Below, piece by piece: positions 1 to 64,000 of a stretch of DNA of 64,000 nucleotides. Each line of letters opens with the position of its first letter. Position 1 is the first letter of the stretch. Below the pieces are notes generated by a model that was not told the DNA's origin, made no database searches, and saw nothing but the letters and a program-made list of their open reading frames with translations. The stretch is from the IMG/VR virus record IMGVR_UViG_3300021963_000054, positions 40,952 to 104,951 of that record, one strand, 5' to 3'. Source of the DNA: a virus. The translations under genes and the position numbers were made by a program.

Positions 1-1
1 T

Positions 2-1441
2 GTTGATTTATTCTTTAAAGCAAAAGATGATGGCAACTTGCCAGTGACAATGCAAATTCGTCCAACGGTAAATGGATTTCCATCTTCTGATTACTGGTAT
101 CCAGAATCTGTTGTGGTTAAATATCCATCACAGATTAATGTGTCTGAATCGCCAAGCGTTTCAATTGCAAGTACAGCTACCAATTTTGAGTTTAGTTTTC
201 CTGTTTATTTGAAACCAGGTCTATACGCACTAATTGTTTTGGCTGATACTCAAGACTACATTCTTTGGCAAGCTGAAAAGGGCGGAACAACTACCAACAA
301 TGAGTATGTTGATAAACAGCCATACATGGGTACTTTGTATAAATCACAAAATACCGCAGAATGGACTCCGTTTATTAATGAAGACTTGATGTTTAGATTA
401 AATCGTTGTGTTTTCACAACAAACAGCACTGCAACATATTACTTAAGAAATGAAGCATTAGGCAGCGTTACAAATTATGATAAATTGAGATTGATTACAA
501 ATTCAATTGTACCAGATGCAAAAGTTACATCGTTGACGCATAGCATCGCAACGACTACGATTTCGGGCGCAAAAGAATCTTCATTTAGAACATTGTCTCC
601 AGGACAAACATATGATTTCTCCAACGATGACTTATATCAAATTGGTTATCGTAGAAAGAAAATGCTCAATGCAAATGATTTTACATTGAAACTTGATATG
701 ACAACAACAAGTGATGCTGTGTCGCCAATCTTCTCATTAGAATCTGCTTATGTTAACATGTGGGAAAACTACATTGATAATGCAGAAATTAATTCTGAAG
801 ACTTCACAATCATTGCCCCAGGCAGTGGTTACAGTAATGCAAACTTGATTACTATCACAAGTTCATCTGGTACCGGAGCAAATGCTAACGTGACTGTTGA
901 CGCAAATGGTAATGTTATTGCAGTTTATGTAACATCGCCAGGTTCTGGTTATTTGGATGACTTTGAAATTTCTTACTATACGCATCCAACAACTCCAGCA
1001 ACAATCGTATTGAATAGCGAATATGATTCTACTGGTGGACCATGTTTAGCACGTTACATTACCAAGCCAGTTAAGTTAGCTGATGGATATGATGCTGGCG
1101 ATTTGCGTGTATTCCTTGGCGCAAACAAGCCAGGATCTTCGGAAGTTTCGGTATTTTATAAAGTATTATCTGATAGTGATGCAACTTCATTTAAGGATAG
1201 ACCATATCAGAAAATGGTATGTATTAATCCTACGGTAACTGCATCGCCAGATACAGAAGGCTTCCGTGATTATGAATATCGCCCATCTGCAACAGTAAAC
1301 GCAATTACATATACTGGCGAAAATGGAGTTACATATGATACATTTAAGACTTTTGCAATTAAAATTGTATTGACCTCCAGTGATCCAGCGATTGTGCCAA
1401 GTGTTAAAGACTTGCGTATCATCGCAACTCCTGCCGAGTAA
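2..1441 (+). CDS. Virion structural protein, DUF4815-like (5' end outside window)
   Basis: The reading frame is open to the left edge, so only the C-terminal ~479 residues are visible; the TTG at 38 is not a convincing start because the frame continues upstream with VDLFFKAKDDG. That segment and the following 'PVTMQIRPTVNG' resemble the large structural (baseplate- or fibre-associated) proteins of T4-like cyanophages containing a DUF4815-type region. A 'GSGY...TSPGSGY' repeat lies near residues 265-310 of the visible part, a common phage adhesin insert. The gene starts the fibre block and is followed after two bases by a small coiled-coil gene. The precise virion position is inferred, not shown. 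Confidence 0.7.
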   Translation, partial: VDLFFKAKDDGNLPVTMQIRPTVNGFPSSDYWYPESVVVKYPSQINVSESPSVSIASTATNFEFSFPVYLKPGLYALIVLADTQDYILWQAEKGGTTTNNEYVDKQPYMGTLYKSQNTAEWTPFINEDLMFRLNRCVFTTNSTATYYLRNEALGSVTNYDKLRLITNSIVPDAKVTSLTHSIATTTISGAKESSFRTLSPGQTYDFSNDDLYQIGYRRKKMLNANDFTLKLDMTTTSDAVSPIFSLESAYVNMWENYIDNAEINSEDFTIIAPGSGYSNANLITITSSSGTGANANVTVDANGNVIAVYVTSPGSGYLDDFEISYYTHPTTPATIVLNSEYDSTGGPCLARYITKPVKLADGYDAGDLRVFLGANKPGSSEVSVFYKVLSDSDATSFKDRPYQKMVCINPTVTASPDTEGFRDYEYRPSATVNAITYTGENGVTYDTFKTFAIKIVLTSSDPAIVPSVKDLRIIATPAE

Positions 1442-1443
1442 TC

Positions 1444-1677
1444 ATGCTTGTGAAAGTTGAAGGTACCAATTTTATTAAAGATACCGGCACAAACGCCCTG
1501 TTGATGACGGGGCGGAATGCTTTGGTAGAAAATGAAGCAAGGAAAAAACTTGCCGATAGGATGAATGGCAAAAATAATGAGATAAATAACTTGAAGAATC
1601 AAGTGGAAGAATTGTCTTCGGATATGAAGGAAATTAAGTCCCTACTAAACGCATTGTTGAAACAGAGTAAAGAATAA
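1444..1677 (+). CDS. Small coiled-coil protein downstream of the structural gene
   Basis: A 77-residue protein. Its N-terminal half has no recognised domain, and its C-terminal ~35 residues form an obvious heptad-like coiled coil (NNEINNLKNQVEELSSDM). It starts two bases after the preceding stop, and its own stop TAA shares one base with the ATG of the 1200-residue fibre gene (TAATG), so the three genes are translationally coupled. The position suggests an adaptor or oligomerisation partner for the neighbouring fibre proteins; this is inference from context only. Confidence 0.65.
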   Translation: MLVKVEGTNFIKDTGTNALLMTGRNALVENEARKKLADRMNGKNNEINNLKNQVEELSSDMKEIKSLLNALLKQSKE

Positions 1678-4600
1678 TGTCAATTAATAACATTACACGA
1701 ACAAATACGATTGATGAATGGCGCATCCAGACAAATCAATCTGCGACCGAACTTAATAAAATAGAGACTGGAAATTATGATAAATTTTCTGGCTCTCTTA
1801 ATATTGCATGTACCGCAGTTTTATCCATTACCGCTCAAGGAACTCCGCTTCAAGTTTCAAATAATGCACTAATTGGCACTCAACTTACCGTCGGTAAAGA
1901 TATTATTTTAGGTTCAGAAATATCTCAAACCGGTAATTTGTCAGTTGGCAATACAGTTTATATTTACGGTGGTGCAACGGCACTTTATGTTGCAAACAAT
2001 GTAATATCTAATGGCAGTCTTCTTGTTAGAAACACAATCACAACAAACAATGTAACCGTAAATTCAAACGTAGTTGTTGTGGGTACAGCAAACGCAGGAT
2101 ATTTAGGTGTAGCAAATAGTGGTTATGTTGGCACAACTTTAACTGTTATTGGAAATACAGCAGTTGGTAATTTGACAACCGCAAACTCAGTTGTTGCAGA
2201 CAATGGTCGCTTTAGTAATAACGTAACTGTAGAACATATCATAGCGGCTAATTCTGTTGTATCTTATGGCGCTAGAATAACCAATAACACAATTACAGGC
2301 AATTTAAATTCAACATCTGTTGTAGCTGATAATGCAAGAATCACAGCAAATGCTACAGCAACAGAAATAACTGTCACAACTCTAAATGCAACAAATGCTA
2401 GAGTGTCGGGAAATGCAAACGTTGCACACCTAACATCTTCTGGTTCTGTTGTTGCTGATAATGCAAGAATCACAGCAAATGCTACAGTTGCACACCTAAC
2501 ATCTTCTGGTTCTGTTGTTGCTGATAATGCAAGAATCACAGCAAATGCTACGGCAACTGAAGTAACTGTGACAACTTTAAATGCAACTAATGCTAGAATT
2601 TCAGCAAACGCAAACGTTGCACATCTAACATCTTCCAGCTCTGTTGTTGCAGACAATCTAAGAATAACAAGTCCAACTGCTTCTGCTAACATCAGCGGTA
2701 ACGTTATTGCCGGAAACGTAAATACACAAGGTATGGTGTATGCTGGTTCTTTAGTATCAGGTAAGACAGATGTTGGCGCATTAACTGTAACATCTTTAAG
2801 TACAGGTGGAGAGGCAACGGTTGGCGATTTAAATGTAACTGGCGATTTTGTATTGTCTGGTAGCATTGTTTATGATGCAGATATATTAACAATTAGCACT
2901 GCATCACCAATAACAACTACCGGAGAAGCATACTTTGGTGTATTCAGAGGAAATGATAAAGGCGGTGTATCTGGTGGATCTGGTGGCGCATCAGCAAATG
3001 CCAACGCATATATTCGCTGGAGTTCATCGGCTAACAACTGGCAAATTCGTGATGTATTCAATTCAGATTCCACAACAACATATTCCAAAATACTTACCGC
3101 AAATCTAATTACAACAAGTACTGCATCGGTAAGTAACAATGATTTTGCGTCTTCATGGTTAATGAAAAACTATGTTGATAATGCAAATACAAATCTAAAA
3201 AGTTACGTAGACACAAGTGCTATTCAAACAGCGGCTGCAAATGCTGGATTACTTGGTATCAATTTAAGCGCAAACATTGGTGCCGCTAGAATTGCTGATA
3301 CCGCAAATTCTGGTTTGGGCGATATCATTGTAATGGGTCGTGCTAATGGCGCATTTGGTGTTGCTAATCTCGCATCAAATACATTCAACGGAACATCAGG
3401 TTCTGCGGCACCAAGTAACGGCATAATTTCGTTTACAAGCACGAATGGTGTCACATTAGTCGGTGCGTCTAATACCATTACTGTTAATACGCCACAAGAT
3501 GTAAGAACAACGGCAAGTCCAACATTTAGCGGATTGACACTAACCAATGCTCTTCCTACATCACAAGGTGGTACAGGAGCAACTTCACCTGGCGGTGCGC
3601 TAACGAATTTATTACCAGCTGGCGGAACATCAGGATATGTTTTAGCGACTAGCGGATCAGGAACTTATTACTGGGCCGCTGGTGGTACTGGAGGTGGTGG
3701 TAGTGCAACTCCCGGTACAACAATTGTTTCAACGAGAACAACACCAACTGTTAATGCATCACAAAGAATATTCGCAACACCTATCTATCAAACTGGTACA
3801 GGTCAGTTAAGAGTTTTTATCAATGGTGTTAGACAGTTTGCATCCGAATATACTGAAGGCGCAAATAACTTAACAGGTGTGGCATCAGTATCATCAAATG
3901 GTTATTTTTCAACAACATCAGCAACTTCAACTCTTGTTGCTAACGCGGCTCTTGCGATTACTGGAACATTAACCGGAACAGGAACAATTACATCGTATGT
4001 TTCCGGAAAAACATATTATATAAGCAACATAAATGGCAATTTCTTCTCACTATCCGAAACTGTAGGTGGTGCGGCTATTACAACAACAGCAGGCACAACA
4101 ACTGGTCTTTCATTCACGACTGGACATAATGTAACATTAACAACTGGAACAAGTGCTGGTGATGCAATTTTACTTGAAGTTGATGCATACACGGTGAATC
4201 CTTATTACGCAAATAACATAGCATATGGACCTGTAACTGGCGAAATTGCCGCATCAGCAAATACCATTCAGTTGGCTATTGACAGTTTGGAATCAAGAAA
4301 GATTACAACAACAGCGGCACAAGCAAACGTTGGTGCTGGTCTAATTACAGTTACAAACGCATATCAAGCCAACGTTGGTGCGGCTAGAATTTCTGATGTA
4401 GCAACACTTCAAGCAAATACTGGTGCATTAAGTATTGGTTTAACTAATGAAATTTCTGGTAGACAAGCAAACGTAGGTGCGGCTGTAATCTCAGTCACAA
4501 ATGGTTATCAAGCAAATACAGGTGCAGTAAACATTGGTTTAAGTAACGAGATAACGAATAGACAAGCAAATACTGGTGCAGTAAACATTGGTTTAAGTAA

Positions 4601-5279
4601 CGAGATAACGAATAGACAAGCAAACGTAGGTGCGGCTGCAATTACTGTCACAAATGGTTATCAAGCAAATACTGGTGCAGCCTTAATTACTGCATTAAAT
4701 GCAAGTAACATTTCTTCGGGTACATTACCATCGGGTAGAATTTCTGGTTCTTATACTGGTATAACTGGCGTTGGTACACTCACAGCAGGGACTTGGAATG
4801 CCACTAGCATTAGTACAACATACACAGATGCTAAAGTAACTTCTGTTGCTAGTAAGACTGGAGCGGTTTCATTGGCGCAAGCGGACATTTCGGGATTAAC
4901 AACCGCCAGCAGTCCAACATTTGCTGGACTAACTATAAATGGCTCAATTACTGCTACTGGTGATATCACAGCTGGTTACTCGGATGATAAACTAAAAACA
5001 AGATTGGGTAATATTGAGAATGCTCTTGATAAAGTCTCGGCTATTTCAGGATTCTTCTATGAGCCAAATAAAACAGCACAAGATTTAGGTTTTGAAGTTA
5101 AGAGAGAAGTTGGTGTATCTGCACAAGAAGTTCAAGCAATTATGCCAGAAGTTGTTGTTCCTGCTCCAATAGATAATCAATACTTAACTGTTTACTATGA
5201 AAAACTTATTCCTCTGTTGATTGAAGCTATTAAAGAATTGAGAGCAGAAGTTGAAGAAATAAAAGGACAAATTAAATGA
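1677..5279 (+). CDS. Large tail fibre with C-terminal S74 intramolecular chaperone
   Basis: 1200 residues. The N-terminus (INNITRTNTIDEWRIQTN) matches the attachment domain of T4-like cyanophage fibre proteins. The middle consists of low-complexity Asn/Ala/Val/Thr repeats (ARITANATVAHLTSSGSVV; QANVGAG), consistent with a long trimeric shaft. The C-terminus has the peptidase S74 (endosialidase-type) chaperone: Ser1102 in S-D-D-K-L-K with Lys1107 five residues on, which is the Ser/Lys spacing of the autocleavage site, followed by SAQEVQAIMPEVV and a terminal helix. Trimer folding followed by release of the ~99-residue chaperone is expected. Two tandem DNA repeats lie inside. Probable receptor-binding or long-fibre component. 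Confidence 0.85.
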   Translation: MSINNITRTNTIDEWRIQTNQSATELNKIETGNYDKFSGSLNIACTAVLSITAQGTPLQVSNNALIGTQLTVGKDIILGSEISQTGNLSVGNTVYIYGGATALYVANNVISNGSLLVRNTITTNNVTVNSNVVVVGTANAGYLGVANSGYVGTTLTVIGNTAVGNLTTANSVVADNGRFSNNVTVEHIIAANSVVSYGARITNNTITGNLNSTSVVADNARITANATATEITVTTLNATNARVSGNANVAHLTSSGSVVADNARITANATVAHLTSSGSVVADNARITANATATEVTVTTLNATNARISANANVAHLTSSSSVVADNLRITSPTASANISGNVIAGNVNTQGMVYAGSLVSGKTDVGALTVTSLSTGGEATVGDLNVTGDFVLSGSIVYDADILTISTASPITTTGEAYFGVFRGNDKGGVSGGSGGASANANAYIRWSSSANNWQIRDVFNSDSTTTYSKILTANLITTSTASVSNNDFASSWLMKNYVDNANTNLKSYVDTSAIQTAAANAGLLGINLSANIGAARIADTANSGLGDIIVMGRANGAFGVANLASNTFNGTSGSAAPSNGIISFTSTNGVTLVGASNTITVNTPQDVRTTASPTFSGLTLTNALPTSQGGTGATSPGGALTNLLPAGGTSGYVLATSGSGTYYWAAGGTGGGGSATPGTTIVSTRTTPTVNASQRIFATPIYQTGTGQLRVFINGVRQFASEYTEGANNLTGVASVSSNGYFSTTSATSTLVANAALAITGTLTGTGTITSYVSGKTYYISNINGNFFSLSETVGGAAITTTAGTTTGLSFTTGHNVTLTTGTSAGDAILLEVDAYTVNPYYANNIAYGPVTGEIAASANTIQLAIDSLESRKITTTAAQANVGAGLITVTNAYQANVGAARISDVATLQANTGALSIGLTNEISGRQANVGAAVISVTNGYQANTGAVNIGLSNEITNRQANTGAVNIGLSNEITNRQANVGAAAITVTNGYQANTGAALITALNASNISSGTLPSGRISGSYTGITGVGTLTAGTWNATSISTTYTDAKVTSVASKTGAVSLAQADISGLTTASSPTFAGLTINGSITATGDITAGYSDDKLKTRLGNIENALDKVSAISGFFYEPNKTAQDLGFEVKREVGVSAQEVQAIMPEVVVPAPIDNQYLTVYYEKLIPLLIEAIKELRAEVEEIKGQIK
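2421..2552 (+). repeat. Two tandem 66-bp repeats in the fibre gene
   Basis: Two adjacent 66-base copies (2421-2486 and 2487-2552) differ only at the last base. Each encodes 22 residues of the shaft (VAHLTSSGSVVADNARITANAT). In-frame copy-number change would lengthen or shorten the fibre shaft. Confidence 0.95.
4509..4616 (+). repeat. Two tandem 54-bp repeats in the fibre gene
   Basis: Copies at 4509-4562 and 4563-4616 differ by one base (acaggt versus actggt). Each encodes 18 residues of the QANTGAVNIGLSNEITNR type. The near identity at DNA level implies recent duplication or ongoing slippage or recombination. Confidence 0.95.
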
Positions 5280-6457
5280 CAACAAAAGTCACAGGTTCAG
5301 TTTTAGCGGATACCGCAGTTAGTGCGGGAACTTATGGCGGTACACAAACCCTTAAAGCATTTACTGTTGATGCACAAGGCAGAGTTACATATGCCGCAAA
5401 CATAACTTCCGGTGTTATTACTGCTGGAACAAGAGGACAAGGCGCAGATATTATTGTTCCAACAATTCAGTATAATGCATTGGGTCAAATTGTTGCGGCT
5501 ACAAATACTACAATTCGCACAGCAACAACTTCTGTTACTGGTGTTGTTCAATTAGCTGATTCTGTTTCTAATACAAGTACTACAGCGGCCGCAACAGCAA
5601 GTGCAGTAAAAGCCGCTTTTGATGCGGCGGCTTCAAATGCGTCAACTGCGCTATCTTCCGCACAAGCAAATACGGGTGCTGTAAATATTGCACTAAGTAA
5701 TGAAAGTTCAAGTAGACAAGCAAACGTAGGTGCAGTTGCCATTTCAGCCAAAAATGCTGATAATCTATCATCTGGTACAGTTGCATCTGGTAGAATTTCT
5801 GGATCATACACTGGCATAACTGGAGTTGGAACTTTAACTGTAGGATCAATACCATACGCAACAAGTGCTGGTAGCGCAAGTTCAGCAACAAATGCAACAT
5901 ATGCAACAAGTGCTGGTAGTGCAACAAATGCATCTGCGGCTACAAATGCAACATATGCAACAACAGCGGGCAGTGCAACTTATGCTTCAAGTTCTGGTGG
6001 AACAAGTAGCGTTGCTTGGACTAATGTAAGTTCAAGACCATTTCAATTAGTTAGTAGTGGTAGTTTTGCTATTACGGGCACAGATACATTTTATACATTA
6101 GCATCACGCCAATCATTCTTTCAAGACCAAGCTGGTATATTCATGTTATCTGTTTCTTGGGATTATAATTTTTCATATTTCAGAGGCGCATATATCATAG
6201 GGGCAACATATGGTTTAAATCAATTGGGATCAGTTTGGTATTTTCCACAACCCAACACCGGCTATCATTTAGGTTTTCCTGGCTCATATGGCGAATACGC
6301 AAGATTATATTACTATAATGCCGGCGTAGGTTCAACACAAGAATTTAGAATATATTTACAACAAACTACAGCTTACTATTATGGATCAATTCCTGGCGGT
6401 AGCGGAAATTGGTATCTACATAGAATTACTGATGGTTATGGCGGATATATTGGTTAA
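5276..6457 (+). CDS. Tail fibre / adhesin protein
   Basis: 393 residues; its ATG overlaps the preceding stop (ATGA). The N-terminal ~80 residues are a fibre domain of the type 'VTGSVLADTAVSAGTYGGTQTLKAFTVDAQGRVT', frequent in T4-like phage fibres. It is followed by Ala/Ser repeats with QANTGAVN elements shared with the upstream gene and a run of TNATYATSAGSA repeats (roughly residues 200-245). The C-terminal ~130 residues are aromatic- and Gly-rich (YYYGSIPGGSGNWYLH), suggesting a distinct receptor-binding tip. No S74 chaperone is present; the next gene may supply assembly help. Confidence 0.75.
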   Translation: MTTKVTGSVLADTAVSAGTYGGTQTLKAFTVDAQGRVTYAANITSGVITAGTRGQGADIIVPTIQYNALGQIVAATNTTIRTATTSVTGVVQLADSVSNTSTTAAATASAVKAAFDAAASNASTALSSAQANTGAVNIALSNESSSRQANVGAVAISAKNADNLSSGTVASGRISGSYTGITGVGTLTVGSIPYATSAGSASSATNATYATSAGSATNASAATNATYATTAGSATYASSSGGTSSVAWTNVSSRPFQLVSSGSFAITGTDTFYTLASRQSFFQDQAGIFMLSVSWDYNFSYFRGAYIIGATYGLNQLGSVWYFPQPNTGYHLGFPGSYGEYARLYYYNAGVGSTQEFRIYLQQTTAYYYGSIPGGSGNWYLHRITDGYGGYIG

Positions 6458-6466
6458 GGATAAAAA

Positions 6467-6913
6467 ATGGAAATAATTTACGAACTAGATTCCGGATGCA
6501 TTGTTAACAATGAATCTGAACAATATTTGACAAACGCTGGAGCAAGAGGTGCACTAGGAACAATAACAATATTACAAAATATTCCAACGGAAGAACTTGT
6601 TTTATATACAGTAAACACTACTACAAAGAAGATAGTTAAAGTTGTTAACTCACTACAAGAGAAAGAACATTTAACTTATTTGGATGGAGCAAGAGCCGTT
6701 CGTAGTATGATGTTATCACAAACAGATATTTTGATGGGGCAATCGGATAGACTATCTCTAACGGAAAAAGAAGCATTGGAACAATTCAGACAGGATCTTA
6801 GAGATTTCAATAAAGATTTGGAATTAAACGAGAATCATCATTCGGGCGCAAAAATACAATTAGTTTTGCCTGAAGTACCTGAAGTTCTTAAAAAATATAA
6901 GTTATTCTATTAA
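6467..6913 (+). CDS. Tail fibre assembly chaperone-like protein
   Basis: 148 residues. The segment 'RSMMLSQTDILMGQSDRLSLTEKEALEQFRQDLRDF' (read in parts) follows the pattern of the phage tail assembly chaperone family (R..LLs.TDw...d.pLs..e...w..YRq.LRd). The gene lies directly after a fibre gene lacking its own chaperone, which fits a role in fibre folding or attachment. The N-terminal ~70 residues (YELDSGCIVNNESEQYLTN) have no family assignment. The family call rests on motif resemblance by eye. Confidence 0.55.
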   Translation: MEIIYELDSGCIVNNESEQYLTNAGARGALGTITILQNIPTEELVLYTVNTTTKKIVKVVNSLQEKEHLTYLDGARAVRSMMLSQTDILMGQSDRLSLTEKEALEQFRQDLRDFNKDLELNENHHSGAKIQLVLPEVPEVLKKYKLFY

Positions 6914-6922
6914 AGATAAAAC

Positions 6923-7255
6923 ATGGCTGCATTTTCAGAAATCGTTATAGAGCAAGGCGCAACATTCAACACTACAATTAATGTTGAAGATACAGCTGGA
7001 GCCGCAATTAATCTTTATGGTTATACTGCAAACTCCATGATGCGTAAATCATACTATTCCTCAAGCGCAACAACAATTACATCTACAGTAACTGGCACAG
7101 CAAATGGTGAAGTAACCCTTTCCGTAACTGCGGCTAATACTGCGGCATTAACTCCCGGAAGATATGTGTATGATGTTATCATTACATCTCCAACTTCCGT
7201 TGTCACACGGGTTGTTGAAGGAATTGTTACTGTTCTACCTTCAGTTACGAGGTAA
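6923..7255 (+). CDS. Small Ig-like virion protein (BppU-N-like)
   Basis: 110 residues, predicted to be almost all beta-strand. The layout 'IEQGATFNTTINVEDTAGAAINLYGYTANSMMRKSY...LTPGRYVYDVII' is that of the immunoglobulin-like domain found at the N-terminus of baseplate upper proteins and as a free-standing small protein in T4-like environmental phages. It follows a chaperone-like gene and precedes an 84-residue gene after only two bases, so it probably belongs to one fibre or baseplate decoration unit. Function inferred. Confidence 0.5.
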   Translation: MAAFSEIVIEQGATFNTTINVEDTAGAAINLYGYTANSMMRKSYYSSSATTITSTVTGTANGEVTLSVTAANTAALTPGRYVYDVIITSPTSVVTRVVEGIVTVLPSVTR

Positions 7256-7257
7256 TT

Positions 7258-7512
7258 ATGGTCACAGCTAGAATCAATACTCCAGGAGTGATTGGTAAAG
7301 TTGCTGTTCGCCCAAATCAAAGAACAACAATTGCAGATCCAAAGTTTATTCCTAAACCAAATGTTGGTTTAGTTGAATTGTATGATACCACAGTTGATGC
7401 TCCGGAAGAGGGCGATGTTATCGCATATGTGGCTAGCACAGGAAAGTTTGAGAATCAGCCACTCGGTAACGTAAGTGTTCAAGTTCCAAGGATAAATGGC
7501 GGAGCTTTTTGA
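7258..7512 (+). CDS. Small virion-associated protein with C-terminal GGAF
   Basis: 84 residues, no recognised enzyme domain. The N-terminus (ARINTPGVIGKVAVRPNQRTTI) and the middle (VELYDTTVDAPEEGDVIAYVASTGKFENQPL) resemble small domains attached to fibre proteins in T4-like phages. It ends in INGGAF, closely matching the GGTF ends of the fibre at 7567 and the coiled-coil protein at 9239. The next gene has its own late promoter, so this gene probably closes a transcription unit. Confidence 0.5.
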   Translation: MVTARINTPGVIGKVAVRPNQRTTIADPKFIPKPNVGLVELYDTTVDAPEEGDVIAYVASTGKFENQPLGNVSVQVPRINGGAF

Positions 7513-7523
7513 CTTACCAAATT

Positions 7524-7531
7524 CATAAATA
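7524..7531 (+). promoter_or_regulatory. Late promoter box CATAAATA
   Basis: CATAAATAG lies 35 bases before the ATG at 7567 and matches seven of eight bases of the T4 late promoter TATAAATA recognised by gp55, which is encoded in this window. Confidence 0.6.
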
Positions 7532-7566
7532 GAAGAATAAGAAGATTCCACAATTAAGGAACGATA

Positions 7567-9216
7567 ATGGCAAATACAGTAATCCAGTTAAAATATTCCA
7601 GCATAACCAACAAACCGCCTACACTTAATGTAGCGGAACCAGCATACTCTAGTGTATCCGAAACTCTTTGGATTGACAATGGAACTGGTGTCGTAGCGAT
7701 TGGCGGTAAAGCATATACTGACAAAATTGATGCGGCTGCCTCAGCGGCGACAGCTAACGTTCTTGTTAAGAGAGATACTACAGGTAACGCATCTTTCAAT
7801 TACATCACTGCTAACATTGTTGGTAGCATTTATGGTAATGCAACAAGTGCAGACAAATGGTATACTCCTAGAGATATTGGTGTTTCCGGTGATGCAACAG
7901 GTATCGTTTCTGTTGACGGTACAGCAAACGCTAATATTCCATTAGTTCTTTCCAACTCTGGTGTGGCTGCTGGAAATTATGGTGGTGCAACAAATGCCGC
8001 AGTAATTTCTGTAGACACAAAAGGTCGTGTAACATACGCGGCTAACGTTCCGATTTCTTCTACACTAAACTTCTCGGGCGATATTGGTGCGGCTCCAGGA
8101 ACATTATCTCTAATCTCCGATACCCTAACAATCAAGGGCAGTCTAAACGGCGGTATCAGTACCAATGCTGTTGATGCAAACAATACAGTACTTGTTAATG
8201 TTGATAATACTGTTCTTAGAAATTCTGGAAATCAATTTATCTCCGGCGACTTGTCATTAACAGGAAGTTTGTTTGTTGCTGGTAATACCACAACAGTGGA
8301 TACTACAACAATATCAACAGCAGACTCTTTAATTAGACTAGGCGCAAATAACACAGTAAGCGATGTTCTAGATATTGGTTTCTATGGCAAAGCAAATACA
8401 GGCACAGAAGTAACTCATCACGGTCTTGTTCGTAGAGCAGGAACTGGTAATGACTTCTTCTTGTTCAAAAATTTAAATACTGATCCAACAGCAAACGTTC
8501 TTGCTACAGGTTCAGTAACGGCTGCTAATACCGCAACATTAAGGGCTAACCTAACTGGCGGTATGATTTCCGCTCTTGCTAATACTATTGGTGTTGTTGA
8601 CGGTGGTACTGGCGCAGGCACATTTGCGACTGGTAGCATTCTAGTTGGTGATGGAACAAACTCATTAAAAGTACTAGCTAATACCGGTACAGCAGGAGCA
8701 TATGGTTCTGCATCTAATACATTAATTGTTACCACAGATGCGTATGGTCGTGTGTCAGCTATTACAAATAGTGCAATTCAAATTGATGCTTCAAACATCG
8801 TATCTGGTAATTTAGCAATTAATAGAGGCGGCACAAACAACGATTCTTACACAACTGGTGCCGCAGTATTCTATGATGGTACTGCAATTAAGACATTAGC
8901 AAATACTGGCACAGCAGGAACTTATGGTTCAGCATCTTATGTTCCTGTGGTTACAACTGATGCTTTAGGTCGTGTTTCGGGTGTAAGCAATACTGCAATC
9001 AATATTGATACAAGCGCAGTCGTTTCCGGCACACTAGGTATCGCAAGAGGCGGTTCAGGAGCATCTTCATTCTCAGTTAAAGGTGTTATCGTTTCTGATG
9101 CGGCATCAACAACTGGTGCATTGTCTGCATTGACTTCACCAACCGAAGGTCATCTATTACAAATTAATTCATCTGGAGCACCAACTTTTGCACACCTAAA
9201 TGGTGGAACATTCTAA
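7567..9216 (+). CDS. Tail fibre protein, MANTVIQLK family
   Basis: 549 residues. The N-terminus MANTVIQLKYSSITNKPPTLNVAEPAYSS is shared with the fibre at 9810 and probably docks onto the virion. A long shaft of Thr/Ala/Asn-rich beta repeats follows, with recurring 'GRVSAITNSAI' and 'GGTGAGTFATGSILVGDG' units (roughly residues 320-510) typical of phage fibre shafts. It ends in HLNGGTF. Preceded by its own late promoter. The following gene is a coiled-coil protein with the same C-terminal tetrapeptide. Confidence 0.75.
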   Translation: MANTVIQLKYSSITNKPPTLNVAEPAYSSVSETLWIDNGTGVVAIGGKAYTDKIDAAASAATANVLVKRDTTGNASFNYITANIVGSIYGNATSADKWYTPRDIGVSGDATGIVSVDGTANANIPLVLSNSGVAAGNYGGATNAAVISVDTKGRVTYAANVPISSTLNFSGDIGAAPGTLSLISDTLTIKGSLNGGISTNAVDANNTVLVNVDNTVLRNSGNQFISGDLSLTGSLFVAGNTTTVDTTTISTADSLIRLGANNTVSDVLDIGFYGKANTGTEVTHHGLVRRAGTGNDFFLFKNLNTDPTANVLATGSVTAANTATLRANLTGGMISALANTIGVVDGGTGAGTFATGSILVGDGTNSLKVLANTGTAGAYGSASNTLIVTTDAYGRVSAITNSAIQIDASNIVSGNLAINRGGTNNDSYTTGAAVFYDGTAIKTLANTGTAGTYGSASYVPVVTTDALGRVSGVSNTAINIDTSAVVSGTLGIARGGSGASSFSVKGVIVSDAASTTGALSALTSPTEGHLLQINSSGAPTFAHLNGGTF

Positions 9217-9238
9217 ATTATAATGAAAGGATTTTATT

Positions 9239-9799
9239 ATGGATGTGAGATTACAAAATGCTTATGTAGAGGTTTTGCTTGGCAATTTTATGGAAGTTGT
9301 CAAGCAGAATTTAATGTTTCAAGCACAAATTGAAGTAAATAAGAATAGTTTACAAGAAGCAGAAGATTCAGTAAGAAGATTAAAAGAAGTTTCTGAAGCG
9401 AATATAACATATCAATCTCAACTTGTTGAAAAAGATAAAATTATAAATGAGTTAACGAGCGAAAGAAATAACCTAAAAAGTTCTTCAGGAAATAATGATT
9501 CTTTGAAACAAGAAAAAGATAGATTGCAAAGTGCAGTCAATGACTACATGAGACAATTAAAATCTGCACAACAAGAAGTATTGACGGTTAAGAGTGAATC
9601 TCAAAATGTTTTATTACAAAACAATAATCGGATTGAAGAACTCACTAAATATGTTGCAAGATTGGAAACTGTAGTTCCGGCAAACAAACTTAAAAAAGTT
9701 AAACTTGGTGAAGTTATTCAACCTGATACTTCAGAGATTACAGTTGAAGAACCTGTTCTTCCAATTGATGATGTTGTGAAATCTGGCGGAACATTCTAA
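9239..9799 (+). CDS. Coiled-coil protein ending in GGTF
   Basis: 186 residues, preceded by a good Shine-Dalgarno (AAAGGA). Residues ~15-140 are one long predicted coiled coil (QIEVNKNSLQEAEDSVRRL; QEKDRLQSAVNDYMRQLKS). The C-terminal ~40 residues are acidic and proline-containing and end SGGTF, like the fibre just upstream. It sits between two fibres sharing the MANTVIQLK N-terminus, so a connector, chaperone or trimerisation role is plausible; no family is recognised. Confidence 0.6.
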   Translation: MDVRLQNAYVEVLLGNFMEVVKQNLMFQAQIEVNKNSLQEAEDSVRRLKEVSEANITYQSQLVEKDKIINELTSERNNLKSSSGNNDSLKQEKDRLQSAVNDYMRQLKSAQQEVLTVKSESQNVLLQNNNRIEELTKYVARLETVVPANKLKKVKLGEVIQPDTSEITVEEPVLPIDDVVKSGGTF

Positions 9800-9809
9800 G
9801 ATTCGGTAA

Positions 9810-10919
9810 ATGGCAAATACAGTAATTCAATTAAAAAATTCGGGAGCATCAGGTAATACACCAAGCACATTAGCGCCGGGTGAATTGGCTATTAACTATG
9901 CCGATGGTAAACTGTATTATGGTAATCAAGTAAATACTCCAATTCTATTTGATGTTATAACTGAGCCTACCGGACTAAATCAAGAAATTCAATTTAATGA
10001 TTCTGGTGCATTTGGCGCATCAGCAAATCTAAAATTTGATAAAACAACAAAAACTTTAACTACCGATAAAATTGTTTCGGCGAATATTGAAGTTTCATCA
10101 AACTTAGTTGCTGATAATGTAATTGCACATACAGCATTGTATGTTGGCATTGCAGATATTTCCCACACTCCTCTAGCGAACTCATTAGGGTACTTCACAG
10201 GAAATTCTTCTCCGTATGTTCAAGTAAACATTGAGAATATTGATCCAGATGGTTCGGCTGATTGGGTTGCTACTGCTGACGTTGGTAGCGATTCAACATT
10301 CTACACAGACGTAGGTATTCAAAACTCAGGCAATTCAGATGGAACAATTAAACCACTAGATGGTTATTTGTTAGTACAAGGTAACACAGGTCAAATTGGT
10401 GGCAATCTTATAATTGGTACCATCTCTGGAACACCAGGGCAAGAAATTCGTGTTGTCGTTGATGGCAATGAAGATGCGAATGTAGTCTTAAAAATTAATT
10501 CTTCTGGTTTGCAGATGGTCAGAGGTGATATCACAAGTAATGTCACCACAAGAATTAGTAACGTTTCAAACTCAGCATTTGCACAAGCAAACTTAGCATA
10601 CAACGCAGCCAATTCCGCAGTAACGACAGGACAAGCCAACGTAGGCGCAGGATTAATTGTTGTTACTGGAAGAACAAATTTAGCATACGATAAAGCAAAT
10701 GCCGCATATGATTATGCTAATACACTTATAACAGGTGGTGCTTCTGGTGATTATTTTCCAACAAGTTCATATGGTTTCGTGTCTCAAAGTATAATTGCTC
10801 TTGTTTCGGATGACACATTCATACAGGGAGAATTAACTGGACCAGTTTATGATTGTTCAGATAATCCAATAACTCCCGAAGGCTTTTACTTGGAAAAAGA
10901 CCTTGGCTATTTAACGTAA
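9810..10919 (+). CDS. Tail fibre protein, MANTVIQLK family (short)
   Basis: 369 residues. The N-terminus MANTVIQLKNSGASGNTPS with 'LAPGELAINYADGKLYYGNQ' is a well-known fibre N-terminal motif. The middle holds FAQANLAYNAANSA and QANVGAGLI repeats also present in the fibres at 1677, 10951 and 30635. The C-terminal ~60 residues (YFPTSSYGFVSQSIIALVSDD...) form a distinct end domain. No strong Shine-Dalgarno is visible before the ATG, and the gene starts ten bases after the preceding stop, suggesting translational coupling. Confidence 0.7.
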   Translation: MANTVIQLKNSGASGNTPSTLAPGELAINYADGKLYYGNQVNTPILFDVITEPTGLNQEIQFNDSGAFGASANLKFDKTTKTLTTDKIVSANIEVSSNLVADNVIAHTALYVGIADISHTPLANSLGYFTGNSSPYVQVNIENIDPDGSADWVATADVGSDSTFYTDVGIQNSGNSDGTIKPLDGYLLVQGNTGQIGGNLIIGTISGTPGQEIRVVVDGNEDANVVLKINSSGLQMVRGDITSNVTTRISNVSNSAFAQANLAYNAANSAVTTGQANVGAGLIVVTGRTNLAYDKANAAYDYANTLITGGASGDYFPTSSYGFVSQSIIALVSDDTFIQGELTGPVYDCSDNPITPEGFYLEKDLGYLT

Positions 10920-10927
10920 CATAAATA
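10920..10927 (+). promoter_or_regulatory. Late promoter box CATAAATA
   Basis: CATAAATAG overlaps the stop codon end of the previous gene and lies 23 bases before the ATG at 10951; it matches the TATAAATA late consensus at seven of eight positions. Confidence 0.6.
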
Positions 10928-10950
10928 GATTGATAATTTAAGGATATTAA

Positions 10951-12759
10951 ATGCCAACGCAATTACAGTTAAGAAGAGGAAATACAGCGCAGACTGCAAC
11001 ATTTACTGGAGCAGTGGCTGAGATTACCGTTGACACAGATAAGAAAACAGTTGTTGTTCACGACGGCACAACAGCTGGTGGTTTTGCTCTTGCTTTAGAA
11101 TCAGCACAGTTAGACCAATTTGCATTCACAAAAGCAAACTTAGCATTTGATAGAGCAAACTCAGCATTTGCTCAAGCAAATGCAGCCTATGATACAGCTA
11201 ACACAAAATTCAATTCTGCTGGCGGTACAATTTCTGGTAATGTAATCGTAACTGGTAACGTAACTCCAACAACAGATAATGTTTACAGTTTAGGTTCAGC
11301 AGGAAATCGTTGGAAAGATTTGTTTGTTGGACCAGGTTCAGTCAACATTGATGGTATTGTTATCGGAAACACTGGCGGGAATATTGTAATTAGTGGCGCA
11401 TCTGATTTTGTTTTTCAACCCACAGGTGGCGCACCTTCAGTTTCTACTTCCGGTAGTGCTAACATCGCACTCAACGCATTCAATCAAGCTAACTTAGCAT
11501 ACAATCAAGCAAACGTTTCTTATGGTTCTTTTGCACAAGCTAATCTAGCATACAGTCAAGCAAACTCTGGAACTGGTATTGCAGTTTCCGCTTTTGCACA
11601 AGCCAACTTAGCTTATACCGCGGCTAATAATGCTGTAGACACTTGGGTTAGAAATCAAGCTAACACAGCATATGACCAAGCAAATAATGCATTCGCTCAA
11701 GCTAATCTAGCGTTTACGGCTGCAAATAATGCTGTAGACACTTGGGTTAGAAATCAAGCTAACACCGCTTATAATAGAGCAAACTCAGCATTCGCACAGG
11801 CTAACCTAGCTTACGATACAGCAAATGCCGCATTGCCAAAACTTGGTGGTACAATTACTGGTGACTTGACTGTTTCTGGTAACTTAGTTATTTCTGGTAA
11901 TACAACAACACTTAATGTTTCTTCATTGGCTGTTACTGATACTGTTATCCGATTAGGTACAGATAATCAAACCGACCTACTAGATATCGGTTTTGTTGGT
12001 CACTACGCTAATACGCCAAATAATCACACAGGTTTGATTCGTAAATTTAGCGATGGCAAATATTACTTGTTTGATAATTTGCAAACAGATAATGAGCCAA
12101 CTAATATTGTTGATATTGCAAACACAAGAGTTGCAACACTAAGCGCAAATCTAATCACGAACGTAATCTCATTGCGTGGACTTGATCCATTAGAATATTC
12201 AAATACAATTTATACTAATGCACAAGCAAATACAGGCAATGCAGTAATTACATTAACATCTGCTTATCAAGCAAACGTCGGTGCTGGACTTATTACTGTA
12301 ACATCAGATTATCAAGCAAACGTAGGTGCAGGTCTAATTACCAAGGTTGATAAAGCTGGTGATGTAATGACTGGCGGTTTGTCTGCTAACGGCGCAATAA
12401 TTGGCTCAAGTTTGACAGCAAACACTACAGCAACAATTAATACGAATGCTGTTTATGAATCTACTGCTGTAACAACTGCGGCCAATACTCAATTTACATT
12501 AGATTCATTTTCAACAACTGCATATCGTTCAGCTAAATATCTCGTTCAGATTTCTAGCGGTTCATCATATGAATTACTAGAAATGACTTTGATCCATGAT
12601 GGAACGACTGTGTATTTGTCTCAGTATGGTAACATTAAAACTGGTGCAACATTAGGTGTATTTGACGCTACAATTTCAACTGGTACTTTAAGTTTGTTAG
12701 CTACACCAAACAATGCAGTAACTACGTTCAAGACAGCTATAACTCTGATACCGACATAA
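10951..12759 (+). CDS. Tail fibre protein with major tropism determinant N-terminal domain
   Basis: 602 residues. The N-terminal ~50 residues (QLQLRRGNTAQTATFTGAVAE, then VDTDKKTVVVHDGTTAGG) match the Mtd_N domain first described in the Bordetella phage tropism determinant. Residues ~60-310 contain FAQANLAYNQAN-type repeats; a 41-base DNA stretch is repeated 99 bases apart (11626 and 11725). A beta-rich region follows, then QANVGAGLITVTSDYQ repeats, and a C-terminal ~110-residue globular domain (YRSAKYLVQISSGSSYELLEM) common at fibre ends. No reverse transcriptase or template repeat for diversification is seen in the window. Confidence 0.8.
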   Translation: MPTQLQLRRGNTAQTATFTGAVAEITVDTDKKTVVVHDGTTAGGFALALESAQLDQFAFTKANLAFDRANSAFAQANAAYDTANTKFNSAGGTISGNVIVTGNVTPTTDNVYSLGSAGNRWKDLFVGPGSVNIDGIVIGNTGGNIVISGASDFVFQPTGGAPSVSTSGSANIALNAFNQANLAYNQANVSYGSFAQANLAYSQANSGTGIAVSAFAQANLAYTAANNAVDTWVRNQANTAYDQANNAFAQANLAFTAANNAVDTWVRNQANTAYNRANSAFAQANLAYDTANAALPKLGGTITGDLTVSGNLVISGNTTTLNVSSLAVTDTVIRLGTDNQTDLLDIGFVGHYANTPNNHTGLIRKFSDGKYYLFDNLQTDNEPTNIVDIANTRVATLSANLITNVISLRGLDPLEYSNTIYTNAQANTGNAVITLTSAYQANVGAGLITVTSDYQANVGAGLITKVDKAGDVMTGGLSANGAIIGSSLTANTTATINTNAVYESTAVTTAANTQFTLDSFSTTAYRSAKYLVQISSGSSYELLEMTLIHDGTTVYLSQYGNIKTGATLGVFDATISTGTLSLLATPNNAVTTFKTAITLIPT

Positions 12760-12789
12760 TAAAATTCATAAACAAAGGGATAGTGAACT

Positions 12790-14745
12790 TTGGCAACAAC
12801 AAGATTATCAACAGTAATTGGTAACGTCATTGTAGGCGCTACTGGACCTACGGGTCCAACAGGTCCCACTGGTCCTACACCATCAATTGGCGGTTCAAAC
12901 ACTCACATTCAATTCAACAATAGTGGTTCTTTAGGTGGATCTTCTAGTTTAGTTTGGAATGGTACAGGGTTGAGTGTTGCAGGAGATATATTTGCAACTG
13001 GCAATAAAATTATAGGTATTAACGGCACAGGAGTTGCTGCCGGTACTTTTGCTTTTAGAAATTCTTCGGGTGTACAAAAGTCTGCTATTGGTTCATATTA
13101 CAATATTGCGAATGAGGGGAACCTTGAGTTTATAAATGGCACAACCACTAGTATGGTGCTTAATTCTAGCGGTAACTTGGGTATTGGGACAAGTTCGCCT
13201 CAAGGCTCATTAGATGTTACGGCTACAGGTGCAACAGTTAATCAATTTTTGACTGGCGGCGGTGGTAACAATTCAGTAACAGGCATTTTTAGAATTGGCT
13301 CTGGCTCGGGTAGAGGTGCGAGTATCCAAGGCTTTCGTGGTGCATCTTCTAATATCCACAGCCTAGATTTCTACACATACAATTCCGCTGATGTTTTTGG
13401 TATGCGCCTTGATTCCAGCGGTAACTTGGGTATTGGTACAAGTTCTCCAGCGGCTGATTTAGAAATTAAACGAACAGGAGCAGTCAATGTTAAATTACAA
13501 GTAACTAGTGCTTATGAATCTGCATTATGGCTTGTAAATGGAGGAGGCTCTGAAGTAAGTGTTATTAACGCTGGAGGTAGTAATATACTTTCGTTTCGCA
13601 CTAACAACACCGAGCGTATGCGTATCGACTCCAGCGGTAACGTAGGATTAACAACATCTGCATATACTCTTGGCTCCTTGTTGCAATTGGGTCGAGTATT
13701 TTCTTTTGCTCAAGATATTAACAGTGGATATTTAGGCGCTGGCTGGGTTGGTGGGTCAGCGCCAACTTTTGCAGTCACGGGCAATTATGCAGTACGTGAA
13801 TATTTTGATAGTGCCCTAGGTACAATAGTTTGGCAGACGGCGGGAACAGGCACGGCAGGAAACGCAGTTGGTTTTGCCACAAGAATGACTCTCGATAACG
13901 CTGGTAACTTGGGTATTGGCACTACAACACCTTCAACTGGTAAATTTAGTGATGCGTCATATGCGTTTCTAAATCAATCTGCAAGCACTAGCACAGGCAC
14001 AAATATTTTTGCCAGCAATTCTGATAACTCAAAATATATTGGCTTATGGAGCGGACATTCAGGGGCAGAGCCTGCAATTGGTGTTAAGACTGGAAATGCA
14101 TTTACATTTGGTAAATGGGCGGCAATAAACGGAACTGGTGGTTTTACCGAAAATATGCGTATCGACTCTAGTGGCTCATTATTATTAGGTACAACAACTA
14201 ACCCAACATCTGGCAGTTTTCCTCGTCCCACTTTATCAATAAAACAGTTGAATGATTCAGGTAGCGGGTACACCGCTATGCATATTGAGGCATTTGGGGA
14301 TCAGTCAGTGCTTGGTATTGGTTATAACGGCGATGTTTTTGCATTTAGTACGTCATACCGCGGCACAGGAGCTTACCGAGGTATATCTTTCAACACAAGT
14401 GGTACTGAAAGAATGCGTATCGACACCAGCGGTAACTTTAGCATTACTCAAACACCTGGTAAATACACAGTTGACGTAACTGGAGGAGCTACCAGTATTG
14501 CTAACGGCGGCACAGTTGATTTTCCTAGTGCGTCAGGAATGCTAGTAGTGAATAATTGGTTAAATGGAGCCGTAACACTATACCTTTGCGGTGGCGGATC
14601 AGTAACTGTAGTTTCAAACGTCATTGCTCAAGCTGGATCTTTTGCTTATAACAGTGGTATTGGTGGGTATACTTGGACTAATAATGTTTATGGTGGAACT
14701 GCTACATTTGGGTTCTTCTTTGTCCGAACAAGAACAACAGCCTAA
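12790..14745 (+). CDS. Tail fibre with short collagen-like segment and SSGNLGIGT repeats
   Basis: 651 residues from a TTG start after 'aaaggga'. Residues ~16-30 are five collagen-like triplets (GAT followed by GPT units). The body has several copies of a 'RMRIDSSGNLGIGTSSP' repeat, the hallmark of many phage fibre shafts, separated by variable globular inserts. The C-terminal ~70 residues (NWLNGAVTLYLCGGGSVTVVS) form a different end module. The repeat is shared at DNA level with the fibres at 17505 and 19104 (the core is cgtatcgactccagcggtaa), making these genes substrates for recombination. The start codon is less certain than the frame. Confidence 0.75.
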   Translation: MATTRLSTVIGNVIVGATGPTGPTGPTGPTPSIGGSNTHIQFNNSGSLGGSSSLVWNGTGLSVAGDIFATGNKIIGINGTGVAAGTFAFRNSSGVQKSAIGSYYNIANEGNLEFINGTTTSMVLNSSGNLGIGTSSPQGSLDVTATGATVNQFLTGGGGNNSVTGIFRIGSGSGRGASIQGFRGASSNIHSLDFYTYNSADVFGMRLDSSGNLGIGTSSPAADLEIKRTGAVNVKLQVTSAYESALWLVNGGGSEVSVINAGGSNILSFRTNNTERMRIDSSGNVGLTTSAYTLGSLLQLGRVFSFAQDINSGYLGAGWVGGSAPTFAVTGNYAVREYFDSALGTIVWQTAGTGTAGNAVGFATRMTLDNAGNLGIGTTTPSTGKFSDASYAFLNQSASTSTGTNIFASNSDNSKYIGLWSGHSGAEPAIGVKTGNAFTFGKWAAINGTGGFTENMRIDSSGSLLLGTTTNPTSGSFPRPTLSIKQLNDSGSGYTAMHIEAFGDQSVLGIGYNGDVFAFSTSYRGTGAYRGISFNTSGTERMRIDTSGNFSITQTPGKYTVDVTGGATSIANGGTVDFPSASGMLVVNNWLNGAVTLYLCGGGSVTVVSNVIAQAGSFAYNSGIGGYTWTNNVYGGTATFGFFFVRTRTTA

Positions 14746-14753
14746 GGAAAAAA

Positions 14754-15026
14754 ATGGAATATACTGTCAACAAGATTCAAGACCAATCATTTGGATATAA
14801 TATTTCAATGGAACATTTGGGGAAAAAAATTAACTTTAATGTTTTTTGTGCAAACAGTGAAACTGAAATTCCCGAATTGGTAGCCCATCACCTTGCTTTT
14901 TTAGAAGCACCCGTTCCTGTATATCAGACTGAACCCCAAGTCTCTAGTTTACAAACTTTACTAGAACAACAACAAGCACTCATCACCCAACTGCAAGCCG
15001 ATGTAGCGGCGCTTAAAGGAGCATAA
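14754..15026 (+). CDS. Small fibre-associated protein with C-terminal coiled coil
   Basis: 90 residues, eight bases after the fibre gene, preceded by AAGGAAA. The N-terminal ~50 residues are a compact mixed domain (MEYTVNKIQDQSFGYNISME) and the C-terminal ~35 are a Gln/Leu-rich coiled coil ending LITQLQADVAALKGA. The last 60 coding bases plus the embedded AAAGGAG ribosome site recur almost unchanged at 19041-19106. Function unknown; likely an accessory of the adjacent fibre. Confidence 0.55.
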   Translation: MEYTVNKIQDQSFGYNISMEHLGKKINFNVFCANSETEIPELVAHHLAFLEAPVPVYQTEPQVSSLQTLLEQQQALITQLQADVAALKGA

Positions 15027-15029
15027 ACA

Positions 15030-15071
15030 ATGTCAACAATCACATGGAACATCAGCGACAAGACTATATAA
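15030..15071 (+). pseudogene. Truncated remnant of a DUF7936-like gene (cf. 21298)
   Basis: A 13-codon frame, MSTITWNISDKTI, with a good ribosome site (AAAGGAG overlapping the previous gene end). Its start resembles that of the 110-residue protein at 21298 (MRTIVWNVSAMN). It then runs into a 37-base sequence, 15058-15094, identical to 21645-21681, where the intact gene has already ended. The simplest reading is a deletion by recombination that fused the first codons of such a gene to the start of the next collagen-like fibre. Confidence 0.6.
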
Positions 15072-15094
15072 AATATGGCATCTAATCAAGACTT
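15058..15094 (+). repeat. 37-bp direct repeat at fibre gene start (copy 1)
   Basis: Identical to 21645-21681. It covers the 17 bases upstream and the first 20 bases of the fibre genes at 15075 and 21662. A third, partial copy beginning at the ATG is at 23736. It marks a likely crossover site between fibre cassettes. Confidence 0.9.
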
Positions 15095-16064
15095 CATCAT
15101 AAAGAATGGGCTAACAGTTGGCTCATCGCAAGTGATTGCAGCCAATGGTCGTTGGGTTGGTGCCAACACAGGACTTATTGGTCCACAGGGAAGTGCTGGT
15201 CCTGCAGGTCCTCAAGGCGCTCAGGGAGCAACTGGTCCACAGGGAGCGGCTGCACCTTGGACAGTAATTACAACAAACACTACTGCAACATCAGGTCAAC
15301 AATTAATTGCAAATACTTATACTGGTGGATTCATAGTAACATTACCAGCTTCACCTTCAGTTGGTAATGTAGTTAGAATTACCGATGGTTATGATTGGTC
15401 AGTAAATAATTTAACTATTGCGGGTAATGGAAGTACAATTGAAAATTCAGTTAATGATTTGTTAGCTGACGTTAGAGGAACAACAATTGAACTTGTTTAT
15501 GATAGTTATACATGGCAAGTTGTATCAACGATTGGTCCAACAGGACCTACCGGCGCAACAGGACCAACGGGTCCAACAGGTCCGCAAGGAGCACAAGGAC
15601 CAGGCGGACCAACTGGACCTACTGGCGCACAAGGATTGACTGGTTCTACTGGACCAACAGGACCGCAAGGTGCCCAAGGCGCACAAGGTCCTACTGGCGC
15701 AACAGGACCAACTGGTGCTCAAGGTGCTCAAGGTCCAACAGGAGCAACAGGTCCGACAGGCCCAGCTGGACCACAAGGATCTACTCCACCAATTAATGGT
15801 TCAAACACGAATATTATTTTTAATAATGCTGGCACTTTAGCTGGCTCTAATAATTTTACATGGAATGGTTCAAAAGTAACTGTAACCGGTGAGAATCATG
15901 CGAATGTTCATGTAGCAACAAATGGAATTGTAGTGAACAGTTTAAATGTAGCAACTAGTTATACAATTGCGGCTGGCTATTCCGGCACATCAGCTGGACC
16001 AATTACCGTGAATTCTGGCGCAACAGTTACTATAGCGTCTGGTTCACGCTGGGTAATAGTTTAA
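15075..16064 (+). CDS. Collagen-like tail fibre protein
   Basis: 329 residues. The N-terminus [20 protein letters not shown] is shared with the fibres at 21662 and 23736 and is the presumed attachment domain. A short collagen stretch (residues ~36-58) is followed by a ~90-residue beta domain ([20 protein letters not shown]), a second Gly-X-Y stretch (roughly residues 154-237, mostly GPT, GPQ, GAQ and GAT), and a ~90-residue C-terminal domain ending '[12 protein letters not shown]', a common fibre end. Gly-X-Y repeats predict a collagen triple helix. Thr and Gln dominate the Y positions. Confidence 0.85.
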
Positions 16065-16072
16065 GGAAAAAA

Positions 16073-17341
16073 ATGAGTTCAATTGTTGTTTCAGGTGATA
16101 CAAGCGGCGCAGTAACATTAAATGCACCAACGGTTGCGGGTACGGTAACTGTAACATTACCGTCTACTACTGGCACGATGCTAACAACAGCATCAACAAC
16201 GGGCATCAGCGGTAGCGCAATATCTTCGGGTACTGTTGCAGAGGCTTATGGCGGCACAGGCACTACAACGGGCTACTACGGCTTCAAGAACCGCATCATC
16301 AATGGTGGCATGACAATTGACCAGAGAAATGCTGGTGCTCTTGTAAGTGGTGCTTTAGCTGGCTCATACGTTTTGGATAGATGGAAGTTTTGGGTTAATG
16401 GAGGCGGCGGTTCTGCCGCTTATACTGTTCAGCAATCAACAATTTCACCAGCTGGTTTTACAAACTCAATTGCTATTACACAAACAGCTTCCCATTCGCC
16501 AATTACCACTCAGTATAATGCAATTGCTCAATATATTGAGGGATATAATGTTGCAGATTTTGGGTGGGGCGAGGCTGGAGCAACTGCCGTTACTTTATCT
16601 TTTTGGGTTCGCAGTTCTTTAACAGGAACATTTGGGGGTGCTGTATCAAATTCAAGTCAAGCTAGGTCGTATCCATTCACATATACCATTAGTTCTGCAA
16701 ACACTTGGGAATATAAAACAATCACAATTCCTGGAGATACTACTGGCACTTGGATCAAAAATAATGGCGCAGGTATTCTTTTATTTTGGCAACTTGGCGT
16801 TGGCTCAACATATCTGGGTACTGCTACAGGCGCTTGGCAGGCAGCTACATATCTTGGTGCAACAGGTGCTACACAAATCACCGCAACAAACGGAGCCACC
16901 TTCTACATCACAGGTGTCCAGTTGGAAAAAGGCGCAACAGCGACTAGCTTTGACTACAGACCATATGGGACTGAGTTGCAACTTTGTCAGCGATACTTTC
17001 AAAGTTTTTCATACACAGGCGGAACAATGATTGCTACTGGCAGTACATTTGGAACAAGTACTGGAGCGATTCCTTTTAGTTTTTATTTCCCAATGCGTAC
17101 AACGCCCTCAACAATAACACTTCCAGCAGTGGGAAACACTAGTGGGCAATGGACAGTTTTAACTCCCGCAGGAGGTTTTCCGGGGACATTTGGAACGATT
17201 ACCCTTAACAGCGCAGGCCAAAATAACATGAGGTTAAATTTTGATGGTTATACAGGAGTTTATGCTTCCTCTGGTCAGGCGGCATTTCTGTACGCTTGTG
17301 GCTCAACGACTACGGTTGTAACTGCATCTGCGGAGTTGTAA
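16073..17341 (+). CDS. Tail fibre / carbohydrate-binding adhesin
   Basis: 422 residues, preceded by AAGGAAA. A short N-terminal shaft (VAGTVTVTLPSTTGTML) leads to 'FKNRIINGGMTIDQRN', a highly characteristic start of a jelly-roll, carbohydrate-binding-type module in phage tail proteins. This continues through 'FYITGVQLEKGATATSFDYRPYGTELQLCQRYF' (quoted in part) to about residue 320. The C-terminal ~100 residues are a variable end. Probably a receptor-binding protein that recognises surface sugars; the sugar cannot be deduced. Confidence 0.75.
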   Translation: MSSIVVSGDTSGAVTLNAPTVAGTVTVTLPSTTGTMLTTASTTGISGSAISSGTVAEAYGGTGTTTGYYGFKNRIINGGMTIDQRNAGALVSGALAGSYVLDRWKFWVNGGGGSAAYTVQQSTISPAGFTNSIAITQTASHSPITTQYNAIAQYIEGYNVADFGWGEAGATAVTLSFWVRSSLTGTFGGAVSNSSQARSYPFTYTISSANTWEYKTITIPGDTTGTWIKNNGAGILLFWQLGVGSTYLGTATGAWQAATYLGATGATQITATNGATFYITGVQLEKGATATSFDYRPYGTELQLCQRYFQSFSYTGGTMIATGSTFGTSTGAIPFSFYFPMRTTPSTITLPAVGNTSGQWTVLTPAGGFPGTFGTITLNSAGQNNMRLNFDGYTGVYASSGQAAFLYACGSTTTVVTASAEL

Positions 17342-17343
17342 TC

Positions 17344-17508
17344 ATGTACAAACTAATAAACACACAAACACCAAACGGCTTGCAATTGAGTGATTACGCT
17401 TTGCGATTATCTGATGGCGCTTTTGTCAATAGAGAAAACAACGAAGAGTATCTAAAATGGCTTGCAGAGGGCAACACGCCTGAACCAGCGGACGAAGGAA
17501 CAGCATGA
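17344..17508 (+). CDS. Small fibre-associated protein
   Basis: 54 residues from the ATG at 17344, two bases after the fibre stop; an upstream in-frame start at 17296 would lie inside the fibre gene and is not favoured. The C-terminal 'NNEEYLKWLAEGNTPEPADE' pattern occurs in many short phage proteins encoded beside fibre genes, sometimes fused to fibre-assembly proteins. Its stop overlaps the next ATG (ATGA). Function unknown; a fibre accessory or chaperone is plausible. Confidence 0.55.
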   Translation: MYKLINTQTPNGLQLSDYALRLSDGAFVNRENNEEYLKWLAEGNTPEPADEGTA

Positions 17509-19034
17509 CAACAACTATTAATGCAGATACCACAAACGGCGTTAAGATAACATCTGATACATCAGGCGTTTTAGGTCTACAAACTAATGGTAATACAGCC
17601 GTTACAATTAATGGAAGTCAAAATGTGGGGATTGGGACTACAACACCAGATATTTTTAGCCGTGGTTATGGAAGAACTGTTGGAATCAATGATTCTGGTT
17701 CAAGTGGTGCGGTTTTACAAATAAATTCTGCATCTTCATATTCTGCTTTAGAATTAGGTAGAGGCGGTGTAAGAAAAGCATTTTTTACAGCACAATCAAC
17801 TGTTACGGAATTAGGAAACTTAGAGGCTGTTCCGTTAGCTTTTTATACTAACAGCGCAGAGCGTGCCCGTATCGACTCCAGCGGTAACTTGGGTATTGGG
17901 ACTACAAGTCCAGATGCAAAACTAGATGTAACTTCTATAGGTACTGCATCAGCGTACACAGTCACGGCAGTTATTCAAGACGCACAATATCCTGCAAGTG
18001 GCAACTCAACACTTGAATTTAATGGGTTTATTGGTGGTAATGGTTATCGTTCTGGCATTGGCTCTATTGGTGGTCAACAACTTGCTTTTTACACTCCAAG
18101 CACTTTTGGTGTTGCTCCAACAGAGCGTGCCCGTATCGACTCCAGCGGTAACTTGCTGGTGGGGACTACGACAGCAAGTGCAAACTTTTATGTTTATAAC
18201 GCTCCTGTTTCGTATGCAGGATTAAATACAACGGCAATTTTTAGTTCGTCAGCATCGCAATCAACAGGTACAGGTGGTTTGATAGCTTTTGAGGGCAAAT
18301 ACACCTCTGGCGGTTCTCTTGCTAATTTTGCGGCTATTGGCGGGTTAAAAGAAAATTCAACCGATAGTAACTATTCTGGTTACCTTGGTTTCTATACTCG
18401 CTTAAATGGTTCTTTACCGGCAGAGCGCATGCGGCTGGACTCCAGCGGTAAATTGCTTTTGGGTGTTACATCTGGAACAGGATTGTCTGTTGGTGATTTT
18501 GCCATGGCGAATGGTAAGGCTATTCGTTTTAGAAATGCCGCTGACAGCGCATATATAAGTGCGTTTGAGTTTAATACATCAAATGGTTTAGACATAGGAA
18601 AAAACGGTTCTTTGGCCACTATTACTTTTGGTATTAGTGGTATTGGTGAGGTGAGCCGATTTGACACCAGCGGTCAATTGCTGGTAGGGACTACAACATC
18701 TGCGGGTGCTGTATCCAATACCAAAAGAATAGTTGGTGGGTCATTTAGTTCGTTTAATGGTGTATTAACTTCAGTAAGCAGTGGTGTCGCATACACGATG
18801 TTTACCATGACTGCTGACTTTACATCTTATTTGGTTACAGTTTCTGCTTTAGTTTCTACTGCGGCTTATTCAGAAACTGCAATAGTCCATTTAAACAATA
18901 CCTCCGTAAATGTAATAGTAATTGCCGGGGGGTCTGCTATTACAATCCAAAATACAGGTATGGCTGTACAAGTTTACCAAAGTTCAGGTGCAACAGTATC
19001 AGAGTTAATATGGTCTGCAATACGAATAACTTAA
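17505..19034 (+). CDS. Tail fibre protein with SSGNLGIGT repeats
   Basis: 509 residues. Contains five or six copies of a 'RARIDSSGNLGIGTTSP' or 'SSGKLLLGVT' repeat separated by globular inserts of 60-90 residues. The C-terminal ~75 residues (GVAYTMFTMTADFTSYLVTVSA) resemble a separate end domain. The DNA of the repeats is nearly identical to repeats in the gene at 12790, implying exchange between cassettes. Translationally coupled to the 54-residue gene upstream. Confidence 0.75.
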   Translation: MTTTINADTTNGVKITSDTSGVLGLQTNGNTAVTINGSQNVGIGTTTPDIFSRGYGRTVGINDSGSSGAVLQINSASSYSALELGRGGVRKAFFTAQSTVTELGNLEAVPLAFYTNSAERARIDSSGNLGIGTTSPDAKLDVTSIGTASAYTVTAVIQDAQYPASGNSTLEFNGFIGGNGYRSGIGSIGGQQLAFYTPSTFGVAPTERARIDSSGNLLVGTTTASANFYVYNAPVSYAGLNTTAIFSSSASQSTGTGGLIAFEGKYTSGGSLANFAAIGGLKENSTDSNYSGYLGFYTRLNGSLPAERMRLDSSGKLLLGVTSGTGLSVGDFAMANGKAIRFRNAADSAYISAFEFNTSNGLDIGKNGSLATITFGISGIGEVSRFDTSGQLLVGTTTSAGAVSNTKRIVGGSFSSFNGVLTSVSSGVAYTMFTMTADFTSYLVTVSALVSTAAYSETAIVHLNNTSVNVIVIAGGSAITIQNTGMAVQVYQSSGATVSELIWSAIRIT

Positions 19035-19037
19035 TTT

Positions 19038-19100
19038 ATGCAACAACAAGTCCTCATCACCCAATTGCAAGCCGATGTAGCGGCGCTTAAAGGAGCATAA
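19038..19100 (+). pseudogene. C-terminal fragment of the 14754 gene reused as a leader
   Basis: A 20-codon frame (MQQQVLITQLQADVAALKGA) equals the C-terminal coiled coil of the protein at 14754. 63 of 66 bases (19041-19106 versus 14967-15032) are identical, including the AAAGGAG ribosome site. It supplies the ribosome site for the fibre at 19104, so the piece may be kept as a translational start module rather than for its peptide. Confidence 0.7.
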
Positions 19101-19103
19101 ACA

Positions 19104-20966
19104 ATGGCAATCACGCTAGACGGTACTACAGGAATAACTACGCCAGGATTGTCCTTGGCTATTGAGAATTTTTCCACAACGGGCAACACTACGCTTGGTG
19201 ATGCAAGTACCGATACTCTTAATGTGGGTAATGGCGGTTTGGTAAAAGATGCAAACGGCAATGTAGGTATTGGGACTACTTCTCCAGTACTAAGACTGCA
19301 TGTATCTGAATCAAACGGTTCTGGAGCTATGCAACTTGGATCTAACACTGCCAGTCAATATCAATACATTAATTTTGGTGGTGCAAGTGGCGGACAAAAC
19401 GCCTGGCAGATAGGTAAAGCAGATGCTAGTGGTTCAATTGTTCCATCTCAGGGATTTTATCTATATGACTTTAAAAATTCTGTAACTAGAATGGTTGTTG
19501 ACACATCGGGTAATGTAGGTATTGGGACAACCTCAGCCTCCGCATCTTATGGCAGACTTACTGTTGCAGGAACAGGAATTTCAATTACACCGGATACAAG
19601 TGCCAAACTGCAAATAGGTAGGTATAGTGCAGGTGCCCCTTTCAGTTATATTAAGATGGGGTCAACATCGTCAGGTTTAAAAATTACTGACCCTGCTGAT
19701 TCAGTAGATTTGATAACCCTCACTGCTAACGGTGACTTCGGTATAGGGACCAGTGCGCCGACGGGTAAATTAACGGTTGATCCGGGTTCTACCTCTGGCA
19801 CACGAATTGACGGATTACATCTACCTAAAAACCTTACTGCACAAGCAAATTATTTGGCTTGGCAACAGGGTGTGAATGGATGGCGGGTGGGTATTGTATA
19901 TAACGATAACACTTACCCCCTGGCTTTTTACTACGGAGCATCAACTCCTACAGCATCATCCCCAGGCACCGAATTAATGAGAATAGATTCCGACGGTAAC
20001 TTAGGGGTGGGTGTTACACCTAATGGAGTATCACTAGGCGGCAGCTACAAATTGCTTTCACTTGGAAAGTCCGGGGGATCCGGGATTTTTATGGGGCAGA
20101 CGGATCTAACTACTGCTGGTTCATATTCCGCTCAATTTTTAGGTAAGACAATCGGAGCTTCTGGGTATCAAATACACGGAGGGATGGTGATTGGAGCAGA
20201 GGGATCATCTAGCACTAATGCTACTGGACTAGTAACATTCTATACAGCAACTGGTGGAACCATTTTAGAACGTATGCGAATAGATTCAGGTGGTTTTGTT
20301 GGTATAGGCACTACTGCATCTTACAGCTCGGTATGGGGCGCTGATTCATGGCAACTAAACATAGGCGGGTCAAGATCCTATAGTTCTCTTATTCTTGGTA
20401 ATACTAGTCGTTTCTATTCAATGGGTGCTGGTGCTGGTTATCATTATATGTCTTATGACCATACAGCGGCAGCACACAACATAATAGTAAATACTACCGG
20501 AGTAGTTGCCTTAAGAGGAGGCGCCTACTCCACAGCCACGGGTGTAGGCATCGCTTTTCCTCCAACTCAAGTCGCATCAACTGACGCAAATACACTGGAT
20601 GATTATGAAGAGGGGACTTGGACACCAGCCATTTCTGGTTTTACGTTAACTGTACCCCGCGCCAACTATACAAAAATTGGTAGATTAGTTACCGTATCTG
20701 CCACATTAACCACATCAAGTGGTAGTGGTTCAGGCTCTGTGGCTATTACTAATCTTCCTTTTCCAGGAGCTATTGGGGAATTCACCGGTGCTGTAATGTT
20801 AAATAACATAGCATATACCGGTGATCCAGTTTTATACTGTTACCCCCCAAATTCATTTTTCGAAATTTATTTAAGCACTAGCAATAGTTCGTGGGTGACT
20901 TTACAAAAAAATGTTTTGGGGTCGTCCAGCTCCATTATTTTTAGTATTACCTACACCACACCTTAA
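19104..20966 (+). CDS. Tail fibre protein with C-terminal YEEGTWTP module
   Basis: 620 residues. The N-terminus MAITLDGTTGITTPGL is a known fibre start. The body carries 'DTSGNVGIGTTS' and 'RIDSDGNLGVGVT' repeats separated by globular inserts. The C-terminal ~125 residues begin DDYEEGTWTPAISGF, a module found at the end of many phage fibre proteins, and probably form the receptor-binding tip. Base composition here is richer in G+C than the virion core genes, in line with acquisition from another phage. Confidence 0.75.
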   Translation: MAITLDGTTGITTPGLSLAIENFSTTGNTTLGDASTDTLNVGNGGLVKDANGNVGIGTTSPVLRLHVSESNGSGAMQLGSNTASQYQYINFGGASGGQNAWQIGKADASGSIVPSQGFYLYDFKNSVTRMVVDTSGNVGIGTTSASASYGRLTVAGTGISITPDTSAKLQIGRYSAGAPFSYIKMGSTSSGLKITDPADSVDLITLTANGDFGIGTSAPTGKLTVDPGSTSGTRIDGLHLPKNLTAQANYLAWQQGVNGWRVGIVYNDNTYPLAFYYGASTPTASSPGTELMRIDSDGNLGVGVTPNGVSLGGSYKLLSLGKSGGSGIFMGQTDLTTAGSYSAQFLGKTIGASGYQIHGGMVIGAEGSSSTNATGLVTFYTATGGTILERMRIDSGGFVGIGTTASYSSVWGADSWQLNIGGSRSYSSLILGNTSRFYSMGAGAGYHYMSYDHTAAAHNIIVNTTGVVALRGGAYSTATGVGIAFPPTQVASTDANTLDDYEEGTWTPAISGFTLTVPRANYTKIGRLVTVSATLTTSSGSGSGSVAITNLPFPGAIGEFTGAVMLNNIAYTGDPVLYCYPPNSFFEIYLSTSNSSWVTLQKNVLGSSSSIIFSITYTTP

Positions 20967-21031
20967 CCACAAAATTTATTAGCCTGAATGGATTATTAGC
21001 CGGGCACTAACCCAACTTTAAGGAAATTAAA

Positions 21032-21301
21032 ATGTCATTAACAAAAGCGACCTCAATAGACCAAATCACCGTCACTGAGAACGGCATCGTTCTCTATCGT
21101 GAAGCCACCCGCATCATGGAAGATGGCACTGAACTAAGCAAGACCTATCATCGTTCAAGCCTCACGCCGGGGCAAGACTTGACGGGTATCCCTGCCAATG
21201 TCGTTGCAATCTGCAATGCGGCCTGGACTGCTGAAGTCATTGCGGCTTATCAAGCGCAAGTGGCTGAACAAGCGGCACAATTTCAAGGAGCGCCAGCATG
21301 A
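21032..21301 (+). CDS. Small hypothetical fibre-region protein
   Basis: 89 residues, preceded by AAGGAAA. The pattern 'ATSIDQITVTENGIVLYREATRIMEDGTELSKTYHR' recurs in short phage proteins encoded beside fibres, without known function. The C-terminal third is an Ala/Gln-rich helix. A hand count of 120 bases (21061-21180) gives roughly half G+C, clearly above gp18 (about 37% in one 60-base line). Its stop overlaps the next start (ATGA). Confidence 0.55.
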   Translation: MSLTKATSIDQITVTENGIVLYREATRIMEDGTELSKTYHRSSLTPGQDLTGIPANVVAICNAAWTAEVIAAYQAQVAEQAAQFQGAPA

Positions 21302-21630
21302 GAACCATAGTCTGGAATGTGTCGGCAATGAACTGTTATCCCCAAGCAGAGGGACAAACAAATGTCGTATTCACCGTTCACTGGCAATGCAACGGCACTC
21401 AAGAGCAAGATGGCAAGACATACAACGGATCTGTCTACGCAAGTTGTGGTGTGACTTACGCCGCTGGATCAACATACATACCATATGCTAACTTAACAAA
21501 AGAAGATGTTCTTGGTTGGATTTGGGCATCTGGCGTGGACAAGGACGCTACAGAAGCGGCCGTACAACAACAGATTGACACAGCAATTAATCCACCTTCG
21601 ATTACTCCAACCTTGCCTTGGGAAAATTAA
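21298..21630 (+). CDS. DUF7936-like small phage protein
   Basis: 110 residues. The start MRTIVWNVSAMNCYPQ and the segment 'YIPYANLTKEDVLGWIWASGVDKDATEAAVQQQID' (in part) parallel the protein at 25213 (FVPFEELTEEVVLEWI...IQEQIDQHVNP). Both end in Pro-Trp-rich tails (LPWEN; MPWAP). The family is common beside T4-like phage fibres; role unknown. A 13-codon relic of a homologous gene is at 15030. Confidence 0.6.
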   Translation: MRTIVWNVSAMNCYPQAEGQTNVVFTVHWQCNGTQEQDGKTYNGSVYASCGVTYAAGSTYIPYANLTKEDVLGWIWASGVDKDATEAAVQQQIDTAINPPSITPTLPWEN

Positions 21631-21644
21631 AATCCTATTTTTTA

Positions 21645-21681
21645 ACAAGACTATATAAAATATGGCATCTAATCAAGACTT
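21645..21681 (+). repeat. 37-bp direct repeat at fibre gene start (copy 2)
   Basis: Identical to 15058-15094; spans the ATG of the collagen-like fibre at 21662. A crossover between the copies would delete or duplicate the 6.6 kb between them. Confidence 0.9.
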
Positions 21682-23191
21682 TATTGTAAAAAACGGTTTA
21701 ACAATCGGCAGCTCACAAGTAATTGCCGCTAACGGTCGTTGGGTTGGTGTCAGCACAGGATTAATTGGTCCTCAAGGCGCACAGGGAGCCCAAGGTTCTC
21801 AAGGCGCAACAGGACCGACCGGACCTCAGGGAGCACAGGGAGCAACAGGTGGAACTGGTCCCACTGGTCCTCAAGGCGCTCAAGGTGCAACTGGAGGAAC
21901 TGGACCAACTGGACCTCAAGGTGCTCAAGGAGCACAAGGTCCCGCTGGACCAACTGGACCACAAGGCGCACAGGGAACACAAGGCGCACAAGGAAGTGCT
22001 GGACCTCCTGGTCCTACTGGTGCACAGGGACCAACTGGCGCACAGGGACCAACTGGTGCTCAAGGTCCGACAGGTGCTACAGGACCAACAGGTCCAAGCA
22101 GCTGGTCAGCAATACCTGCTGGTACTAGAACCAACTATGATTTAAAATTTCAACCCAACAATGCTGACTATGCAGGATTTCAGTTTTTAAACGATGCTGG
22201 CTCGGGAGCTGGGTATCTGTTAGTTCGGTCTACTTCATCCGATAGCTTTCCACCCTATACAGCGGGCGGAATAACGCTTGTTTCAGACGTTGGCGGGTTA
22301 AACTTTTTTGCGAGAAGTGGAACCCAACTTGTAAGGATGGGGACGGGAAGCACCGAAACCTTTAGGCTCGAATCAAATTATTCACTGTCTATCAACAGCT
22401 CCCGTGCACCAATCTTCTACGACTACAACAACACTGGGTATTACACTGACCCAGCCAGCACGTCAAATATGTATAATATAACTGTTCGTTCTGGCAGTCC
22501 ATACGCAGCCGTTACAGATTTAGGATATGTATCTCCTATACAAGTCAGCGAAACAGGAACAGGAACAAACTCAGACCGATATGTTCCGATGATTTCAGGA
22601 ACATCAACATCTTCTTCAGGTTATAGACAACATACTGTTTTTGGTTCTTTAAGAGGTTCTGTTTGGGGTTCCGCTTTTATTGCAGTTGGTGGTAACGACT
22701 CTTATCCGACTGTAGCATACACTTTTCACTATACTGGATATGGAACTGCTCCAGATTCTTGGAGAGCACCAATCTTCTACGACTCCAACAACACCGGGTA
22801 TTACACTGACCCAGCCAGCACATCAGTTTTGAATGGACTAACAGTTGGTGGTGGAACTATTGCAACAACATCAGGCTCTCCTTCATACTATATGGCTAGA
22901 GCATGGGTAAATTTTGACGGTGCGGGAAGCATCCGGGCGCAAGTTAACGTGTCATCAATTTCTAAAAGTACTACAGGTACGTACCAAATAAATTTTGCAA
23001 CTGCAATGCCAGATGCAAACTACGTAATGTCATATTCAAATAGCTATTTGTCGCCCGCATCTAACTCAAATGCTCCAGGCGGTGCGGCGGCGCCATACAC
23101 GGCTTCGGTCGGAAGTGTTTGCTCTTACCAATCACAAGCGGTAGGAAATTTAACTGATAATACTTATCAGTTGGTAGTAGTTTATAGATAA
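21662..23191 (+). CDS. Collagen-like tail fibre protein
   Basis: 509 residues. It has the shared N-terminus [20 protein letters not shown], then an uninterrupted Gly-X-Y collagen-like stretch over roughly residues 36-142 (GPQ, GAQ, GAT and GPT triplets). Residues 143-250 form a globular segment; two '[18 protein letters not shown]' modules follow near residues 250 and 370, a repeat typical of fibre shafts. A ~120-residue C-terminal domain ([18 protein letters not shown]) is a frequent fibre tip. Likely a trimeric receptor-binding fibre; a candidate substrate of the hydroxylase encoded at 25837. Confidence 0.85.
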
Positions 23192-23201
23192 GGAAATTAA
23201 T

Positions 23202-23501
23202 ATGAATAAAAGAATAATTTATCCGAACGATAATGGTGGTTTAGTACTTGTTATTCCAGCGCCAAATTGTGGATTAACAATAGAACAAATTGCCGCTAAA
23301 GATGTTCCTAATGGAAAACCTTATAAAATTTTAGAAGCAAGTGATGTTCCAGAAGACCATAATTTTTTTGACGCTTGGGAAGCAGATTTTTCTACCTATG
23401 ATGGTCATGGAGAAGATTATGGTATTGGTTCACTCAATGCTGTAGTAGGATGGAATAATGATGGATCACCGATGTTGAGAGTTGGGGAAATAATACAATG
23501 A
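23202..23501 (+). CDS. Small fibre-associated protein
   Basis: 99 residues, preceded by AAGGAAA. The pattern 'NDNGGLVLVIPAPNCGLTIEQIAAKDVPNGKPYKI' (in part) is widespread in short phage genes downstream of fibres and is usually followed, as here, by a gene of the 23498 type. No biochemical role is known. The stop overlaps the next ATG (ATGA), so the pair is co-translated. Confidence 0.6.
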   Translation: MNKRIIYPNDNGGLVLVIPAPNCGLTIEQIAAKDVPNGKPYKILEASDVPEDHNFFDAWEADFSTYDGHGEDYGIGSLNAVVGWNNDGSPMLRVGEIIQ

Positions 23502-23746
23502 TTACTATTAATATTGACAAAGCAAAAAATATTGCTCACGAAAAACGTAGAATTGCCAGGGCTGCTGAATTTACTCCTTTAGACATTAAAGCAACTATTC
23601 CATCGGAATCAGTAGTCGCAGAGGCAGCTAGACAAATTATTAGAGATAAGTATACTGAGATACAAATAGGAATTAATTCTTCTGCCACCATTGATGAAAT
23701 TAAAAATGAGATGGATAAATTTTCAGATAAATTAAATGGCATCTAA
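23498..23746 (+). CDS. Small helical fibre-associated protein
   Basis: 82 residues, entirely helical by composition. '[22 protein letters not shown]' followed by '[17 protein letters not shown]' is a recurrent phage pattern found next to proteins of the 23202 type. The last ten bases overlap the next fibre gene, whose ATG lies in '...AAATGGCATC'. Accessory or chaperone role is inferred from position. Confidence 0.6.
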
Positions 23747-25151
23747 TCAAGACTTCATCGTAAAGAACGGCCTCACAATAGGCAGTTCACAAGTAATTGC
23801 AGCCAATGGTCGCTGGGTTGGTGCTAACACAGGACTTTTTGGTCCTCAAGGCGCAACAGGACCTCAAGGCGCACAGGGAGCAACTGGTCCAACCGGCGCT
23901 CAAGGTCCTACTGGTCCAACTGGCGCACAGGGAGCAACTGGTCCCACTGGTCCTACTGGTCCACAAGGCGCACAGGGTCCAACAGGAAGTACTGGACCAA
24001 CTGGACCTCAAGGAGCACAAGGCGCACAGGGAGGTGCTGGACCAACAGGACCTCAAGGAGCACAGGGACCAACTGGCGCTACGGGACCAACGGGACCCAC
24101 TGGACCTTCTGGCGCATCAATCTTAGGATCAAGCAATACTTGGACAGGTGGAAATTACTTTCGTTCTAATTTGGGAGCAACTTCCGGAAGTTTAAATAGT
24201 CCACCTTTACAAGCATATTCAGATAGCAATAACTCTGCTTTTATGTCTTTTCACAAAGGTGGAGTATATGCAGTAAACATGGGACTGGACTCCGATAACA
24301 TATTGCGTATTGGTGGTTGGTCTGCTTCAGCGAATCGTTGGGAATTGGATATGTCTGGAAACAATTGGGCAGCCAGTTCGTTCAGAGCAACAAGCTGGTA
24401 CTACTCCAGTGACACCGCATATGGATTTATCGGGACTAACGTATATGCAGATACAATTAATTCTGGCGTGGGTGGCGACCAATTAGAATTATGTTATTAC
24501 AGAGGTTCATTTACTTCTTCATCTGGTAGTATGCGAGCACCTTTGTTTTATGATAGAGATGACACTGGATATTATCTTGATCCAAATACTACAAGCGATT
24601 CTGCATTGAGAATTCGTGGCGGTGCTTTACATGGTCCAAATCCTACTTGGGGATCTTACCTTTTAGTTGGCGGTGATGGAAGACAGAATTATACTAACAG
24701 CGGTTCAGTAGCATCTGTTTGTTCAACAAATGGCAATTTGCACATGGATGCAGCCTCTGGTTATCAAATGTACTTAAACTATTATGATGGCGACGGAATT
24801 AACTTTGGTAATGGCGCAAATGGTGTTCACAGCACCTTATCTAGCGCAGGTAACCTTGCATTGGGCGGGACAGTAACGGCCACAAACCTTATCGGACAGT
24901 CTCAAACTTGGCAAAATGTGGTGGGCAGCAGGGCGGCAGGCACCTTGTACACCAACAGCACATCACGTCCAATAACCGTAATAATTTGCTGTGCTTATGG
25001 GCAAAGTAATATGACTGTGTATGTTGACAGTGTGGCGTTTCTTGTAACAGGTCCATATGGAAACAGCGTAATTTTGTCTGCAACACTAATTGTTCCACCA
25101 GGATCTACATACAAGGCAGATAGTGTAAGTTATTGGATGGAACTTCGCTAA
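23736..25151 (+). CDS. Collagen-like tail fibre protein
   Basis: 471 residues with the same N-terminus as the fibres at 15075 and 21662. A collagen-like stretch runs over about residues 36-128 (repeated [12 protein letters not shown] and GATGPT). Then comes a shaft with one '[21 protein letters not shown]' type module near residue 268, and a C-terminal ~90-residue domain ([20 protein letters not shown]) that is a common fibre tip. The start overlaps the upstream gene by eleven bases. Last fibre of the array, closest to the oxygenase and glycosyltransferase genes. Confidence 0.85.
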
Positions 25152-25170
25152 ACTGATATGATTAATTGAG

Positions 25171-25178
25171 TATAAATA
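25171..25178 (+). promoter_or_regulatory. Late promoter box TATAAATA
   Basis: Exact T4 late consensus TATAAATA, 34 bases before the ATG at 25213 and upstream of the oxygenase/glycosyltransferase group. Confidence 0.75.
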
Positions 25179-25212
25179 AACCACTGACCCGCCAACATTT
25201 TAGGAGAAAATA

Positions 25213-25578
25213 ATGGCTATTACATATACCTGGAAAGTCACCAGTCTAAAAACTAAGAACGAAGGATCCAATCAAAACGCAGTTGTGCAAACATACTGGC
25301 AAAAGATTGGTACTGATGAAAATGGTAACGTAGGAACATTTTCTGGTGCAACACCATTCACATCAACAACTATGCCTGAAGGAAATCTTTTTGTTCCATT
25401 TGAAGAATTAACCGAAGAAGTTGTTCTTGAATGGATTAAAGATGTTGTCGTTGGTTCTTATGAAGCGCATGTGAATGGAAAAATTCAAGAGCAGATTGAC
25501 CAGCATGTCAATCCTGTTTCCGAAGCACAAATGCCATGGGCACCCGCTTCTAATACAGCACCAGGAATACCCACATAA
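25213..25578 (+). CDS. DUF7936-like small phage protein
   Basis: 121 residues with a good ribosome site (TAGGAG). 'MAITYTWKVTSLKTKNEGSNQNAVV' and 'VPFEELTEEVVLEWI' are typical of a conserved protein of T4-like cyanophages that has no assigned function. Related to the protein at 21298. It has its own late promoter, which indicates expression with virion genes. Confidence 0.65.
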   Translation: MAITYTWKVTSLKTKNEGSNQNAVVQTYWQKIGTDENGNVGTFSGATPFTSTTMPEGNLFVPFEELTEEVVLEWIKDVVVGSYEAHVNGKIQEQIDQHVNPVSEAQMPWAPASNTAPGIPT

Positions 25579-25630
25579 AAGACGAGATATATATTAGATA
25601 GTTTATTAATTCATTATAAAGGAGTTTGAC

Positions 25631-25834
25631 ATGAATGATATGATGCAACCACAACAAGAAGAACAACAAGTTACACTAACGCTTAAGACAAGTTGGTTAA
25701 ATGTTCTTATAGCTGGCTTGGAAGAAATTCCACACAAGTTTAGTAGACCAGTTATTGATTCTATTTCTCAACAAGCAAGAGCGCAGTTAGAAAACAAACC
25801 TCAAGGACCATTAGCATCTAAAGTAATTAATTAA
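25631..25834 (+). CDS. Small hypothetical protein
   Basis: 67 residues with an AAAGGAG ribosome site. It starts with a Gln-rich tail (MNDMMQPQQEEQQ) followed by 'VTLTLKTSWLNVLIAGLEEIPHKFSRPVIDSI', probably two short helices. No family recognised beyond similar small proteins in environmental phages. Two bases separate it from the oxygenase gene, so they are probably expressed together. Confidence 0.5.
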   Translation: MNDMMQPQQEEQQVTLTLKTSWLNVLIAGLEEIPHKFSRPVIDSISQQARAQLENKPQGPLASKVIN

Positions 25835-25836
25835 TT

Positions 25837-26409
25837 ATGAACGGCGAATGGGCTTACTTCAAAAGTAGATTTACCAAAGAGCAATGTGATTTCATTTTAG
25901 ATGAAGGTCTAAAGTTACCTTCTAAAAAAGCATCTATGGGTGTTTCAGATGAAATTGTGGATGATGATTACCGAAGAAGTGAGATTCGGTTTATTCATCA
26001 AGAACCCAAATTCCAATTTCTCTTTGATGAGATTTGGAAAATGGCAATTCAAGCAAACCACGACTTCTTCAATTTTCATATTAGCAGATTAAGTTTTGTA
26101 CAACTTGCTGAATATTCATCCGAATATCAAGGCGAATATAAAAGACACCATGATGTGTTTTGGATGAATGGTGATCCACACTTTCATAGAAAACTTACAT
26201 GTGTAATCCAGTTGACTGATCCGACAACTTATGAAGGTGGTGATTTTGAGATGTATGACTTGTCGCAAAATTCTCCAGATAAGGAAGAAATACGACAACA
26301 AGGTACGGCAATATTTCTTCCATCTTTCATAAGTCACGCAGCCTTGCCAGTGACAGAAGGAACAAGACATTCATTAGCAGTATGGATGGAAGGTCCTAAG
26401 TGGAGATAA
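25837..26409 (+). CDS. 2-oxoglutarate/Fe(II) dioxygenase, prolyl-4-hydroxylase-like
   Basis: 190 residues. The double-stranded beta-helix iron site is visible: His104-x-Asp106 in 'KRHHDVFWM', a distal His167 in 'FISHAALPV', and Arg177 in 'TRHSL' for 2-oxoglutarate. This is the layout of prolyl-4-hydroxylase-type oxygenases, which oxidise a substrate C-H using O2 and 2-oxoglutarate. The gene lies 0.7 kb after the last collagen-like fibre gene, and a second oxygenase-like gene and a glycosyltransferase follow directly. The substrate could be fibre proline or other residues (inference); it could also act on a host protein or metabolite. Confidence 0.8.
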   Translation: MNGEWAYFKSRFTKEQCDFILDEGLKLPSKKASMGVSDEIVDDDYRRSEIRFIHQEPKFQFLFDEIWKMAIQANHDFFNFHISRLSFVQLAEYSSEYQGEYKRHHDVFWMNGDPHFHRKLTCVIQLTDPTTYEGGDFEMYDLSQNSPDKEEIRQQGTAIFLPSFISHAALPVTEGTRHSLAVWMEGPKWR

Positions 26410-26410
26410 T

Positions 26411-26965
26411 ATGAAAACAAATATGATTGTGGTTGATGAGTTCTATAATAATCCAAATGATGTAAGAGAGTTTGCTTTAGCACAAGAGTTTGGTGTTACT
26501 GGTAATTGGCCAGGTTCTAGAACAAAAACTTTTATCAATGAAAGCACAAAAGAAACCATACAAAAAATACTCCAAGATGTATCTGGAAATGTTACAGACT
26601 GGCAAGCAAATGATGGTTATACAGGAAGTTTTCAACTAACAACTTCAATGGATAGAAGTTGGATTCATGCTGATTCATACAACACTTGGGCAGGCGTTTT
26701 GTATTTGACTCCTGATGCTCCACTATCTGGTGGTACAGGAGTTTTTAGATATAAGAAAACAGGAAGCATGACAGAAGATGGCACAGATTTATCCGGCGTC
26801 ACACAAGATATGACTAAGTGGGAACTTGTTGATAGAGTTGGAAATGTTTACAATAGATTAGTATTGTATCGTGGAAACAATTATCATATGTCTTTAGATT
26901 ACTTCGGCAAAGACAAAGAAGATGGTAGACTGTTTCAACTATTTTTCATAACAACAGAATATTGA
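26411..26965 (+). CDS. DUF6445-like putative 2OG-Fe(II) oxygenase
   Basis: 184 residues. 'VVDEFYNNPNDVREFALAQEF' at the start and 'SWIHADSYNTWAGVLYLTPDAPLSGGTGVFRY' (in part) are typical of DUF6445 proteins, which have an oxygenase-like fold. His86-x-Asp88 supplies two possible iron ligands; a later His in 'NNYHMSLDYFG' may be the third. It begins one base after the first oxygenase stop, so the two are co-translated. The catalytic assignment is weaker than for the upstream gene. Confidence 0.65.
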   Translation: MKTNMIVVDEFYNNPNDVREFALAQEFGVTGNWPGSRTKTFINESTKETIQKILQDVSGNVTDWQANDGYTGSFQLTTSMDRSWIHADSYNTWAGVLYLTPDAPLSGGTGVFRYKKTGSMTEDGTDLSGVTQDMTKWELVDRVGNVYNRLVLYRGNNYHMSLDYFGKDKEDGRLFQLFFITTEY

Positions 26966-26966
26966 T

Positions 26967-27722
26967 ATGAAAATATGCAGAGTTATCTTTTCTACAAACA
27001 GACCAGAATTCTTAATACCGACTTTAGAATCACACCAAAAGTATATTGACTTTGGTGACCATGAAGTTTATGGCATATTCATAGATGACTATCCAAAAGA
27101 TAGAGATGATAAACTTATTGTAGAGTTAGCCAAAAAATATGGATTCAATGAAGCAGTTCTTCATACAGAGAATCTTGGTTTAACACCAACTTGGACAGAG
27201 TTATGGAATTATCTAGCCACACAAGATTATGATTACATCTGGCACCATGAGGATGATGTAGTCTTTGGTGCACCAATCAAAATACAAACTCTGATAGATT
27301 TTCTGGAAGAAAACAAAGAGTTTTGTCAAGTCAATCTAAAGCGAAATCCATGGTATGATTTTGAATTGAACAAACCAGCAATCACATGGGAAGACAAATT
27401 CTTTAGGGAGTACCGATATGATGTTAGGGATGACTATTTCTGGACAATGGCATCATTGTATCCAGCTTGGGTAACAAAAGAGCCAGTAAAAGAAGTTGAA
27501 GATTGCAATTTGGCTGAATATCCAGTGATGAAATATTTCAAAGAGCAATATAAGATGAAGATGGCCATTCTTAAGAATCAAGACGGAAGCAATCTTGTGG
27601 AACATATTGGAGTATATTCCCAAGGCAAAAGAGTGCTTGAGGGTGAGCCAGGATGGGAAGGTTTTAAGTGGTTTGATCCTAATAAAAAATATGATTCCAA
27701 GACTGGTGCCTTAATAGTATAA
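26967..27722 (+). CDS. GT-A family glycosyltransferase-like protein
   Basis: 251 residues. 'CRVIFSTNRPEFLIPTLESH' near the N-terminus and the acidic 'YIWHHEDDVVFGAP' near residues 90-103 (metal- and nucleotide-sugar-binding DxD-like) are typical of GT-A glycosyltransferases. The middle 'NLGLTPTWTELWNYL' follows the usual order. It starts one base after the oxygenase-like gene and ends at the late promoter of gp13. A role in glycosylating virion fibres or surface structures is inferred from position. Confidence 0.7.
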   Translation: MKICRVIFSTNRPEFLIPTLESHQKYIDFGDHEVYGIFIDDYPKDRDDKLIVELAKKYGFNEAVLHTENLGLTPTWTELWNYLATQDYDYIWHHEDDVVFGAPIKIQTLIDFLEENKEFCQVNLKRNPWYDFELNKPAITWEDKFFREYRYDVRDDYFWTMASLYPAWVTKEPVKEVEDCNLAEYPVMKYFKEQYKMKMAILKNQDGSNLVEHIGVYSQGKRVLEGEPGWEGFKWFDPNKKYDSKTGALIV

Positions 27723-27725
27723 ATA
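27718..27725 (+). promoter_or_regulatory. Late promoter box TATAAATA
   Basis: Exact TATAAATA overlapping the stop of the glycosyltransferase gene, 26 bases before gp13; drives the neck-terminase operon. Confidence 0.75.
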
Positions 27726-27751
27726 GATAATAAAACTATTGGGAACTATAA

Positions 27752-28708
27752 ATGGCTAAACCCACAACTAGAGCAACTTTCAAAGACTACTGCCTACGCA
27801 GATTGGGTCATCCAGTAATCCAAATCAATGTGGATGATGACCAAGTTGAAGACAGAATTGATGATGCGCTACAATTCTTTGAAGACTATCATTTTGATGG
27901 TTGCGAACAATTGTACATGAAGCATCAAATTACCCAAGCAGACATTGACCGCAGATGGATTTATTGCCCAGATCCGGTCATTTTTGTTACCGGCATTATA
28001 CCATTTGACCAGTCATCTTCCTCAGTCAATATGTTTGACTTGCGCTATCAGTTGCGTTTGCACGATTTGTATGACTTCACATCGGTGTCTTATGTGTCAT
28101 ATGAAATTACCATGCAACACATCCGCACATTGAATCTACTATTTTCCGGAACACCATTGTTTAGATTCAATCGTAAACAAAATAAGATTTTCTTAGATAT
28201 TGATTGGGGTAAAGATTTACAAGTTGGTCAATACGTTGTTGTGGAATGTTACCGCGCATTAAGACCAGACACAGTTACTTTGACCGGAACTTTGACTGGT
28301 ACAACAAGTAGCAACACTATCACAGGAACAGCAACAATATTTGACCAAGAAGTTCTTGAAAATGACTTTATCACACTATCTGATGGTCAAGAAGTTCAGA
28401 TTCGTACAATCAATTCTCCAACAAGTATTACCATTGCTAACAGTTTATCGGCAAATATTACCGCAAACACAGCAACAAAAGCTGGCGTTTCGGATGTTTG
28501 GAATGACAAGTTTTTGAAGACTTATGCTACAGCAAAAATTAAGTATCAATGGGGTACTAATCTTTCTAAGTTTGCGGGCATTCAAATGCCTGGTGGAGTA
28601 ACACTAGATGGTCCAAGAATCATGCAAGAAGCACAAGCTGAGTTGGACAAACTAGAAGAAGAAATGTACACCATCAGCAGTATGCCTAGCGAAATCTTTG
28701 TGGGCTAA
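27752..28708 (+). CDS. gp13: Neck protein gp13
   Basis: 318 residues, close to the 309 of T4 gp13. The N-terminal 'FKDYCLRRLGHPVIQINVDDDQVEDRIDDALQFFEDYHFDG' (in part) and the central 'FDLRYQLRLHDLYDF' are characteristic of gp13 of T4-like phages, which forms the neck with gp14 and helps join the filled head to the tail. A Thr/Ser-rich insert (residues ~170-245, TGTLTGTTSSNTITGTATIF) is a local elaboration. Followed after two bases by gp14. Confidence 0.85.
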   Translation: MAKPTTRATFKDYCLRRLGHPVIQINVDDDQVEDRIDDALQFFEDYHFDGCEQLYMKHQITQADIDRRWIYCPDPVIFVTGIIPFDQSSSSVNMFDLRYQLRLHDLYDFTSVSYVSYEITMQHIRTLNLLFSGTPLFRFNRKQNKIFLDIDWGKDLQVGQYVVVECYRALRPDTVTLTGTLTGTTSSNTITGTATIFDQEVLENDFITLSDGQEVQIRTINSPTSITIANSLSANITANTATKAGVSDVWNDKFLKTYATAKIKYQWGTNLSKFAGIQMPGGVTLDGPRIMQEAQAELDKLEEEMYTISSMPSEIFVG

Positions 28709-28710
28709 AC

Positions 28711-29619
28711 ATGCCAACGAATTTTTATTTTAATAATTTTCCATTACACCAAATAACTAGTGAGCAATTACTAGTAGAAGATTTGGTGATTGAAGCTATG
28801 CAAATACATGGCATGGATGTTTATTATCTACCACAGACTTCCAGAGACCAAGTAGACATGCTCTATGGTGAAGACACATTAAAAGAATTTCGTAGTGCTT
28901 ATGGAATTGAAATGTATCTTGAGAATGTTAGCGGCATGGATGGTGAAGGCGATTTCATATCAAAGTTTGGCTTAGAGATTAGAGATGAAGTAACTTTGTT
29001 AATGTCCCGCAGAAGATTTGCATCTCTAGGAACATCTTTAGTTAGACCAAGAGAGGGTGATTTAATTTATATTCCTCTACTAAGAAATTTCTTTGAGATA
29101 TCGTTTGTGGAACATGAAAACAATCAAGCGATGTTCTACACATTAGGTCGTGGTCGTGGTGGTAATGTTTATGTGTATGCATTGAAACTAAAACAATTTG
29201 TCTTTAGTGAAGAAATTATTTCTACTGGCGTTGATGAAATTGATGACCAGATATTTGATAGCTACAAACGTGCATCGTTGCCTATTGCAAATACTACAGT
29301 ATTTCCGGCAGGAACTGGTTCTTTTGTTCCTGGCGAAATCATATATCAAGGTTCTTCATTAGCAACAGCAAACGCACAAGCTATTGTTCATTCTTATACT
29401 GCACATTCATCCGTCAGCATTATTCGTGTACAAGGATCTTTTGCTACTGGCAATGTTCGCGGCAACACAAGCAATGCTTTGAGAAGTGCCATAACTTACA
29501 ATGATGATACGCAAGTTGGTAATAGCATCTTTGAAGATATCGCAGACAATGTTAGAATAGAAACTGAAGCCGATGGAATATTGGACTTCACGGAACATAA
29601 TCCATTTGGTGAAGCCTGA
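28711..29619 (+). CDS. gp14: Neck protein gp14
   Basis: 302 residues (T4 gp14 has 256). 'DLVIEAMQIHGMDVYYLPQTSRDQVDMLYGED' (in part) and 'LVRPREGDLIYIPLLRNFFEI' are conserved gp14 segments. gp14 joins gp13 at the neck below the portal. The C-terminal ~100 residues are a beta-rich insert (FVPGEIIYQGSSLATANA). Its stop codon shares a base with the gp15 start (TGATG), so translation is coupled. Confidence 0.85.
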   Translation: MPTNFYFNNFPLHQITSEQLLVEDLVIEAMQIHGMDVYYLPQTSRDQVDMLYGEDTLKEFRSAYGIEMYLENVSGMDGEGDFISKFGLEIRDEVTLLMSRRRFASLGTSLVRPREGDLIYIPLLRNFFEISFVEHENNQAMFYTLGRGRGGNVYVYALKLKQFVFSEEIISTGVDEIDDQIFDSYKRASLPIANTTVFPAGTGSFVPGEIIYQGSSLATANAQAIVHSYTAHSSVSIIRVQGSFATGNVRGNTSNALRSAITYNDDTQVGNSIFEDIADNVRIETEADGILDFTEHNPFGEA

Positions 29620-30620
29620 TGTTAAATAACTCACACTTTTATAATAGAACAATTCGTAAAGTAGTAGTTGCTTTTGGCACACTATTCAACGATTTGTTAT
29701 TGGTAAGATACAATAAAGCTGGAACAATTGAGCATGAGAGAATGCGTGTTCCTCTTTCCTATGGCGCAAAAGAGAAATATGTTACCAGATTGATATCTGA
29801 TCCAACACTAACAAAATCTATTGCAACATATGTGCCAAGAATTTCTTTTGATTTGGTTGGATTAGAATACGATTCATCCAGAAAATTCAATTCAATCAAT
29901 AGAAACTTTTCTACAAATGCTTTGACGGGTGCAGTATCCGCACAGTACGCACCAATACCTTACAACTTTGAATTTGAGTTAGCTATCTATGTTAGAAACA
30001 CAGAGGATGGTACACAAATTCTTGAGCAGATATTGCCATACTTCACACCAGACTTTACTGTGACTGTGGATTTAATACCTTCATTAGGTAGAAAATATGA
30101 TATGCCAGTCATTCTTAATTCTGTGACACCACAAACAGAGTATGAAGGTGATATGTCTACGACTAGACTTATCATTTGGAACTTATCTTTTACTGTAAAA
30201 GGATATATTTTCCCACCAGTAAGCACCGTTGGTTTAATTGAACAGGCAAACACGAACATCTACACCGATTCAAGAAACACCCTATCGCAAAAAGTATATG
30301 TTGATTATGCTAATGGTTCTGGTGTTTTAGTTACAGGTGAAGTTGTTAGAAGTTCATCCAAAAACAAAACAGGGACTGTTGTGTACTTTGCAAATAATAG
30401 CGGAGGCACATTAGTAGTGTCAGACTTAAATGAATTACTTGAAGAAGATGATGTGATTGTTGGTGATTATTCTAATGCTACATATACAATAAATACCGTA
30501 GATTTGAATCCACTAAAAACAGTTTCAATTATAACTGTACCAGATCCAGTAACAGCAAATTCGGATGAAGATTTTGGATTCTCAGAAACGATTACAGAAT
30601 TTCCAAGTACATTGACTTAA
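29619..30620 (+). CDS. gp15: Tail sheath stabilisation / terminator protein gp15
   Basis: 333 residues. 'SHFYNRTIRKVVVAFGTLFNDLLL' and 'RVPLSYGAKEKYVTRL' followed by 'YVPRISFDLVGLEYDSSRK' are the hallmark of gp15, which caps the tail tube and sheath and binds the neck. Longer than T4 gp15 (272) by a C-terminal beta-rich extension (residues ~215-310) resembling virion insert domains. Order gp13-gp14-gp15 confirms identity. Confidence 0.85.
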   Translation: MLNNSHFYNRTIRKVVVAFGTLFNDLLLVRYNKAGTIEHERMRVPLSYGAKEKYVTRLISDPTLTKSIATYVPRISFDLVGLEYDSSRKFNSINRNFSTNALTGAVSAQYAPIPYNFEFELAIYVRNTEDGTQILEQILPYFTPDFTVTVDLIPSLGRKYDMPVILNSVTPQTEYEGDMSTTRLIIWNLSFTVKGYIFPPVSTVGLIEQANTNIYTDSRNTLSQKVYVDYANGSGVLVTGEVVRSSSKNKTGTVVYFANNSGGTLVVSDLNELLEEDDVIVGDYSNATYTINTVDLNPLKTVSIITVPDPVTANSDEDFGFSETITEFPSTLT

Positions 30621-30634
30621 AATAGGAAGTCTAA

Positions 30635-31576
30635 ATGACAAAAAAGTTTTCTCAATTAACCGCAATCTCTAATGTTGGAGACACACCAGGAAATGTTATA
30701 TTTTCTATTTCCAACACGGCAAGCGGAACATCAAATACTATATCACTCATTTCATTACGCACATATCTTGATTCTACATTTGCAACAGATATCGCATCAC
30801 AAGCAAACGTTGGCGCTGGTCTTATTACAGTAACCGCAGCCGGTCAAGCTAACGTTGGTGTTGAAGTGGCTGCAAGGTCAGCAAACGTTGGCGCAGGTAG
30901 AATTGCGGATGTTGCTTCTGGTCAAGCAAACGTTGGTGCTGGTATCATTACTGTAACTTCCGCATACCAAGCAAATACTGGTGCAGCCGCTTTAGCAGGT
31001 CAAGCAAACGTAGGCGCTGGACTATTAGCATATCAAACTACATCACAAGCAAACGTTGGTGTTGCTATTGCAGTCGGTCAAGCAAACGTAGGCGCTGGAT
31101 TAATTACTACTAAAGCTAATTATGAAGCTAACGTCGGTGCAGCCGCTTTAGCAGGTCAAGCAAACGTTGGTGCAAGTGTTGTTATATTAACCAATAATCT
31201 TGGTAATGCATTCAATCAAGCTAACAGCGCATACACAGCGGCTAATACTGCATTGAACATTTCACAGAACATTAGAATTCAAGATTATACACTACAATTA
31301 ACTGACCGCGGCGGGCACATCTATAGTACCAATACACAAGTTCAAACAATTACAATTCCTAATTCTGGTGTTGTTGCATGGCCTACTGGCACAGTAATTG
31401 ATATCGTGTTGAATGGTACTGGTAGAATTAATGTTGCAACATCAAATGATGTTACTCTTTATGTTGCTAACAATTCAACAGTAAAAGGATATGCAAACGT
31501 TTACTCATATGGTTGGGCTACACTATTAAATGTTGGAGCAAATACTTGGTTCATCAAAGGGCAGGGCGTAGATTGA
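30635..31576 (+). CDS. Fibrous virion protein with QANVGAG repeats, between gp15 and gp16
   Basis: 313 residues. The N-terminus 'KKFSQLTAISNVGDTPGNVIFSI' looks like a virion docking segment. Residues ~50-190 contain about nine copies of a QANVGAGLITVT-type repeat, shared with the fibres at 1677, 5276, 10951 and 9810. The C-terminal ~95 residues (GGHIYSTNTQVQTITIPNSG) form a beta domain seen as a capping domain in other phage fibres. Its place inside the neck/terminase operon, 5 kb from the fibre array, suggests a neck or collar appendage. The last four bases overlap gp16. Confidence 0.7.
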   Translation: MTKKFSQLTAISNVGDTPGNVIFSISNTASGTSNTISLISLRTYLDSTFATDIASQANVGAGLITVTAAGQANVGVEVAARSANVGAGRIADVASGQANVGAGIITVTSAYQANTGAAALAGQANVGAGLLAYQTTSQANVGVAIAVGQANVGAGLITTKANYEANVGAAALAGQANVGASVVILTNNLGNAFNQANSAYTAANTALNISQNIRIQDYTLQLTDRGGHIYSTNTQVQTITIPNSGVVAWPTGTVIDIVLNGTGRINVATSNDVTLYVANNSTVKGYANVYSYGWATLLNVGANTWFIKGQGVD

Positions 31577-31956
31577 AAACTAATGAAAATCTATCCAACA
31601 TCTTTGGAGTTCAACCACTCGCAGAAGACGAATCTTCTTTGATTGAAATTGTTCCAACAGATGTGGACTCAGACTTTGAATTTGCAAGAAACAACATTCG
31701 TGAGTTAGCCGAAAAAGGTAAAGTTGCTGTAGATAATATTCTTATGGTAGCAAAAGCAACGGATCATCCAAGAGCATATGAAGTTGCGGCCACATTAATT
31801 AAGAATATGTCTGACATTAATAAAGATTTGCTTGAGTTGCAGAAGAAGAAAAAAGAGTTGTCACCAGTTAAAGAACAGACTGTGGTGAATGTGGACAAAG
31901 CAGTATTCGTAGGCTCAACAAGAGATTTGATTAAACAAATTAAACAGGTAGGATAA
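31573..31956 (+). CDS. gp16: Terminase small subunit gp16
   Basis: 127 residues from a TTG start that overlaps the previous stop (TTGA); the longer frame from 31513 would run 60 bases back through the fibre gene and is rejected. 'DFEFARNNIRELAEKGKVAVDNILMVAK' and 'HPRAYEVAATLIKNMSDINKDLLELQKKKKEL' (in part) are typical of T4-like small terminase central helices that form the oligomeric ring regulating gp17 and binding DNA. Shorter than T4 gp16 (164), as in other environmental T4 relatives. Confidence 0.8.
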   Translation: MKTNENLSNIFGVQPLAEDESSLIEIVPTDVDSDFEFARNNIRELAEKGKVAVDNILMVAKATDHPRAYEVAATLIKNMSDINKDLLELQKKKKELSPVKEQTVVNVDKAVFVGSTRDLIKQIKQVG

Positions 31957-31957
31957 A

Positions 31958-32392
31958 ATGGAACAACTAATCCAACAACTAAAGGTAATCTTGGGCACCA
32001 ATTTTGCTTTGTATCTAAAATCACATGGCTTTCATTGGAATATTGAGGGTGCTAATTTTCCACAGTATCATGGATTCCTTGATGAATTCTATAATGATGT
32101 TTGGGCACAAAACGATGTTATTGCTGAACACATTCGTCAGTTAGATTCATATGCGCCAGGTTCATTAGAAAGAATGTTGGAATTGGCTGACTTGGAAGAA
32201 TCACAAAACATTCCTATGGCACTTGCTATGATGACAGAATTGAAACGTGATAATGATAGATTCATCATACATCTACGTGCGGGTATTGTAGCCGCTGAAC
32301 AAGCAGATGAACCAGCAGTTGGTAACTTCTTGCAAGACTTGCTAGGCGCACATCAGAAAAAAGCATGGATGTTAAGAAGCATTATTAAGTAA
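31958..32392 (+). CDS. dps: Dps-like ferritin (DNA protection / iron storage)
   Basis: 144 residues of four-helix-bundle type. All ferroxidase-centre ligands of Dps are present with the family spacing: His26, His38, Asp42, Asp53 and Glu57 (in HWNIEG, YHGFLDEFY and NDVIAEHI). These correspond to His51, His63, Asp67, Asp78 and Glu82 of E. coli Dps. Dps dodecamers oxidise Fe(II) with peroxide, store iron and can coat DNA. The basic N-terminal DNA-binding tail of E. coli Dps is absent, so DNA binding is uncertain. It begins one base after gp16 and its last base is the first of gp17 (TAATG), so it is part of the packaging operon. Confidence 0.88.
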   Translation: MEQLIQQLKVILGTNFALYLKSHGFHWNIEGANFPQYHGFLDEFYNDVWAQNDVIAEHIRQLDSYAPGSLERMLELADLEESQNIPMALAMMTELKRDNDRFIIHLRAGIVAAEQADEPAVGNFLQDLLGAHQKKAWMLRSIIK

Positions 32393-34026
32393 TGTCAATT
32401 GGTGGTTATTTAGGTAATCCAAAGTTAAAACGTTCTGGTGTACAAGTTGAGTACACCAATGACCAATTAATTGAGATTACTCGGTGCATTAAAGACCCAG
32501 TCTACTTCATTAAGAATTATGTAAAGATTGTTAACGTAGACTTGGGTCTCATTCCTTTTGATATGTGGAACTTTCAAGAGGAGATGGTTCGTGGTTTCCA
32601 TAATAATCGCTTCTCTATTGCTAAGATGCCACGACAGGTTGGTAAAACAACCACCACAGCTGGTTATATGCTTTGGGCAGTTTTGTTTACAGATGACTAC
32701 AAGATTGCGATTTTAGCGAACAAAGGCGACTTAGCCCGTGACATTCTTGGTCGTATCAAATACTCATATGAATATCTTCCATTGTGGATGCAACAAGGCA
32801 TTATGGAATGGAACAAAGGAAACATCGTTCTTGAGAATGGTTCTGAGATTTCAGCTTACGCAACAAACGCATCTGGTGTTCGTGGAGGAACATACAATCT
32901 AGTATTCTTGGATGAGTTTGCTTTCGTTCCACAAAACATCGCAGCCGAATTCTTTACTTCCACTTATCCGGTAATCTCGTCTGGTAAAACTACAAAAGTT
33001 ATTATCGTTTCAACGCCGCATGGATTGAATCAGTTCTATAAGATGTGGACTGATGCAGTAGAACAACGTTCATTGTATGTACCATTTGAAGTTCACTGGT
33101 CTATGGTGCCAGGAAGAGATGCCGCTTGGCGTGAAGAAACGATTAGGAACACCAGTGAAGAACAGTTCAGGCAAGAGTTTGAGACTGAGTTTATCGGTTC
33201 TTCAGCTACATTGATTCCTGGTGCTAAACTGAAGATGTTAGCGTTTAATAATCCAGTAGAAAAAGAAGAATACTTAGACATTTACGAAGCACCTAAGCCA
33301 GGTCATACTTACATGGCGATTGTAGATTGCGCTGAAGGTGTAGGCCTGGACTATTCCGTATGCTCAATTGTAGACGTTACCGAATTACCATACAAACATG
33401 TAGCCAAGTTTAGAGACAATAAACTGTCAGCGTTTATCTTTCCAACTTATGTTTACAACCTAGCTAATAGATATAATCGTGCTTGGATATTGGTAGAAAC
33501 AAATAGTGTTGGACAACAAGTCGTTGATATTTTACATTATGATTTGGAGTATGAAAACATCTTCCGAATTGAAAGCCATGATATTAAAGGTCAGCACATT
33601 GCCAGCGGATTCAAGAAGGGTGCAGCCTATGGTGTCAAAACATCCAAGACAGTCAAAAAGATTGGTTGTTCCAACTTAAAAACTCTAATAGAAACTGACA
33701 AACTCATTACTACAGACTTTGACACCATTGCGGAGCTAAATACCTTTGTAAGAGATAAAGATTCTTATAAAGCCGAAGAGGGCAACAATGATGATATTGT
33801 AATGACTTTGGTGCTTTTTTCATGGTTGTCAGCACAAAGTTTCTTCAAAGAGATAACAAATTCCGATGTTAGACAAAGACTTTTAGAAGAAAGAAACATC
33901 CAAATGGAAGAAGAATTACTGCCGATAGGCATTTTGGATGACGGCTTAGAAGAAGAAAAACATTTTGATGGAGAAGACCTCTGGACTGTAACAAAACGCA
34001 GAGGATATCTTTCGTCAGCTTTATAA
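32392..34026 (+). CDS. gp17: Terminase large subunit gp17
   Basis: 544 residues (T4 610). The ATPase Walker A is near residues 79-87 (MPRQVGKTT) and Walker B at 171-178 (VFLDEFAF, Asp174/Glu175); a coupling motif 'IVSTPHG' lies near 205-211. The C-terminal RNase H-like nuclease begins near 'YMAIVDCAEGVGLDYS' (Asp312, Asp320) with later acidic residues in 'NNDDIVMTL'. It packages DNA into the prohead and makes the end cuts. Overlaps dps by one base. Confidence 0.95.
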   Translation: MSIGGYLGNPKLKRSGVQVEYTNDQLIEITRCIKDPVYFIKNYVKIVNVDLGLIPFDMWNFQEEMVRGFHNNRFSIAKMPRQVGKTTTTAGYMLWAVLFTDDYKIAILANKGDLARDILGRIKYSYEYLPLWMQQGIMEWNKGNIVLENGSEISAYATNASGVRGGTYNLVFLDEFAFVPQNIAAEFFTSTYPVISSGKTTKVIIVSTPHGLNQFYKMWTDAVEQRSLYVPFEVHWSMVPGRDAAWREETIRNTSEEQFRQEFETEFIGSSATLIPGAKLKMLAFNNPVEKEEYLDIYEAPKPGHTYMAIVDCAEGVGLDYSVCSIVDVTELPYKHVAKFRDNKLSAFIFPTYVYNLANRYNRAWILVETNSVGQQVVDILHYDLEYENIFRIESHDIKGQHIASGFKKGAAYGVKTSKTVKKIGCSNLKTLIETDKLITTDFDTIAELNTFVRDKDSYKAEEGNNDDIVMTLVLFSWLSAQSFFKEITNSDVRQRLLEERNIQMEEELLPIGILDDGLEEEKHFDGEDLWTVTKRRGYLSSAL

Positions 34027-34029
34027 AAA

Positions 34030-34037
34030 CATAAATA
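34030..34037 (+). promoter_or_regulatory. Late promoter box CATAAATA
   Basis: CATAAATAG, 44 bases before the sheath gene ATG, with an AAAGGAG ribosome site in between. Confidence 0.65.
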
Positions 34038-34081
34038 GATAATACGATTTAGTTCTATAATAATAAAAAGGAGAACACAAA

Positions 34082-35752
34082 ATGGCTTTCCAATTATCAC
34101 CAGGAGTTAATATCTCCGAAGTAGATTTGACAACAGTTGTTCCTTCTGTTGCAACTACGATTGGTGGTTTAGCCGGCGCTTTTACATGGGGTCCAGCTAA
34201 TGAAATCACTATCATTAGCAACGAAACGCAACTTGTAGACAGATTCGGTAAACCAGACGCTAATACATTCCAGACATTCTTTACCGCTGCCAACTTCTTA
34301 TCATATGGAAGCGACTTGAGAATTGTACGTGCTGTAGGAGCAGGCGCTAAAAATGCGACAGCAAATTCATCAGCTACAACTGTATTGATTGAAAACATAA
34401 CAGATTACGAACAAAACCATTCATCAAATGGCACATCAGCTTTCCATGCTAAGTGGGCAGGCGCTATTGGCAATTCAATTCGTGTTGAAATGGCTGACAG
34501 TTCTTCATACTCTGGTTGGACTTCATACAAAGCTGAGTTTGATTCTGCACCAGCAACTTCAACATACGCTTCTCAGCGTGGTTCTTCAAATGATGAATTA
34601 CACGTTATTGTTGTTGACGTAACAGGTAGAATTTCTGGTACTGCAAATACAGTTCTTGAAAAATGGGGTTACGTTTCTAAAGCAAGCGATGCTAAGAATT
34701 CAGATGGCTCAAGTAACTACATTAAAGATGTTATCAATTCTAGATCCAAATACATTTGGTGGGCTGGTAATTTAGCCGCAAACTGGGGTACAGCCGCAAC
34801 TGGTGCAGTTTCATATACTACAGTAGCAACAGCATATGCTTCAACTTTAACTGGTGGTATTGATGATACTCCTGTAGCAGCCAATACAAATACCGCGTAT
34901 GCTAAGTTTGCGAATCCTGATGCAGTAGATGTTTCTCTATTGATGGCAGGTGCTACAAGCGGCACAACAGTACCAAACTATTTGATTGCTCTTGCTGAGA
35001 CACGTAAAGATTGTATGGTATTTGTTTCACCAGAACAAGATGATGTTGTAAACAATTCTGGCTCAGAATCTACAACAGTAATTACTACCGCAGGTACATA
35101 TACCAAGTCTTCATACGCAGTTATGGATTCTGGCTACAAGTATCAATACGACAAATACAATGACGTATATCGTTGGGTACCATTGAACGGCGATATCGCT
35201 GGTCTTTGTGTTCGTACAGATAATGAACGTGATCCATGGTTCTCACCAGCTGGACTAAATCGTGGCGTTATCAAGAACGTTGTTAAACTTGCTTGGAACC
35301 CAACCAAAGCTGAACGTGATGAATTGTACAAAGCTGGTGTAAATTCAGTTGTTACATTCCCAGGCGAAGGCACAATACTATACGGTGACAAAACTCTATT
35401 GAATCGTCCAAGTGCGTTTGATAGAATCAATGTTCGCCGCTTGTTTATCGTTCTAGAAAAGTCTATTGCTAAAGCAGCCCGTTCTTCATTGTTCGAATTC
35501 AATGATGAATTTACAAGAGCCGCTTTTGTTAATATTGTAGAACCATTCTTGCGTGATGTACAAGGTCGCCGCGGCATCTATGATTACCGTGTTGTTGCTG
35601 ATACCACAAATAACACAGCAGAAGTTATTGACCAAAATCAATTTGTTGGCGATATTTACATCAAACCCGCTCGTTCTATCAACTTCATTCAATTGAATTT
35701 CACCGCTGTTCGCACTGGTGTAGCATTTGAAGAAATTGTTGGAAGAGTTTAA
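34082..35752 (+). CDS. gp18: Tail sheath protein gp18
   Basis: 556 residues (T4 659). The N-terminus 'FQLSPGVNISEVDLTTVVPSVATTIGGLAGAF' (in part) and the C-terminal third, with 'NRGVIKNVVKLAWNPTKAERD', 'INVRRLFIVLEKSI' and 'FLRDVQGRRGIYDY', are diagnostic of contractile sheath proteins. It polymerises around the gp19 tube and contracts on infection. The variable outer domain (about residues 110-330) is Ser/Thr/Ala-rich. Own late promoter and strong ribosome site, as expected for an abundant protein. Confidence 0.95.
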   Translation: MAFQLSPGVNISEVDLTTVVPSVATTIGGLAGAFTWGPANEITIISNETQLVDRFGKPDANTFQTFFTAANFLSYGSDLRIVRAVGAGAKNATANSSATTVLIENITDYEQNHSSNGTSAFHAKWAGAIGNSIRVEMADSSSYSGWTSYKAEFDSAPATSTYASQRGSSNDELHVIVVDVTGRISGTANTVLEKWGYVSKASDAKNSDGSSNYIKDVINSRSKYIWWAGNLAANWGTAATGAVSYTTVATAYASTLTGGIDDTPVAANTNTAYAKFANPDAVDVSLLMAGATSGTTVPNYLIALAETRKDCMVFVSPEQDDVVNNSGSESTTVITTAGTYTKSSYAVMDSGYKYQYDKYNDVYRWVPLNGDIAGLCVRTDNERDPWFSPAGLNRGVIKNVVKLAWNPTKAERDELYKAGVNSVVTFPGEGTILYGDKTLLNRPSAFDRINVRRLFIVLEKSIAKAARSSLFEFNDEFTRAAFVNIVEPFLRDVQGRRGIYDYRVVADTTNNTAEVIDQNQFVGDIYIKPARSINFIQLNFTAVRTGVAFEEIVGRV

Positions 35753-35758
35753 TAAATA
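35751..35758 (+). promoter_or_regulatory. Late promoter box AATAAATA
   Basis: AATAAATAG overlaps the gp18 stop codon, 20 bases before gp19; seven of eight positions match TATAAATA. Confidence 0.5.
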
Positions 35759-35778
35759 GAGAGATAGGAGAAACTTAA

Positions 35779-36324
35779 ATGGCATTTAACATTAACGAAT
35801 TCCGCTCTCAGATGCAGGGAGATGGAGCACGCCCAAATTTATTTGAGGTAACGCTTCCATTCCCAGCATTCTCATTGCCAGGAAATGCACAAACTAAATT
35901 AAGTTTTATGTGCAAGACTGCTCAACTACCTGGTTCAACACTAGGTACTGTACCAGTTCAATACTTTGGTCGTGAATTAAAATTTGCGGGAAATAGAACC
36001 TTTCAAGATTGGTCTATTACAATTATCAATGACGAAGATTTTGTCATTCGTAATGCATTTGAACGTTGGATGAATGGCATTAATAGCCATAATTTGAACG
36101 TTCGTAATCCAGCAGCCGCTTCCCAACTAGGCTATAGCGTAGATGGTGAAGTTCGTCAGTATGGTAAAGCTGGTTCCATTTTGAAGAAGTACAAATTCAT
36201 TGGTGTATTCCCAACTGACCTTTCAACAATTGATGTTGATTGGAGTTCCAATGATACAATTGAAGAATTTACTGTAAATCTTACCTATCAATGGTGGGAA
36301 TCAGTAGAGGACCTAGTAGTCTAA
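35779..36324 (+). CDS. gp19: Tail tube protein gp19
   Basis: 181 residues (T4 163). 'RPNLFEVTLPFPAF', 'FMCKTAQLPGSTLGTVPVQYFGRELKFAGNRTF' (in part) and 'FERWMNGINSHNLNVR' are characteristic of the T4-type tail tube. It stacks as hexamers inside the sheath to form the DNA channel. It directly follows gp18 and is closed by an intrinsic terminator. Confidence 0.93.
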   Translation: MAFNINEFRSQMQGDGARPNLFEVTLPFPAFSLPGNAQTKLSFMCKTAQLPGSTLGTVPVQYFGRELKFAGNRTFQDWSITIINDEDFVIRNAFERWMNGINSHNLNVRNPAAASQLGYSVDGEVRQYGKAGSILKKYKFIGVFPTDLSTIDVDWSSNDTIEEFTVNLTYQWWESVEDLVV

Positions 36325-36328
36325 GTAA

Positions 36329-36356
36329 GGGGGGAGCCCAGGCTCTCCTCTTTTTT
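36329..36356 (+). terminator. Rho-independent terminator after gp19
   Basis: A G/C-rich stem (36329-36337 pairing with 36342-36350, two G-T pairs, CCAG loop) is followed by six T residues at 36351-36356. It separates the sheath/tube unit from the portal gene. Confidence 0.85.
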
Positions 36357-36377
36357 ATAATGTAAAGGAAAATCAAA

Positions 36378-38045
36378 GTGGCTATAAAACTATTCGGCTT
36401 CACACTCGGTGAAAAAGATATTGTTCAGAAAGAAAAACCTGAACAGGCTTCGTTCGCCCTTCCGACGGAAGCATTGGACGATGGCGCCGTTACGATTACA
36501 CAAAATGCCCACTATGGTACATATGTTGACTTAGAAGGTGCAGTTCGGAATGAATTAGAATTAATTACCCGCTATCGTGAAATGTCCAATCACCCAGAGT
36601 GTGATATGGCAATTACTGAGATTGTAGATGAAGCAATCAGTCACGATGATAAAGGTAAAGTTGTTGATATTGTTCTTGATGAATTAAAACAACCAGAGAC
36701 AATCAAGAAAAAAATTAGAGAAGAATTTGATAACGTATTATCAATGTTAAACTTCTCAAACTTAGCAGATGATATCTTCCGTCGTTGGTACATTGATGGA
36801 AGAATTTATTTTCATATCATTGTAAACGAAAAGAATCCTAAAGAAGGCATTCAAGAATTGCGATATATTGATCCACGCAAGATTCGTAAAGTACGTGAGG
36901 TACAAAAAGGTCGTGACTTAAAGACTGGCGCAGATGTTATTAAGTCTATGGCGGAATACTATGTCTACAATGACAAAGGTACTACAGCACAAAATTATAC
37001 AGCAAGCGTTAATTCTGGATTAAGAATTGCACCAGATGCAGTTGTTAATGTGAATTCTGGAATGATGGATGCAAAGAATACATTCGTTATTTCATATCTA
37101 CACAAAGCAATCAAGCCACTCAATCAATTACGTATGATTGAAGATGCGATTGTTATCTATCGTGTTTCAAGAGCACCAGAACGTAGAGTATTTTACATTG
37201 ACGTAGGTAATTTACCAAAAGGTAAAGCTGAACAATACTTGCGTGATGTTATGGTTAAGTATAAGAACAAAGTTGTTTATGATGCTAACACTGGTGAATT
37301 GCGTGATGACCGCAAACACATGTCCATGCTTGAAGACTTCTGGTTACCACGCCGTGAAGGTGGTAAAGGTACAGAGATTACTACATTACCAGCTGGTCAA
37401 AATCTTGGTCAAATGGAAGATGTACAATACTTCCAAAAGAAACTATTGCAATCATTGAATGTTCCATACTCAAGACTGGAACCACAAGGCGGTGGTATGG
37501 TCGGTCTTGGTAGAACAACAGAAGTTACCCGTGATGAATTAAAGTTTAATAAGTTTGTTGTTAAGCTACGCAACAAGTTTTCTCAGGTGTTTGACCATGC
37601 TCTTAAGATACAACTATCATTAAAAGGTATTTGTTCACAAGAAGAATGGGAAGAATTTAGAGAAGATATTTTCTATGATTATATAAAAGATAATAACTTT
37701 ACAGAGTTACGTGATGCTGAATTACTGCAACAAAGATTACAAGCACTTGGACAAATTGATCCATATGTTGGTCGTTACTACTCACAAGAGTGGGTAAAGA
37801 AAAATGTTCTTCATTTGACAGATGACCAAATGGAAGAAATGCAAAAGCAAATTGATTCTGAGCCTGAGCCACAACCACTTGGACCAGATGGTCGCCCAAT
37901 GCAACAAGATATGCAACAACAAGACCAAGCTACACCAGAACAATTTCCACCAGAAGATAACGTGACAGAAAATGGCTCTGCTGAATCTCCAACACCAGAA
38001 TTAGATAGTGTGGTAAAGAGATTTGGAAGAGTAATAAATAGGTAA
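36378..38045 (+). CDS. gp20: Portal vertex protein gp20
   Basis: 555 residues from a GTG start with AAAGGAAA upstream (T4 524). 'RYREMSNHPECDMAITEIVDEAI', 'FRRWYIDGRIYFHI', 'IDPRKIRKVREVQKG' and 'LEDFWLPRREGGKGTEI' are classic gp20 segments. The dodecameric portal nucleates prohead assembly, is the DNA entry channel and docks the gp17 motor. The C-terminal ~60 residues are Gln/Pro-rich and probably disordered. Start after the terminator implies a separate promoter or partial read-through. Confidence 0.95.
   Translation: MAIKLFGFTLGEKDIVQKEKPEQASFALPTEALDDGAVTITQNAHYGTYVDLEGAVRNELELITRYREMSNHPECDMAITEIVDEAISHDDKGKVVDIVLDELKQPETIKKKIREEFDNVLSMLNFSNLADDIFRRWYIDGRIYFHIIVNEKNPKEGIQELRYIDPRKIRKVREVQKGRDLKTGADVIKSMAEYYVYNDKGTTAQNYTASVNSGLRIAPDAVVNVNSGMMDAKNTFVISYLHKAIKPLNQLRMIEDAIVIYRVSRAPERRVFYIDVGNLPKGKAEQYLRDVMVKYKNKVVYDANTGELRDDRKHMSMLEDFWLPRREGGKGTEITTLPAGQNLGQMEDVQYFQKKLLQSLNVPYSRLEPQGGGMVGLGRTTEVTRDELKFNKFVVKLRNKFSQVFDHALKIQLSLKGICSQEEWEEFREDIFYDYIKDNNFTELRDAELLQQRLQALGQIDPYVGRYYSQEWVKKNVLHLTDDQMEEMQKQIDSEPEPQPLGPDGRPMQQDMQQQDQATPEQFPPEDNVTENGSAESPTPELDSVVKRFGRVINR
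38033..38040 (+). promoter_or_regulatory. Late promoter box AATAAATA
   Basis: AATAAATAG inside the last codons of gp20, 18 bases before the gp67-like gene; seven of eight matches to the late consensus. Confidence 0.5.
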
Positions 38046-38058
38046 TAAAGGAGTAATT

Positions 38059-38250
38059 ATGGACACAAGACAATTTATAGATTTGCTTGGCGCTGGTCAA
38101 AGTGCCGAAGCTAAGAGTGCTTTAGAAGAATTGATTTCTGCAAAAGCATTTGAGGCACTAGATGCAAAGAAACAAGAAATTGGTTCAACACTATTCAATG
38201 GTAAAGAACAAGAAGTTGCTGTTGAAGTAGAAACACAAGAAGAACAATGA
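38059..38250 (+). CDS. gp67: Prohead core protein gp67-like
   Basis: 63 residues, ATG after AAAGGAG. 'TRQFIDLLGAGQSAEAKSALEELI' with an acidic C-terminal tail (EVAVEVETQEEQ) resembles gp67, the small acidic core protein encoded just after the portal in T4-like phages and degraded by the gp21 protease during maturation. The size, charge and position support the call; sequence similarity is short. Confidence 0.6.
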   Translation: MDTRQFIDLLGAGQSAEAKSALEELISAKAFEALDAKKQEIGSTLFNGKEQEVAVEVETQEEQ

Positions 38251-39140
38251 AATCTTTACAAGAATTTAAAACTGTCATTGAAGAAGAAAAACAAGACTTC
38301 ACTAAGTTTGATGCGCTAGTTCGTGCAGGCTTGGCTAACAAAGCACAACTTCAAAGATTACATCAAATTCTTGGCAAAATGTCTGAGGAGAAACCAAACT
38401 TTTCTCCAGCAGACCGTGCTATTATACAAAACATGTTTACCAAAATGGTAGATATGATTACCAATAATCCACAGATGTATCGTACTGCACGTAAGGCAGT
38501 ATCAGAAGGCGTATTAGATACAGCAGATTTCAAACTTGATGTTACTGGTAGAAAAGTAAAAGCACACAGAGTTAAAGTTGGTGATGCTATGAATACATTA
38601 CCAGCAGATAACATTAAAGAAGAAATAGAAATGATTGGTGAGGATCTTCGGAATGAGCCACCATTTGTTTTGCTTCTAAAGAGAACCGCAGTACGTTTGT
38701 ATCCTGGTAATGTTAGAGTTGCAACATACCATAATCAAAAGTTGAATAGAGATTTTGCTATTCCGTTTTCAATAACAGGCACTGGTGATATTCAATCTGA
38801 AGAAGTTAGCAATGACGAATTCAAAGACCAGATTAAAAAAACACAAGACAAGTCAACTGGTAAAGTAAAAGCCGATGTAGCTAAAGGCGCAGTTCAATCG
38901 GTATCAATTGACGAAGCAGTTATGGATATACTTCACAAGATTGTGGCAGGTAAGTCTGCACAGTCGGTAAAGTTTGCCACTGGCGAAACTCGTAAAGTTG
39001 ACCATTATACAGCATCAGCTTTGACACAAGTTCATAAAGCATTGAATGATGATAATAAAAAGAAGTTTGCTGATATGGTACATAAATCACCAGCACATTT
39101 TTCAAAAGCGTCTGAGTTTGCTTTCAGCAAAGTTAAATGA
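38247..39140 (+). CDS. Prohead-region protein of unknown function
   Basis: 297 residues, overlapping the gp67-like stop (ATGA). The N-terminal ~150 residues are helical (LQEFKTVIEEEKQDFTKFDAL; MVDMITNNPQMYRTARKAVSEG). The middle 'PPFVLLLKRTAVRLYPGNVRVATYHNQKLNRDF' (in part) looks like a small beta domain. The C-terminal half is Lys-rich. T4 has no equivalent between gp67 and gp68; relatives in environmental T4-like phages occupy the same slot. A core, scaffold or internal head protein is possible. Coupled to the gp68-like gene by ATGA. Confidence 0.55.
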   Translation: MKSLQEFKTVIEEEKQDFTKFDALVRAGLANKAQLQRLHQILGKMSEEKPNFSPADRAIIQNMFTKMVDMITNNPQMYRTARKAVSEGVLDTADFKLDVTGRKVKAHRVKVGDAMNTLPADNIKEEIEMIGEDLRNEPPFVLLLKRTAVRLYPGNVRVATYHNQKLNRDFAIPFSITGTGDIQSEEVSNDEFKDQIKKTQDKSTGKVKADVAKGAVQSVSIDEAVMDILHKIVAGKSAQSVKFATGETRKVDHYTASALTQVHKALNDDNKKKFADMVHKSPAHFSKASEFAFSKVK

Positions 39141-39568
39141 AACTAGTTGATTTAATCTTTGAAGGTAAACTTGTAGAAGCGAAAGAAGAACTTTTTACTC
39201 GCTTGAATGAAGTTGCATCTAAAAGATTAGAAGAAATAAAACGTACCGTTGCGGCAGATATATATGAAGAAGTTGAAGTGCTTGATGAAGCAAACATTCA
39301 ACGTATGGGCAGAATCCAAAAGATTCGCCGTAGAATTAGACGCAACGCAAAGGGAAGAATTATTGTTCAACGTAACGTAAGACGTTCAGCAATTAAAGGT
39401 TTTAGAATTTCTGGTAATACTGTTAAGAGAATTCCTGCAATGGCAAGAATTCAAAAAGCTAGAAAGTTAAAGAGATATTGGAAAACTAAAGGTAGAGCAA
39501 AGTTGAATAGAACATTACTAAAAAGAAAAATGTCTTTGCGCCGCCGCACCTCAATGGGAATAAAATAA
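39137..39568 (+). CDS. gp68: Prohead core protein gp68-like, highly basic
   Basis: 143 residues. The acidic/helical N-terminal ~50 residues (KLVDLIFEGKLVEAKEELFTRL) match the gp68-type core protein start. The C-terminal ~90 residues are extremely basic (KIRRRIRRNAKGRIIVQRNV; LLKRKMSLRRRTSMG). A basic tail of this sort is suited to binding packaged DNA or an acidic scaffold. An internal LDEANI segment could be a gp21 cleavage site ([IL]xE), which would release the basic part; this is inference. Confidence 0.6.
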   Translation: MKLVDLIFEGKLVEAKEELFTRLNEVASKRLEEIKRTVAADIYEEVEVLDEANIQRMGRIQKIRRRIRRNAKGRIIVQRNVRRSAIKGFRISGNTVKRIPAMARIQKARKLKRYWKTKGRAKLNRTLLKRKMSLRRRTSMGIK

Positions 39569-39569
39569 A

Positions 39570-39947
39570 ATGGCATTTGAAATACTAAACGCAGCCCGTT
39601 CAAAATCAACAATTCGTGTCGTTGGTGCAAGTGCCAATGTCCGTATTAATTTGAACCAGCTTTCAACTAATACTCAGAATGAGATTATTACATCTGCGGC
39701 AATCAATCAGTTTCACTGGTCAACATCTGGTGTGATTGAAGTTTATCGTGGTAATGATGCAACTGGAACATTGGTATTGCAAACATTTGGCGAAGGTTCA
39801 TTGCCACTTTCTGCATTTGATATTTCTGTTGCAAACACGGCAACAGCAAACCTTTATATCGTTAATACGGGAGCAGGTACTGCAATTATTGGATTGACAA
39901 AGCAAGCAACTTATGTAAGAGAACCAGATACAGGATTCCTAGTATGA
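39570..39947 (+). CDS. Small head-region virion protein
   Basis: 125 residues starting one base after the gp68-like stop. Predicted all-beta, with 'STIRVVGASANVRINLNQLS' and 'IEVYRGNDATGTLVLQTFGEGSLPLS' (in part). No T4 homologue is recognised; such a gene between gp68 and gp21 is known in cyanophage-type genomes only as hypothetical. A head decoration protein is a reasonable guess because of the location and fold class. The stop overlaps gp21 (ATGA). Confidence 0.5.
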   Translation: MAFEILNAARSKSTIRVVGASANVRINLNQLSTNTQNEIITSAAINQFHWSTSGVIEVYRGNDATGTLVLQTFGEGSLPLSAFDISVANTATANLYIVNTGAGTAIIGLTKQATYVREPDTGFLV

Positions 39948-40594
39948 AACTAATTACAGAAACAATTGAAGACGTTCAGTATATTACTGAAACAAAAGAA
40001 AACGGAAAGAAAAACCTTTACATTGAAGGTGTCTTTCTAGTTGGAGAACAAGCCAATAAGAATCGTAGAATGTACAAGATGGATACACTACGAGAAGAAG
40101 TTGGCCGATACAATCAAGAATACATTGCAACTAATCGTGCATTGGGCGAATTAGGTCATCCAGATACACCAACATTAAATCTTGAACGTGTATCCCACAA
40201 AATCATCTCTCTCAAAGAGAATGGTAATGTATTCATTGGTAAAGCACAAATTCTTGAAACACCTTACGGTAACATTGTGAAGAATTTTATTGATTCTGGA
40301 GTAAGTCTAGGTGTTTCCTCAAGAGGTATGGGTTCTTTGATTCCTGGTGAAGACGGAATTAATATTGTCGGCAACGACTTTCGTTTGGCTACGGCCGCAG
40401 ATATTGTTGCTGATCCGTCAGCACCAGGTGCATTCGTAAACGGCATCATGGAAAACAAAGAATGGTTATTTGTTGAAGGACGTTTTGTTGAAGTCGATAT
40501 CGACAGAACAAAACAAGCAATTCAAAGAGCCCCAAGAAAAGATGTTGAAAAAGTGGCTATTCGCCTCTTTGAAAATTTTCTATCAAAACTTTAA
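39944..40594 (+). CDS. gp21: Prohead maturation protease gp21
   Basis: 216 residues (T4 212). Herpesvirus-type serine protease fold: His72 in 'GELGHPDTP' and the Ser in 'GVSLGVSSRGMGSL' (Ser125/Ser126) are the expected catalytic positions, and 'YIEGVFLVGEQANKNRRMY' is the typical first strand region. It cleaves core and capsid proteins after [IL]xE during maturation. Such a site is present in gp23 at Glu52. Followed by a late promoter for gp22. Confidence 0.92.
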   Translation: MKLITETIEDVQYITETKENGKKNLYIEGVFLVGEQANKNRRMYKMDTLREEVGRYNQEYIATNRALGELGHPDTPTLNLERVSHKIISLKENGNVFIGKAQILETPYGNIVKNFIDSGVSLGVSSRGMGSLIPGEDGINIVGNDFRLATAADIVADPSAPGAFVNGIMENKEWLFVEGRFVEVDIDRTKQAIQRAPRKDVEKVAIRLFENFLSKL

Positions 40595-40598
40595 TTAT

Positions 40599-40606
40599 TA
40601 TAAATA
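40599..40606 (+). promoter_or_regulatory. Late promoter box TATAAATA
   Basis: Exact TATAAATA, 24 bases before gp22, with AAAGGAG in the leader. Confidence 0.75.
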
Positions 40607-40630
40607 AATATACACAAAAGGAGATTCCTA

Positions 40631-41647
40631 ATGGCTACAAATAAACTTTTTGAGGCGGCTGCTGAGATTCTTGCATCAGGCAAGGGTAAGAATGCTATGC
40701 CTCCAGAAAAGCTACCTGGCGAACAAGTTGATGCTGGTGGACCAACCCCACAAAATGCAAAACAAGACGATGACTCGCACAAAATTACTCCCGCATCAAA
40801 GAGTGCTACAGCACCTGCGACTAAGCCTTCTGCGGCTTCTGCTAAACAAGAAGAAGTAGAAGTTGAGGGCGAAGTTGTTTCAGAGGAACAAGTTGAAGAA
40901 GTTGAACTAAATCTTTCCGAAGATATCAACGCCTTGTTTGCTGATGACAACACAATCTCAGAAGAATTCAAACAAAAAGTTACCACAATTTTTGAAGCCC
41001 GTGTCCTTGACCGCGTTAAACAAATTGAGGAAGAAACTGAATCTCGCTACGCATCTATGCTAGAAGAAGCAGTTGAAGCAGTTAAAGAAGACTTGACCGA
41101 AAAAGTAAATGACTATATTGCTTATGTGGTTGAGCAGTGGATGGCAGACAATGAAATTGCAATCGAAAAAGGCATTCGTGCTGAATTGACAGAAGATTTC
41201 ATCTCTGGTCTACGTAATCTATTTGCAGAACACTACATTGATGTTCCTGCTGAAAAAGTTGACCTCGTTGACGAAATGGCTACCAAGATTGATGAATTGG
41301 AAGGCAAGTTAAACGAGGAAGTTGAGCGTTCAGTACAGTATCGTAAAGAACTAGTTGAGGCTCACAAAGTAGAAGTTACCCGTGAAGTATGTGAAGGTTT
41401 GACCGACACTCAAGTTGAAAAAATTAAAGCACTTGCAGAGAGTGTAGAGTTCTCCACAGAGGAAGAATACAAACAAAAACTTGAGACAATTCGTGAAAAT
41501 TATTTCCCTTCTGGTGTAAAGAAGGCTGATGAAGCCCAACTTCACGAACAAGTGTCTGACGATGTTGATACCAAGAAACAACAAGTTTCTAGCGATGCAT
41601 TCGTTAACTCTATTGTTCAATCAATTTCAAAAACAACCCGATTCTAA
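40631..41647 (+). CDS. gp22: Prohead core scaffolding protein gp22
   Basis: 338 residues (T4 269). An N-terminal Ala/Pro/Lys-rich variable part (residues 1-90) is followed by an acidic, strongly helical body: 'FKQKVTTIFEARVLDRVKQIEEE', 'VNDYIAYVVEQWMADNEIAIEKGIRAEL' (in part) and 'GLRNLFAEHYIDVP' are diagnostic of gp22. It builds the inner scaffold around which gp23 assembles and is digested by gp21. The end 'VNSIVQSISKTTRF' is a typical gp22 C-terminus. Confidence 0.92.
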   Translation: MATNKLFEAAAEILASGKGKNAMPPEKLPGEQVDAGGPTPQNAKQDDDSHKITPASKSATAPATKPSAASAKQEEVEVEGEVVSEEQVEEVELNLSEDINALFADDNTISEEFKQKVTTIFEARVLDRVKQIEEETESRYASMLEEAVEAVKEDLTEKVNDYIAYVVEQWMADNEIAIEKGIRAELTEDFISGLRNLFAEHYIDVPAEKVDLVDEMATKIDELEGKLNEEVERSVQYRKELVEAHKVEVTREVCEGLTDTQVEKIKALAESVEFSTEEEYKQKLETIRENYFPSGVKKADEAQLHEQVSDDVDTKKQQVSSDAFVNSIVQSISKTTRF

Positions 41648-41669
41648 TATAAACCAAGGAGAACTCTAA

Positions 41670-43004
41670 ATGTATCTTTCCGAAGACCTACAAAAAAAAT
41701 GGGCGCCTGTTCTAGAACACGCTGACCTACCAAAAATTACTGACCCATACAAACGTGCTGTTACAGCATTGGTACTTGAGAACCAAGTACAAGCTATGGC
41801 TAAAGAAGCTGGCATTCTTAACGAAGCCGCACCAACCAACTCAGCTGGTACTGGTGGTTTCGGTACTGGCGCAACCGCAACTGGACCAGTTGCTGGTTTT
41901 GACCCAATCCTTATCAGCTTGGTTCGCCGTTCACTACCTAACCTAATCGCTTATGATATCTGCGGTGTTCAGCCTATGACTGGCCCAACAGGCATGATTT
42001 TCGCAATGCGTTCTATGTACGGTACTGACCGTGTGCCTTCAACTGGTACCGAAGCATTCTTCAACGAAGCTAATACGACTTTCTCTGCACCAGGCGGTTC
42101 GCTTGCACAGCAAAGTTTTGGTATGAAGTCTTCTACATCTGACCGTCCATATGGCGTGTTTGATGCTAATACTTCTACCGGTCTTGCTACAGCATCTGGT
42201 GAAGGTGACGCACTTGCTGAAATGGGCTTCTCAATCGAGAAAGTTACCGTTACAGCTAAGACCCGTCAATTGAAAGCTGAATACTCAATGGAATTGGCAC
42301 AAGACTTGAAAGCAGTTCATGGTCTTGACGCTGAAACCGAATTGAGCAACATTCTTTCTTCTGAGATTCTTGCTGAAATCAACCGTGAAGTTCTACGTAC
42401 AATCTATACAGTTGCTAAAGTTGGCTGTAAAGTTGGTACAACCACAGTTGGTACTTTTGACCTTGACACCGATTCTAACGGTCGTTGGATGGTTGAAAAA
42501 GTTAAAGGCTTGGCATTCCAATTGGAACGTGAAGCTAACACCATTGCTAAGACAACCCGTCGTGGTAAAGGTAACGTGATGATTTGTTCTTCTGATGTTG
42601 CTTCTGCTCTTGCAATGGCTGGCATCCTAGACTATTCATCAGCACTACAAGGTCAAGTTAACCTAACAGTTGACGATACCGGTAACACCTTTGCTGGTAC
42701 ATTGTTTGGCCGTATCAAAGTGTATATTGATCCATATTTCGGCGCTAACTCTACTTCTGAGTTCGCAGTTATGGGCTTCAAAGGTTCTAACGCTTATGAT
42801 GCTGGTCTATTCTACTGCCCATACGTTCCTCTACAAATGGTTCGTGCAGTTGATACCACAACCTTCCAGCCAAAAATTGGCTTCAAGACCCGTTACGGTC
42901 TAGTTGCTAACCCATTTGCAGAAGGCACAACCCAAGGTTCTGGTGGTTTGAACGTAGGTGCAAACTTCTATTACAGAGGATTTAAAATCACGAATATAAT
43001 GTGA
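41670..43004 (+). CDS. gp23: Major capsid protein gp23
   Basis: 444 residues, preceded by AAGGAGAA. 'LVRRSLPNLIAYDICGVQPMTGPTGMIFAMRSMYG' (in part), 'YSMELAQDLKAVHGLDAE' and the C-terminal 'GLVANPFAEGTTQGSGGL' are diagnostic of T4-type gp23. Leu50-Asn51-Glu52/Ala53 fits the gp21 cleavage rule and would remove 52 residues. No gp24 vertex gene follows, as in other cyanophage-type T4 relatives. Two hairpins, the second a strong terminator, close the gene. Confidence 0.97.
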   Translation: MYLSEDLQKKWAPVLEHADLPKITDPYKRAVTALVLENQVQAMAKEAGILNEAAPTNSAGTGGFGTGATATGPVAGFDPILISLVRRSLPNLIAYDICGVQPMTGPTGMIFAMRSMYGTDRVPSTGTEAFFNEANTTFSAPGGSLAQQSFGMKSSTSDRPYGVFDANTSTGLATASGEGDALAEMGFSIEKVTVTAKTRQLKAEYSMELAQDLKAVHGLDAETELSNILSSEILAEINREVLRTIYTVAKVGCKVGTTTVGTFDLDTDSNGRWMVEKVKGLAFQLEREANTIAKTTRRGKGNVMICSSDVASALAMAGILDYSSALQGQVNLTVDDTGNTFAGTLFGRIKVYIDPYFGANSTSEFAVMGFKGSNAYDAGLFYCPYVPLQMVRAVDTTTFQPKIGFKTRYGLVANPFAEGTTQGSGGLNVGANFYYRGFKITNIM

Positions 43005-43010
43005 TTATAA

Positions 43011-43060
43011 CCCCACATTAAGATGGGGATTTACAGAGGGAACTTAGGTTCCCTCTTTTT
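43011..43060 (+). terminator. Tandem hairpins / terminator after gp23
   Basis: First hairpin: CCCCA 43011-43015 pairs with TGGGG 43024-43028. Second: a perfect 9-bp stem 43035-43043 with 43048-43056 (loop TTAG) followed by a T-run to 43060. Read-through from gp23 into the endonuclease gene should be low. Confidence 0.92.
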
Positions 43061-43088
43061 GTTTATGTTTTACATAAAGTTATTAAAT

Positions 43089-43096
43089 TATAAATA
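43089..43096 (+). promoter_or_regulatory. Late promoter box TATAAATA directly before the HNH gene
   Basis: Exact TATAAATA separated from the ATG at 43102 by only five bases (43097-43101). Transcription would start about at the start codon, and no Shine-Dalgarno is present. Confidence 0.6.
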
Positions 43097-43101
43097 AGAA
43101 T

Positions 43102-43659
43102 ATGATTAAACACAAACATCATATCATACCGAGACATGCGGGTGGAACCAACCATCCATCAAATCTAATTGAATTGACTATAGAAGAACATGCAGAGGCA
43201 CACAGAATCTTGTATGAAGAATATGGTAGAAACGAAGATAAGTGGGCATGGTTAGGTTTGTCTGGTCAAATAGGTAAAGATGAAATATTAAGGCAAATTG
43301 CTATGGCACAAAAAGGTGTAAAGAAACCAGAAGGATTTGGTGAAAAGATTAGTGCATTCAGAAAGACATTTAAGTATTCAGAAGAATCTAAAAAGAAAAT
43401 GAGTGATGCTAAAATAGGTAAATCTATTTCAGCGGAACAAAAAGAAAAAATAAGACAATCAAATATAGGTAAAAAACAAACTGATTATCAAAAACAAAGA
43501 GCCTCAGAAACAAGACAAAAAAAATATATGTTGACTAATCCAGATGGTGAATCATTTGAAGTATTGAATTTATCAAAATTTTGTAGGGAAAACGGATTCA
43601 ACCAAGCAAATATGTGTATGTCAAGGATTAAAGGATGGACTTGTAAAAAGATTATATAA
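43102..43659 (+). CDS. HNH homing endonuclease with NUMOD modules
   Basis: 185 residues. The N-terminal HNH motif is seen as 'HKHHIIPRHAGGTNHPSNLIELTIEEHAEAH' (in part): HHIIPRH, central Asn and HAEAH. The middle has NUMOD3-type repeats 'SEESKKKMSDAKIGKSISAEQKEKIRQSNIGKK' (in part), and the C-terminus a NUMOD1-like helix-turn-helix ('SFEVLNLSKFCRENGFNQANM'), the usual DNA-recognition parts of free-standing phage homing endonucleases. It sits in the gp23-gp3 interval and probably cuts gp23 or the next gene in phages lacking it. No ribosome site; possibly leaderless. Confidence 0.88.
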   Translation: MIKHKHHIIPRHAGGTNHPSNLIELTIEEHAEAHRILYEEYGRNEDKWAWLGLSGQIGKDEILRQIAMAQKGVKKPEGFGEKISAFRKTFKYSEESKKKMSDAKIGKSISAEQKEKIRQSNIGKKQTDYQKQRASETRQKKYMLTNPDGESFEVLNLSKFCRENGFNQANMCMSRIKGWTCKKII

Positions 43660-43662
43660 ATA
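43655..43662 (+). promoter_or_regulatory. Late promoter box TATAAATA directly before the gp3-like gene
   Basis: Exact TATAAATA overlapping the end of the endonuclease gene, again five bases (43663-43667) before an ATG that lacks a Shine-Dalgarno. Same spacing as at 43089. Confidence 0.6.
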
Positions 43663-43667
43663 TACGT

Positions 43668-44207
43668 ATGGCAACTACACCAACATCTAGCACTCCACTA
43701 AATCAGAATTTTTTACACCCAAATAAGTTTCAATTAACTTTTTCACGGGTGCCAAACATTCAATATTTCTGTCAAGCGGTATCAGTACCAGGCATATCTA
43801 TGGGAGAAGTACCAGTATCTACACCATTCGTAGAAAAGTATTCTCCTGGTGAAAAAGCAATTTATGATATGCTCAATGTTACATTTGCTATTGACGAAGA
43901 AATGCGTTCATGGATTGAGATACACGATTGGATTCGTGCTATGACATTCCCAGAAGACTTTGAACAATACAGAGAATTGCCTAGATTATCTAAAAATTTT
44001 GGTAATCCAAAGACGCCACAATTTTCTGACGCAACACTTACCATATACTCATCTGCATTTACACCACTTTACAGATTTAAGTTTGTAGATGTATTTCCAA
44101 CATCACTGGCATCTTTCATGTTAGCATCACAAGATACACCAGAAAATATTCTAACATCTGATGCATCTTTCAGATATACCTACTACACTATTGACAAAAT
44201 GTTTTAA
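43668..44207 (+). CDS. gp3: Tail-tube-fold completion protein (gp3-like)
   Basis: 179 residues (T4 gp3 has 176). 'NFLHPNKFQLTFSRVPNIQYFCQAVSVPGISMGEVPV' (in part) has the strand pattern of tail-tube-fold proteins, and 'MRSWIEIHDWIRAMTFPEDF' is a conserved helix. The position between gp23 and uvsY is that of gp3, the tail completion and sheath stabiliser, in cyanophage-type genomes. A gp54-like tube initiator is an alternative. No Shine-Dalgarno is visible. Confidence 0.6.
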   Translation: MATTPTSSTPLNQNFLHPNKFQLTFSRVPNIQYFCQAVSVPGISMGEVPVSTPFVEKYSPGEKAIYDMLNVTFAIDEEMRSWIEIHDWIRAMTFPEDFEQYRELPRLSKNFGNPKTPQFSDATLTIYSSAFTPLYRFKFVDVFPTSLASFMLASQDTPENILTSDASFRYTYYTIDKMF

Positions 44208-44219
44208 TTGATGTATACT
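44191..44219 (+). promoter_or_regulatory. Sigma70-type promoter before uvsY
   Basis: TTGACA (44191-44196), 17-base spacer, TATACT (44214-44219). It overlaps the end of the gp3-like gene and precedes an AAGGAGG ribosome site. Gives the recombination genes early or middle expression by host polymerase. Confidence 0.8.
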
Positions 44220-44238
44220 CCTACAAGGAGGAATTGTA

Positions 44239-44673
44239 ATGACTAAACTTGAAGAATTGATGAATGAATGGGCTAAAGATTCCCAGATTGATAGAACTGA
44301 GCCAGGTAAAGCACTAATTGATATACCACAGCTTCATAGCAAGTATCTGAACATTCTATCACGCCACAAGTTGCTTTGTAAAGAAGCTGACTTCAAATAT
44401 TCCCGGATGAAGAAAATTAAATGGGAATACTATACTGGTAAGATGGGCGATGATGATTTGCAGAAGTATGGCTGGGCACCATTTCCATTCACAATCAAGT
44501 CTGAAATTACCACATACATGGAAGCAGATGAGGACTTGAATAAATTCATAGCATCTAGAATGATACATGAAGAAATCGTTAATTGCTGTGAGTTGATTTT
44601 GAAAGAACTACATAGTAGAACATTTCAACTTAAATCATTTATTGATTGGGAACGGTTCGTTCAAGGTGTCTGA
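44239..44673 (+). CDS. uvsY: Recombination mediator UvsY
   Basis: 144 residues (T4 137) with a strong AAGGAGG site. 'LEELMNEWAKDSQIDRTEPGKAL' at the start and 'HSKYLNILSRHKLLCKEADF' followed by 'KIKWEYYTGKMGDDDLQKYGWAPF' (in part) are diagnostic of UvsY. It loads the UvsX recombinase onto gp32-coated single-stranded DNA. UvsX itself lies outside this window. The stop overlaps the uvsW start region. Confidence 0.9.
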   Translation: MTKLEELMNEWAKDSQIDRTEPGKALIDIPQLHSKYLNILSRHKLLCKEADFKYSRMKKIKWEYYTGKMGDDDLQKYGWAPFPFTIKSEITTYMEADEDLNKFIASRMIHEEIVNCCELILKELHSRTFQLKSFIDWERFVQGV

Positions 44674-46132
44674 TTTAATTATTAGTAAAGTGAACGAGGC
44701 TTATATAAAACTAGAGTGTGAGAAAAGCCTCGCTCAAGAAATATCTGACCATTTCACATTTCATGTGCCGGGTTATCAATTTACTCCAGCGTACAAGAAT
44801 AGATTGTGGGATGGTAAGATACGTCTTCTTGATTTAAGAACATACTGCATGTACTATGGTTTGATACCATACATACAAAAGTTTTGTGATGATAGAAATT
44901 ACAAGATATATTATTACCCAGAAGTTAACTTAACCAACAACTTCTCAATTAAAGAAGCAGAACAATTTGTTTCTACATTAAATTTACCTATTGTTCCAAG
45001 AGATTATCAACTATCATCTTTTGTTCATGCAATAAGAAACAAACGTTCATTGCTTCTTTCACCAACTGCATCGGGCAAATCTCTTATTCTTTATTTGATT
45101 CTACGCAAGATTCAAGATGAAGACCACAAGAAAGGTTTGTTGATTGTACCAACAACATCTTTGGTAGAACAGATGTACTCAGATTTCAAATCATACGGAT
45201 ATGATTCGGAAACAAACTGCCATAAACAATACGCAGGTAAAGATAAAAACACAGACAAGTTTTTAACCATCACAACTTGGCAATCTATCTACAATCGTGA
45301 ACCAGAATACTTTGAACAATTTGATTTTGTTCTTGGTGATGAAGCACATCAATTCAAAGCTAAATCATTAGCTACAATTATGGGTGGTCTTACAGAAGCC
45401 AAGTATCGTATAGGTTGTACTGGTACACTTGATGGTACACAAACACACAAACTTGTACTTGAAGGTTTGTTTGGTGCTGTGTTGAAAGTAATAACTACCA
45501 AAGAATTGATTGACAACAAACAACTTGCAGATTTCAAAATAAAATGTCTGATACTCAAATATCCAGAAGAAGTATGTAAGCAAGCTAGGTCTTGGGACTA
45601 TCAATCCGAGATAGAATACATAGTTATGAATGCACAAAGAAATGCATTCATTAAAAATTTAGTTTTGTCATTAAAAGGAAACTCTCTAGTTCTCTTTCAA
45701 TTGGTTGAGAAACACGGTAAAGAATTGTTTAAGTTGATAGACGCTGAAAAGGGAAATCGTAAAGTATTTTTTGTTTACGGAGATACAGATGTTGAAGTCA
45801 GAGAATCAATTCGTGCTATTACAGAAGAAGAAAATGATGCTATTATTGTGGCATCTTATGGCACTTTTAGTACTGGCGTTAACATTCGCAACCTACACAA
45901 CGTCATCTTTGCTTCTCCATCTAAATCTCGCATTCGCAATTTGCAGTCCATTGGTCGTGGATTACGAAAGGGCGACAACAAAGAATCAGCAGTCTTATTT
46001 GACATTTCAGACGATTTTAGAATAGGCAAGTTTACCAATTTTACCTTGAAACATTTTGTGGAACGTGTTAAAATATATGAAGATGAGAAGTTCACTTACA
46101 AGTTTTACAACATAGAGTTAAAAAATGCATAA
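44666..46132 (+). CDS. uvsW: DNA/RNA helicase UvsW
   Basis: 488 residues from a GTG inside the uvsY end ('gtgtctga'). This start gives MSDLIISKVNEAYIKLECEK, which aligns with the T4 UvsW N-terminus better than the TTG at 44642. Walker A 'SPTASGKS' (residues ~132-139), DEAH box 'LGDEAHQF', 'GCTGTLDG' and motif VI 'SIGRGLRKG' mark a superfamily 2 helicase. It unwinds branched DNA and R-loops and promotes the switch from origin- to recombination-dependent replication. The start codon is moderately certain. Confidence 0.92.
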   Translation: MSDLIISKVNEAYIKLECEKSLAQEISDHFTFHVPGYQFTPAYKNRLWDGKIRLLDLRTYCMYYGLIPYIQKFCDDRNYKIYYYPEVNLTNNFSIKEAEQFVSTLNLPIVPRDYQLSSFVHAIRNKRSLLLSPTASGKSLILYLILRKIQDEDHKKGLLIVPTTSLVEQMYSDFKSYGYDSETNCHKQYAGKDKNTDKFLTITTWQSIYNREPEYFEQFDFVLGDEAHQFKAKSLATIMGGLTEAKYRIGCTGTLDGTQTHKLVLEGLFGAVLKVITTKELIDNKQLADFKIKCLILKYPEEVCKQARSWDYQSEIEYIVMNAQRNAFIKNLVLSLKGNSLVLFQLVEKHGKELFKLIDAEKGNRKVFFVYGDTDVEVRESIRAITEEENDAIIVASYGTFSTGVNIRNLHNVIFASPSKSRIRNLQSIGRGLRKGDNKESAVLFDISDDFRIGKFTNFTLKHFVERVKIYEDEKFTYKFYNIELKNA

Positions 46133-46541
46133 CGAAATAAAAATTCTAAGATTACAAGATGGCGAAGATATTATAGCCTCGTATCATATAGATGAAAGCA
46201 AAATGGTGGTGATGAATAATCCTATGACTTTGTTCTTTAAGAGAATCAGTTCTGGCAAGTCTATGGTTATGATGGCACCATGGTTGCCTTTAGAATTGAT
46301 TGGTGAGAATACAGCTAGAGTATATGAGACTAGCGTTCTTACGATGATTGAGCCTAAGAAGTCGCTCGTTGATTACTACCTGAGTGCTGTTGAAGAATCT
46401 AATGAATTGATTCAGATGAGTGCAGACGCTATTGATGAAGCGTTGCTTAATGAGTGTGATGATGATTATGATGAAGACGATGCTGAGTTTGAGCAAGTTC
46501 AAGAGTCAATTAAAGAAACCAAGAAGAACTTATTACATTAA
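46125..46541 (+). CDS. Small protein, possibly Sm-like fold
   Basis: 138 residues overlapping the uvsW end by eight bases. The start 'NEIKILRLQDGEDIIASYHIDESKMVVMNNPMTLFF' (in part) has the strand-turn-strand pattern of Sm-like domains known in marine T4-like phages, followed by 'MMAPWLPLEL' and a very acidic C-terminal tail (ECDDDYDEDDAEFEQVQ). The Sm-like idea is weak inference; an RNA- or protein-binding adaptor is possible. Sits between uvsW and gp55. Confidence 0.5.
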   Translation: MHNEIKILRLQDGEDIIASYHIDESKMVVMNNPMTLFFKRISSGKSMVMMAPWLPLELIGENTARVYETSVLTMIEPKKSLVDYYLSAVEESNELIQMSADAIDEALLNECDDDYDEDDAEFEQVQESIKETKKNLLH

Positions 46542-46608
46542 TTGCAGACCCCACAGGGTGTATTGTACGCACGACACTGGCGGTTGTCAAGTGTTATTTT
46601 AGGAAATA

Positions 46609-47172
46609 ATGATGAAAGAGAAACACTACGTTAACAATGCCGATTTTTTGAAGGCATTGATAGACTATAAAACTGCATGTGATGCAGCCAAAGCAGAAAG
46701 TAAGGATGATCCTATAGTACCAAACTATATCGGTGAATGTTTCCTAAAAATTGCTAACCATTTATCACGCAAACCAAACTTCATATCGTATTCTTTCCGA
46801 GAAGAAATGGTATGCGATGGTATTGAGAATTGCATAATGTATTTTCGGAACTTTGATCCAACAAAGTCTTCCAATCCATTCGCATATTTTACCCAAATCA
46901 TATACTTTGCTTTTCTAAGGCGCATTCAAAAAGAAAAGAAACAACTCTATGTAAAGTATAAAGCTACTGAACAGTTTGGACTTCTTGATGAAGGCGAAAT
47001 GTATGAAGATGTGGATGGTAACATGAAACAATTTGTTTTGTATGACAATCTTTCCGAATTCATTCAAACATTTGAAGCAAAGAAAAACGAAAAGAAGAAA
47101 ACAAAACTAAAAGTACTTGATAAATTCCTAGAAGAAGATATCATAGACGAACAATTACCTGACAAAAATTAA
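46609..47172 (+). CDS. gp55: Late transcription sigma factor gp55
   Basis: 187 residues (T4 185); two adjacent ATGs (46609, 46612), AGGAAA site. 'IANHLSRKPNFISYSFREEMVCDGIENCIMYFRNFDP' (in part) and 'NPFAYFTQIIYFAFLRRIQKEKKQLYVK' are the conserved sigma region 2-like segments of gp55, which recognises TATAAATA. Several such boxes are in this window. The usual partner gp33 is not seen here. A 67-base spacer before the gene has no clear promoter. Confidence 0.93.
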   Translation: MMKEKHYVNNADFLKALIDYKTACDAAKAESKDDPIVPNYIGECFLKIANHLSRKPNFISYSFREEMVCDGIENCIMYFRNFDPTKSSNPFAYFTQIIYFAFLRRIQKEKKQLYVKYKATEQFGLLDEGEMYEDVDGNMKQFVLYDNLSEFIQTFEAKKNEKKKTKLKVLDKFLEEDIIDEQLPDKN

Positions 47173-47185
47173 TTTATGGAGTATA

Positions 47186-47638
47186 ATGATGCTAGTATTG
47201 CCTGATAATATGATTGGTAAGCCTGTTGGTTTTACTTGTTCCACTTTTGATTTGCTACATGCTGGTCACATTCTGATGTTAGCCGAAGCAAAATCAATCT
47301 GTGATTACCTAATTGTTGCGTTGCAGATGGATCCATCAATTGATAGACCAGAATCTAAAAACAAACCAGTTCAGTCTATTGTTGAACGATATGTCCAACT
47401 TTCCGCTGTTAAATTTGTAGATGAAATTATTGTGTACCAGACAGAGAAAGATTTGGAAGATATGTTGATGTTCTTGCCAATTACAATACGAATTATTGGT
47501 GAAGAATACAAAGACAAAGATTTTACTGGTAAACAAATTTGTGAAGATAGAGCAATTAAAATTTTCTACAACCAACGCAGACATAGTTTTTCAACAACCG
47601 AATTACGTAAGAGAGTGGCTAATAAAAGTACACTATGA
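47186..47638 (+). CDS. Cytidylyltransferase-like nucleotidyltransferase (TagD-like)
   Basis: 150 residues. 'GFTCSTFDLLHAGHILMLAEA' carries the HxGH signature (His25, His28), and 'FSTTELRKRV' near the end is the second signature (the ISTTxLR type) of the glycerol-3-phosphate/ethanolamine-phosphate cytidylyltransferase family. It would transfer CMP or AMP to a small phosphorylated alcohol or sugar. Start is either 47186 or 47189 (GGAG at 47177-47180). Its stop overlaps gp47 (ATGA). The substrate is unknown; a sugar or lipid precursor for surface or DNA modification is possible. Confidence 0.75.
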   Translation: MMLVLPDNMIGKPVGFTCSTFDLLHAGHILMLAEAKSICDYLIVALQMDPSIDRPESKNKPVQSIVERYVQLSAVKFVDEIIVYQTEKDLEDMLMFLPITIRIIGEEYKDKDFTGKQICEDRAIKIFYNQRRHSFSTTELRKRVANKSTL

Positions 47639-48705
47639 AGATTGCTTTAATTAATGATACACATGCTGGCGCACGTGGTGATAGTTTATTGTTCAATGAG
47701 TTCTTTTTTAAATTCTGGGAAGGTACATTCTTTCCATACCTAAAAGAGAATAACATAACTCAGATTGTGCATCTTGGTGATGTAGTTGATAGACGCAAAT
47801 TTATCAACTACGTCATTTTGAATTCTTGGCGTAAACGATTCTTTGATGTGCTTGAAAAAGAAAACATCAAGATGGATATCATCGTTGGTAACCATGATGT
47901 GACATACAAGAACACAAACGAAATTAATGCTATGCATGAATTGTTTGATAGGTATGATAACATCAATGTGTTTATTGATCCTGTTGAAAGAACTTATGAT
48001 AGTCTTCCAATCGCATTGGTACCATGGATCAATTCATCCAACTACGAAAATTCACTTCAGTTTTTGCGTGATACAAAATCGGAAATTGTTTTTGGGCACT
48101 TTGAGATTTCTGGTTTTGAGATGGACAGAGGTAATGTTTGTCATGCTGGACTAGATAAGAAAATCTTTGACAGATTTGATATGGTTCTATCTGGACACTT
48201 TCATCACAAGTCTTCGGATGGTACAATTCATTATCTTGGTAATCAATACGAAATTACCTGGACAGATTACAATGATCCGAGAGGCTTTCATATCTTTGAT
48301 ACCGAGACAAGAGAGTTGACATTCGTTTCAAATCCGTGTAGAATGTTCTACAAGATTAGCTATGATGATGAATCACAATCGTTTGAGTACTGGAAAGCAT
48401 ATGAATTCTCGGTACACAAAGACACTTATGTTAAAGTGGTTGTGGTAAACAAAACAAATGCTTATCTTTTTGATTATGTGCTTGAGCAATTAAACAAAGC
48501 TGGTGTATCCGATGTGGCTGTGGTAGAAGATTTTTCTGATACCACAATAGATGATGACCAAGAACTAGTTGACCAAGCGGAAGATACCATGACTATTCTT
48601 TCCAAGTATATTGATGGGTTGACACTTGATGTAGATTCTGATAAACTAAAGAATCTAATGCGTGAGTTATATGTTGAATCTTTGAATGTTGAAGTGACTG
48701 AATGA
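47635..48705 (+). CDS. gp47: Recombination endonuclease subunit gp47 (Mre11-like)
   Basis: 356 residues (T4 339). Calcineurin-type phosphoesterase motifs in order: 'INDTHAG' (Asp8, His10), 'HLGDVVDRRKF', 'IVGNHDVT', 'FGHFEISGF' and 'LSGHFHHKS'. With gp46 it forms the SbcCD/Mre11-Rad50-type nuclease that resects DNA ends for recombination-dependent replication. Overlaps gp46 by four bases (ATGA). Confidence 0.95.
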   Translation: MKIALINDTHAGARGDSLLFNEFFFKFWEGTFFPYLKENNITQIVHLGDVVDRRKFINYVILNSWRKRFFDVLEKENIKMDIIVGNHDVTYKNTNEINAMHELFDRYDNINVFIDPVERTYDSLPIALVPWINSSNYENSLQFLRDTKSEIVFGHFEISGFEMDRGNVCHAGLDKKIFDRFDMVLSGHFHHKSSDGTIHYLGNQYEITWTDYNDPRGFHIFDTETRELTFVSNPCRMFYKISYDDESQSFEYWKAYEFSVHKDTYVKVVVVNKTNAYLFDYVLEQLNKAGVSDVAVVEDFSDTTIDDDQELVDQAEDTMTILSKYIDGLTLDVDSDKLKNLMRELYVESLNVEVTE

Positions 48706-50414
48706 TTTTTTTCAAAGCGATAAAATTTAAGAACTTTCTATCCACTGGTAATTACTTCACAGAAATTAATCTGTGTAATAGTACCAACACACTGGTAGTA
48801 GGAACAAACGGCGCCGGTAAGTCTACCTTGCTTGATGCGCTGTGCTTTGTTTTGTTTGGAAAACCATTTCGTTCTATCAATAAACCACAACTGGTAAACT
48901 CAATCAATCAAAAAGATTGTGTGGTTGAATGTGAGTTTAGTATCGGAAGCAAGAATTTTAAGATTGTTCGTGGTATCAAACCAAACATCTTTCAAATTTA
49001 TGTTGATGGTGAAATGTTGAATCAAGATGCGGCTGTAAAAGACTACCAAGAACACCTAGAGAAATTTATTCTCAAACTTAATTATAAGTCTTTCACACAG
49101 ATTGTCATTCTCGGTTCAGCATCTTTTGTGCCATTCATGCAACTATCTGCGGCTGACCGCAGAGCAATCATTGAAGATTTGCTGGACATTCAAATCTTTT
49201 CTACCATGAATAGTTTGTTGAAAGATAAACACTCAATCAATAAAGAAACTGTTCAGAGTAACAAGCATGAATTAGACTTGTGTTCCAATCAACACAAATT
49301 GGTAGAAGAACATACAGAAAAAATCAAAAAGACTACCGATGAATTGATTGTAAGCAAAGAGTTGGAAGTAGCGAATGTTTGGCTTGAGATTGATTTGGTG
49401 CAAACCGAAATTCAATCAATGAACACACAAATTGTAGAGTTGCAAAAAGCAATAGAAGACAAAACTGTGGTGAATGACAAACTCAAAAAATTGAACCAGT
49501 TTGAAACTCAGATTGAAACCAATCTGTCCAAGTATCGTAAAGACATAAACTTTTTCCTAAATAACGATGACTGCCCAACATGCAGACAAAGTATCCAACT
49601 AGAGTTTAAAGATAATCAAGTAAAAGATTTGAATGATAAAGCTGAAAAGTGTACACATGGTTTGTCCAAACTAGAAGCTGACATTCTAGCACAACAAAAC
49701 AGATTGAATGAGATTACCAAAATTTCTAGTGAGATTCAAGTCAAGCAAGTTGCTGTTGCATCCAATAACTCCACTATTGTGGAATTAAATAAGTACATAG
49801 GTAAATTGCAAAAAGAGATAGGAGTATTGTCATCATCCAAGGAAGACTTGTCCTCGGAGACCAATAAACTTCTCGCATTGAAAACACAATTAGAGCAACT
49901 AGAATCCAAAAAGAAATTGTTAATAGAAGAAAAAACATATCTTGAAGCCGCCTCTCTGTTGTTAAAAGATACTGGTATCAAAACAAAAATTATTAAACAG
50001 TATTTGCCTATCATAAACAAGTTGGTAAATAAGTATCTAGCATCGCTGGATTTCTTTGTCAATTTCAATCTTGATGAATCGTTCAAAGAAACAATCAAGT
50101 CACGCCATCGTGATGAATTTAGTTATGCATCGTTTAGTGAAGGTGAGAAACAGAGAATTGATATGGCACTTATGTTGACATGGAGAGCAGTAGCAAAACT
50201 TAAGAATTCTACCAATACTAATTTGTTAATTTTGGATGAAGTGTTTGATAGTAGCCTAGATAATAATGGAACTGAGTACTTGATGACAATTCTACAGATG
50301 CTTGAAGATGTTAATCTATTTGTGATATCACACAAGGGTGACATACTGCAAGATAAGTTCCGAAACTTAATTCGGTTTGAGAAGGTAAATAATTTTTCAA
50401 GGATAGTAAAATGA
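48702..50414 (+). CDS. gp46: Recombination endonuclease subunit gp46 (Rad50-like)
   Basis: 570 residues (T4 560). Walker A 'GTNGAGKST' (residues 34-42), a long coiled coil interrupted by a zinc hook Cys291-Pro-Thr-Cys294, ABC signature 'FSEGEKQRIDMAL', and Walker B 'LLILDEVFDSSLD'. It is the ATPase partner of gp47. The order gp47-gp46 is the standard one. Its stop overlaps the deformylase start. Confidence 0.95.
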   Translation: MIFFKAIKFKNFLSTGNYFTEINLCNSTNTLVVGTNGAGKSTLLDALCFVLFGKPFRSINKPQLVNSINQKDCVVECEFSIGSKNFKIVRGIKPNIFQIYVDGEMLNQDAAVKDYQEHLEKFILKLNYKSFTQIVILGSASFVPFMQLSAADRRAIIEDLLDIQIFSTMNSLLKDKHSINKETVQSNKHELDLCSNQHKLVEEHTEKIKKTTDELIVSKELEVANVWLEIDLVQTEIQSMNTQIVELQKAIEDKTVVNDKLKKLNQFETQIETNLSKYRKDINFFLNNDDCPTCRQSIQLEFKDNQVKDLNDKAEKCTHGLSKLEADILAQQNRLNEITKISSEIQVKQVAVASNNSTIVELNKYIGKLQKEIGVLSSSKEDLSSETNKLLALKTQLEQLESKKKLLIEEKTYLEAASLLLKDTGIKTKIIKQYLPIINKLVNKYLASLDFFVNFNLDESFKETIKSRHRDEFSYASFSEGEKQRIDMALMLTWRAVAKLKNSTNTNLLILDEVFDSSLDNNGTEYLMTILQMLEDVNLFVISHKGDILQDKFRNLIRFEKVNNFSRIVK

Positions 50415-50998
50415 ATGATAATGATATTTTAGTTATTGATACTGGAGCAAAAGCTCCAACCAAAGTTGTAGAAGAACAGATTCTTCCACTGTCTATTTTA
50501 ACAGAAGGTAATCCAATTCTAAAAACACCAGTTGAAGAATTTGATATGTCGCAAGTCATGCAACCAGAAATTCAAAAATTTATTAAGCAGTTGAAGTTGA
50601 CAATGAAAACCTACAATGGTGTTGGACTGTCAGCGAATCAATGTGGTTTTAAGTTTAGAATGTTTGTTATTGGTACAGACCAATTTCAGATGACTTGTAT
50701 CAATCCAAGAATTATTGATGTTGATGGTGAACCAAAACTAATGCGTGAAGGTTGCTTGTCATATCCAGCGTTGTTTGTTGGCGTACCTAGATATGAAGGT
50801 ATTCTTGTACATTACTATGATGAATACTCACAGCCAAAAGAATTGTGGTTGCGTGGTATTACCGCACAATGTTTCCAACATGAATTGGAACATCTTGATG
50901 GTAAAGTATTTCTTGAAAGAGTTAAGCCTCTTGCTATGCAGATGGCAAGAAAACGTCAAACTAAATTGATTAAGAAGATTGTAAGGAAATCAAAATGA
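50411..50998 (+). CDS. def: Peptide deformylase
   Basis: 195 residues. All three deformylase motifs are intact: 'GVGLSANQCG' (from residue 70; normally GxGLAAxQ), 'EGCLSYP' (Cys115, metal ligand) and 'QHELEHLDG' (His157, Glu158, His161). It removes the formyl group from nascent N-terminal Met. Known in marine cyanophages, where it is thought to speed phage or photosystem protein turnover; here no photosynthesis genes are visible. The N-terminal ~27 residues are an extension beyond the core. Overlaps both neighbours by ATGA. Confidence 0.93.
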   Translation: MNDNDILVIDTGAKAPTKVVEEQILPLSILTEGNPILKTPVEEFDMSQVMQPEIQKFIKQLKLTMKTYNGVGLSANQCGFKFRMFVIGTDQFQMTCINPRIIDVDGEPKLMREGCLSYPALFVGVPRYEGILVHYYDEYSQPKELWLRGITAQCFQHELEHLDGKVFLERVKPLAMQMARKRQTKLIKKIVRKSK

Positions 50999-51366
50999 GC
51001 GATATAAAAGTTCAAGAAACAACTGAGTATGAGAGTTGTCTTGATTTTGAGAGTGATGATATCAATGATGTTTCTAAATTTATGGATGGTGAAGAAACAC
51101 AAGAAGAAAAACTTCCTATAGTTGAAGTTGATGATTCGTTGCTTACCAGAGACCAATTCTTCAAGAAGTATTGGAAAGGTATGCCGACTTTTGACCAGAA
51201 TGATAATCCACCTTGGAAACAACTTTATGTTAACTTCCGAAATGAAGAAGATTATCTAGCATTTGCTAAGTTGATTGACCAAGCACTATCAGATAAGAGT
51301 AAAAGTATTTGGTATCCAAAACTTGACGTAGAAGAAAACTCATTGAATCGTTGGATTGTAGAATGA
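50995..51366 (+). CDS. Small phage protein with 'WKGMPxF...KSIWYP' motif
   Basis: 123 residues. An acidic, variable N-terminal half is followed by 'KYWKGMPTFDQNDNPPWKQLYVNFRNEEDYLAFAKLIDQ' (in part) and 'KSKSIWYPKLD'. This C-terminal pattern recurs in phage proteins, free or fused to ParB-like or DNA-modification domains. Its place directly before a TET-associated-type glycosyltransferase fits a DNA-modification accessory, but no activity can be assigned. Coupled to both neighbours by ATGA. Confidence 0.55.
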   Translation: MSDIKVQETTEYESCLDFESDDINDVSKFMDGEETQEEKLPIVEVDDSLLTRDQFFKKYWKGMPTFDQNDNPPWKQLYVNFRNEEDYLAFAKLIDQALSDKSKSIWYPKLDVEENSLNRWIVE

Positions 51367-52268
51367 TTAACCCTAAGTATCCAGTTTATATTATCTCTAA
51401 AGGTCGGCATGAATCCATGTTGACTTCTCGGTCACTCGCTCGTATGAAAGTTCCTCATTACATTGCAATTGAACCACAAGACCTAGACAACTATGAGAAA
51501 GCATTGGATGAATTTAAGATTCGCCCATATGTTACATTGCTAGTTGCGCCATTCAGTAATCATGGCGATGGTCCTGGTCGTGCTAGAAATTGGTGTTGGG
51601 ATCATGCGATTGAAATTGGTGCAGAAAAGCATTGGGTACTAGATGATAACATTTCTGATTTCTACCGTTTGAATCAGAACAAACGATACCGTGTAGAATC
51701 TGGTGCTATCTTCCGAGCCGCAGAAGATTTTGTTGACCGCTTTGAGAATGTGCCAATCTCTGGCTTTCAGTATCGTTTCTTCATTGCACCAAATTCAAAG
51801 TATCCTCCTTTCGTAACTAACACACGAATCTATTCTTGTTTGCTTATCTCTAATGATTGCAAACATCGTTGGCGTGGTAGGTACAATGAAGATACTGATA
51901 TCTGTCTCCGCGTATTGAAAGATGGTGATTGCACTATTCAATTCAATGCATTCTTGCAAGGTAAAGCGGCTACACAAACAGTTAAGGGTGGTAACACCGA
52001 AGAATTCTATCATAAAGAATTTGCTGACCAAGACGAAAACTTTAAGAAGACTGGTTACAACAGTAGTGGCACAATCAATAAGTCTCAGATGCTTGCAGAT
52101 ATGCATCCAGATGTTGCAAGAGTTGTTTGGCGTTATGGTCGTTGGCATCATTATGTTGACTATAATCCATTCAAGGTAAACAAACTGCGAATGAAAGCTG
52201 ATGCTGTAATTCCAGAAGGCAACAACGAATATGGAATGAAGTTGATTCGTAATTGGAAAGCAGATTGA
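51363..52268 (+). CDS. TET-associated-type glycosyltransferase (TAGT family)
   Basis: 301 residues from the ATG at 51363 (ATGA overlap); the TTG at 51351 is less likely. 'YPVYIISKGRHESMLTSRSLARM', 'VPHYIAIEPQD', 'GPGRARNWCWDHA' and 'KHWVLDDNISDFYRL' are the conserved blocks of the TAGT glycosyltransferase family, linked in phages to sugar addition on oxidised pyrimidines in DNA. The LDDN motif probably binds the metal/nucleotide sugar. No TET/JBP-type oxygenase is found in this window, so the acceptor may be made elsewhere in the genome or be different. Confidence 0.8.
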   Translation: MINPKYPVYIISKGRHESMLTSRSLARMKVPHYIAIEPQDLDNYEKALDEFKIRPYVTLLVAPFSNHGDGPGRARNWCWDHAIEIGAEKHWVLDDNISDFYRLNQNKRYRVESGAIFRAAEDFVDRFENVPISGFQYRFFIAPNSKYPPFVTNTRIYSCLLISNDCKHRWRGRYNEDTDICLRVLKDGDCTIQFNAFLQGKAATQTVKGGNTEEFYHKEFADQDENFKKTGYNSSGTINKSQMLADMHPDVARVVWRYGRWHHYVDYNPFKVNKLRMKADAVIPEGNNEYGMKLIRNWKAD

Positions 52269-53122
52269 TGAGTATTGTTGATGAAATAGGCAAAGAGAGT
52301 CTAAAGCGGTATCTTGAAAACTGTGCTAAGGTTGCAGACATAGATATTGAGGCGGCATTCAAAGTCACATTGAATTGTATGAAAGCGCATGATGGCGCAA
52401 TCATACCAGATGATGATATGCGTCAAATGAAAGACCTTGAGAACAGATGGTATGCATCATTGGAAACAGGAACGCCAGACTATTCTGTTTACTCTGATGC
52501 TTATTATTTCTGCGAAGTGTGGATGTGTTGGACAAAATACTCTAGAAGGTATCTCAAAGAAATCAATGCGCCAAAGTCTATGTTTGGTAAAAGTATAGTT
52601 GAATACATTGGTAATGTTGACAATGTGGTTGACTTGGGATGCGGTTTCGGTTATACTACAGTTGGTATGAAAGAATTGTTTCCCAACTCCAATGTCTATG
52701 GTACAAATCTAAAAGATAGTTACCAGTACAAGATGGCAACAGAGTTGGGTGACAAACACAATTTCAAAATCATTGAGAATCTTACTCAAGTTGAAAAGCC
52801 AGGAACAAGTTTGTTTTTTGCTTCCGAGTACTTTGAACACTTTGACAGACCGATTGAACATTTGATTGATGTGATTGAACAAGGCTCACCAACTTATATG
52901 TTGATTGCTAACACATTCAACGGAAGAGCCATTGGTCACTTCAATCAATACAAAGATTGTACCGAAGTCTATGATGGAAAACAAATGGGAAGATTGTTCG
53001 GAAAAACACTCAGAAAATATGGATACGAAAGTGTTAACACAGATTGTTGGAATAATAGACCAGCTTTTTGGCAGAGAAAAGATAGTTGTTTTTTAACAAC
53101 AGAGAACTTTAGTAATACTTGA
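52268..53122 (+). CDS. SAM-dependent methyltransferase-like protein
   Basis: 284 residues from the ATG at 52268, sharing the last base of the upstream stop (TGATG). Residues ~105-125 contain 'VDNVVDLGCGFGYTTVGMKELFP' (in part), a class I SAM-binding motif, followed by 'SNVYGTNL' and 'SLFFASEYFEHFDRP'. The N-terminal ~100 residues are a separate helical part. The substrate is unknown; co-translation with the TAGT enzyme suggests a shared DNA- or sugar-modification role. No DNA methylase catalytic motif (DPPY or PCQ) is seen. Confidence 0.65.
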   Translation: MSIVDEIGKESLKRYLENCAKVADIDIEAAFKVTLNCMKAHDGAIIPDDDMRQMKDLENRWYASLETGTPDYSVYSDAYYFCEVWMCWTKYSRRYLKEINAPKSMFGKSIVEYIGNVDNVVDLGCGFGYTTVGMKELFPNSNVYGTNLKDSYQYKMATELGDKHNFKIIENLTQVEKPGTSLFFASEYFEHFDRPIEHLIDVIEQGSPTYMLIANTFNGRAIGHFNQYKDCTEVYDGKQMGRLFGKTLRKYGYESVNTDCWNNRPAFWQRKDSCFLTTENFSNT

Positions 53123-53146
53123 CATTCGTTCTGGTCCTGATATACT
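53119..53146 (+). promoter_or_regulatory. Sigma70-type promoter before the CobT-like gene
   Basis: TTGACA (53119-53124), 16-base spacer, TATACT (53141-53146), in the gap upstream of the ATG at 53172. A 'GATA..TACTTGTATC' element around the -10 is echoed at 57192-57207. Confidence 0.75.
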
Positions 53147-53171
53147 TGTATCTGTAGTTAGAAGGAACATC

Positions 53172-55496
53172 ATGCAGTTTACCCAAGAATCCAAATCTCA
53201 ATTAGCCAAGTTGATGGCTACCGAAAACCTCACCGTTGAACACCGAAAAGTATCTACGGCTTCCTTTAATCTTAAGGACCGTGTTCTTACTCTCCCAATC
53301 TGGAATGATATGTCTGGCGAAATGTATGATTTACTTACCGGGCATGAAGTTGGTCACGCATTAGAAACGCCAGAAGAAGGTTGGCACAATGCCGTCATGG
53401 GCACTGGCAAATTTGATAAGAATTTCAAAAACTTCCTTAATGTGGTTGAAGATGCCCGCATTGAGAAAAAAGTCAAACGCCGTTTTCCCGGCTTGCGCCA
53501 ATCGTTTGTCAAAGCATACGGTCAACTATTAGAAAAAGATTTTTTCGGTATCAAGTATCGTAATGTGAATGCTTTGCCTTTCATTGACCGCTTGAACCTT
53601 TACACTAAAGGTGGTGTCTCCCTCGGCATTCAATTCAACAATGAAGAAACCAAAATGTTAGCCGATGTTGAATCGTGCGAAACGTGGGAAGATGTTGTCC
53701 GTATTACCGAAGCAATTTTTGACTATTCAAAAACCGAACAAAAAGAATTGCAACAAGAAAAAATTCGCCAACTGAATTCATTCTATGATGATGAAGATGG
53801 CGATTATGAAATGGACATGGACAGCAATGATGATTCTTCCAATGATGAAGAAGAAAATCAGAAAGATGGTCAGTCACAAGATGGTGAAACTGAAAAAGAA
53901 TCATCCGATGGTGAAGATACAGAAAAATCTGAATCTGGTAAATCAGATTCCGACTCGGAAGAAACATCAGAAGAACAGCCAGAAAAAAGCAATACCATTG
54001 AACGTGATAAAGAATCACATGATAGTACCAGTGAAAATTCTGACTTTGAACCAGTTTGTGAAACCGATGAAAAGTTTCGTGAAAACGAAAGTCAATTGTT
54101 GGACAGGTCTTGCAAAGAATATCTGTATGTGAATTTGCCAACACCTATCTTTTCAGAAATTCTTACACCATACAAACGTGTGCATGAATTGATGGAAAAC
54201 TTTTGGAATGACCGCCTTGACAATCGTAAAGATATCCAAAATAATTTGCTCCGCGATTTCAAAAACAAGAATGACCGGTATGTTTCTTTGCTTGCAAAAG
54301 AATTTGAAATGCGTAAAGCCGCATCAAAATTCTCTCGCCAAAAAGTTTCTGAGACTGGTGATATTGACGTTAGCCGTATCTATAAATACCAAGTTGATGA
54401 CAATATTTTCCGCAAAGCTACCTTTGTACCAAAAGGCAAATCGCATGGTTTAGTTTTGTTGCTTGACCGTTCAGGTTCAATGCAAAGCAATATGTCTTCA
54501 TCATGGGAACAAATTTTGGTTCTCGCAATGTTTTGCCGCAAAGTGAATATTCCTTTTGTTGTTTATGGTTTCGGTAATGATGATAGTACTTTTCAACATG
54601 ACCATGGTCGTTTTAATCATAGGTCATTTTCAGAAAATGTAAACGAATTGTCTGGTTCGAATGTTTTCTTGCGTGAGTATTTGAATTCTAAAATGAGTGC
54701 AAGTGAATTTACTCGGTGTACCAAAAATATTCTGGCTTTGGCTAGCAGTTATGATTATCGTAATTATCGTAGATTTTCAACACCTAGTTCTGAAACTTTA
54801 TCAAATACTCCAATGACGGAAGCAATGATTGCATTGAAGCCTTTGACAGAACAATTCCGTAAAGTGAACAATCTTGATATTGTTAATACTGTTATCATGC
54901 ACGATGGTGATGCCGACAGAATTGGCGCTGTGGTTGGTGAACGTACTGACTACAATGGTAAATCATATCTTGGAAGAACGGGTATCGGTAACGATACATA
55001 CAACCTTGTGTTGCGTGACAAGAAAAATAAATTTGAAGAATTGATGCGTAGTGAATCTGGTGAATGTCCGGTTCGTGAATCAGTTTTCAACTGGTATCGC
55101 AAAACTACTGGTTCAAAGATTATCGGTTTCTACATTGCTGGTACAGGCAACGGTCTCCGTGCTGGCATTGAACGCCGTTACATCAATGAAAAGGGTGAAA
55201 CTTTGCGTGATGTTTATGATGGCGGTTCCAATGATTCATACTATCAACGTAAAGAAGCGGCTAAACAACTTGCCCAACAAGTCAAAGCGGAAAGATTCAT
55301 AGAATCTAAAAATTTTGGCTACAATAAATTCTTTATTATTCCTGGCGGTGATGACCTTGATGTTGAAAACGAAAGTTTACAAGTTAGTGGTGATGTTACT
55401 GCTGGTAAACTAAAGAGTGCATTTATGAAAATGAATAAGAAGAAACAAGTAAGCCGCGTCCTAGTCAATCGCTTTATCGGCGAAATTGCTGTGTGA
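53172..55496 (+). CDS. CobT-like VWA-domain protein with HEXXH motif
   Basis: 774 residues. An N-terminal domain contains 'LLTGHEVGHALETPEEGWHN', an HEXXH zinc-peptidase-like motif (His58, Glu59, His62). Residues ~200-290 form a very acidic Ser/Asp/Glu linker. The C-terminal half is a von Willebrand A domain with MIDAS 'LLLDRSGSM' (Asp432, Ser434, Ser436). This is the layout of CobT-type proteins that pair with CobS-type AAA+ ATPases, the next gene here. In bacteria CobST with CobN inserts cobalt into corrin; in phages the pair more likely remodels a protein complex, since no CobN is present. Confidence 0.8.
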   Translation: MQFTQESKSQLAKLMATENLTVEHRKVSTASFNLKDRVLTLPIWNDMSGEMYDLLTGHEVGHALETPEEGWHNAVMGTGKFDKNFKNFLNVVEDARIEKKVKRRFPGLRQSFVKAYGQLLEKDFFGIKYRNVNALPFIDRLNLYTKGGVSLGIQFNNEETKMLADVESCETWEDVVRITEAIFDYSKTEQKELQQEKIRQLNSFYDDEDGDYEMDMDSNDDSSNDEEENQKDGQSQDGETEKESSDGEDTEKSESGKSDSDSEETSEEQPEKSNTIERDKESHDSTSENSDFEPVCETDEKFRENESQLLDRSCKEYLYVNLPTPIFSEILTPYKRVHELMENFWNDRLDNRKDIQNNLLRDFKNKNDRYVSLLAKEFEMRKAASKFSRQKVSETGDIDVSRIYKYQVDDNIFRKATFVPKGKSHGLVLLLDRSGSMQSNMSSSWEQILVLAMFCRKVNIPFVVYGFGNDDSTFQHDHGRFNHRSFSENVNELSGSNVFLREYLNSKMSASEFTRCTKNILALASSYDYRNYRRFSTPSSETLSNTPMTEAMIALKPLTEQFRKVNNLDIVNTVIMHDGDADRIGAVVGERTDYNGKSYLGRTGIGNDTYNLVLRDKKNKFEELMRSESGECPVRESVFNWYRKTTGSKIIGFYIAGTGNGLRAGIERRYINEKGETLRDVYDGGSNDSYYQRKEAAKQLAQQVKAERFIESKNFGYNKFFIIPGGDDLDVENESLQVSGDVTAGKLKSAFMKMNKKKQVSRVLVNRFIGEIAV

Positions 55497-55505
55497 CATT
55501 TTTAC

Positions 55506-55545
55506 AACACCACCTATTGACAAGGTGGTGTTTCCCTGTTATAAT
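55506..55545 (+). promoter_or_regulatory. Consensus promoter with -35 in the loop of a perfect inverted repeat
   Basis: AACACCACCT (55506-55515) and AGGTGGTGTT (55523-55532) form a perfect 10-bp stem whose 7-base loop contains TTGACA (55517-55522). TATAAT follows at 55540-55545 after a 17-base spacer. This is a full sigma70 consensus; the hairpin may also weakly terminate the upstream gene. Confidence 0.88.
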
Positions 55546-55579
55546 TGTTTTATTGATTGATTGAAATGGAGTTTATATT

Positions 55580-56761
55580 ATGCGTAAGGTGAATGTTTCT
55601 GCCCGTGAGAAGTTTATTTCTTTGGCTCTTGCTACGGGTAAAAGTGTCTTGAATGTGGAAGATATCTGGTCAATTTGTAATGAAGCCGATTTGAAATATC
55701 CACAATGGTTCACAAAAGATCCAGAAAATCGTGCTGGTCGCGGACTATATAAACTACCAACTAATGTTTCCGTAGTTAATTTGGCTGCCCAAGTATTACC
55801 CATGAAGAAAACCGAATCCGCACCTGTTGCGCCTGTCGCACAAAACCGAATCGCTAATGTATCTACCGACCTTGAGACTGGTAATCTAGTCCCTCAAGTG
55901 TACAAAAATTATGTACCCTTTGGCAACTATGAAGATTTGCTGGCTATCGTAAACAGTAAACAATTCTTCCCCATCTTTATCACTGGTCAATCTGGCAACG
56001 GTAAAACAATGTCCGTTGAACAAGCCTGTGCCAAAGCAAAACGCAAATTCGTTTGTATCTCAATGACACCAGAAACCGATGAAGGCGATTTGCTCGGTAA
56101 CTTTGTTTTGATTAACGGTCAGATGGAATGGCGTGATGGTCCCGTTACTACAGCCGCACGACAAGGTGCCGTTTTGTGTATTGATGAAATTGACTACGGC
56201 GCACAAAACTTGTCCTGCTTGCAACGGGTACTAGAAGGTAAGCCTTTCATGTTGAAGAAAAAAGGTGAGGTTGTTTATCCAGCCGAAGGCTTTACGATTG
56301 TTGCCACTGCAAATACAAAAGGTAAAGGCTCCGAAGATGGTCGCTATATGTTCACCAACGTATTGAACGAAGCCTTCTTGGAAAGATTCTTGAATACTTA
56401 TGAGCAAGAGTTTCCTCCTGTTGCAGTTGAGAAGAAAATCATCAAAAAAGAATTGACCACCGCTGGTCGTACCGATGATGAATTCGCCGAGAAACTTGTT
56501 ACATGGGCTGATGTTATTCGCAAAACATTCTCCGAAGGTGGTGTTGATGAAATTATCTCCACTCGCCGTCTGGTACACATTTGCAAAACATATGGTGTGC
56601 ATGGTGACCGAATGAAAGCGGTATCTTTGTGTTTGAATCGTTTTGATACCGATACCAAAATGTCTTTCCTTGACTTATACACCAAACTTGATGCGCCTGC
56701 CAAAGAAGATCCTGTAAAATCAGTACCGCCATCAAAGTATGAAGAAGAAGTACCATTTTAA
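55580..56761 (+). CDS. CobS-like AAA+ ATPase (MoxR type)
   Basis: 393 residues with a GGAG site 5' of the ATG. The N-terminal ~85 residues look like a helical/winged domain (AREKFISLALATGKSVLNVED). Walker A is 'GQSGNGKT' (residues 136-143), Walker B 'LCIDEID' (Asp202, Glu203), and sensor 1 'IVATANTKGKG'. 'MTPETDEGDLLGNFVL' is a typical CobS/MoxR segment. It partners the VWA protein upstream, and each gene has its own strong promoter. Common in T4-like phages under the name CobS, though the role in infection is not established. Confidence 0.88.
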   Translation: MRKVNVSAREKFISLALATGKSVLNVEDIWSICNEADLKYPQWFTKDPENRAGRGLYKLPTNVSVVNLAAQVLPMKKTESAPVAPVAQNRIANVSTDLETGNLVPQVYKNYVPFGNYEDLLAIVNSKQFFPIFITGQSGNGKTMSVEQACAKAKRKFVCISMTPETDEGDLLGNFVLINGQMEWRDGPVTTAARQGAVLCIDEIDYGAQNLSCLQRVLEGKPFMLKKKGEVVYPAEGFTIVATANTKGKGSEDGRYMFTNVLNEAFLERFLNTYEQEFPPVAVEKKIIKKELTTAGRTDDEFAEKLVTWADVIRKTFSEGGVDEIISTRRLVHICKTYGVHGDRMKAVSLCLNRFDTDTKMSFLDLYTKLDAPAKEDPVKSVPPSKYEEEVPF

Positions 56762-56772
56762 TTAATACGTTT

Positions 56773-56814
56773 ACCACTAAGAGTATTGACTTACTCTTAG
56801 TGGTTTGCTACAAT
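56773..56814 (+). promoter_or_regulatory. Promoter with -35 in the loop of a 13-bp inverted repeat
   Basis: ACCACTAAGAGTA (56773-56785) and TACTCTTAGTGGT (56792-56804) are perfectly complementary; the 6-base loop is TTGACT (56786-56791). After a 17-base spacer, TACAAT (56809-56814) is the -10. Same architecture as at 55506 with a different stem sequence. Confidence 0.85.
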
Positions 56815-56821
56815 TATGAAT

Positions 56822-56844
56822 CTTGAGAACGACCACCTCTCAAG
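56822..56844 (+). promoter_or_regulatory. 5'-leader hairpin before the HTH gene
   Basis: CTTGAGA (56822-56828) pairs with TCTCAAG (56838-56844), loop ACGACCACC. It begins about seven bases after the -10 box, so it would form at the very 5' end of the mRNA, where it could protect the transcript or act as a binding site. Confidence 0.55.
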
Positions 56845-56882
56845 TGTATATCCAAAGTGTGGTTTTATTATGGAGTTTTATT

Positions 56883-57164
56883 ATGTCTAAGATGACTACT
56901 AAAGAAAAAATGCTTGCCGTTTTGAGCAAGACTGATGGTTACAATACCTTCACCACGGCTCAGGCACGGGCACGTTTCGGCATTACTAATGTGTCCGCAC
57001 GTATCAACGAATTGCGTGAAGATGGACATGCAATTTACACCAACAGCAAAACACTTGCTAATGGTCGTAAAATTTCCTTCTACCGCCTTGGTCAGCCAAC
57101 CAAGCGCATGGTTGCAGAAGGCATCAAAGCCCTACGTGCAAAGGGTGTTAGCACTTTTGCCTAA
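56883..57164 (+). CDS. Helix-turn-helix protein
   Basis: 93 residues from the ATG at 56883 with GGAG upstream; the in-frame start at 56823 is in the leader hairpin and rejected. 'KEKMLAVLSKTDGYNTFTTAQARARFGITNVSARINELRE' (in part) is a winged-helix pattern with recognition helix near 'NVSARINEL', then 'HAIYTNSKTLANGRKISFYRL' as the wing. Likely a DNA-binding regulator; the target could be promoters such as its own inverted repeat (inference). Followed by an intrinsic terminator. Confidence 0.7.
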   Translation: MSKMTTKEKMLAVLSKTDGYNTFTTAQARARFGITNVSARINELREDGHAIYTNSKTLANGRKISFYRLGQPTKRMVAEGIKALRAKGVSTFA

Positions 57165-57184
57165 TCCCTAGGCTCTTGCTAAGA

Positions 57185-57222
57185 AGGATGTGATATATAC
57201 TTGTATCACATCCTCTTTTTTA
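57185..57222 (+). terminator. Rho-independent terminator after the HTH gene
   Basis: Perfect 11-bp stem AGGATGTGATA (57185-57195) / TATCACATCCT (57204-57214), loop TATACTTG, then C and a run of T (57216-57221). The loop also resembles an extended -10 (TGATATATA), so a promoter inside the hairpin is possible. Confidence 0.9.
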
Positions 57223-57232
57223 TGGATAAATT

Positions 57233-58048
57233 ATGGAAATAAAAGTTAAAATTGAAGACTTGAAAAAGCACAAATTGTTTGTTGCTACACCAATGTACGG
57301 TGGTATGGCACATGGCATGTATCTTAAGGCTTGCCTTGATTTGCAAGCACTCATGTCCAAATATGGTGTTGAAACACGATTTTCGTTTTTGTTCAATGAA
57401 TCATTAATCACACGGGCTAGAAATTATTTGGTAGATGAATTTCTCCGCTCTGATTGTACCCATCTACTTTTTATTGATTCTGATGTTCACTACAATCCAC
57501 AAGATGTAGTTGCACTCTTAGCACTTGATAAAGAAGTTATTGGTGGACCTTATCCCAAGAAAGCTATCAACTGGAACAACATCGCACTTGCCGCACGTAA
57601 ACATCCAGATTTAGCACCACATGAATTGGAAAATCTTGTTGGTGATTATGTTTTTAATGTCGTTAGAGGCACTCAACAATTCTCTGTGACTGAACCACTA
57701 GAAGTTTTAGAGATTGGTACTGGCTACATGATGGTCAAGCGAGAAGTGTTTCCAATCTTGGAAGAAAAATATCCTCAATTGCGTTACAAACCTGACCACG
57801 TTGGGCAAGCACACTTTGATGGTTCAAGATACATTCATGCATACTTTGATACCGTGATTGATACACTTGATAGTGCAACAGGCGGTGGCTCTGAAAGATA
57901 TCTAAGTGAAGATTATATGTTTTGCCAACTATGGCGCAAAACAGGTGGTTCAATCTACTTGTGCCCATGGATGAAGACACAACATATCGGTACATATCCT
58001 TTCACGGGTAACCTATCTAAGATTGCTGAATTGACAGGAAAATTATAA
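57233..58048 (+). CDS. GT-A glycosyltransferase
   Basis: 271 residues. 'HKLFVATPMYGGMAHGMYLKACLDL' is followed by 'FNESLITRARNYLVDEFLRSDCTHLLFIDSDVHYNP' (in part), where Asp-Ser-Asp is the DxD motif (near residue 82), and 'EVIGGPYPKK'. 'LSEDYMFCQLWRKTGGSIYL' is the acceptor/catalytic end. This is a common glycosyltransferase of T4-like cyanophages; substrate unknown (DNA base, capsid or host surface). It ends one base into the next gene (TAATG). Confidence 0.8.
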   Translation: MEIKVKIEDLKKHKLFVATPMYGGMAHGMYLKACLDLQALMSKYGVETRFSFLFNESLITRARNYLVDEFLRSDCTHLLFIDSDVHYNPQDVVALLALDKEVIGGPYPKKAINWNNIALAARKHPDLAPHELENLVGDYVFNVVRGTQQFSVTEPLEVLEIGTGYMMVKREVFPILEEKYPQLRYKPDHVGQAHFDGSRYIHAYFDTVIDTLDSATGGGSERYLSEDYMFCQLWRKTGGSIYLCPWMKTQHIGTYPFTGNLSKIAELTGKL

Positions 58049-58404
58049 TGCCAAATATCTGGAAAGCACAAATTGATGTTGTAAAAGCATCACAGACTGC
58101 TACTACAGGTGGTCGTAAATTTGACGGAAACAAACTAGAATACGGTTTGATTCCGCCACTTGCCCAACAAGAAATGGTACGGGTTCTTACTTTCGGTGCT
58201 CAAAAATATGAAAGAGACAACTGGAAAAGAGTACCCGATTCCAAACGCAGATACTTTGATGCGTTGGAACGCCATATCTGGGCATGGAAAATGGGTGAAA
58301 CATTAGACCCAGAATCAGGTATACATCACTTAGCGCATGCCATGTGTTGTTTATCCTTTTTGTATGAGCATGATGTTAAGTATTCGCTTGACAATGCTGA
58401 ATGA
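58048..58404 (+). CDS. dATP/dGTP pyrophosphohydrolase-like (MazG-like, former DUF5664)
   Basis: 118 residues. 'GGRKFDGNKLEYGLIPPLAQQEMVRVLTFGAQKYERDNWKRV' (in part), 'YFDALERHIWAWKMGE' and 'ESGIHHLAHAMCCLSFL' are the conserved blocks of the all-alpha family containing phage dATP/dGTP diphosphohydrolases. Acidic and His residues in 'DALERH' and 'HHLAHA' fit metal-dependent nucleotide hydrolysis. In S-2L-like phages relatives support the aminoadenine genome; most T4-like phages with this gene do not show that pathway, and PurZ is not seen here. The gp45 promoter begins inside its 3' end. Confidence 0.75.
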   Translation: MPNIWKAQIDVVKASQTATTGGRKFDGNKLEYGLIPPLAQQEMVRVLTFGAQKYERDNWKRVPDSKRRYFDALERHIWAWKMGETLDPESGIHHLAHAMCCLSFLYEHDVKYSLDNAE

Positions 58405-58416
58405 ATGTTGTATAAT
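58388..58416 (+). promoter_or_regulatory. Full-consensus sigma70 promoter before gp45
   Basis: TTGACA (58388-58393), 17-base spacer, TATAAT (58411-58416). The -35 lies in the last codons of the upstream gene. An imperfect pair (ATTCGC / GCTGAAT) flanks the -35. Confidence 0.88.
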
Positions 58417-58439
58417 TAAATTTTTTTGGAGAGTATATT

Positions 58440-59123
58440 ATGAAATTGTCTAAAGACACCTTGACCGTATTGAAAAACTTTGCCTCTATCAATGATGGTA
58501 TCATGTTCCGTAAGGGTAGCGTATTGCGTACCTGTGATGCGTCTAAACAAGTTTTGGCTGAAACGACAATCAGCGAAACGATTGATGAAGATTTCGGTAT
58601 CTATGATTTGAATAAATTTCTTGCAGTCTTAGGGTTGCATCAAGATAATTCACAGTTGCAAATTGATACATCAACTAAGTCTGCGATTATCAATGACACC
58701 AGTGGTCGTAGTAAAATCACATATCGCATTTGTGATGCTACTATGATTAAGAATGCATCGGATAAATCTGTTAAGATGCCAGAGCCTGAAGTAACTTTCA
58801 ATATCTCTCAAGCAGATTTGGAATTTATCATGCGGTCAGCCGCTACTCTTGTTACTCCTCACATTTCAGTAACATCTGACGGTAGCAAAATCTATGTCTC
58901 AGCACTTGATGACAAGAACACATCTACACACAGCAATCAACTTGAAGTTGGCGTTGGCAATGGTAAGAAATATAAAATGTTGTTTAAGACTGAGAACATG
59001 AAAATGATTCCTGGTTCATACGAGATTTCTATTTCTTTCAAAGGTATTGCACACTTTAAGAACACCACAAAGCCATTGCAATATTGGGTTGCTACAGAAC
59101 TCGGTTCAACCAGCGAAGGTTGA
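58440..59123 (+). CDS. gp45: Sliding clamp gp45
   Basis: 227 residues (T4 228), ribosome site GGAG. 'KLSKDTLTVLKNFASINDGIMFRKGSVLRTCDASKQVLAETTI' (in part), 'DFGIYDLNKFLAVLGL' and 'GSYEISISFKGIAHFKN' are diagnostic of T4-type clamps. It tethers the DNA polymerase and also activates late transcription with gp55, tying late gene expression to replication. It has one of the best promoters in the window. Confidence 0.93.
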   Translation: MKLSKDTLTVLKNFASINDGIMFRKGSVLRTCDASKQVLAETTISETIDEDFGIYDLNKFLAVLGLHQDNSQLQIDTSTKSAIINDTSGRSKITYRICDATMIKNASDKSVKMPEPEVTFNISQADLEFIMRSAATLVTPHISVTSDGSKIYVSALDDKNTSTHSNQLEVGVGNGKKYKMLFKTENMKMIPGSYEISISFKGIAHFKNTTKPLQYWVATELGSTSEG

Positions 59124-59158
59124 TTTGATTTTTTTGAATTTTTTATTATGGAGTTTTT

Positions 59159-60091
59159 ATGCAACATTTATTGTGGACCGAAGCACATCGTCCCAAAACT
59201 ATTGAGGAGTGTATTCTACCAGAACGTCTGAAAAAGCCGTTTCAAGAATATGTAAACTCGGAAAAGATTCCACACCTGTTACTATCTGGCGGTGCAGGTG
59301 TTGGAAAAACTACAGTTGCGAAAGCAATGTGTAATCAGATTGGTGCTGACTACATTATGATTAATGGTTCAGATGAATCGGGCATTGATGTTTTTCGTAC
59401 CAAGATTAAAGACTTTGCATCGTCAATGTCATTCACTGGCGGTCGCAAAGTTATTATCATTGATGAAGCTGACTATCTAAATCCAAACTCAACGCAACCA
59501 GCTTTGCGTAATGCAATGGAAGAATTTGCATCTAACTGTTCTTTCATCTTTACATGTAATTTCAAGAATCGTATTATTGACCCACTACATAGTCGGTGTG
59601 CAGTTGTTGACTTTACATTAAAGAATGATGAAAAGACAAAGATGGCTGGGCAGTTTTTCAAGCGCATCCAGTCAATTTTGCAAAGTGAAAATGTTGAGTA
59701 TGAAGACAAGGTAATTGCTGAATTAGTCAAGAAACACTTTCCCGACTTTCGGCGCATCTTGAATGAGTTGCAACGCTATTCACAGTTTGGTAAGATTGAT
59801 GTTGGTATTCTTGCACAGATTGGTGATATATCAATTGCAGAAATCACCAAGCACTTGAAGAACAAAGACTTTGGTGCAATTCGTAAATGGGTTGCTACTG
59901 CTGACTTTGATGCCGCAACATTGTATCGTAAACTGTATGATAGTCTTTATGAAGTATTGCAACCACAAAGCATACCTCAAGCGGTTATTATTCTAGCCGA
60001 CTATCAATACAAGCAAGCATTTGTTGCTGATGCTGAGATTAACACCGTTGCCTGTTTGACTGAACTTATGGTAAGTGTGGAGTTTGTATGA
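59159..60091 (+). CDS. gp44: Clamp loader large subunit gp44
   Basis: 310 residues (T4 319), TATGGAG site. AAA+ motifs: Walker A 'GGAGVGKTT', Walker B 'VIIIDEADYLN', and 'PLHSRCAVVDF' carrying the SRC arginine finger. Four gp44 with one gp62 load gp45. The 35-base upstream gap is T-rich and holds no clear promoter, so it is probably transcribed with gp45. Confidence 0.95.
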   Translation: MQHLLWTEAHRPKTIEECILPERLKKPFQEYVNSEKIPHLLLSGGAGVGKTTVAKAMCNQIGADYIMINGSDESGIDVFRTKIKDFASSMSFTGGRKVIIIDEADYLNPNSTQPALRNAMEEFASNCSFIFTCNFKNRIIDPLHSRCAVVDFTLKNDEKTKMAGQFFKRIQSILQSENVEYEDKVIAELVKKHFPDFRRILNELQRYSQFGKIDVGILAQIGDISIAEITKHLKNKDFGAIRKWVATADFDAATLYRKLYDSLYEVLQPQSIPQAVIILADYQYKQAFVADAEINTVACLTELMVSVEFV

Positions 60092-60273
60092 GTGATTTTG
60101 AAGTACACCCAATTGGAACATCTACTGAGATTAAATATTCAAGAGAATTAGTTAAAGCAATTGAGCAGATTACGTACCAATATGGAGACGGTATCGTGCC
60201 TAAGTCTGTTTTCAATGCATATTTGAAACTAAAACAACATTATGCGATTCAGATTGCAACAGAAAATCTATGA
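60088..60273 (+). CDS. Small conserved protein in the clamp-loader operon
   Basis: 61 residues, ATGA-coupled to gp44. 'SDFEVHPIGTSTEIKYSRELVKAIEQI' and 'SVFNAYLKLKQHYAIQIATENL' suggest two helices after a short beta hairpin. Similar small proteins occur here in T4-like environmental phages with no known role. Coupled to the membrane protein gene by ATGA. Confidence 0.55.
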   Translation: MSDFEVHPIGTSTEIKYSRELVKAIEQITYQYGDGIVPKSVFNAYLKLKQHYAIQIATENL

Positions 60274-60560
60274 TAATAGATTTATTCAAACCTACTATTG
60301 ACTGGATCAAAGATGACTATCGTTCTAATCGCATTCGTTTTGCTGTTGAGTTGCTGGCTTGGGCTATTAGTATTGGCTGCTCAATCACCATGGCACTCAC
60401 TGTCCCAAGTCCTCCTCTTCTGGCTCTGTATCCTGTGTGGATTGCTGGTTGTGCCATGTATGCTTGGGCTAGTTATACTCGGAAATCATTTGGGATGCTT
60501 GCTAACTATCTATTGTTGACTACCATTGATACAATTGGTTTGTTTAGGATGCTGACATGA
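60270..60560 (+). CDS. Small membrane protein
   Basis: 96 residues with two or three hydrophobic segments: 'AVELLAWAISIGCSITMALTV' (in part, residues ~25-45), 'LLALYPVWIAGCAMYAWASY' (~49-68) and 'MLANYLLLTTIDTIGLFRML' (~76-95). An N-terminal amphipathic stretch precedes them. It is embedded between gp44 and gp62 by ATGA overlaps on both sides. Might anchor replication proteins at the membrane, but this is speculation. Confidence 0.6.
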   Translation: MIIDLFKPTIDWIKDDYRSNRIRFAVELLAWAISIGCSITMALTVPSPPLLALYPVWIAGCAMYAWASYTRKSFGMLANYLLLTTIDTIGLFRMLT

Positions 60561-60940
60561 ACCCATTTGATTATGTAAACCAAATTCTGCAAGGTAAAAA
60601 GCAGTTGATTGTTGATGACTTTACAGAAAAGTCCTATGAGCCATTTCTAGTGAATCGTGCGCTTTCCTACCACAAGGATTGCATCATGTACGCCAACGAA
60701 ATGAATCGTAGGTCTCTCCTAGACAAAAAACTACAGAATGACTATTTACTAAATATAGTTAGGTCCAAGAAAAGACCTTTCAATAAGTGGGTTAAGGCTG
60801 AAAAAAGTGAAGATATAGCATGTGTTAAAGCATACTTCGGTCTGTCCGATTCTAAAGCCCGTGAAGCCTTACGACTACTTAGTGATGAACAAATCCAAGA
60901 ATTAAAAGAAAAAACCGATATCGGTGGATTAAGGAAATGA
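60557..60940 (+). CDS. gp62: Clamp loader small subunit gp62
   Basis: 127 residues, shorter than T4 gp62 (187) as in other environmental T4 relatives. 'NPFDYVNQILQGKKQLIVDDFTEKSYEPFLVNRALSYHKDC' (in part), with 'YANEMNRRSLLDKKLQNDYLLNIVR' and 'KRPFNKWVKAE', is diagnostic. It pairs with four gp44 to load the clamp. Followed after one base by regA. Confidence 0.9.
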   Translation: MNPFDYVNQILQGKKQLIVDDFTEKSYEPFLVNRALSYHKDCIMYANEMNRRSLLDKKLQNDYLLNIVRSKKRPFNKWVKAEKSEDIACVKAYFGLSDSKAREALRLLSDEQIQELKEKTDIGGLRK

Positions 60941-60941
60941 A

Positions 60942-61343
60942 ATGGTCGACTTATCAACCTTTGTTGAGGTAACACTAAACGAACACGATGACTTCTTAAA
61001 AGTAAGAGAAACACTAACCAGAATTGGTGTATCTTCACGTAAAGAGCGGGTTCTATACCAGTCTTGCCACATCTTACACAAACGCGGACAGTACTATATT
61101 GTACACTTCAAAGAACTATTCGCACTAGATGGTAAACCTTCTAGCATCATAGATAACGATATTGAAAGACGGAATGCTATTGCTAAACTATTGGAAGAAT
61201 GGGGTCTAGTTAAGATTGTTAATCCAGAAATTATGGTAGACAAGATTGCTCCAATCCATCAAATTAAGATTATATCTTACAAAGAAAAAGATGAATGGGA
61301 ATTAGTTAGCAAATATAACATTGGAAAGAAATCTCAAGAATGA
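60942..61343 (+). CDS. regA: Translational repressor RegA
   Basis: 133 residues (T4 122). 'FVEVTLNEHDDFLKVRETLTRIGVSSRKERVLYQSCHILHKRGQYYIVHFKELFALDG' (in part) is the characteristic RegA core. It binds ribosome-binding regions of early mRNAs, including clamp and clamp-loader genes in T4. The order gp45-gp44-gp62-regA is conserved. Confidence 0.93.
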   Translation: MVDLSTFVEVTLNEHDDFLKVRETLTRIGVSSRKERVLYQSCHILHKRGQYYIVHFKELFALDGKPSSIIDNDIERRNAIAKLLEEWGLVKIVNPEIMVDKIAPIHQIKIISYKEKDEWELVSKYNIGKKSQE

Positions 61344-61355
61344 TTGAGGTAAACT

Positions 61356-61541
61356 ATGAAAAAAGTGAAAGAAAAAATTACAGAGTTGAAAAACATCTAC
61401 ACTGGTGAGATTGTTTGCACCAGCAATTTGTATGAGAAAAGAGTGGATAGCACAATGACATTTATTCAAGTTTACAAACCGGAAGAACCACAAAGAAAAT
61501 ACTTCGTAAATGGTGCGGCCTTCGTAAAGTTGCATAAATAA
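61356..61541 (+). CDS. Small hypothetical protein
   Basis: 61 residues, preceded by GAGGTAA. 'KKVKEKITELKNIYTGEIVCTSNLYEKR' and 'TFIQVYKPEEPQRKYFVNGAAFVKLHK' suggest a small beta protein, with a pattern seen in T4-like phage genomes but no function. A late-type CATAAATA box overlaps its last codons. Confidence 0.55.
   Translation: MKKVKEKITELKNIYTGEIVCTSNLYEKRVDSTMTFIQVYKPEEPQRKYFVNGAAFVKLHK
61533..61540 (+). promoter_or_regulatory. Late promoter-like box CATAAATA before the structured leader
   Basis: CATAAATA overlaps the end of the 61-residue gene and would start transcripts near 61547, just before the structured region upstream of hsp20. Confidence 0.5.
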
Positions 61542-61546
61542 CTGTA

Positions 61547-61664
61547 CCCACCTTAGGGCTGTTTGATGCTACGGTATAAGGCGTCCGTGTAATTACACCT
61601 CCAACACGATAGTTTGGACCAGTATAAGGTAAGCTGGAGTTACGCCTTCGGGGTAACATTTTTT
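61547..61664 (+). ncRNA. Candidate structured RNA / attenuating leader before hsp20
   Basis: This ~150-base gap (61542-61689) has no gene with a ribosome site. It holds a 12-base palindrome GTGTAATTACAC (61587-61598), a TCCAA/TTGGA hairpin, and the terminator below. AAGGCGT (61578-61584) is perfectly complementary to ACGCCTT (61642-61648), which overlaps the terminator stem, so the two structures exclude each other. It may be a small RNA ending at the terminator or a leader that switches read-through into hsp20. Structure and switching are inference. Confidence 0.45.
61639..61664 (+). terminator. UUCG-capped rho-independent terminator
   Basis: GTTAC-g-CC (61639-61646) pairs with GG-GTAAC (61651-61657) around a cUUCGg tetraloop, with one bulged G, followed by TTTTTT (61659-61664). 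Confidence 0.8.
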
Positions 61665-61689
61665 AACTTGCTTTTAAAAGGAGAACTTT

Positions 61690-62136
61690 ATGACATTAAG
61701 ATTCACACATCTATATCCTTCCGTTGTTGGCTTTGACCGACTACTTGATACATTTGATACTATGCTAACGGAAAAACCTACCACTTTCCCTCCACACAAC
61801 ATCGTTAAGGTTGATGAGAATAACTATCTCGTTGAACTTGCTGTTGCTGGCTTCAATGAAAGTGAAATCACTATTGAGGTGTTGAAGAATACTTTGACAA
61901 TCAAAGGTGAAAAAGAAAACCTTGGTGACGGTAGACAGTATATGCACCGCGGTATTGGCACACGTTCATTTAAGAAAACTGTGACGTTGGCTGATACTGT
62001 GCAAGTTGATGGTGCAAGTTTGGAGAATGGTATTCTTACTGTAAAGTTAGTCAATGTTGTACCAGTTGAAAAATTACCGGTAAAGATTGCTATCAATACT
62101 GTAAGTAAGCCACAACTTCTTCAAGAAAAAGTTTGA
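61690..62136 (+). CDS. hsp20: Small heat-shock protein Hsp20
   Basis: 148 residues with AAAGGAG site. Alpha-crystallin domain: 'FPPHNIVKVDENNYLVELAVAGFNESEITIEVLKNTLTIKGEKE' (in part), 'YMHRGIGTRSFKKTVTLADTV', and 'LENGILTVKLVNVVP' (the GxL motif region). An ATP-independent holdase often found in T4-like cyanophages, presumably aiding protein folding in infection. The leader upstream contains a terminator and may control expression. Confidence 0.93.
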   Translation: MTLRFTHLYPSVVGFDRLLDTFDTMLTEKPTTFPPHNIVKVDENNYLVELAVAGFNESEITIEVLKNTLTIKGEKENLGDGRQYMHRGIGTRSFKKTVTLADTVQVDGASLENGILTVKLVNVVPVEKLPVKIAINTVSKPQLLQEKV

Positions 62137-62151
62137 TTATTACCTAAAAAA

Positions 62152-62189
62152 TCTGCCTTCTTGTGTTATAATAAGCACTTGAAGGCAGA
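62152..62189 (+). promoter_or_regulatory. Extended -10 promoter inside an inverted repeat
   Basis: TCTGCCTTC (62152-62160) pairs with GAAGGCAGA (62181-62189); the 20-base loop contains TGTTATAAT (62164-62172), an extended -10. No good -35 is seen. The right arm would lie at the start of the mRNA of the phosphoesterase gene. Confidence 0.65.
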
Positions 62190-62198
62190 AAGTAAACT

Positions 62199-63083
62199 AT
62201 GAAAATTGCACTAGCATCTGATGTACACCTTGAGTTTGGTGAAATCTCTTTTGAGAATACCGAGAACGCTGATGTTCTTATTCTCTCTGGAGATATTTGC
62301 GTGGCTAGAGATTTGATGAAAAAAGATGATATTGGATTCTTTGATGCGAATGTTCGTTCACAAATTTACCATAAATTCTTTAGTGAATGCGCTGAAAGAT
62401 TTCCGCATGTCATTTATATTATGGGGAACCATGAACACTATAACGGTGATTATCGGCACACTCTTACAACTTTGCGTGATAGGCTGTCTTATATACGCAA
62501 TCTTCATATCCTAGACAAAGATACTTTTGTTCTTGATGATGTAACATTCATCGGTGGTACTTTGTGGACAGATATGAACAAAGAAGATCCAATCACTCTC
62601 ATGCAAATGCCAGGTATGATGAATGACTTCCGTTGTGTGGACAACAGTCACCGCATGGTAAATTTTAAATCATACGAACAGATCCATGGTGTAGACAATA
62701 GAGAAAATCCCATCTTCAAACAACGTGCGGCTCGTTTCACACCAGAAGATGCTGTTGAAGACCATAAGCAAATGATGGACTACATTCGCATTATGATTGA
62801 AGGTAAATGGGACCAAAAGTTTGTTGTTGTTGGTCATCATTCACCAAGCAAACAATCAACACATCCTAGATACAAAGAAGAATTGATTATGAATGGTGGC
62901 TATAGTTCCAATTTGGATGATTTTATCATAGACCATCCGCAAATTAAACTATGGACTCATGGTCATACGCATGAAGACTTTGACTACATGATTGGTAGCA
63001 CAAGAATTGTTTGTAATCCACGTGGTTACATTCGTTACGAAGACCGTGCAGATAGATTTGAACTTAAATTTTTGGAGATTTGA
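62199..63083 (+). CDS. Calcineurin-like metallophosphoesterase
   Basis: 294 residues. Metal-site motifs in order: 'ASDVHLEFG' (Asp9, His11), 'LILSGDICV', 'IMGNHEHYNG', 'VVGHHSPSK' and 'THGHTHED'. It hydrolyses phosphoesters; the substrate is not predictable (nucleotides, RNA ends or others). Distinct from gp47, lacking its capping domain. Own promoter-like element upstream. Followed by a 56-residue basic protein. Confidence 0.85.
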   Translation: MKIALASDVHLEFGEISFENTENADVLILSGDICVARDLMKKDDIGFFDANVRSQIYHKFFSECAERFPHVIYIMGNHEHYNGDYRHTLTTLRDRLSYIRNLHILDKDTFVLDDVTFIGGTLWTDMNKEDPITLMQMPGMMNDFRCVDNSHRMVNFKSYEQIHGVDNRENPIFKQRAARFTPEDAVEDHKQMMDYIRIMIEGKWDQKFVVVGHHSPSKQSTHPRYKEELIMNGGYSSNLDDFIIDHPQIKLWTHGHTHEDFDYMIGSTRIVCNPRGYIRYEDRADRFELKFLEI

Positions 63084-63084
63084 T

Positions 63085-63255
63085 ATGAAACCTGGTCCTA
63101 ACTTTAAAATTAATCGTAGTGTTAAACGCCGTATGGCTACTATGGTTAATCCATTTGAGAGGCATTTGTATAAGAATGCTATGATTCAAGCACAACTTAT
63201 TGGAAACAAGCCTGTTGTGCATGAGAAGAAAAACAAAAACAAAAACGGAGAATAA
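63085..63255 (+). CDS. Small basic hypothetical protein
   Basis: 56 residues from the ATG at 63085; the longer frame from 62992 overlaps the phosphoesterase and is rejected. Very basic (NRSVKRRMATMVNPFERHLYK; a Lys/Asn tail KKNKNKNGE). A nucleic-acid-binding or host-interaction peptide is possible; no family recognised. It precedes the rubrerythrin gene by two bases. Confidence 0.5.
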   Translation: MKPGPNFKINRSVKRRMATMVNPFERHLYKNAMIQAQLIGNKPVVHEKKNKNKNGE

Positions 63256-63257
63256 TA

Positions 63258-63707
63258 ATGTCAGTAACATTAAAAAATCTTGAGAGCGCATTGGCTGGTG
63301 AATCAATGGCTCATATCAAGTATCGGTATTTCGCTAAGATTGCTATGGAAGAAGGGTATGAGGAAGTTGCCAAACATTTTTGGCACACAGCAGACCAAGA
63401 ACTTCTACATGCATGGGGTCATCTAGAATTGTTGATTGGTAAGCCTTCTACCAAAGAATGCTTAGAAAAAGCAATTGAAGGTGAGACTTATGAGTTTACA
63501 GAAATGTATCCACAGTTTCAAGCTATTGCTGAACGTGAAGGTAACATTGAAGCGGCTAAAGAAGCCTATGAGCAAATTGAAGAATCAAAAAAACATGCGG
63601 AACAATTCAAAGCAGTTTTAGCTAAGGCAGAAAAACGATTCAATGCTTTGAAGAAAGTTGAAGAACGCCATGCAAATGCATATAAACAAGTATTGGAGGC
63701 ACTATGA
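63258..63707 (+). CDS. Rubrerythrin diiron domain protein
   Basis: 149 residues. The complete rubrerythrin ligand pattern is present: Glu15, Glu48-x2-His51 ('QELLH'), Glu76-x2-Glu79 ('GETYEF') and Glu109-x3-His113 ('ESKKH'). The four-helix bundle reduces hydrogen peroxide. The C-terminal rubredoxin domain of classical rubrerythrins is missing but is encoded by the next gene, which overlaps by four bases (ATGA). Confidence 0.88.
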   Translation: MSVTLKNLESALAGESMAHIKYRYFAKIAMEEGYEEVAKHFWHTADQELLHAWGHLELLIGKPSTKECLEKAIEGETYEFTEMYPQFQAIAEREGNIEAAKEAYEQIEESKKHAEQFKAVLAKAEKRFNALKKVEERHANAYKQVLEAL

Positions 63708-63838
63708 AACCAGATTACGTATGCGTAGTATGTGGTCATGTCCACGATGAAGAAACTGAAGGCAAGTGGGAAGATTTGCCAGAAGACTTTCTATGCCCAG
63801 AGTGTGGTGTAGGTAAAGAAGATTACGAAGTCGTATGA
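63704..63838 (+). CDS. Rubredoxin
   Basis: 44 residues: 'YVCVVCGHVHD' (Cys7, Cys10) and 'DFLCPECGVGKEDYEVV' (Cys31, Cys34), the two CxxC knuckles of a rubredoxin, slightly shorter than typical (52). It carries one electron at an Fe(Cys)4 site and is the expected electron donor for the diiron protein upstream. ATGA overlaps on both sides bind it into one translational unit with rubrerythrin and the deaminase. Too short for routine length cut-offs. Confidence 0.93.
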   Translation: MKPDYVCVVCGHVHDEETEGKWEDLPEDFLCPECGVGKEDYEVV

Positions 63839-64000
63839 AACAAAAATTTCGTGATGCGTATATGAAGGTGGCGGAGACATTCGCAGGATTGTCAACGGCT
63901 CGTAGACTTCATGTTGGTGCCATTGTAGTCAAAGACGATAGAATTATATCTATTGGCTACAATGGTATGCCATCAGGTTGGGATAACAACTGTGAAGATA
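63835..64000 (+). CDS. dCMP deaminase (3' end outside window)
   Basis: The visible 55 residues start MKQKFRDAYMKVAETFAGLSTARR and continue 'LHVGAIVVKDDRIISIGYNGMPSGWDNNCED', the first conserved block of the phage dCMP deaminase family. The His of a catalytic HxE (or CxE) zinc site and the PCxxC motif lie beyond the window edge. It converts dCMP to dUMP for thymidylate synthesis. ATGA-coupled to rubredoxin. Confidence 0.85.
   Translation, partial: MKQKFRDAYMKVAETFAGLSTARRLHVGAIVVKDDRIISIGYNGMPSGWDNNCED

What the first reader, a model, noticed from the sequence alone, without database searches (positions are those of the whole stretch)
31958..32392. Dps-like ferritin inserted between the terminase genes gp16 and gp17
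A protein with exact Dps ferroxidase spacing sits in the late packaging operon, coupled to both terminase subunits. Late timing and location raise the idea that it protects newly made DNA or is packaged with it, rather than merely storing iron. Together with the split rubrerythrin this phage carries two separate iron/peroxide systems.
Basis: partly seen in the sequence, partly recalled or inferred. Interest (0 to 1): 0.7.

Follow-up and report, generated by a model that had tools for sequence, protein, structure and literature searches.

The report
Phage iron-storage cage beside DNA-packaging motor
A large group of uncultured viruses of bacteria carries, wedged between the two genes of its DNA-packaging motor, an intact gene for a small iron-storing, peroxide-removing cage protein (Dps), which probably shields new virus DNA from iron-driven oxidative damage while particles are filled, and in unrelated viruses the same protein is fused to a capsid-building protease.

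Summary
ORF 31958-32392 (+) is an intact 144-aa Dps mini-ferritin between the T4-type terminase genes gp16 and gp17, coupled to both. The model (pLDDT 97) matches Dps crystal structures over all 144 residues, including the Dps-specific BC helix. The four ferroxidase residues are invariant in 164 distinct relatives.

The placement is lineage-wide. Among contigs found by terminase alone, 50 of 52 distinct intervals of the window's type carry dps; a sister type has 20 of 44, a marine type 0 of 27. The interval is a cargo slot: it can be empty or hold a nuclease, fibre genes or other enzymes, and two Dps lineages (about 40% identical) occupy it. Late expression is supported by T4-type late promoter motifs.

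DNA binding is not supported: there is no basic tail and all relatives are acidic. Most likely it is a late-made cytosolic ferroxidase that removes Fe(II) and peroxide during packaging.

Unexpectedly, unrelated phages fuse Dps to the prohead protease (35 contigs, portal-[Dps-protease]-capsid) or place it directly after portal or terminase genes. So a capsid-associated role stays open and testable.

Phage Dps as such is known; this arrangement and the fusions appear unreported in the papers I could search.

The parts
31958..32392 (+). dps: 144-aa Dps mini-ferritin
   Evidence: PF00210 E 7.9e-19; phrog_3636 E 3e-32; AlphaFold2 pLDDT 97.4; VIA-align Z about 23 to Dps crystal structures over 144 residues
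32033..32035 (+). codon of ferroxidase H26
   Evidence: invariant in 164 distinct relatives
32069..32071 (+). codon of ferroxidase H38
   Evidence: invariant in 164 distinct relatives
32114..32116 (+). codon of ferroxidase D53
   Evidence: invariant in 164 distinct relatives
32126..32128 (+). codon of ferroxidase E57
   Evidence: invariant in 164 distinct relatives
32165..32185 (+). short BC helix (residues 70-76), typical of Dps dodecamers
   Evidence: DSSP on the model: helices 2-28, 34-61, 70-76, 88-115, 119-143
31573..31956 (+). gp16-like terminase small subunit (likely start TTG 31573; longest frame from 31513)
   Evidence: phrog_445 E 7.5e-34; PF11053 E 5e-12
32392..34026 (+). gp17-like terminase large subunit
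   Evidence: PF03237 E 2.4e-31, PF17289 E 1.4e-10
27718..27725 (+). TATAAATA, putative T4-type late promoter of the operon that contains dps
   Evidence: last such motif before dps, 27 nt upstream of ORF 27752
27752..28708 (+). gp13-like head-tail adaptor
   Evidence: phrog_211 E 3e-41
28711..29619 (+). gp14-like head closure protein
   Evidence: phrog_460 E 9e-66
29619..30620 (+). gp15-like tail sheath stabiliser
   Evidence: phrog_227 E 7.5e-78
30635..31576 (+). repeat-rich fibre-like protein
   Evidence: phrog_16053 tail fiber E 1.4e-7
34030..34037 (+). CATAAATA, next late-promoter-like motif, before the tail sheath gene

Best explanation
The gene encodes a genuine Dps mini-ferritin. It was acquired as cargo in the terminase (gp16-gp17) interval of a T4-like phage lineage and is kept there because that position gives late, packaging-phase expression. 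Proposed mechanism: late RNA from the gp13-gp17 operon makes the protein together with the packaging motor. Twelve subunits form a cage. The ferroxidase sites oxidise Fe(II), preferably with H2O2, and store the ferric mineral, which removes both reagents of Fenton chemistry while many genome copies are exposed in the dying cell and being packaged. Protection would be chemical and in trans, not by coating DNA. Shown here: identity, predicted fold, conserved active site, operon, conserved placement, absence of a DNA-binding tail, dispensability. Inferred: dodecamer, activity, timing, benefit.
For: Family, fold and site. Placement: 50 of 52 distinct window-type intervals selected by terL alone carry dps (survey); 20 of 20 dps-bearing records have a ferritin match over the cut-off, and in 19 of them it is the only one. 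Purifying selection: median dN/dS 0.11. Late operon and motifs. No tail, acidic. Optional: L102 and L104 lack it with an intact junction. Two Dps lineages in the same slot, e.g. terL 86% identical but dps 38%, imply selection for a Dps at this place. Published precedents for phage Dps: PMC8008677, PMC6669764, PMC4281155.
Against: No expression, activity or particle data exist. The late timing rests on promoter motifs and gene context. One relative has Dps outside the slot beside an hsp20-like gene, so late packaging-phase expression is not essential everywhere. Fusions of Dps to capsid-assembly proteins in other phages suggest a virion-linked rather than purely cytosolic role.
Confidence: 0.6

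Rival explanations
1. Capsid-associated Dps: the cage is taken into or bound to the head during assembly and protects the packaged genome, or delivers a ferroxidase with it into the next host.
For: In unrelated phages Dps is part of the head-maturation protease: 35 contigs with one ORF carrying both a Dps domain and the prohead protease, flanked by portal (PF04860) and major capsid (PF05065) genes. Other phages have Dps, often with long C-terminal extensions, right after the portal gene, or right after terL (L498, L501). A Dps-domain protein was found by mass spectrometry in a phage SU10 preparation (PMC4281155).
Against: The window's Dps is free-standing and has no targeting extension; it is acidic with no DNA-binding tail. 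The SU10 sample also contained DNA polymerase and other non-structural proteins. No head protein in the window is known to bind it.
Confidence: 0.2
2. Plain niche cargo: the gp16-gp17 junction is a tolerated insertion site, and dps is an auxiliary gene whose place and timing have no meaning for packaging; it raises host peroxide and iron tolerance like Dps of gut phages.
For: Other occupants of the slot: SNase-like nuclease, F5/8-C protein in Melnitz, 2OG-Fe(II) oxygenase plus tryptophan halogenase in HTVC008M, 1-4 kb of largely fibre-like genes in marine relatives. dps and terL do not share one history. Gut phage Dps was read this way in PMC8008677.
Against: Near-fixation (50 of 52) and in-place replacement of one Dps by another point to a benefit tied to this locus.
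Confidence: 0.15
3. Iron logistics: Dps collects iron late to load iron-containing tail parts (Ferrojan-horse idea) or to recycle iron for phage Fe(II) enzymes such as the 2OG oxygenase at 25837.
For: A ferritin-like gp217 was detected in a Vi01-like phage proteome near a tail completion gene (PMC10892097); the window has a 2OG-Fe(II) oxygenase.
Against: In that study TonB and FeoB mutants were infected normally. No iron-binding tail protein was identified here.
Confidence: 0.05

Closest known systems
Bacterial Dps mini-ferritins (T. elongatus Dps 2c41, B. subtilis MrgA 2chp, P. aeruginosa PA0962 8ff9, B. anthracis Dlp-1/2)
   Same: Fold over all 144 residues, Z about 23, rmsd 0.9-1.2 A; ferroxidase residues; short BC helix
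   Different: Phage-encoded, no tails, 18-31% identical; in a packaging operon
Dps of the 'protects DNA without binding' kind (Agrobacterium Dps 1o9r, Listeria Dps 1qgh)
   Same: Same fold; the 1o9r entry title describes protection without DNA binding, the mechanism proposed here
   Different: Bacterial genes, not late phage genes
phrog_3636 phage Dps (Salmonella phage 7-11, phiEco32-like SU10, Synechococcus phages S-SRM01 and S-EIV1)
   Same: Same protein family
   Different: Only about 22-32% identical; in the records read dps lies in replication/nucleotide or accessory regions, not between terminase genes
Dps of gut 'Gratiaviridae' and other gut phages (PMC8008677)
   Same: Phage-borne Dps proposed to counter reactive oxygen
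   Different: Bacteroides phages; a position in the terminase interval is not reported in the passages read
Cargo genes in the gp16-gp17 interval of HTVC008M and Melnitz
   Same: Same slot in related T4-like phages
   Different: Different cargo and no ferritin match in either genome

Membership tests
Dps (12-mer mini-ferritin) | Ferritin-like domain above the curated cut-off | tested here: met
   PF00210 68.4 bits against cut-off 24.5
Dps (12-mer mini-ferritin) | Intersubunit ferroxidase residues H-x11-H-x14-D-x3-E | tested here: met
   H26, H38, D53, E57, invariant in 164 distinct sequences
Dps (12-mer mini-ferritin) | Four-helix bundle with a short helix in the BC loop | tested here: met
   Helix 70-76 in the model; Dps-type structures are the best matches
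Dps (12-mer mini-ferritin) | Dodecameric cage | not testable with these tools
   Monomer model only
Dps (12-mer mini-ferritin) | Fe(II) oxidation, preferably with H2O2 | not testable with these tools
   Needs purified protein
DNA-binding Dps (E. coli type) | Basic N- or C-terminal tail | tested here: not met
   No N-terminal extension possible beyond two codons; net charge -8 (relatives -3 to -12), lengths 144-146 aa
phrog_3636 phage Dps family | Profile match | tested here: met
   112.7 bits over residues 2-143
T4-type late gene | Downstream of a late promoter motif within a late operon | tested here: inconclusive
   TATAAATA at 27718 heads a run of closely packed or overlapping genes through terL; no transcript data
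Host-derived auxiliary metabolic gene | Close homologue in host bacteria | tested here: inconclusive
   Best bacterial matches found were 28-38% identical to the profile's lead sequence, from scattered phyla; the pattern scan is not exhaustive and the host is unknown

The most novel reading that the evidence does not exclude
Phages of several unrelated lineages bring a Dps ferroxidase cage into the capsid-assembly and packaging step, as a free protein co-made with the terminase in this T4-like clade and as a domain of the prohead protease in HK97-type phages, so that iron and peroxide are removed at or inside the filling head: a virion-linked antioxidant function.
Probability: 0.25. Interest if true: 0.85.

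Novelty: new variant of a known kind. Interest (0 to 1): 0.6.

Why it matters
Phage genes that manage iron and peroxide are usually read as help for the host cell. A Dps nearly fixed between the terminase genes of a widespread T4-like clade, swapped in place for another Dps lineage, and fused to the prohead protease in unrelated phages, suggests instead that some phages protect their own DNA at the packaging step. That is directly testable by virion proteomics and gene deletion in cultured relatives.

Tried and rejected
(1) Chance motif: rejected by family scores, fold and invariance. (2) Contamination or chimera: rejected, with 245 related stretches and the same synteny in dozens of contigs. 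(3) A dedicated late promoter for dps: NATAAATA lies within 60 nt upstream of dps in 85 of 141 relatives, nearly always 12-18 nt away, and in 0 of 141 upstream of terL, but it mostly coincides with the codons AAT AAA TAR ending terS (84% observed against about 55% expected from codon use, not corrected for shared ancestry), and the window itself lacks it. Left as a weak lead. (4) dps as an essential part of the packaging machine: rejected by clean loss in L102 and L104. (5) Vertical co-inheritance of dps with terL: rejected by discordant identities. (6) A recent close bacterial donor: none found. (7) The very high conservation of the first 24 residues among close relatives looked special, but fades in the wider set. 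(8) The dN/dS comparison between genes is biased because pairs were chosen on dps identity; only the low absolute value is used. (10) The Ferrojan-horse paper itself is not held.

Full report
WHAT IS THERE. ORF 31958-32392 (+) encodes 144 residues. It matches PF00210 and the phage family phrog_3636, and by sequence solved Dps proteins. An AlphaFold2 model from 56 relatives has mean pLDDT 97.4 and shows the four long helices plus the short helix at residues 70-76 that marks Dps among ferritins (the last point from general knowledge of the family). Foldseek and VIA-align put Dps crystal structures first, with Z about 23 over the whole chain. The ferroxidase residues H26, H38, D53 and E57 have Dps spacing and do not vary in 164 distinct relatives. 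Selection is purifying (median dN/dS 0.11).

THE NEIGHBOURHOOD. The order is head-tail adaptor (gp13), head closure (gp14), sheath stabiliser (gp15), a fibre-like gene, terS (gp16), dps, terL (gp17), then sheath and tube. The genes from 27752 to 34026 overlap or lie at most 14 nt apart. The motif NATAAATA, the T4-type late promoter form, occurs 15 times on the + strand and not once on the - strand, mostly just upstream of genes; one copy at 27718 heads this run and the next is at 34030, before the sheath gene. Late expression is therefore likely but inferred.

THE SAME INTERVAL IN RELATIVES. I collected relatives by dps and, to avoid bias, by terL alone. After removing identical intervals, 50 of 52 window-type loci have dps between terS and terL and two have a direct junction; of a sister terL type 20 have dps, 20 a direct junction and 4 a staphylococcal-nuclease homologue; of the marine Melnitz type none of 27 has dps and all carry longer inserts, largely fibre-like genes. 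Cultured relatives hold an F5/8-C protein (Melnitz) or a 2OG-Fe(II) oxygenase plus halogenase (HTVC008M). So the interval is a cargo slot, and in one lineage Dps has almost taken it over. dps and terL have separate histories: some phages share 80% of Dps but only 45% of TerL, others 86% of TerL but only 38% of Dps, and the tree shows two Dps lineages in the slot. One relative with the nuclease in the slot has a Dps elsewhere, beside an hsp20-like gene. The contigs were not assigned to habitats with a tool; that many come from lakes is my recollection of dataset numbers, not a result.

DOES IT BIND DNA? Probably not in the E. coli way. An in-frame stop lies only two codons upstream of the ATG, there is no C-terminal tail, and all relatives are 144-146 aa with net charge -3 to -12. 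Some Dps proteins protect DNA without binding it (title of PDB 1o9r).

AN UNEXPECTED LINK TO THE CAPSID. Fold matches among viral proteins included entries named prohead protease. A scan for the Dps motif alone gave 120 contigs, among them long fusions. In L547, L477 and L539 one ORF carries PF00210 and, C-terminal to it, the caudovirus prohead protease PF04586; a portal gene (PF04860 in L477) lies upstream and a capsid gene (PF05065 in L547) downstream. A follow-up scan found 35 contigs with the fused ORF and 33 related ones with the protease but no Dps in the stretch seen, some of them cut by the contig end; 40 of 42 Dps-bearing ORFs in that set keep the ferroxidase spacing. In another set Dps, mostly with long C-terminal extensions, follows the portal gene directly, and in L498 and L501 it follows terL. 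Among 82 non-redundant upstream neighbours portal was the commonest family, with 12; cytidylyltransferase-like and unknown genes are also common, so the head link is recurrent, not universal.

WHAT IS KNOWN. Phage Dps was reported in Lactobacillus phages (PMC6669764), gut phages (PMC8008677) and phiEco32-like phages, where a Dps-domain protein turned up in a phage preparation together with non-structural proteins (PMC4281155). A pelagimyophage survey with freshwater members does not mention ferritin or iron in its main text (PMC7029224). The text searches I ran turned up no report of a terminase-interval Dps or a Dps-protease fusion; that library is partial.

VERDICT. The most likely function is late, chemical protection by iron and peroxide removal during packaging. 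Packaging into the head remains possible and is made more plausible by the fusions elsewhere, but it is not shown for this phage.

Noticed in passing
L547:2617-4869 (+), L477:306-2567 (-), L579-L609, L615, L616, L618, L620: Dps domain fused in one ORF to the prohead protease, between portal and capsid genes; 35 contigs in the follow-up scan, with Dps-less relatives.
   Followed up: yes
L514:5977-8154, L534:676-2232, L524:2140-3465, L471:2286-3398, L523:12210-13346: Dps with long C-terminal extensions (some with DUF5824); in L514, L524 and L471 the upstream gene is a portal.
   Followed up: partly
63258-63707: Single uninterrupted 149-aa rubrerythrin-like ORF without rubredoxin, downstream of clamp, clamp-loader, RegA-like, Hsp20 and phosphoesterase genes.
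   Followed up: partly
51351-52268 and 25837-26409: TET-associated glycosyltransferase (PF20691) and a 2OG-Fe(II) oxygenase; possible DNA modification and Fe(II) demand.
   Followed up: no
50411-50998: Peptide deformylase, a metalloenzyme, in the replication region.
   Followed up: no
L235:3045-3473, L237:3045-3473; L578: SNase homologue occupying the terS-terL slot; the record of L235 has its Dps elsewhere beside an hsp20-like gene.
   Followed up: partly
L029-L081: Two TerL subtypes (about 45% and 70% identical to the window's) adjoin nearly equally similar Dps proteins, indicating recombination within the packaging genes.
   Followed up: partly
3' end of terS in relatives, e.g. L029 about 4981-5000: NATAAATA motif spanning the terS stop just before dps in 85 of 141 relatives; partly explained by the codons AAT AAA TAR.
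   Followed up: partly
G031:C1:46645-47007: A 172-kb relative has a second, weaker ferritin-like match besides its Dps.
   Followed up: no

Follow-up and report, generated by a model that had tools for sequence, protein, structure and literature searches.

Composite sites in two intergenic gaps of a T4-like phage

Two intergenic regions of this environmental phage probably function as composite terminator-promoters, in which about 40 bases would both terminate one transcript and initiate the following one, a reading to which we assign a probability of roughly 80%. Its direct basis consists of the sequence itself, its conservation, compensatory changes, the signature of a + strand RNA hairpin and the ordinary terminators that replace these elements in relatives; from these we infer actual termination and initiation, their efficiencies and the use of a sigma70-like promoter by the host. 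The window, that is, the whole stretch of 64,000 nucleotides analysed here, comprises bases 40952-104951 of a source record of 104,951 bp, a contig which is, judging from its gene content, a T4-like phage, since portal, terminase, gp46/47-like and Hsp20 genes are present. The portal protein shares ~50-54% identity with its counterparts in cyanophages, Methylophilales phage Melnitz and Stenotrophomonas phage DLP_6, and a megablast search with window positions 50000-64000 retrieved no near phage record. A freshwater origin is presumed, independently of any tool result.

Almost all genes lie on the + strand. They include a CobT-like gene of a 'peptidase' family (phrog_459, E 5e-186; 53172-55496), a CobS/MoxR-like AAA ATPase gene (phrog_249, AAA_5; 55580-56761) and a gene for a 93-aa winged-helix protein (HTH_39, phrog_4973; 56883-57164), all on that strand. 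The two gaps flanking the ATPase gene, of 83 and 121 bases, hold sites 1 and 2, respectively. At site 1 (55506-55532, + strand), 9 nt past the stop codon of the CobT-like gene, whose 3' end this hairpin likely serves, a perfect 10-bp stem formed by AACACCACCT (55506-55515) and AGGTGGTGTT (55523-55532) closes a 7-nt loop, ATTGACA (55516-55522), containing the -35 hexamer TTGACA (55517-55522); TCCCTGT stands between the 3' arm and the -10 hexamer TATAAT (55540-55545), and the spacer measures 17 bp. At site 2 (56773-56804, + strand), 11 nt past the stop codon of the ATPase gene, the arms ACCACTAAGAGTA (56773-56785) and TACTCTTAGTGGT (56792-56804) form a perfect 13-bp stem whose loop is the -35 hexamer itself (TTGACT, 56786-56791), followed after 17 bp by the -10 hexamer TACAAT (56809-56814), which reads TATAAT in close relatives. 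Predicted hairpin energies are -11.8 kcal/mol for site 1 and -17.8 kcal/mol for site 2. By sequence both are intergenic sigma70-like promoters (TTGACA-N17-TATAAT and TTGACT-N17-TACAAT), and the stems, loops, spacers and -10 hexamers reported in the initial annotation are exact to the base. The same annotation spoke of two strong promoters; 'strong' is generous for site 2, where each hexamer is one base off consensus.

According to the mechanism that we propose, a polymerase leaving the upstream gene would transcribe the inverted repeat 9-11 nt past the stop codon, and the RNA hairpin together with a short U-rich stretch would stop part or most of the arriving polymerases. A sigma70 promoter would be laid out on the same DNA, with the -35 in the unpaired loop, the 3' arm and the U-tract making up the 17-bp spacer and the -10 immediately after the hairpin; new transcripts would begin downstream and, starting past the hairpin, could not contain it. 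An overlap that is regulatory as well as compact, in which holoenzyme bound to the -35 in the loop would block or slow arriving polymerases and so set the frequency of upstream termination, strikes us as a long shot.

Enrichment of hairpins at promoters

A perfect stem of at least 10 bp surrounds a random hexamer of the contig with a frequency of 0.0005, and among the 32 promoter-like sites of the contig about 0.02 with a -35 in such a loop would be expected, as compared with the two seen. With TTGACA-like hexamers that lack a -10 for comparison, a relaxed scan of the contig found a hairpin at 4 of 32 promoters and 3 of 249 hexamers (Fisher p = 0.004), and family-wide a hairpin enclosed the -35 at 34/251 promoters and 10/1498 such hexamers. 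Two inverted repeats might have fallen at promoters by coincidence, given that the window holds 15 perfect stems of at least 8 bp, many of them inside genes; set against the expectation of about 0.02, the enrichment at promoters and the covariation of the stems in relatives described below, this explanation retains a negligible probability. Conservation with compensatory change, as read from the relatives, is stronger evidence than the argument from chance frequency. A third, weaker case of a -35 in a loop lies outside the window at contig position 9359 (GCCATC-tggttgaca-GGTGGC, then ATTTTTCC).

States of the two gaps in relatives

Relatives were collected with the ATPase as query, which yielded 80 loci, and with a second query from a distant member, which yielded 80 more on partly shared contigs; both gaps were read in the resulting ~130 distinct viral loci (labelled L), many of which are contig fragments. 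Many of these loci are closely related, so that counts overstate independence; the shuffles used below keep this relatedness, and thinning leaves some of it. Three states occur at these two spots: (a) the -35 lies in the loop of a hairpin; (b) a hairpin, in many cases a canonical terminator, is followed by a separate promoter; and (c) the promoter has no hairpin, or a terminator precedes an inserted gene. After thinning to at most 80% identity, 22 regions were of type (a), 23 had an upstream hairpin, 20 had no hairpin by the criteria used and 4 had no promoter. The 22 thinned type (a) regions from the site 1 and site 2 spots carry diverse stems, with the -35 still in the hairpin loop, as exemplified by GCACAGAGTA-ttgact-TACTCTGTGC, GCCAGAATGGT-tgacag-ACCATTCTGGC and AACAGGTGG-gcttgacttt-CCACCTGTT. 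Judged from the ~130 related loci, this comparison shows the fused layout to be under selection.

A separate canonical terminator followed by a promoter occupies the site 1 spot in L062, L071, L072, L075 and L083 and the site 2 spot in L067, L142, L149 and L154, and a terminator stands ahead of an inserted gene in L070 and L087. No hairpin was found at the site 2 spot of L030, L155, L159, L161, L169 and L179; since some relatives have none at these spots, the hairpin is not essential. Some site 2 regions scored as having none do carry a hairpin with a longer loop, and there the -35 forms part of the 3' arm (GAGTATGTC...GACATACTC).

Compensatory change and strand signature

Across 13 ungapped sequences of the site 2 stem, 94.2% of cells are paired and 15 are double-change cells, as compared with 5.7 in shuffles, with a covariation of 0.291 versus 0.112 shuffled (0/500). 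Seven of the 13 pairs are invariant and three show double changes, and the loop in this set stays TTGACT or TTGATT. The search of relatives suggested together with the initial annotation was run and bore out its expectation, in that the stems covary while the loop keeps TTGAC and are conserved with compensation. These changes bear on the idea that the repeats are operators binding a dimeric repressor over the -35, which could appeal to the common operator layout of inverted repeats around a -35 and to the HTH gene downstream of site 2. The stem sequences of sites 1 and 2, however, have nothing in common, and the compensatory changes run between relatives and between clades, so we hold operators to be very improbable; a single repressor operator had already been considered unlikely from the difference between the two sites, a judgement that the differences between relatives reinforce.

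The non-Watson-Crick cells of the thinned type (a) stems, read on the + strand, comprise 18 G-U versus 3 A-C, a ratio which differs from that in chance hairpins of the window (1032:891; Fisher p 0.003). Because a G-U on the + strand corresponds to A-C when the other strand is read, and would be mispaired in a DNA cruciform, the excess marks a + strand RNA hairpin, and as a sequence signature it points to a hairpin formed in + strand RNA from upstream transcripts. A cruciform switch, whose extrusion in supercoiled DNA would hide or expose the -35, had been proposed at the outset and would suit the perfect stems of the window with the -35 exactly in the loop. The relatives nevertheless retain T-G pairs, poorly tolerated by a DNA hairpin, and rarely A-C; ordinary terminators replace the composites at these spots, and other composites shift the hairpin to the spacer or to the -10. 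On these grounds a cruciform is scarcely credible.

Terminator quality

Terminator strength was estimated with our own coding of the d'Aubenton-Carafa score, uncalibrated on known terminators of this phage's host. On this scale the forward scores are -22 for site 1 and -15 for site 2, both below the usual cut-off because of the short U-tracts of the window (UUUCCCUG and UUUGCU, that is, UUU followed by C or G), and the reverse scores are -30 and -59. Random segments reach -22 in 0.75% of cases, -15 in 0.3% and 0 in ~0.15%. For comparison, the ordinary-looking canonical intrinsic terminator after the HTH gene (UCUUUUUU, 11-bp stem; 57185-57220, + strand) scores -7. Scores above 0 were obtained for 10 of 100 site sequences in the forward direction and 0 of 100 in reverse, with relatives (L027, L043, L039, L025 and L018) reaching +6 to +22; the stem is followed by TTTTTTTT in L027, TTTTTTT in L043, TTTTT in L025 and TTTT in L018. 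The window hairpins are directional and terminator-like, on the weak side, and with such short U-tracts termination at these sites may be partial.

The same short tracts, as well as the upstream hairpins lacking a U-tract at the site 1 spot of L024, L080 and L088, are what one would expect if the hairpin marked or protected the 3' end of the upstream mRNA, as an exonuclease block or a processing site, without terminating transcription, the overlap with the promoter merely saving space. The U-tract that follows the stem in many relatives and the canonical terminators at orthologous spots argue against this explanation, which we consider unlikely. A terminator-promoter overlap insulating successive units, one of the possibilities first put forward, is well supported by those canonical terminators, the U-tracts and the wobble pairs; the wording 'designed' is not needed.

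Comparison with known systems

The window sites would work like the PeSL ('promoter early stem-loop') cassettes of the T4-type phages RB49 and phi1 (Arbiol et al. 2010 and Comeau et al., both cited in PMC4503421), but their hairpin occupies a register that we did not see in RB49. Common to both are a strong sigma70-like promoter joined to a stem-loop, the short intergenic gaps, the occurrence in T4-like phages and, in some of the relatives of the window phage, the repetition of composites around exchanged genes. In stretches of the RB49 genome that we read directly, covering 107 promoter-like sites, hairpins lay in the spacer at 12 (TTGACAGGGGATCACCGATCCCCTATAAT), around the -10 at 8 and upstream at 10 (mostly canonical terminators), and the only match at the -35 was a doubtful one in a gene region. 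At sites 1 and 2 the hairpin surrounds the -35, whereas the RB49 register is the spacer or the -10, and the RB49 copies resemble each other in sequence, unlike the two copies of the window. Because of this difference in register, and because the terminator function is a predicted one, we do not file the sites as PeSL proper. A loose scan of RB49 and T4 for a -35 in a loop gave chance-like matches. Elsewhere in the relatives, an RB49-like spacer hairpin, TTGACACGGCC-TTCG-GGTCGTGTTATAAT, was observed at L028:7157 and L052:6568.

With the canonical intrinsic terminators of the same phages, the composites share a hairpin right past the stop codon and a U-rich 3' side. Such terminators, which occupy the orthologous spots in L062, L067, L070, L142 and L154, differ in having no promoter in the hairpin and, usually, longer U-tracts. 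In Vibrio phage KVP40, a composite at 34965 (TCGGGTATTGA-caataacaca-TCAATACCCGATAAT) likewise has a hairpin overlapping the promoter -35, in a register between the -35-loop and the spacer forms. Methylophilales phage Melnitz carries a composite (TTGACATTACCCTAGAAATAGGGTATTAT) upstream of the homologous HTH gene, where the spacer is taken up by the hairpin TACCCTA-gaaa-TAGGGTA, an arrangement shared with RB49 and different from site 2. An Rfam scan of window positions 50000-64000 gave no match at the sites or at the leader described below.

Other registers and promoter elements in the contig

Site 3 (62152-62189, + strand), between the Hsp20 and metallophosphoesterase genes, is, by its sequence, a composite of the same type in which the hairpin has shifted to the -10, a register that it has in common with RB49. 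Its stem pairs TCTGCCTTC (62152-62160) with GAAGGCAGA (62181-62189) and then GTG (62163-62165) with CAC (62176-62178) around the -10 TATAAT (62167-62172); the -10 does lie in the loop, as had been annotated, on a stem which is not one perfect stem. No good -35 was found at site 3, only an extended -10 (TGTTATAAT). In the orthologous gaps of L012, L014, L030, L061, L064 and L076 the -10 is also in the loop and the stems differ by clade, with a TTGAC -35 further upstream in L030, L061, L064 and L076. The corresponding gap of L067 contains GTGTGGATG-tttgcc-GCATCCACAC, then TTTTTTT and then TATAAT; L072 and L075 carry the L067 hairpin without the T-run.

Several additional elements were observed. 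At contig position 6999 (window -33952), TTGACA is followed by an imperfect palindrome, GTGCTTATATTATGATATAATAAGCAC, enclosing the -10, with TATAATAAGCACT in common with site 3. The motif T-[TCA]-T-GCC, which frequently falls within a terminator-like hairpin's loop, is found exactly 21 nt before an extended -10 at sites 2 and 3 of L067, L072, L075, L079, L080, L081, L085 and L086, and these might constitute a second promoter class. A TTACC box (56771-56775, + strand) starts 15 nt upstream of the site 2 -35, and TTACC/TTGCC (or ATACC) boxes start 14-15 nt ahead of the -35 in several of the contig's promoters, unrelated to one another (window 44191 and 56786; contig 9359 and 14268, or window -31592 and -26683). 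The motif had 11 matches in 50 promoter clusters, 7 of the 11 at distances of 14-15 nt, and the box is a possible activator site.

A predicted pseudoknot in the HTH leader

The predicted 5' end of the HTH mRNA, CTTGAGA...ACCAC...TCTCAAG...GTGGT, would fold into an H-type pseudoknot (56822-56863, + strand) with stems P1 (56822-56828/56838-56844) and P2 (56832-56836/56859-56863), and GGAG follows at 56872-56875. In 29 sequences, 93.1% of cells are paired, with 46 double-change cells versus 15.3 in shuffles and a covariation of 0.402 versus 0.212 shuffled, strong in both stems, and the pseudoknot recurs at the corresponding position in most of L012-L091 and L107-L179. Since the mechanical pseudoknot score of the window leader by itself was no better than chance, it is this covariation that carries the prediction. 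The leader, comparable to the pseudoknot of T4 gene 32, is a candidate for autoregulation.

Inserted genes and implications of the composites

In five relatives, genes are inserted between the ATPase and HTH genes (L065:1423-2817, L070:9284-10654, L085:1536-2915, L087:9311-10702 and L091:9269-10399). The inserts of L065, L070, L085 and L087 have HNH matches, two of these four with weak GmrSD_N matches as well, and that of L091 gave no Pfam match. Portions of the composite flank the insert as repeats in L065 (33 nt at 85% and 17 nt at 82%), L091 (31 nt at 84%) and L085 (58 nt at 84%). Such repeats would be expected from recombination at the composites, and duplication by other routes may also account for them. 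Repeats around HNH and other inserts would extend the idea of gene-exchange junctions to a large group of environmental phages.

Because separate and fused forms replace each other at the same spot, one can trace how the fusion evolved. A terminator and a promoter could coexist on about 40 bases in that the -35 uses the only pairing-free part of the hairpin, its loop, and finders that treat terminator and promoter signals separately will miss one of them. Were the regulatory overlap to hold true, promoter occupancy would determine, in the course of infection, whether the region is transcribed as one long operon or as separate units.
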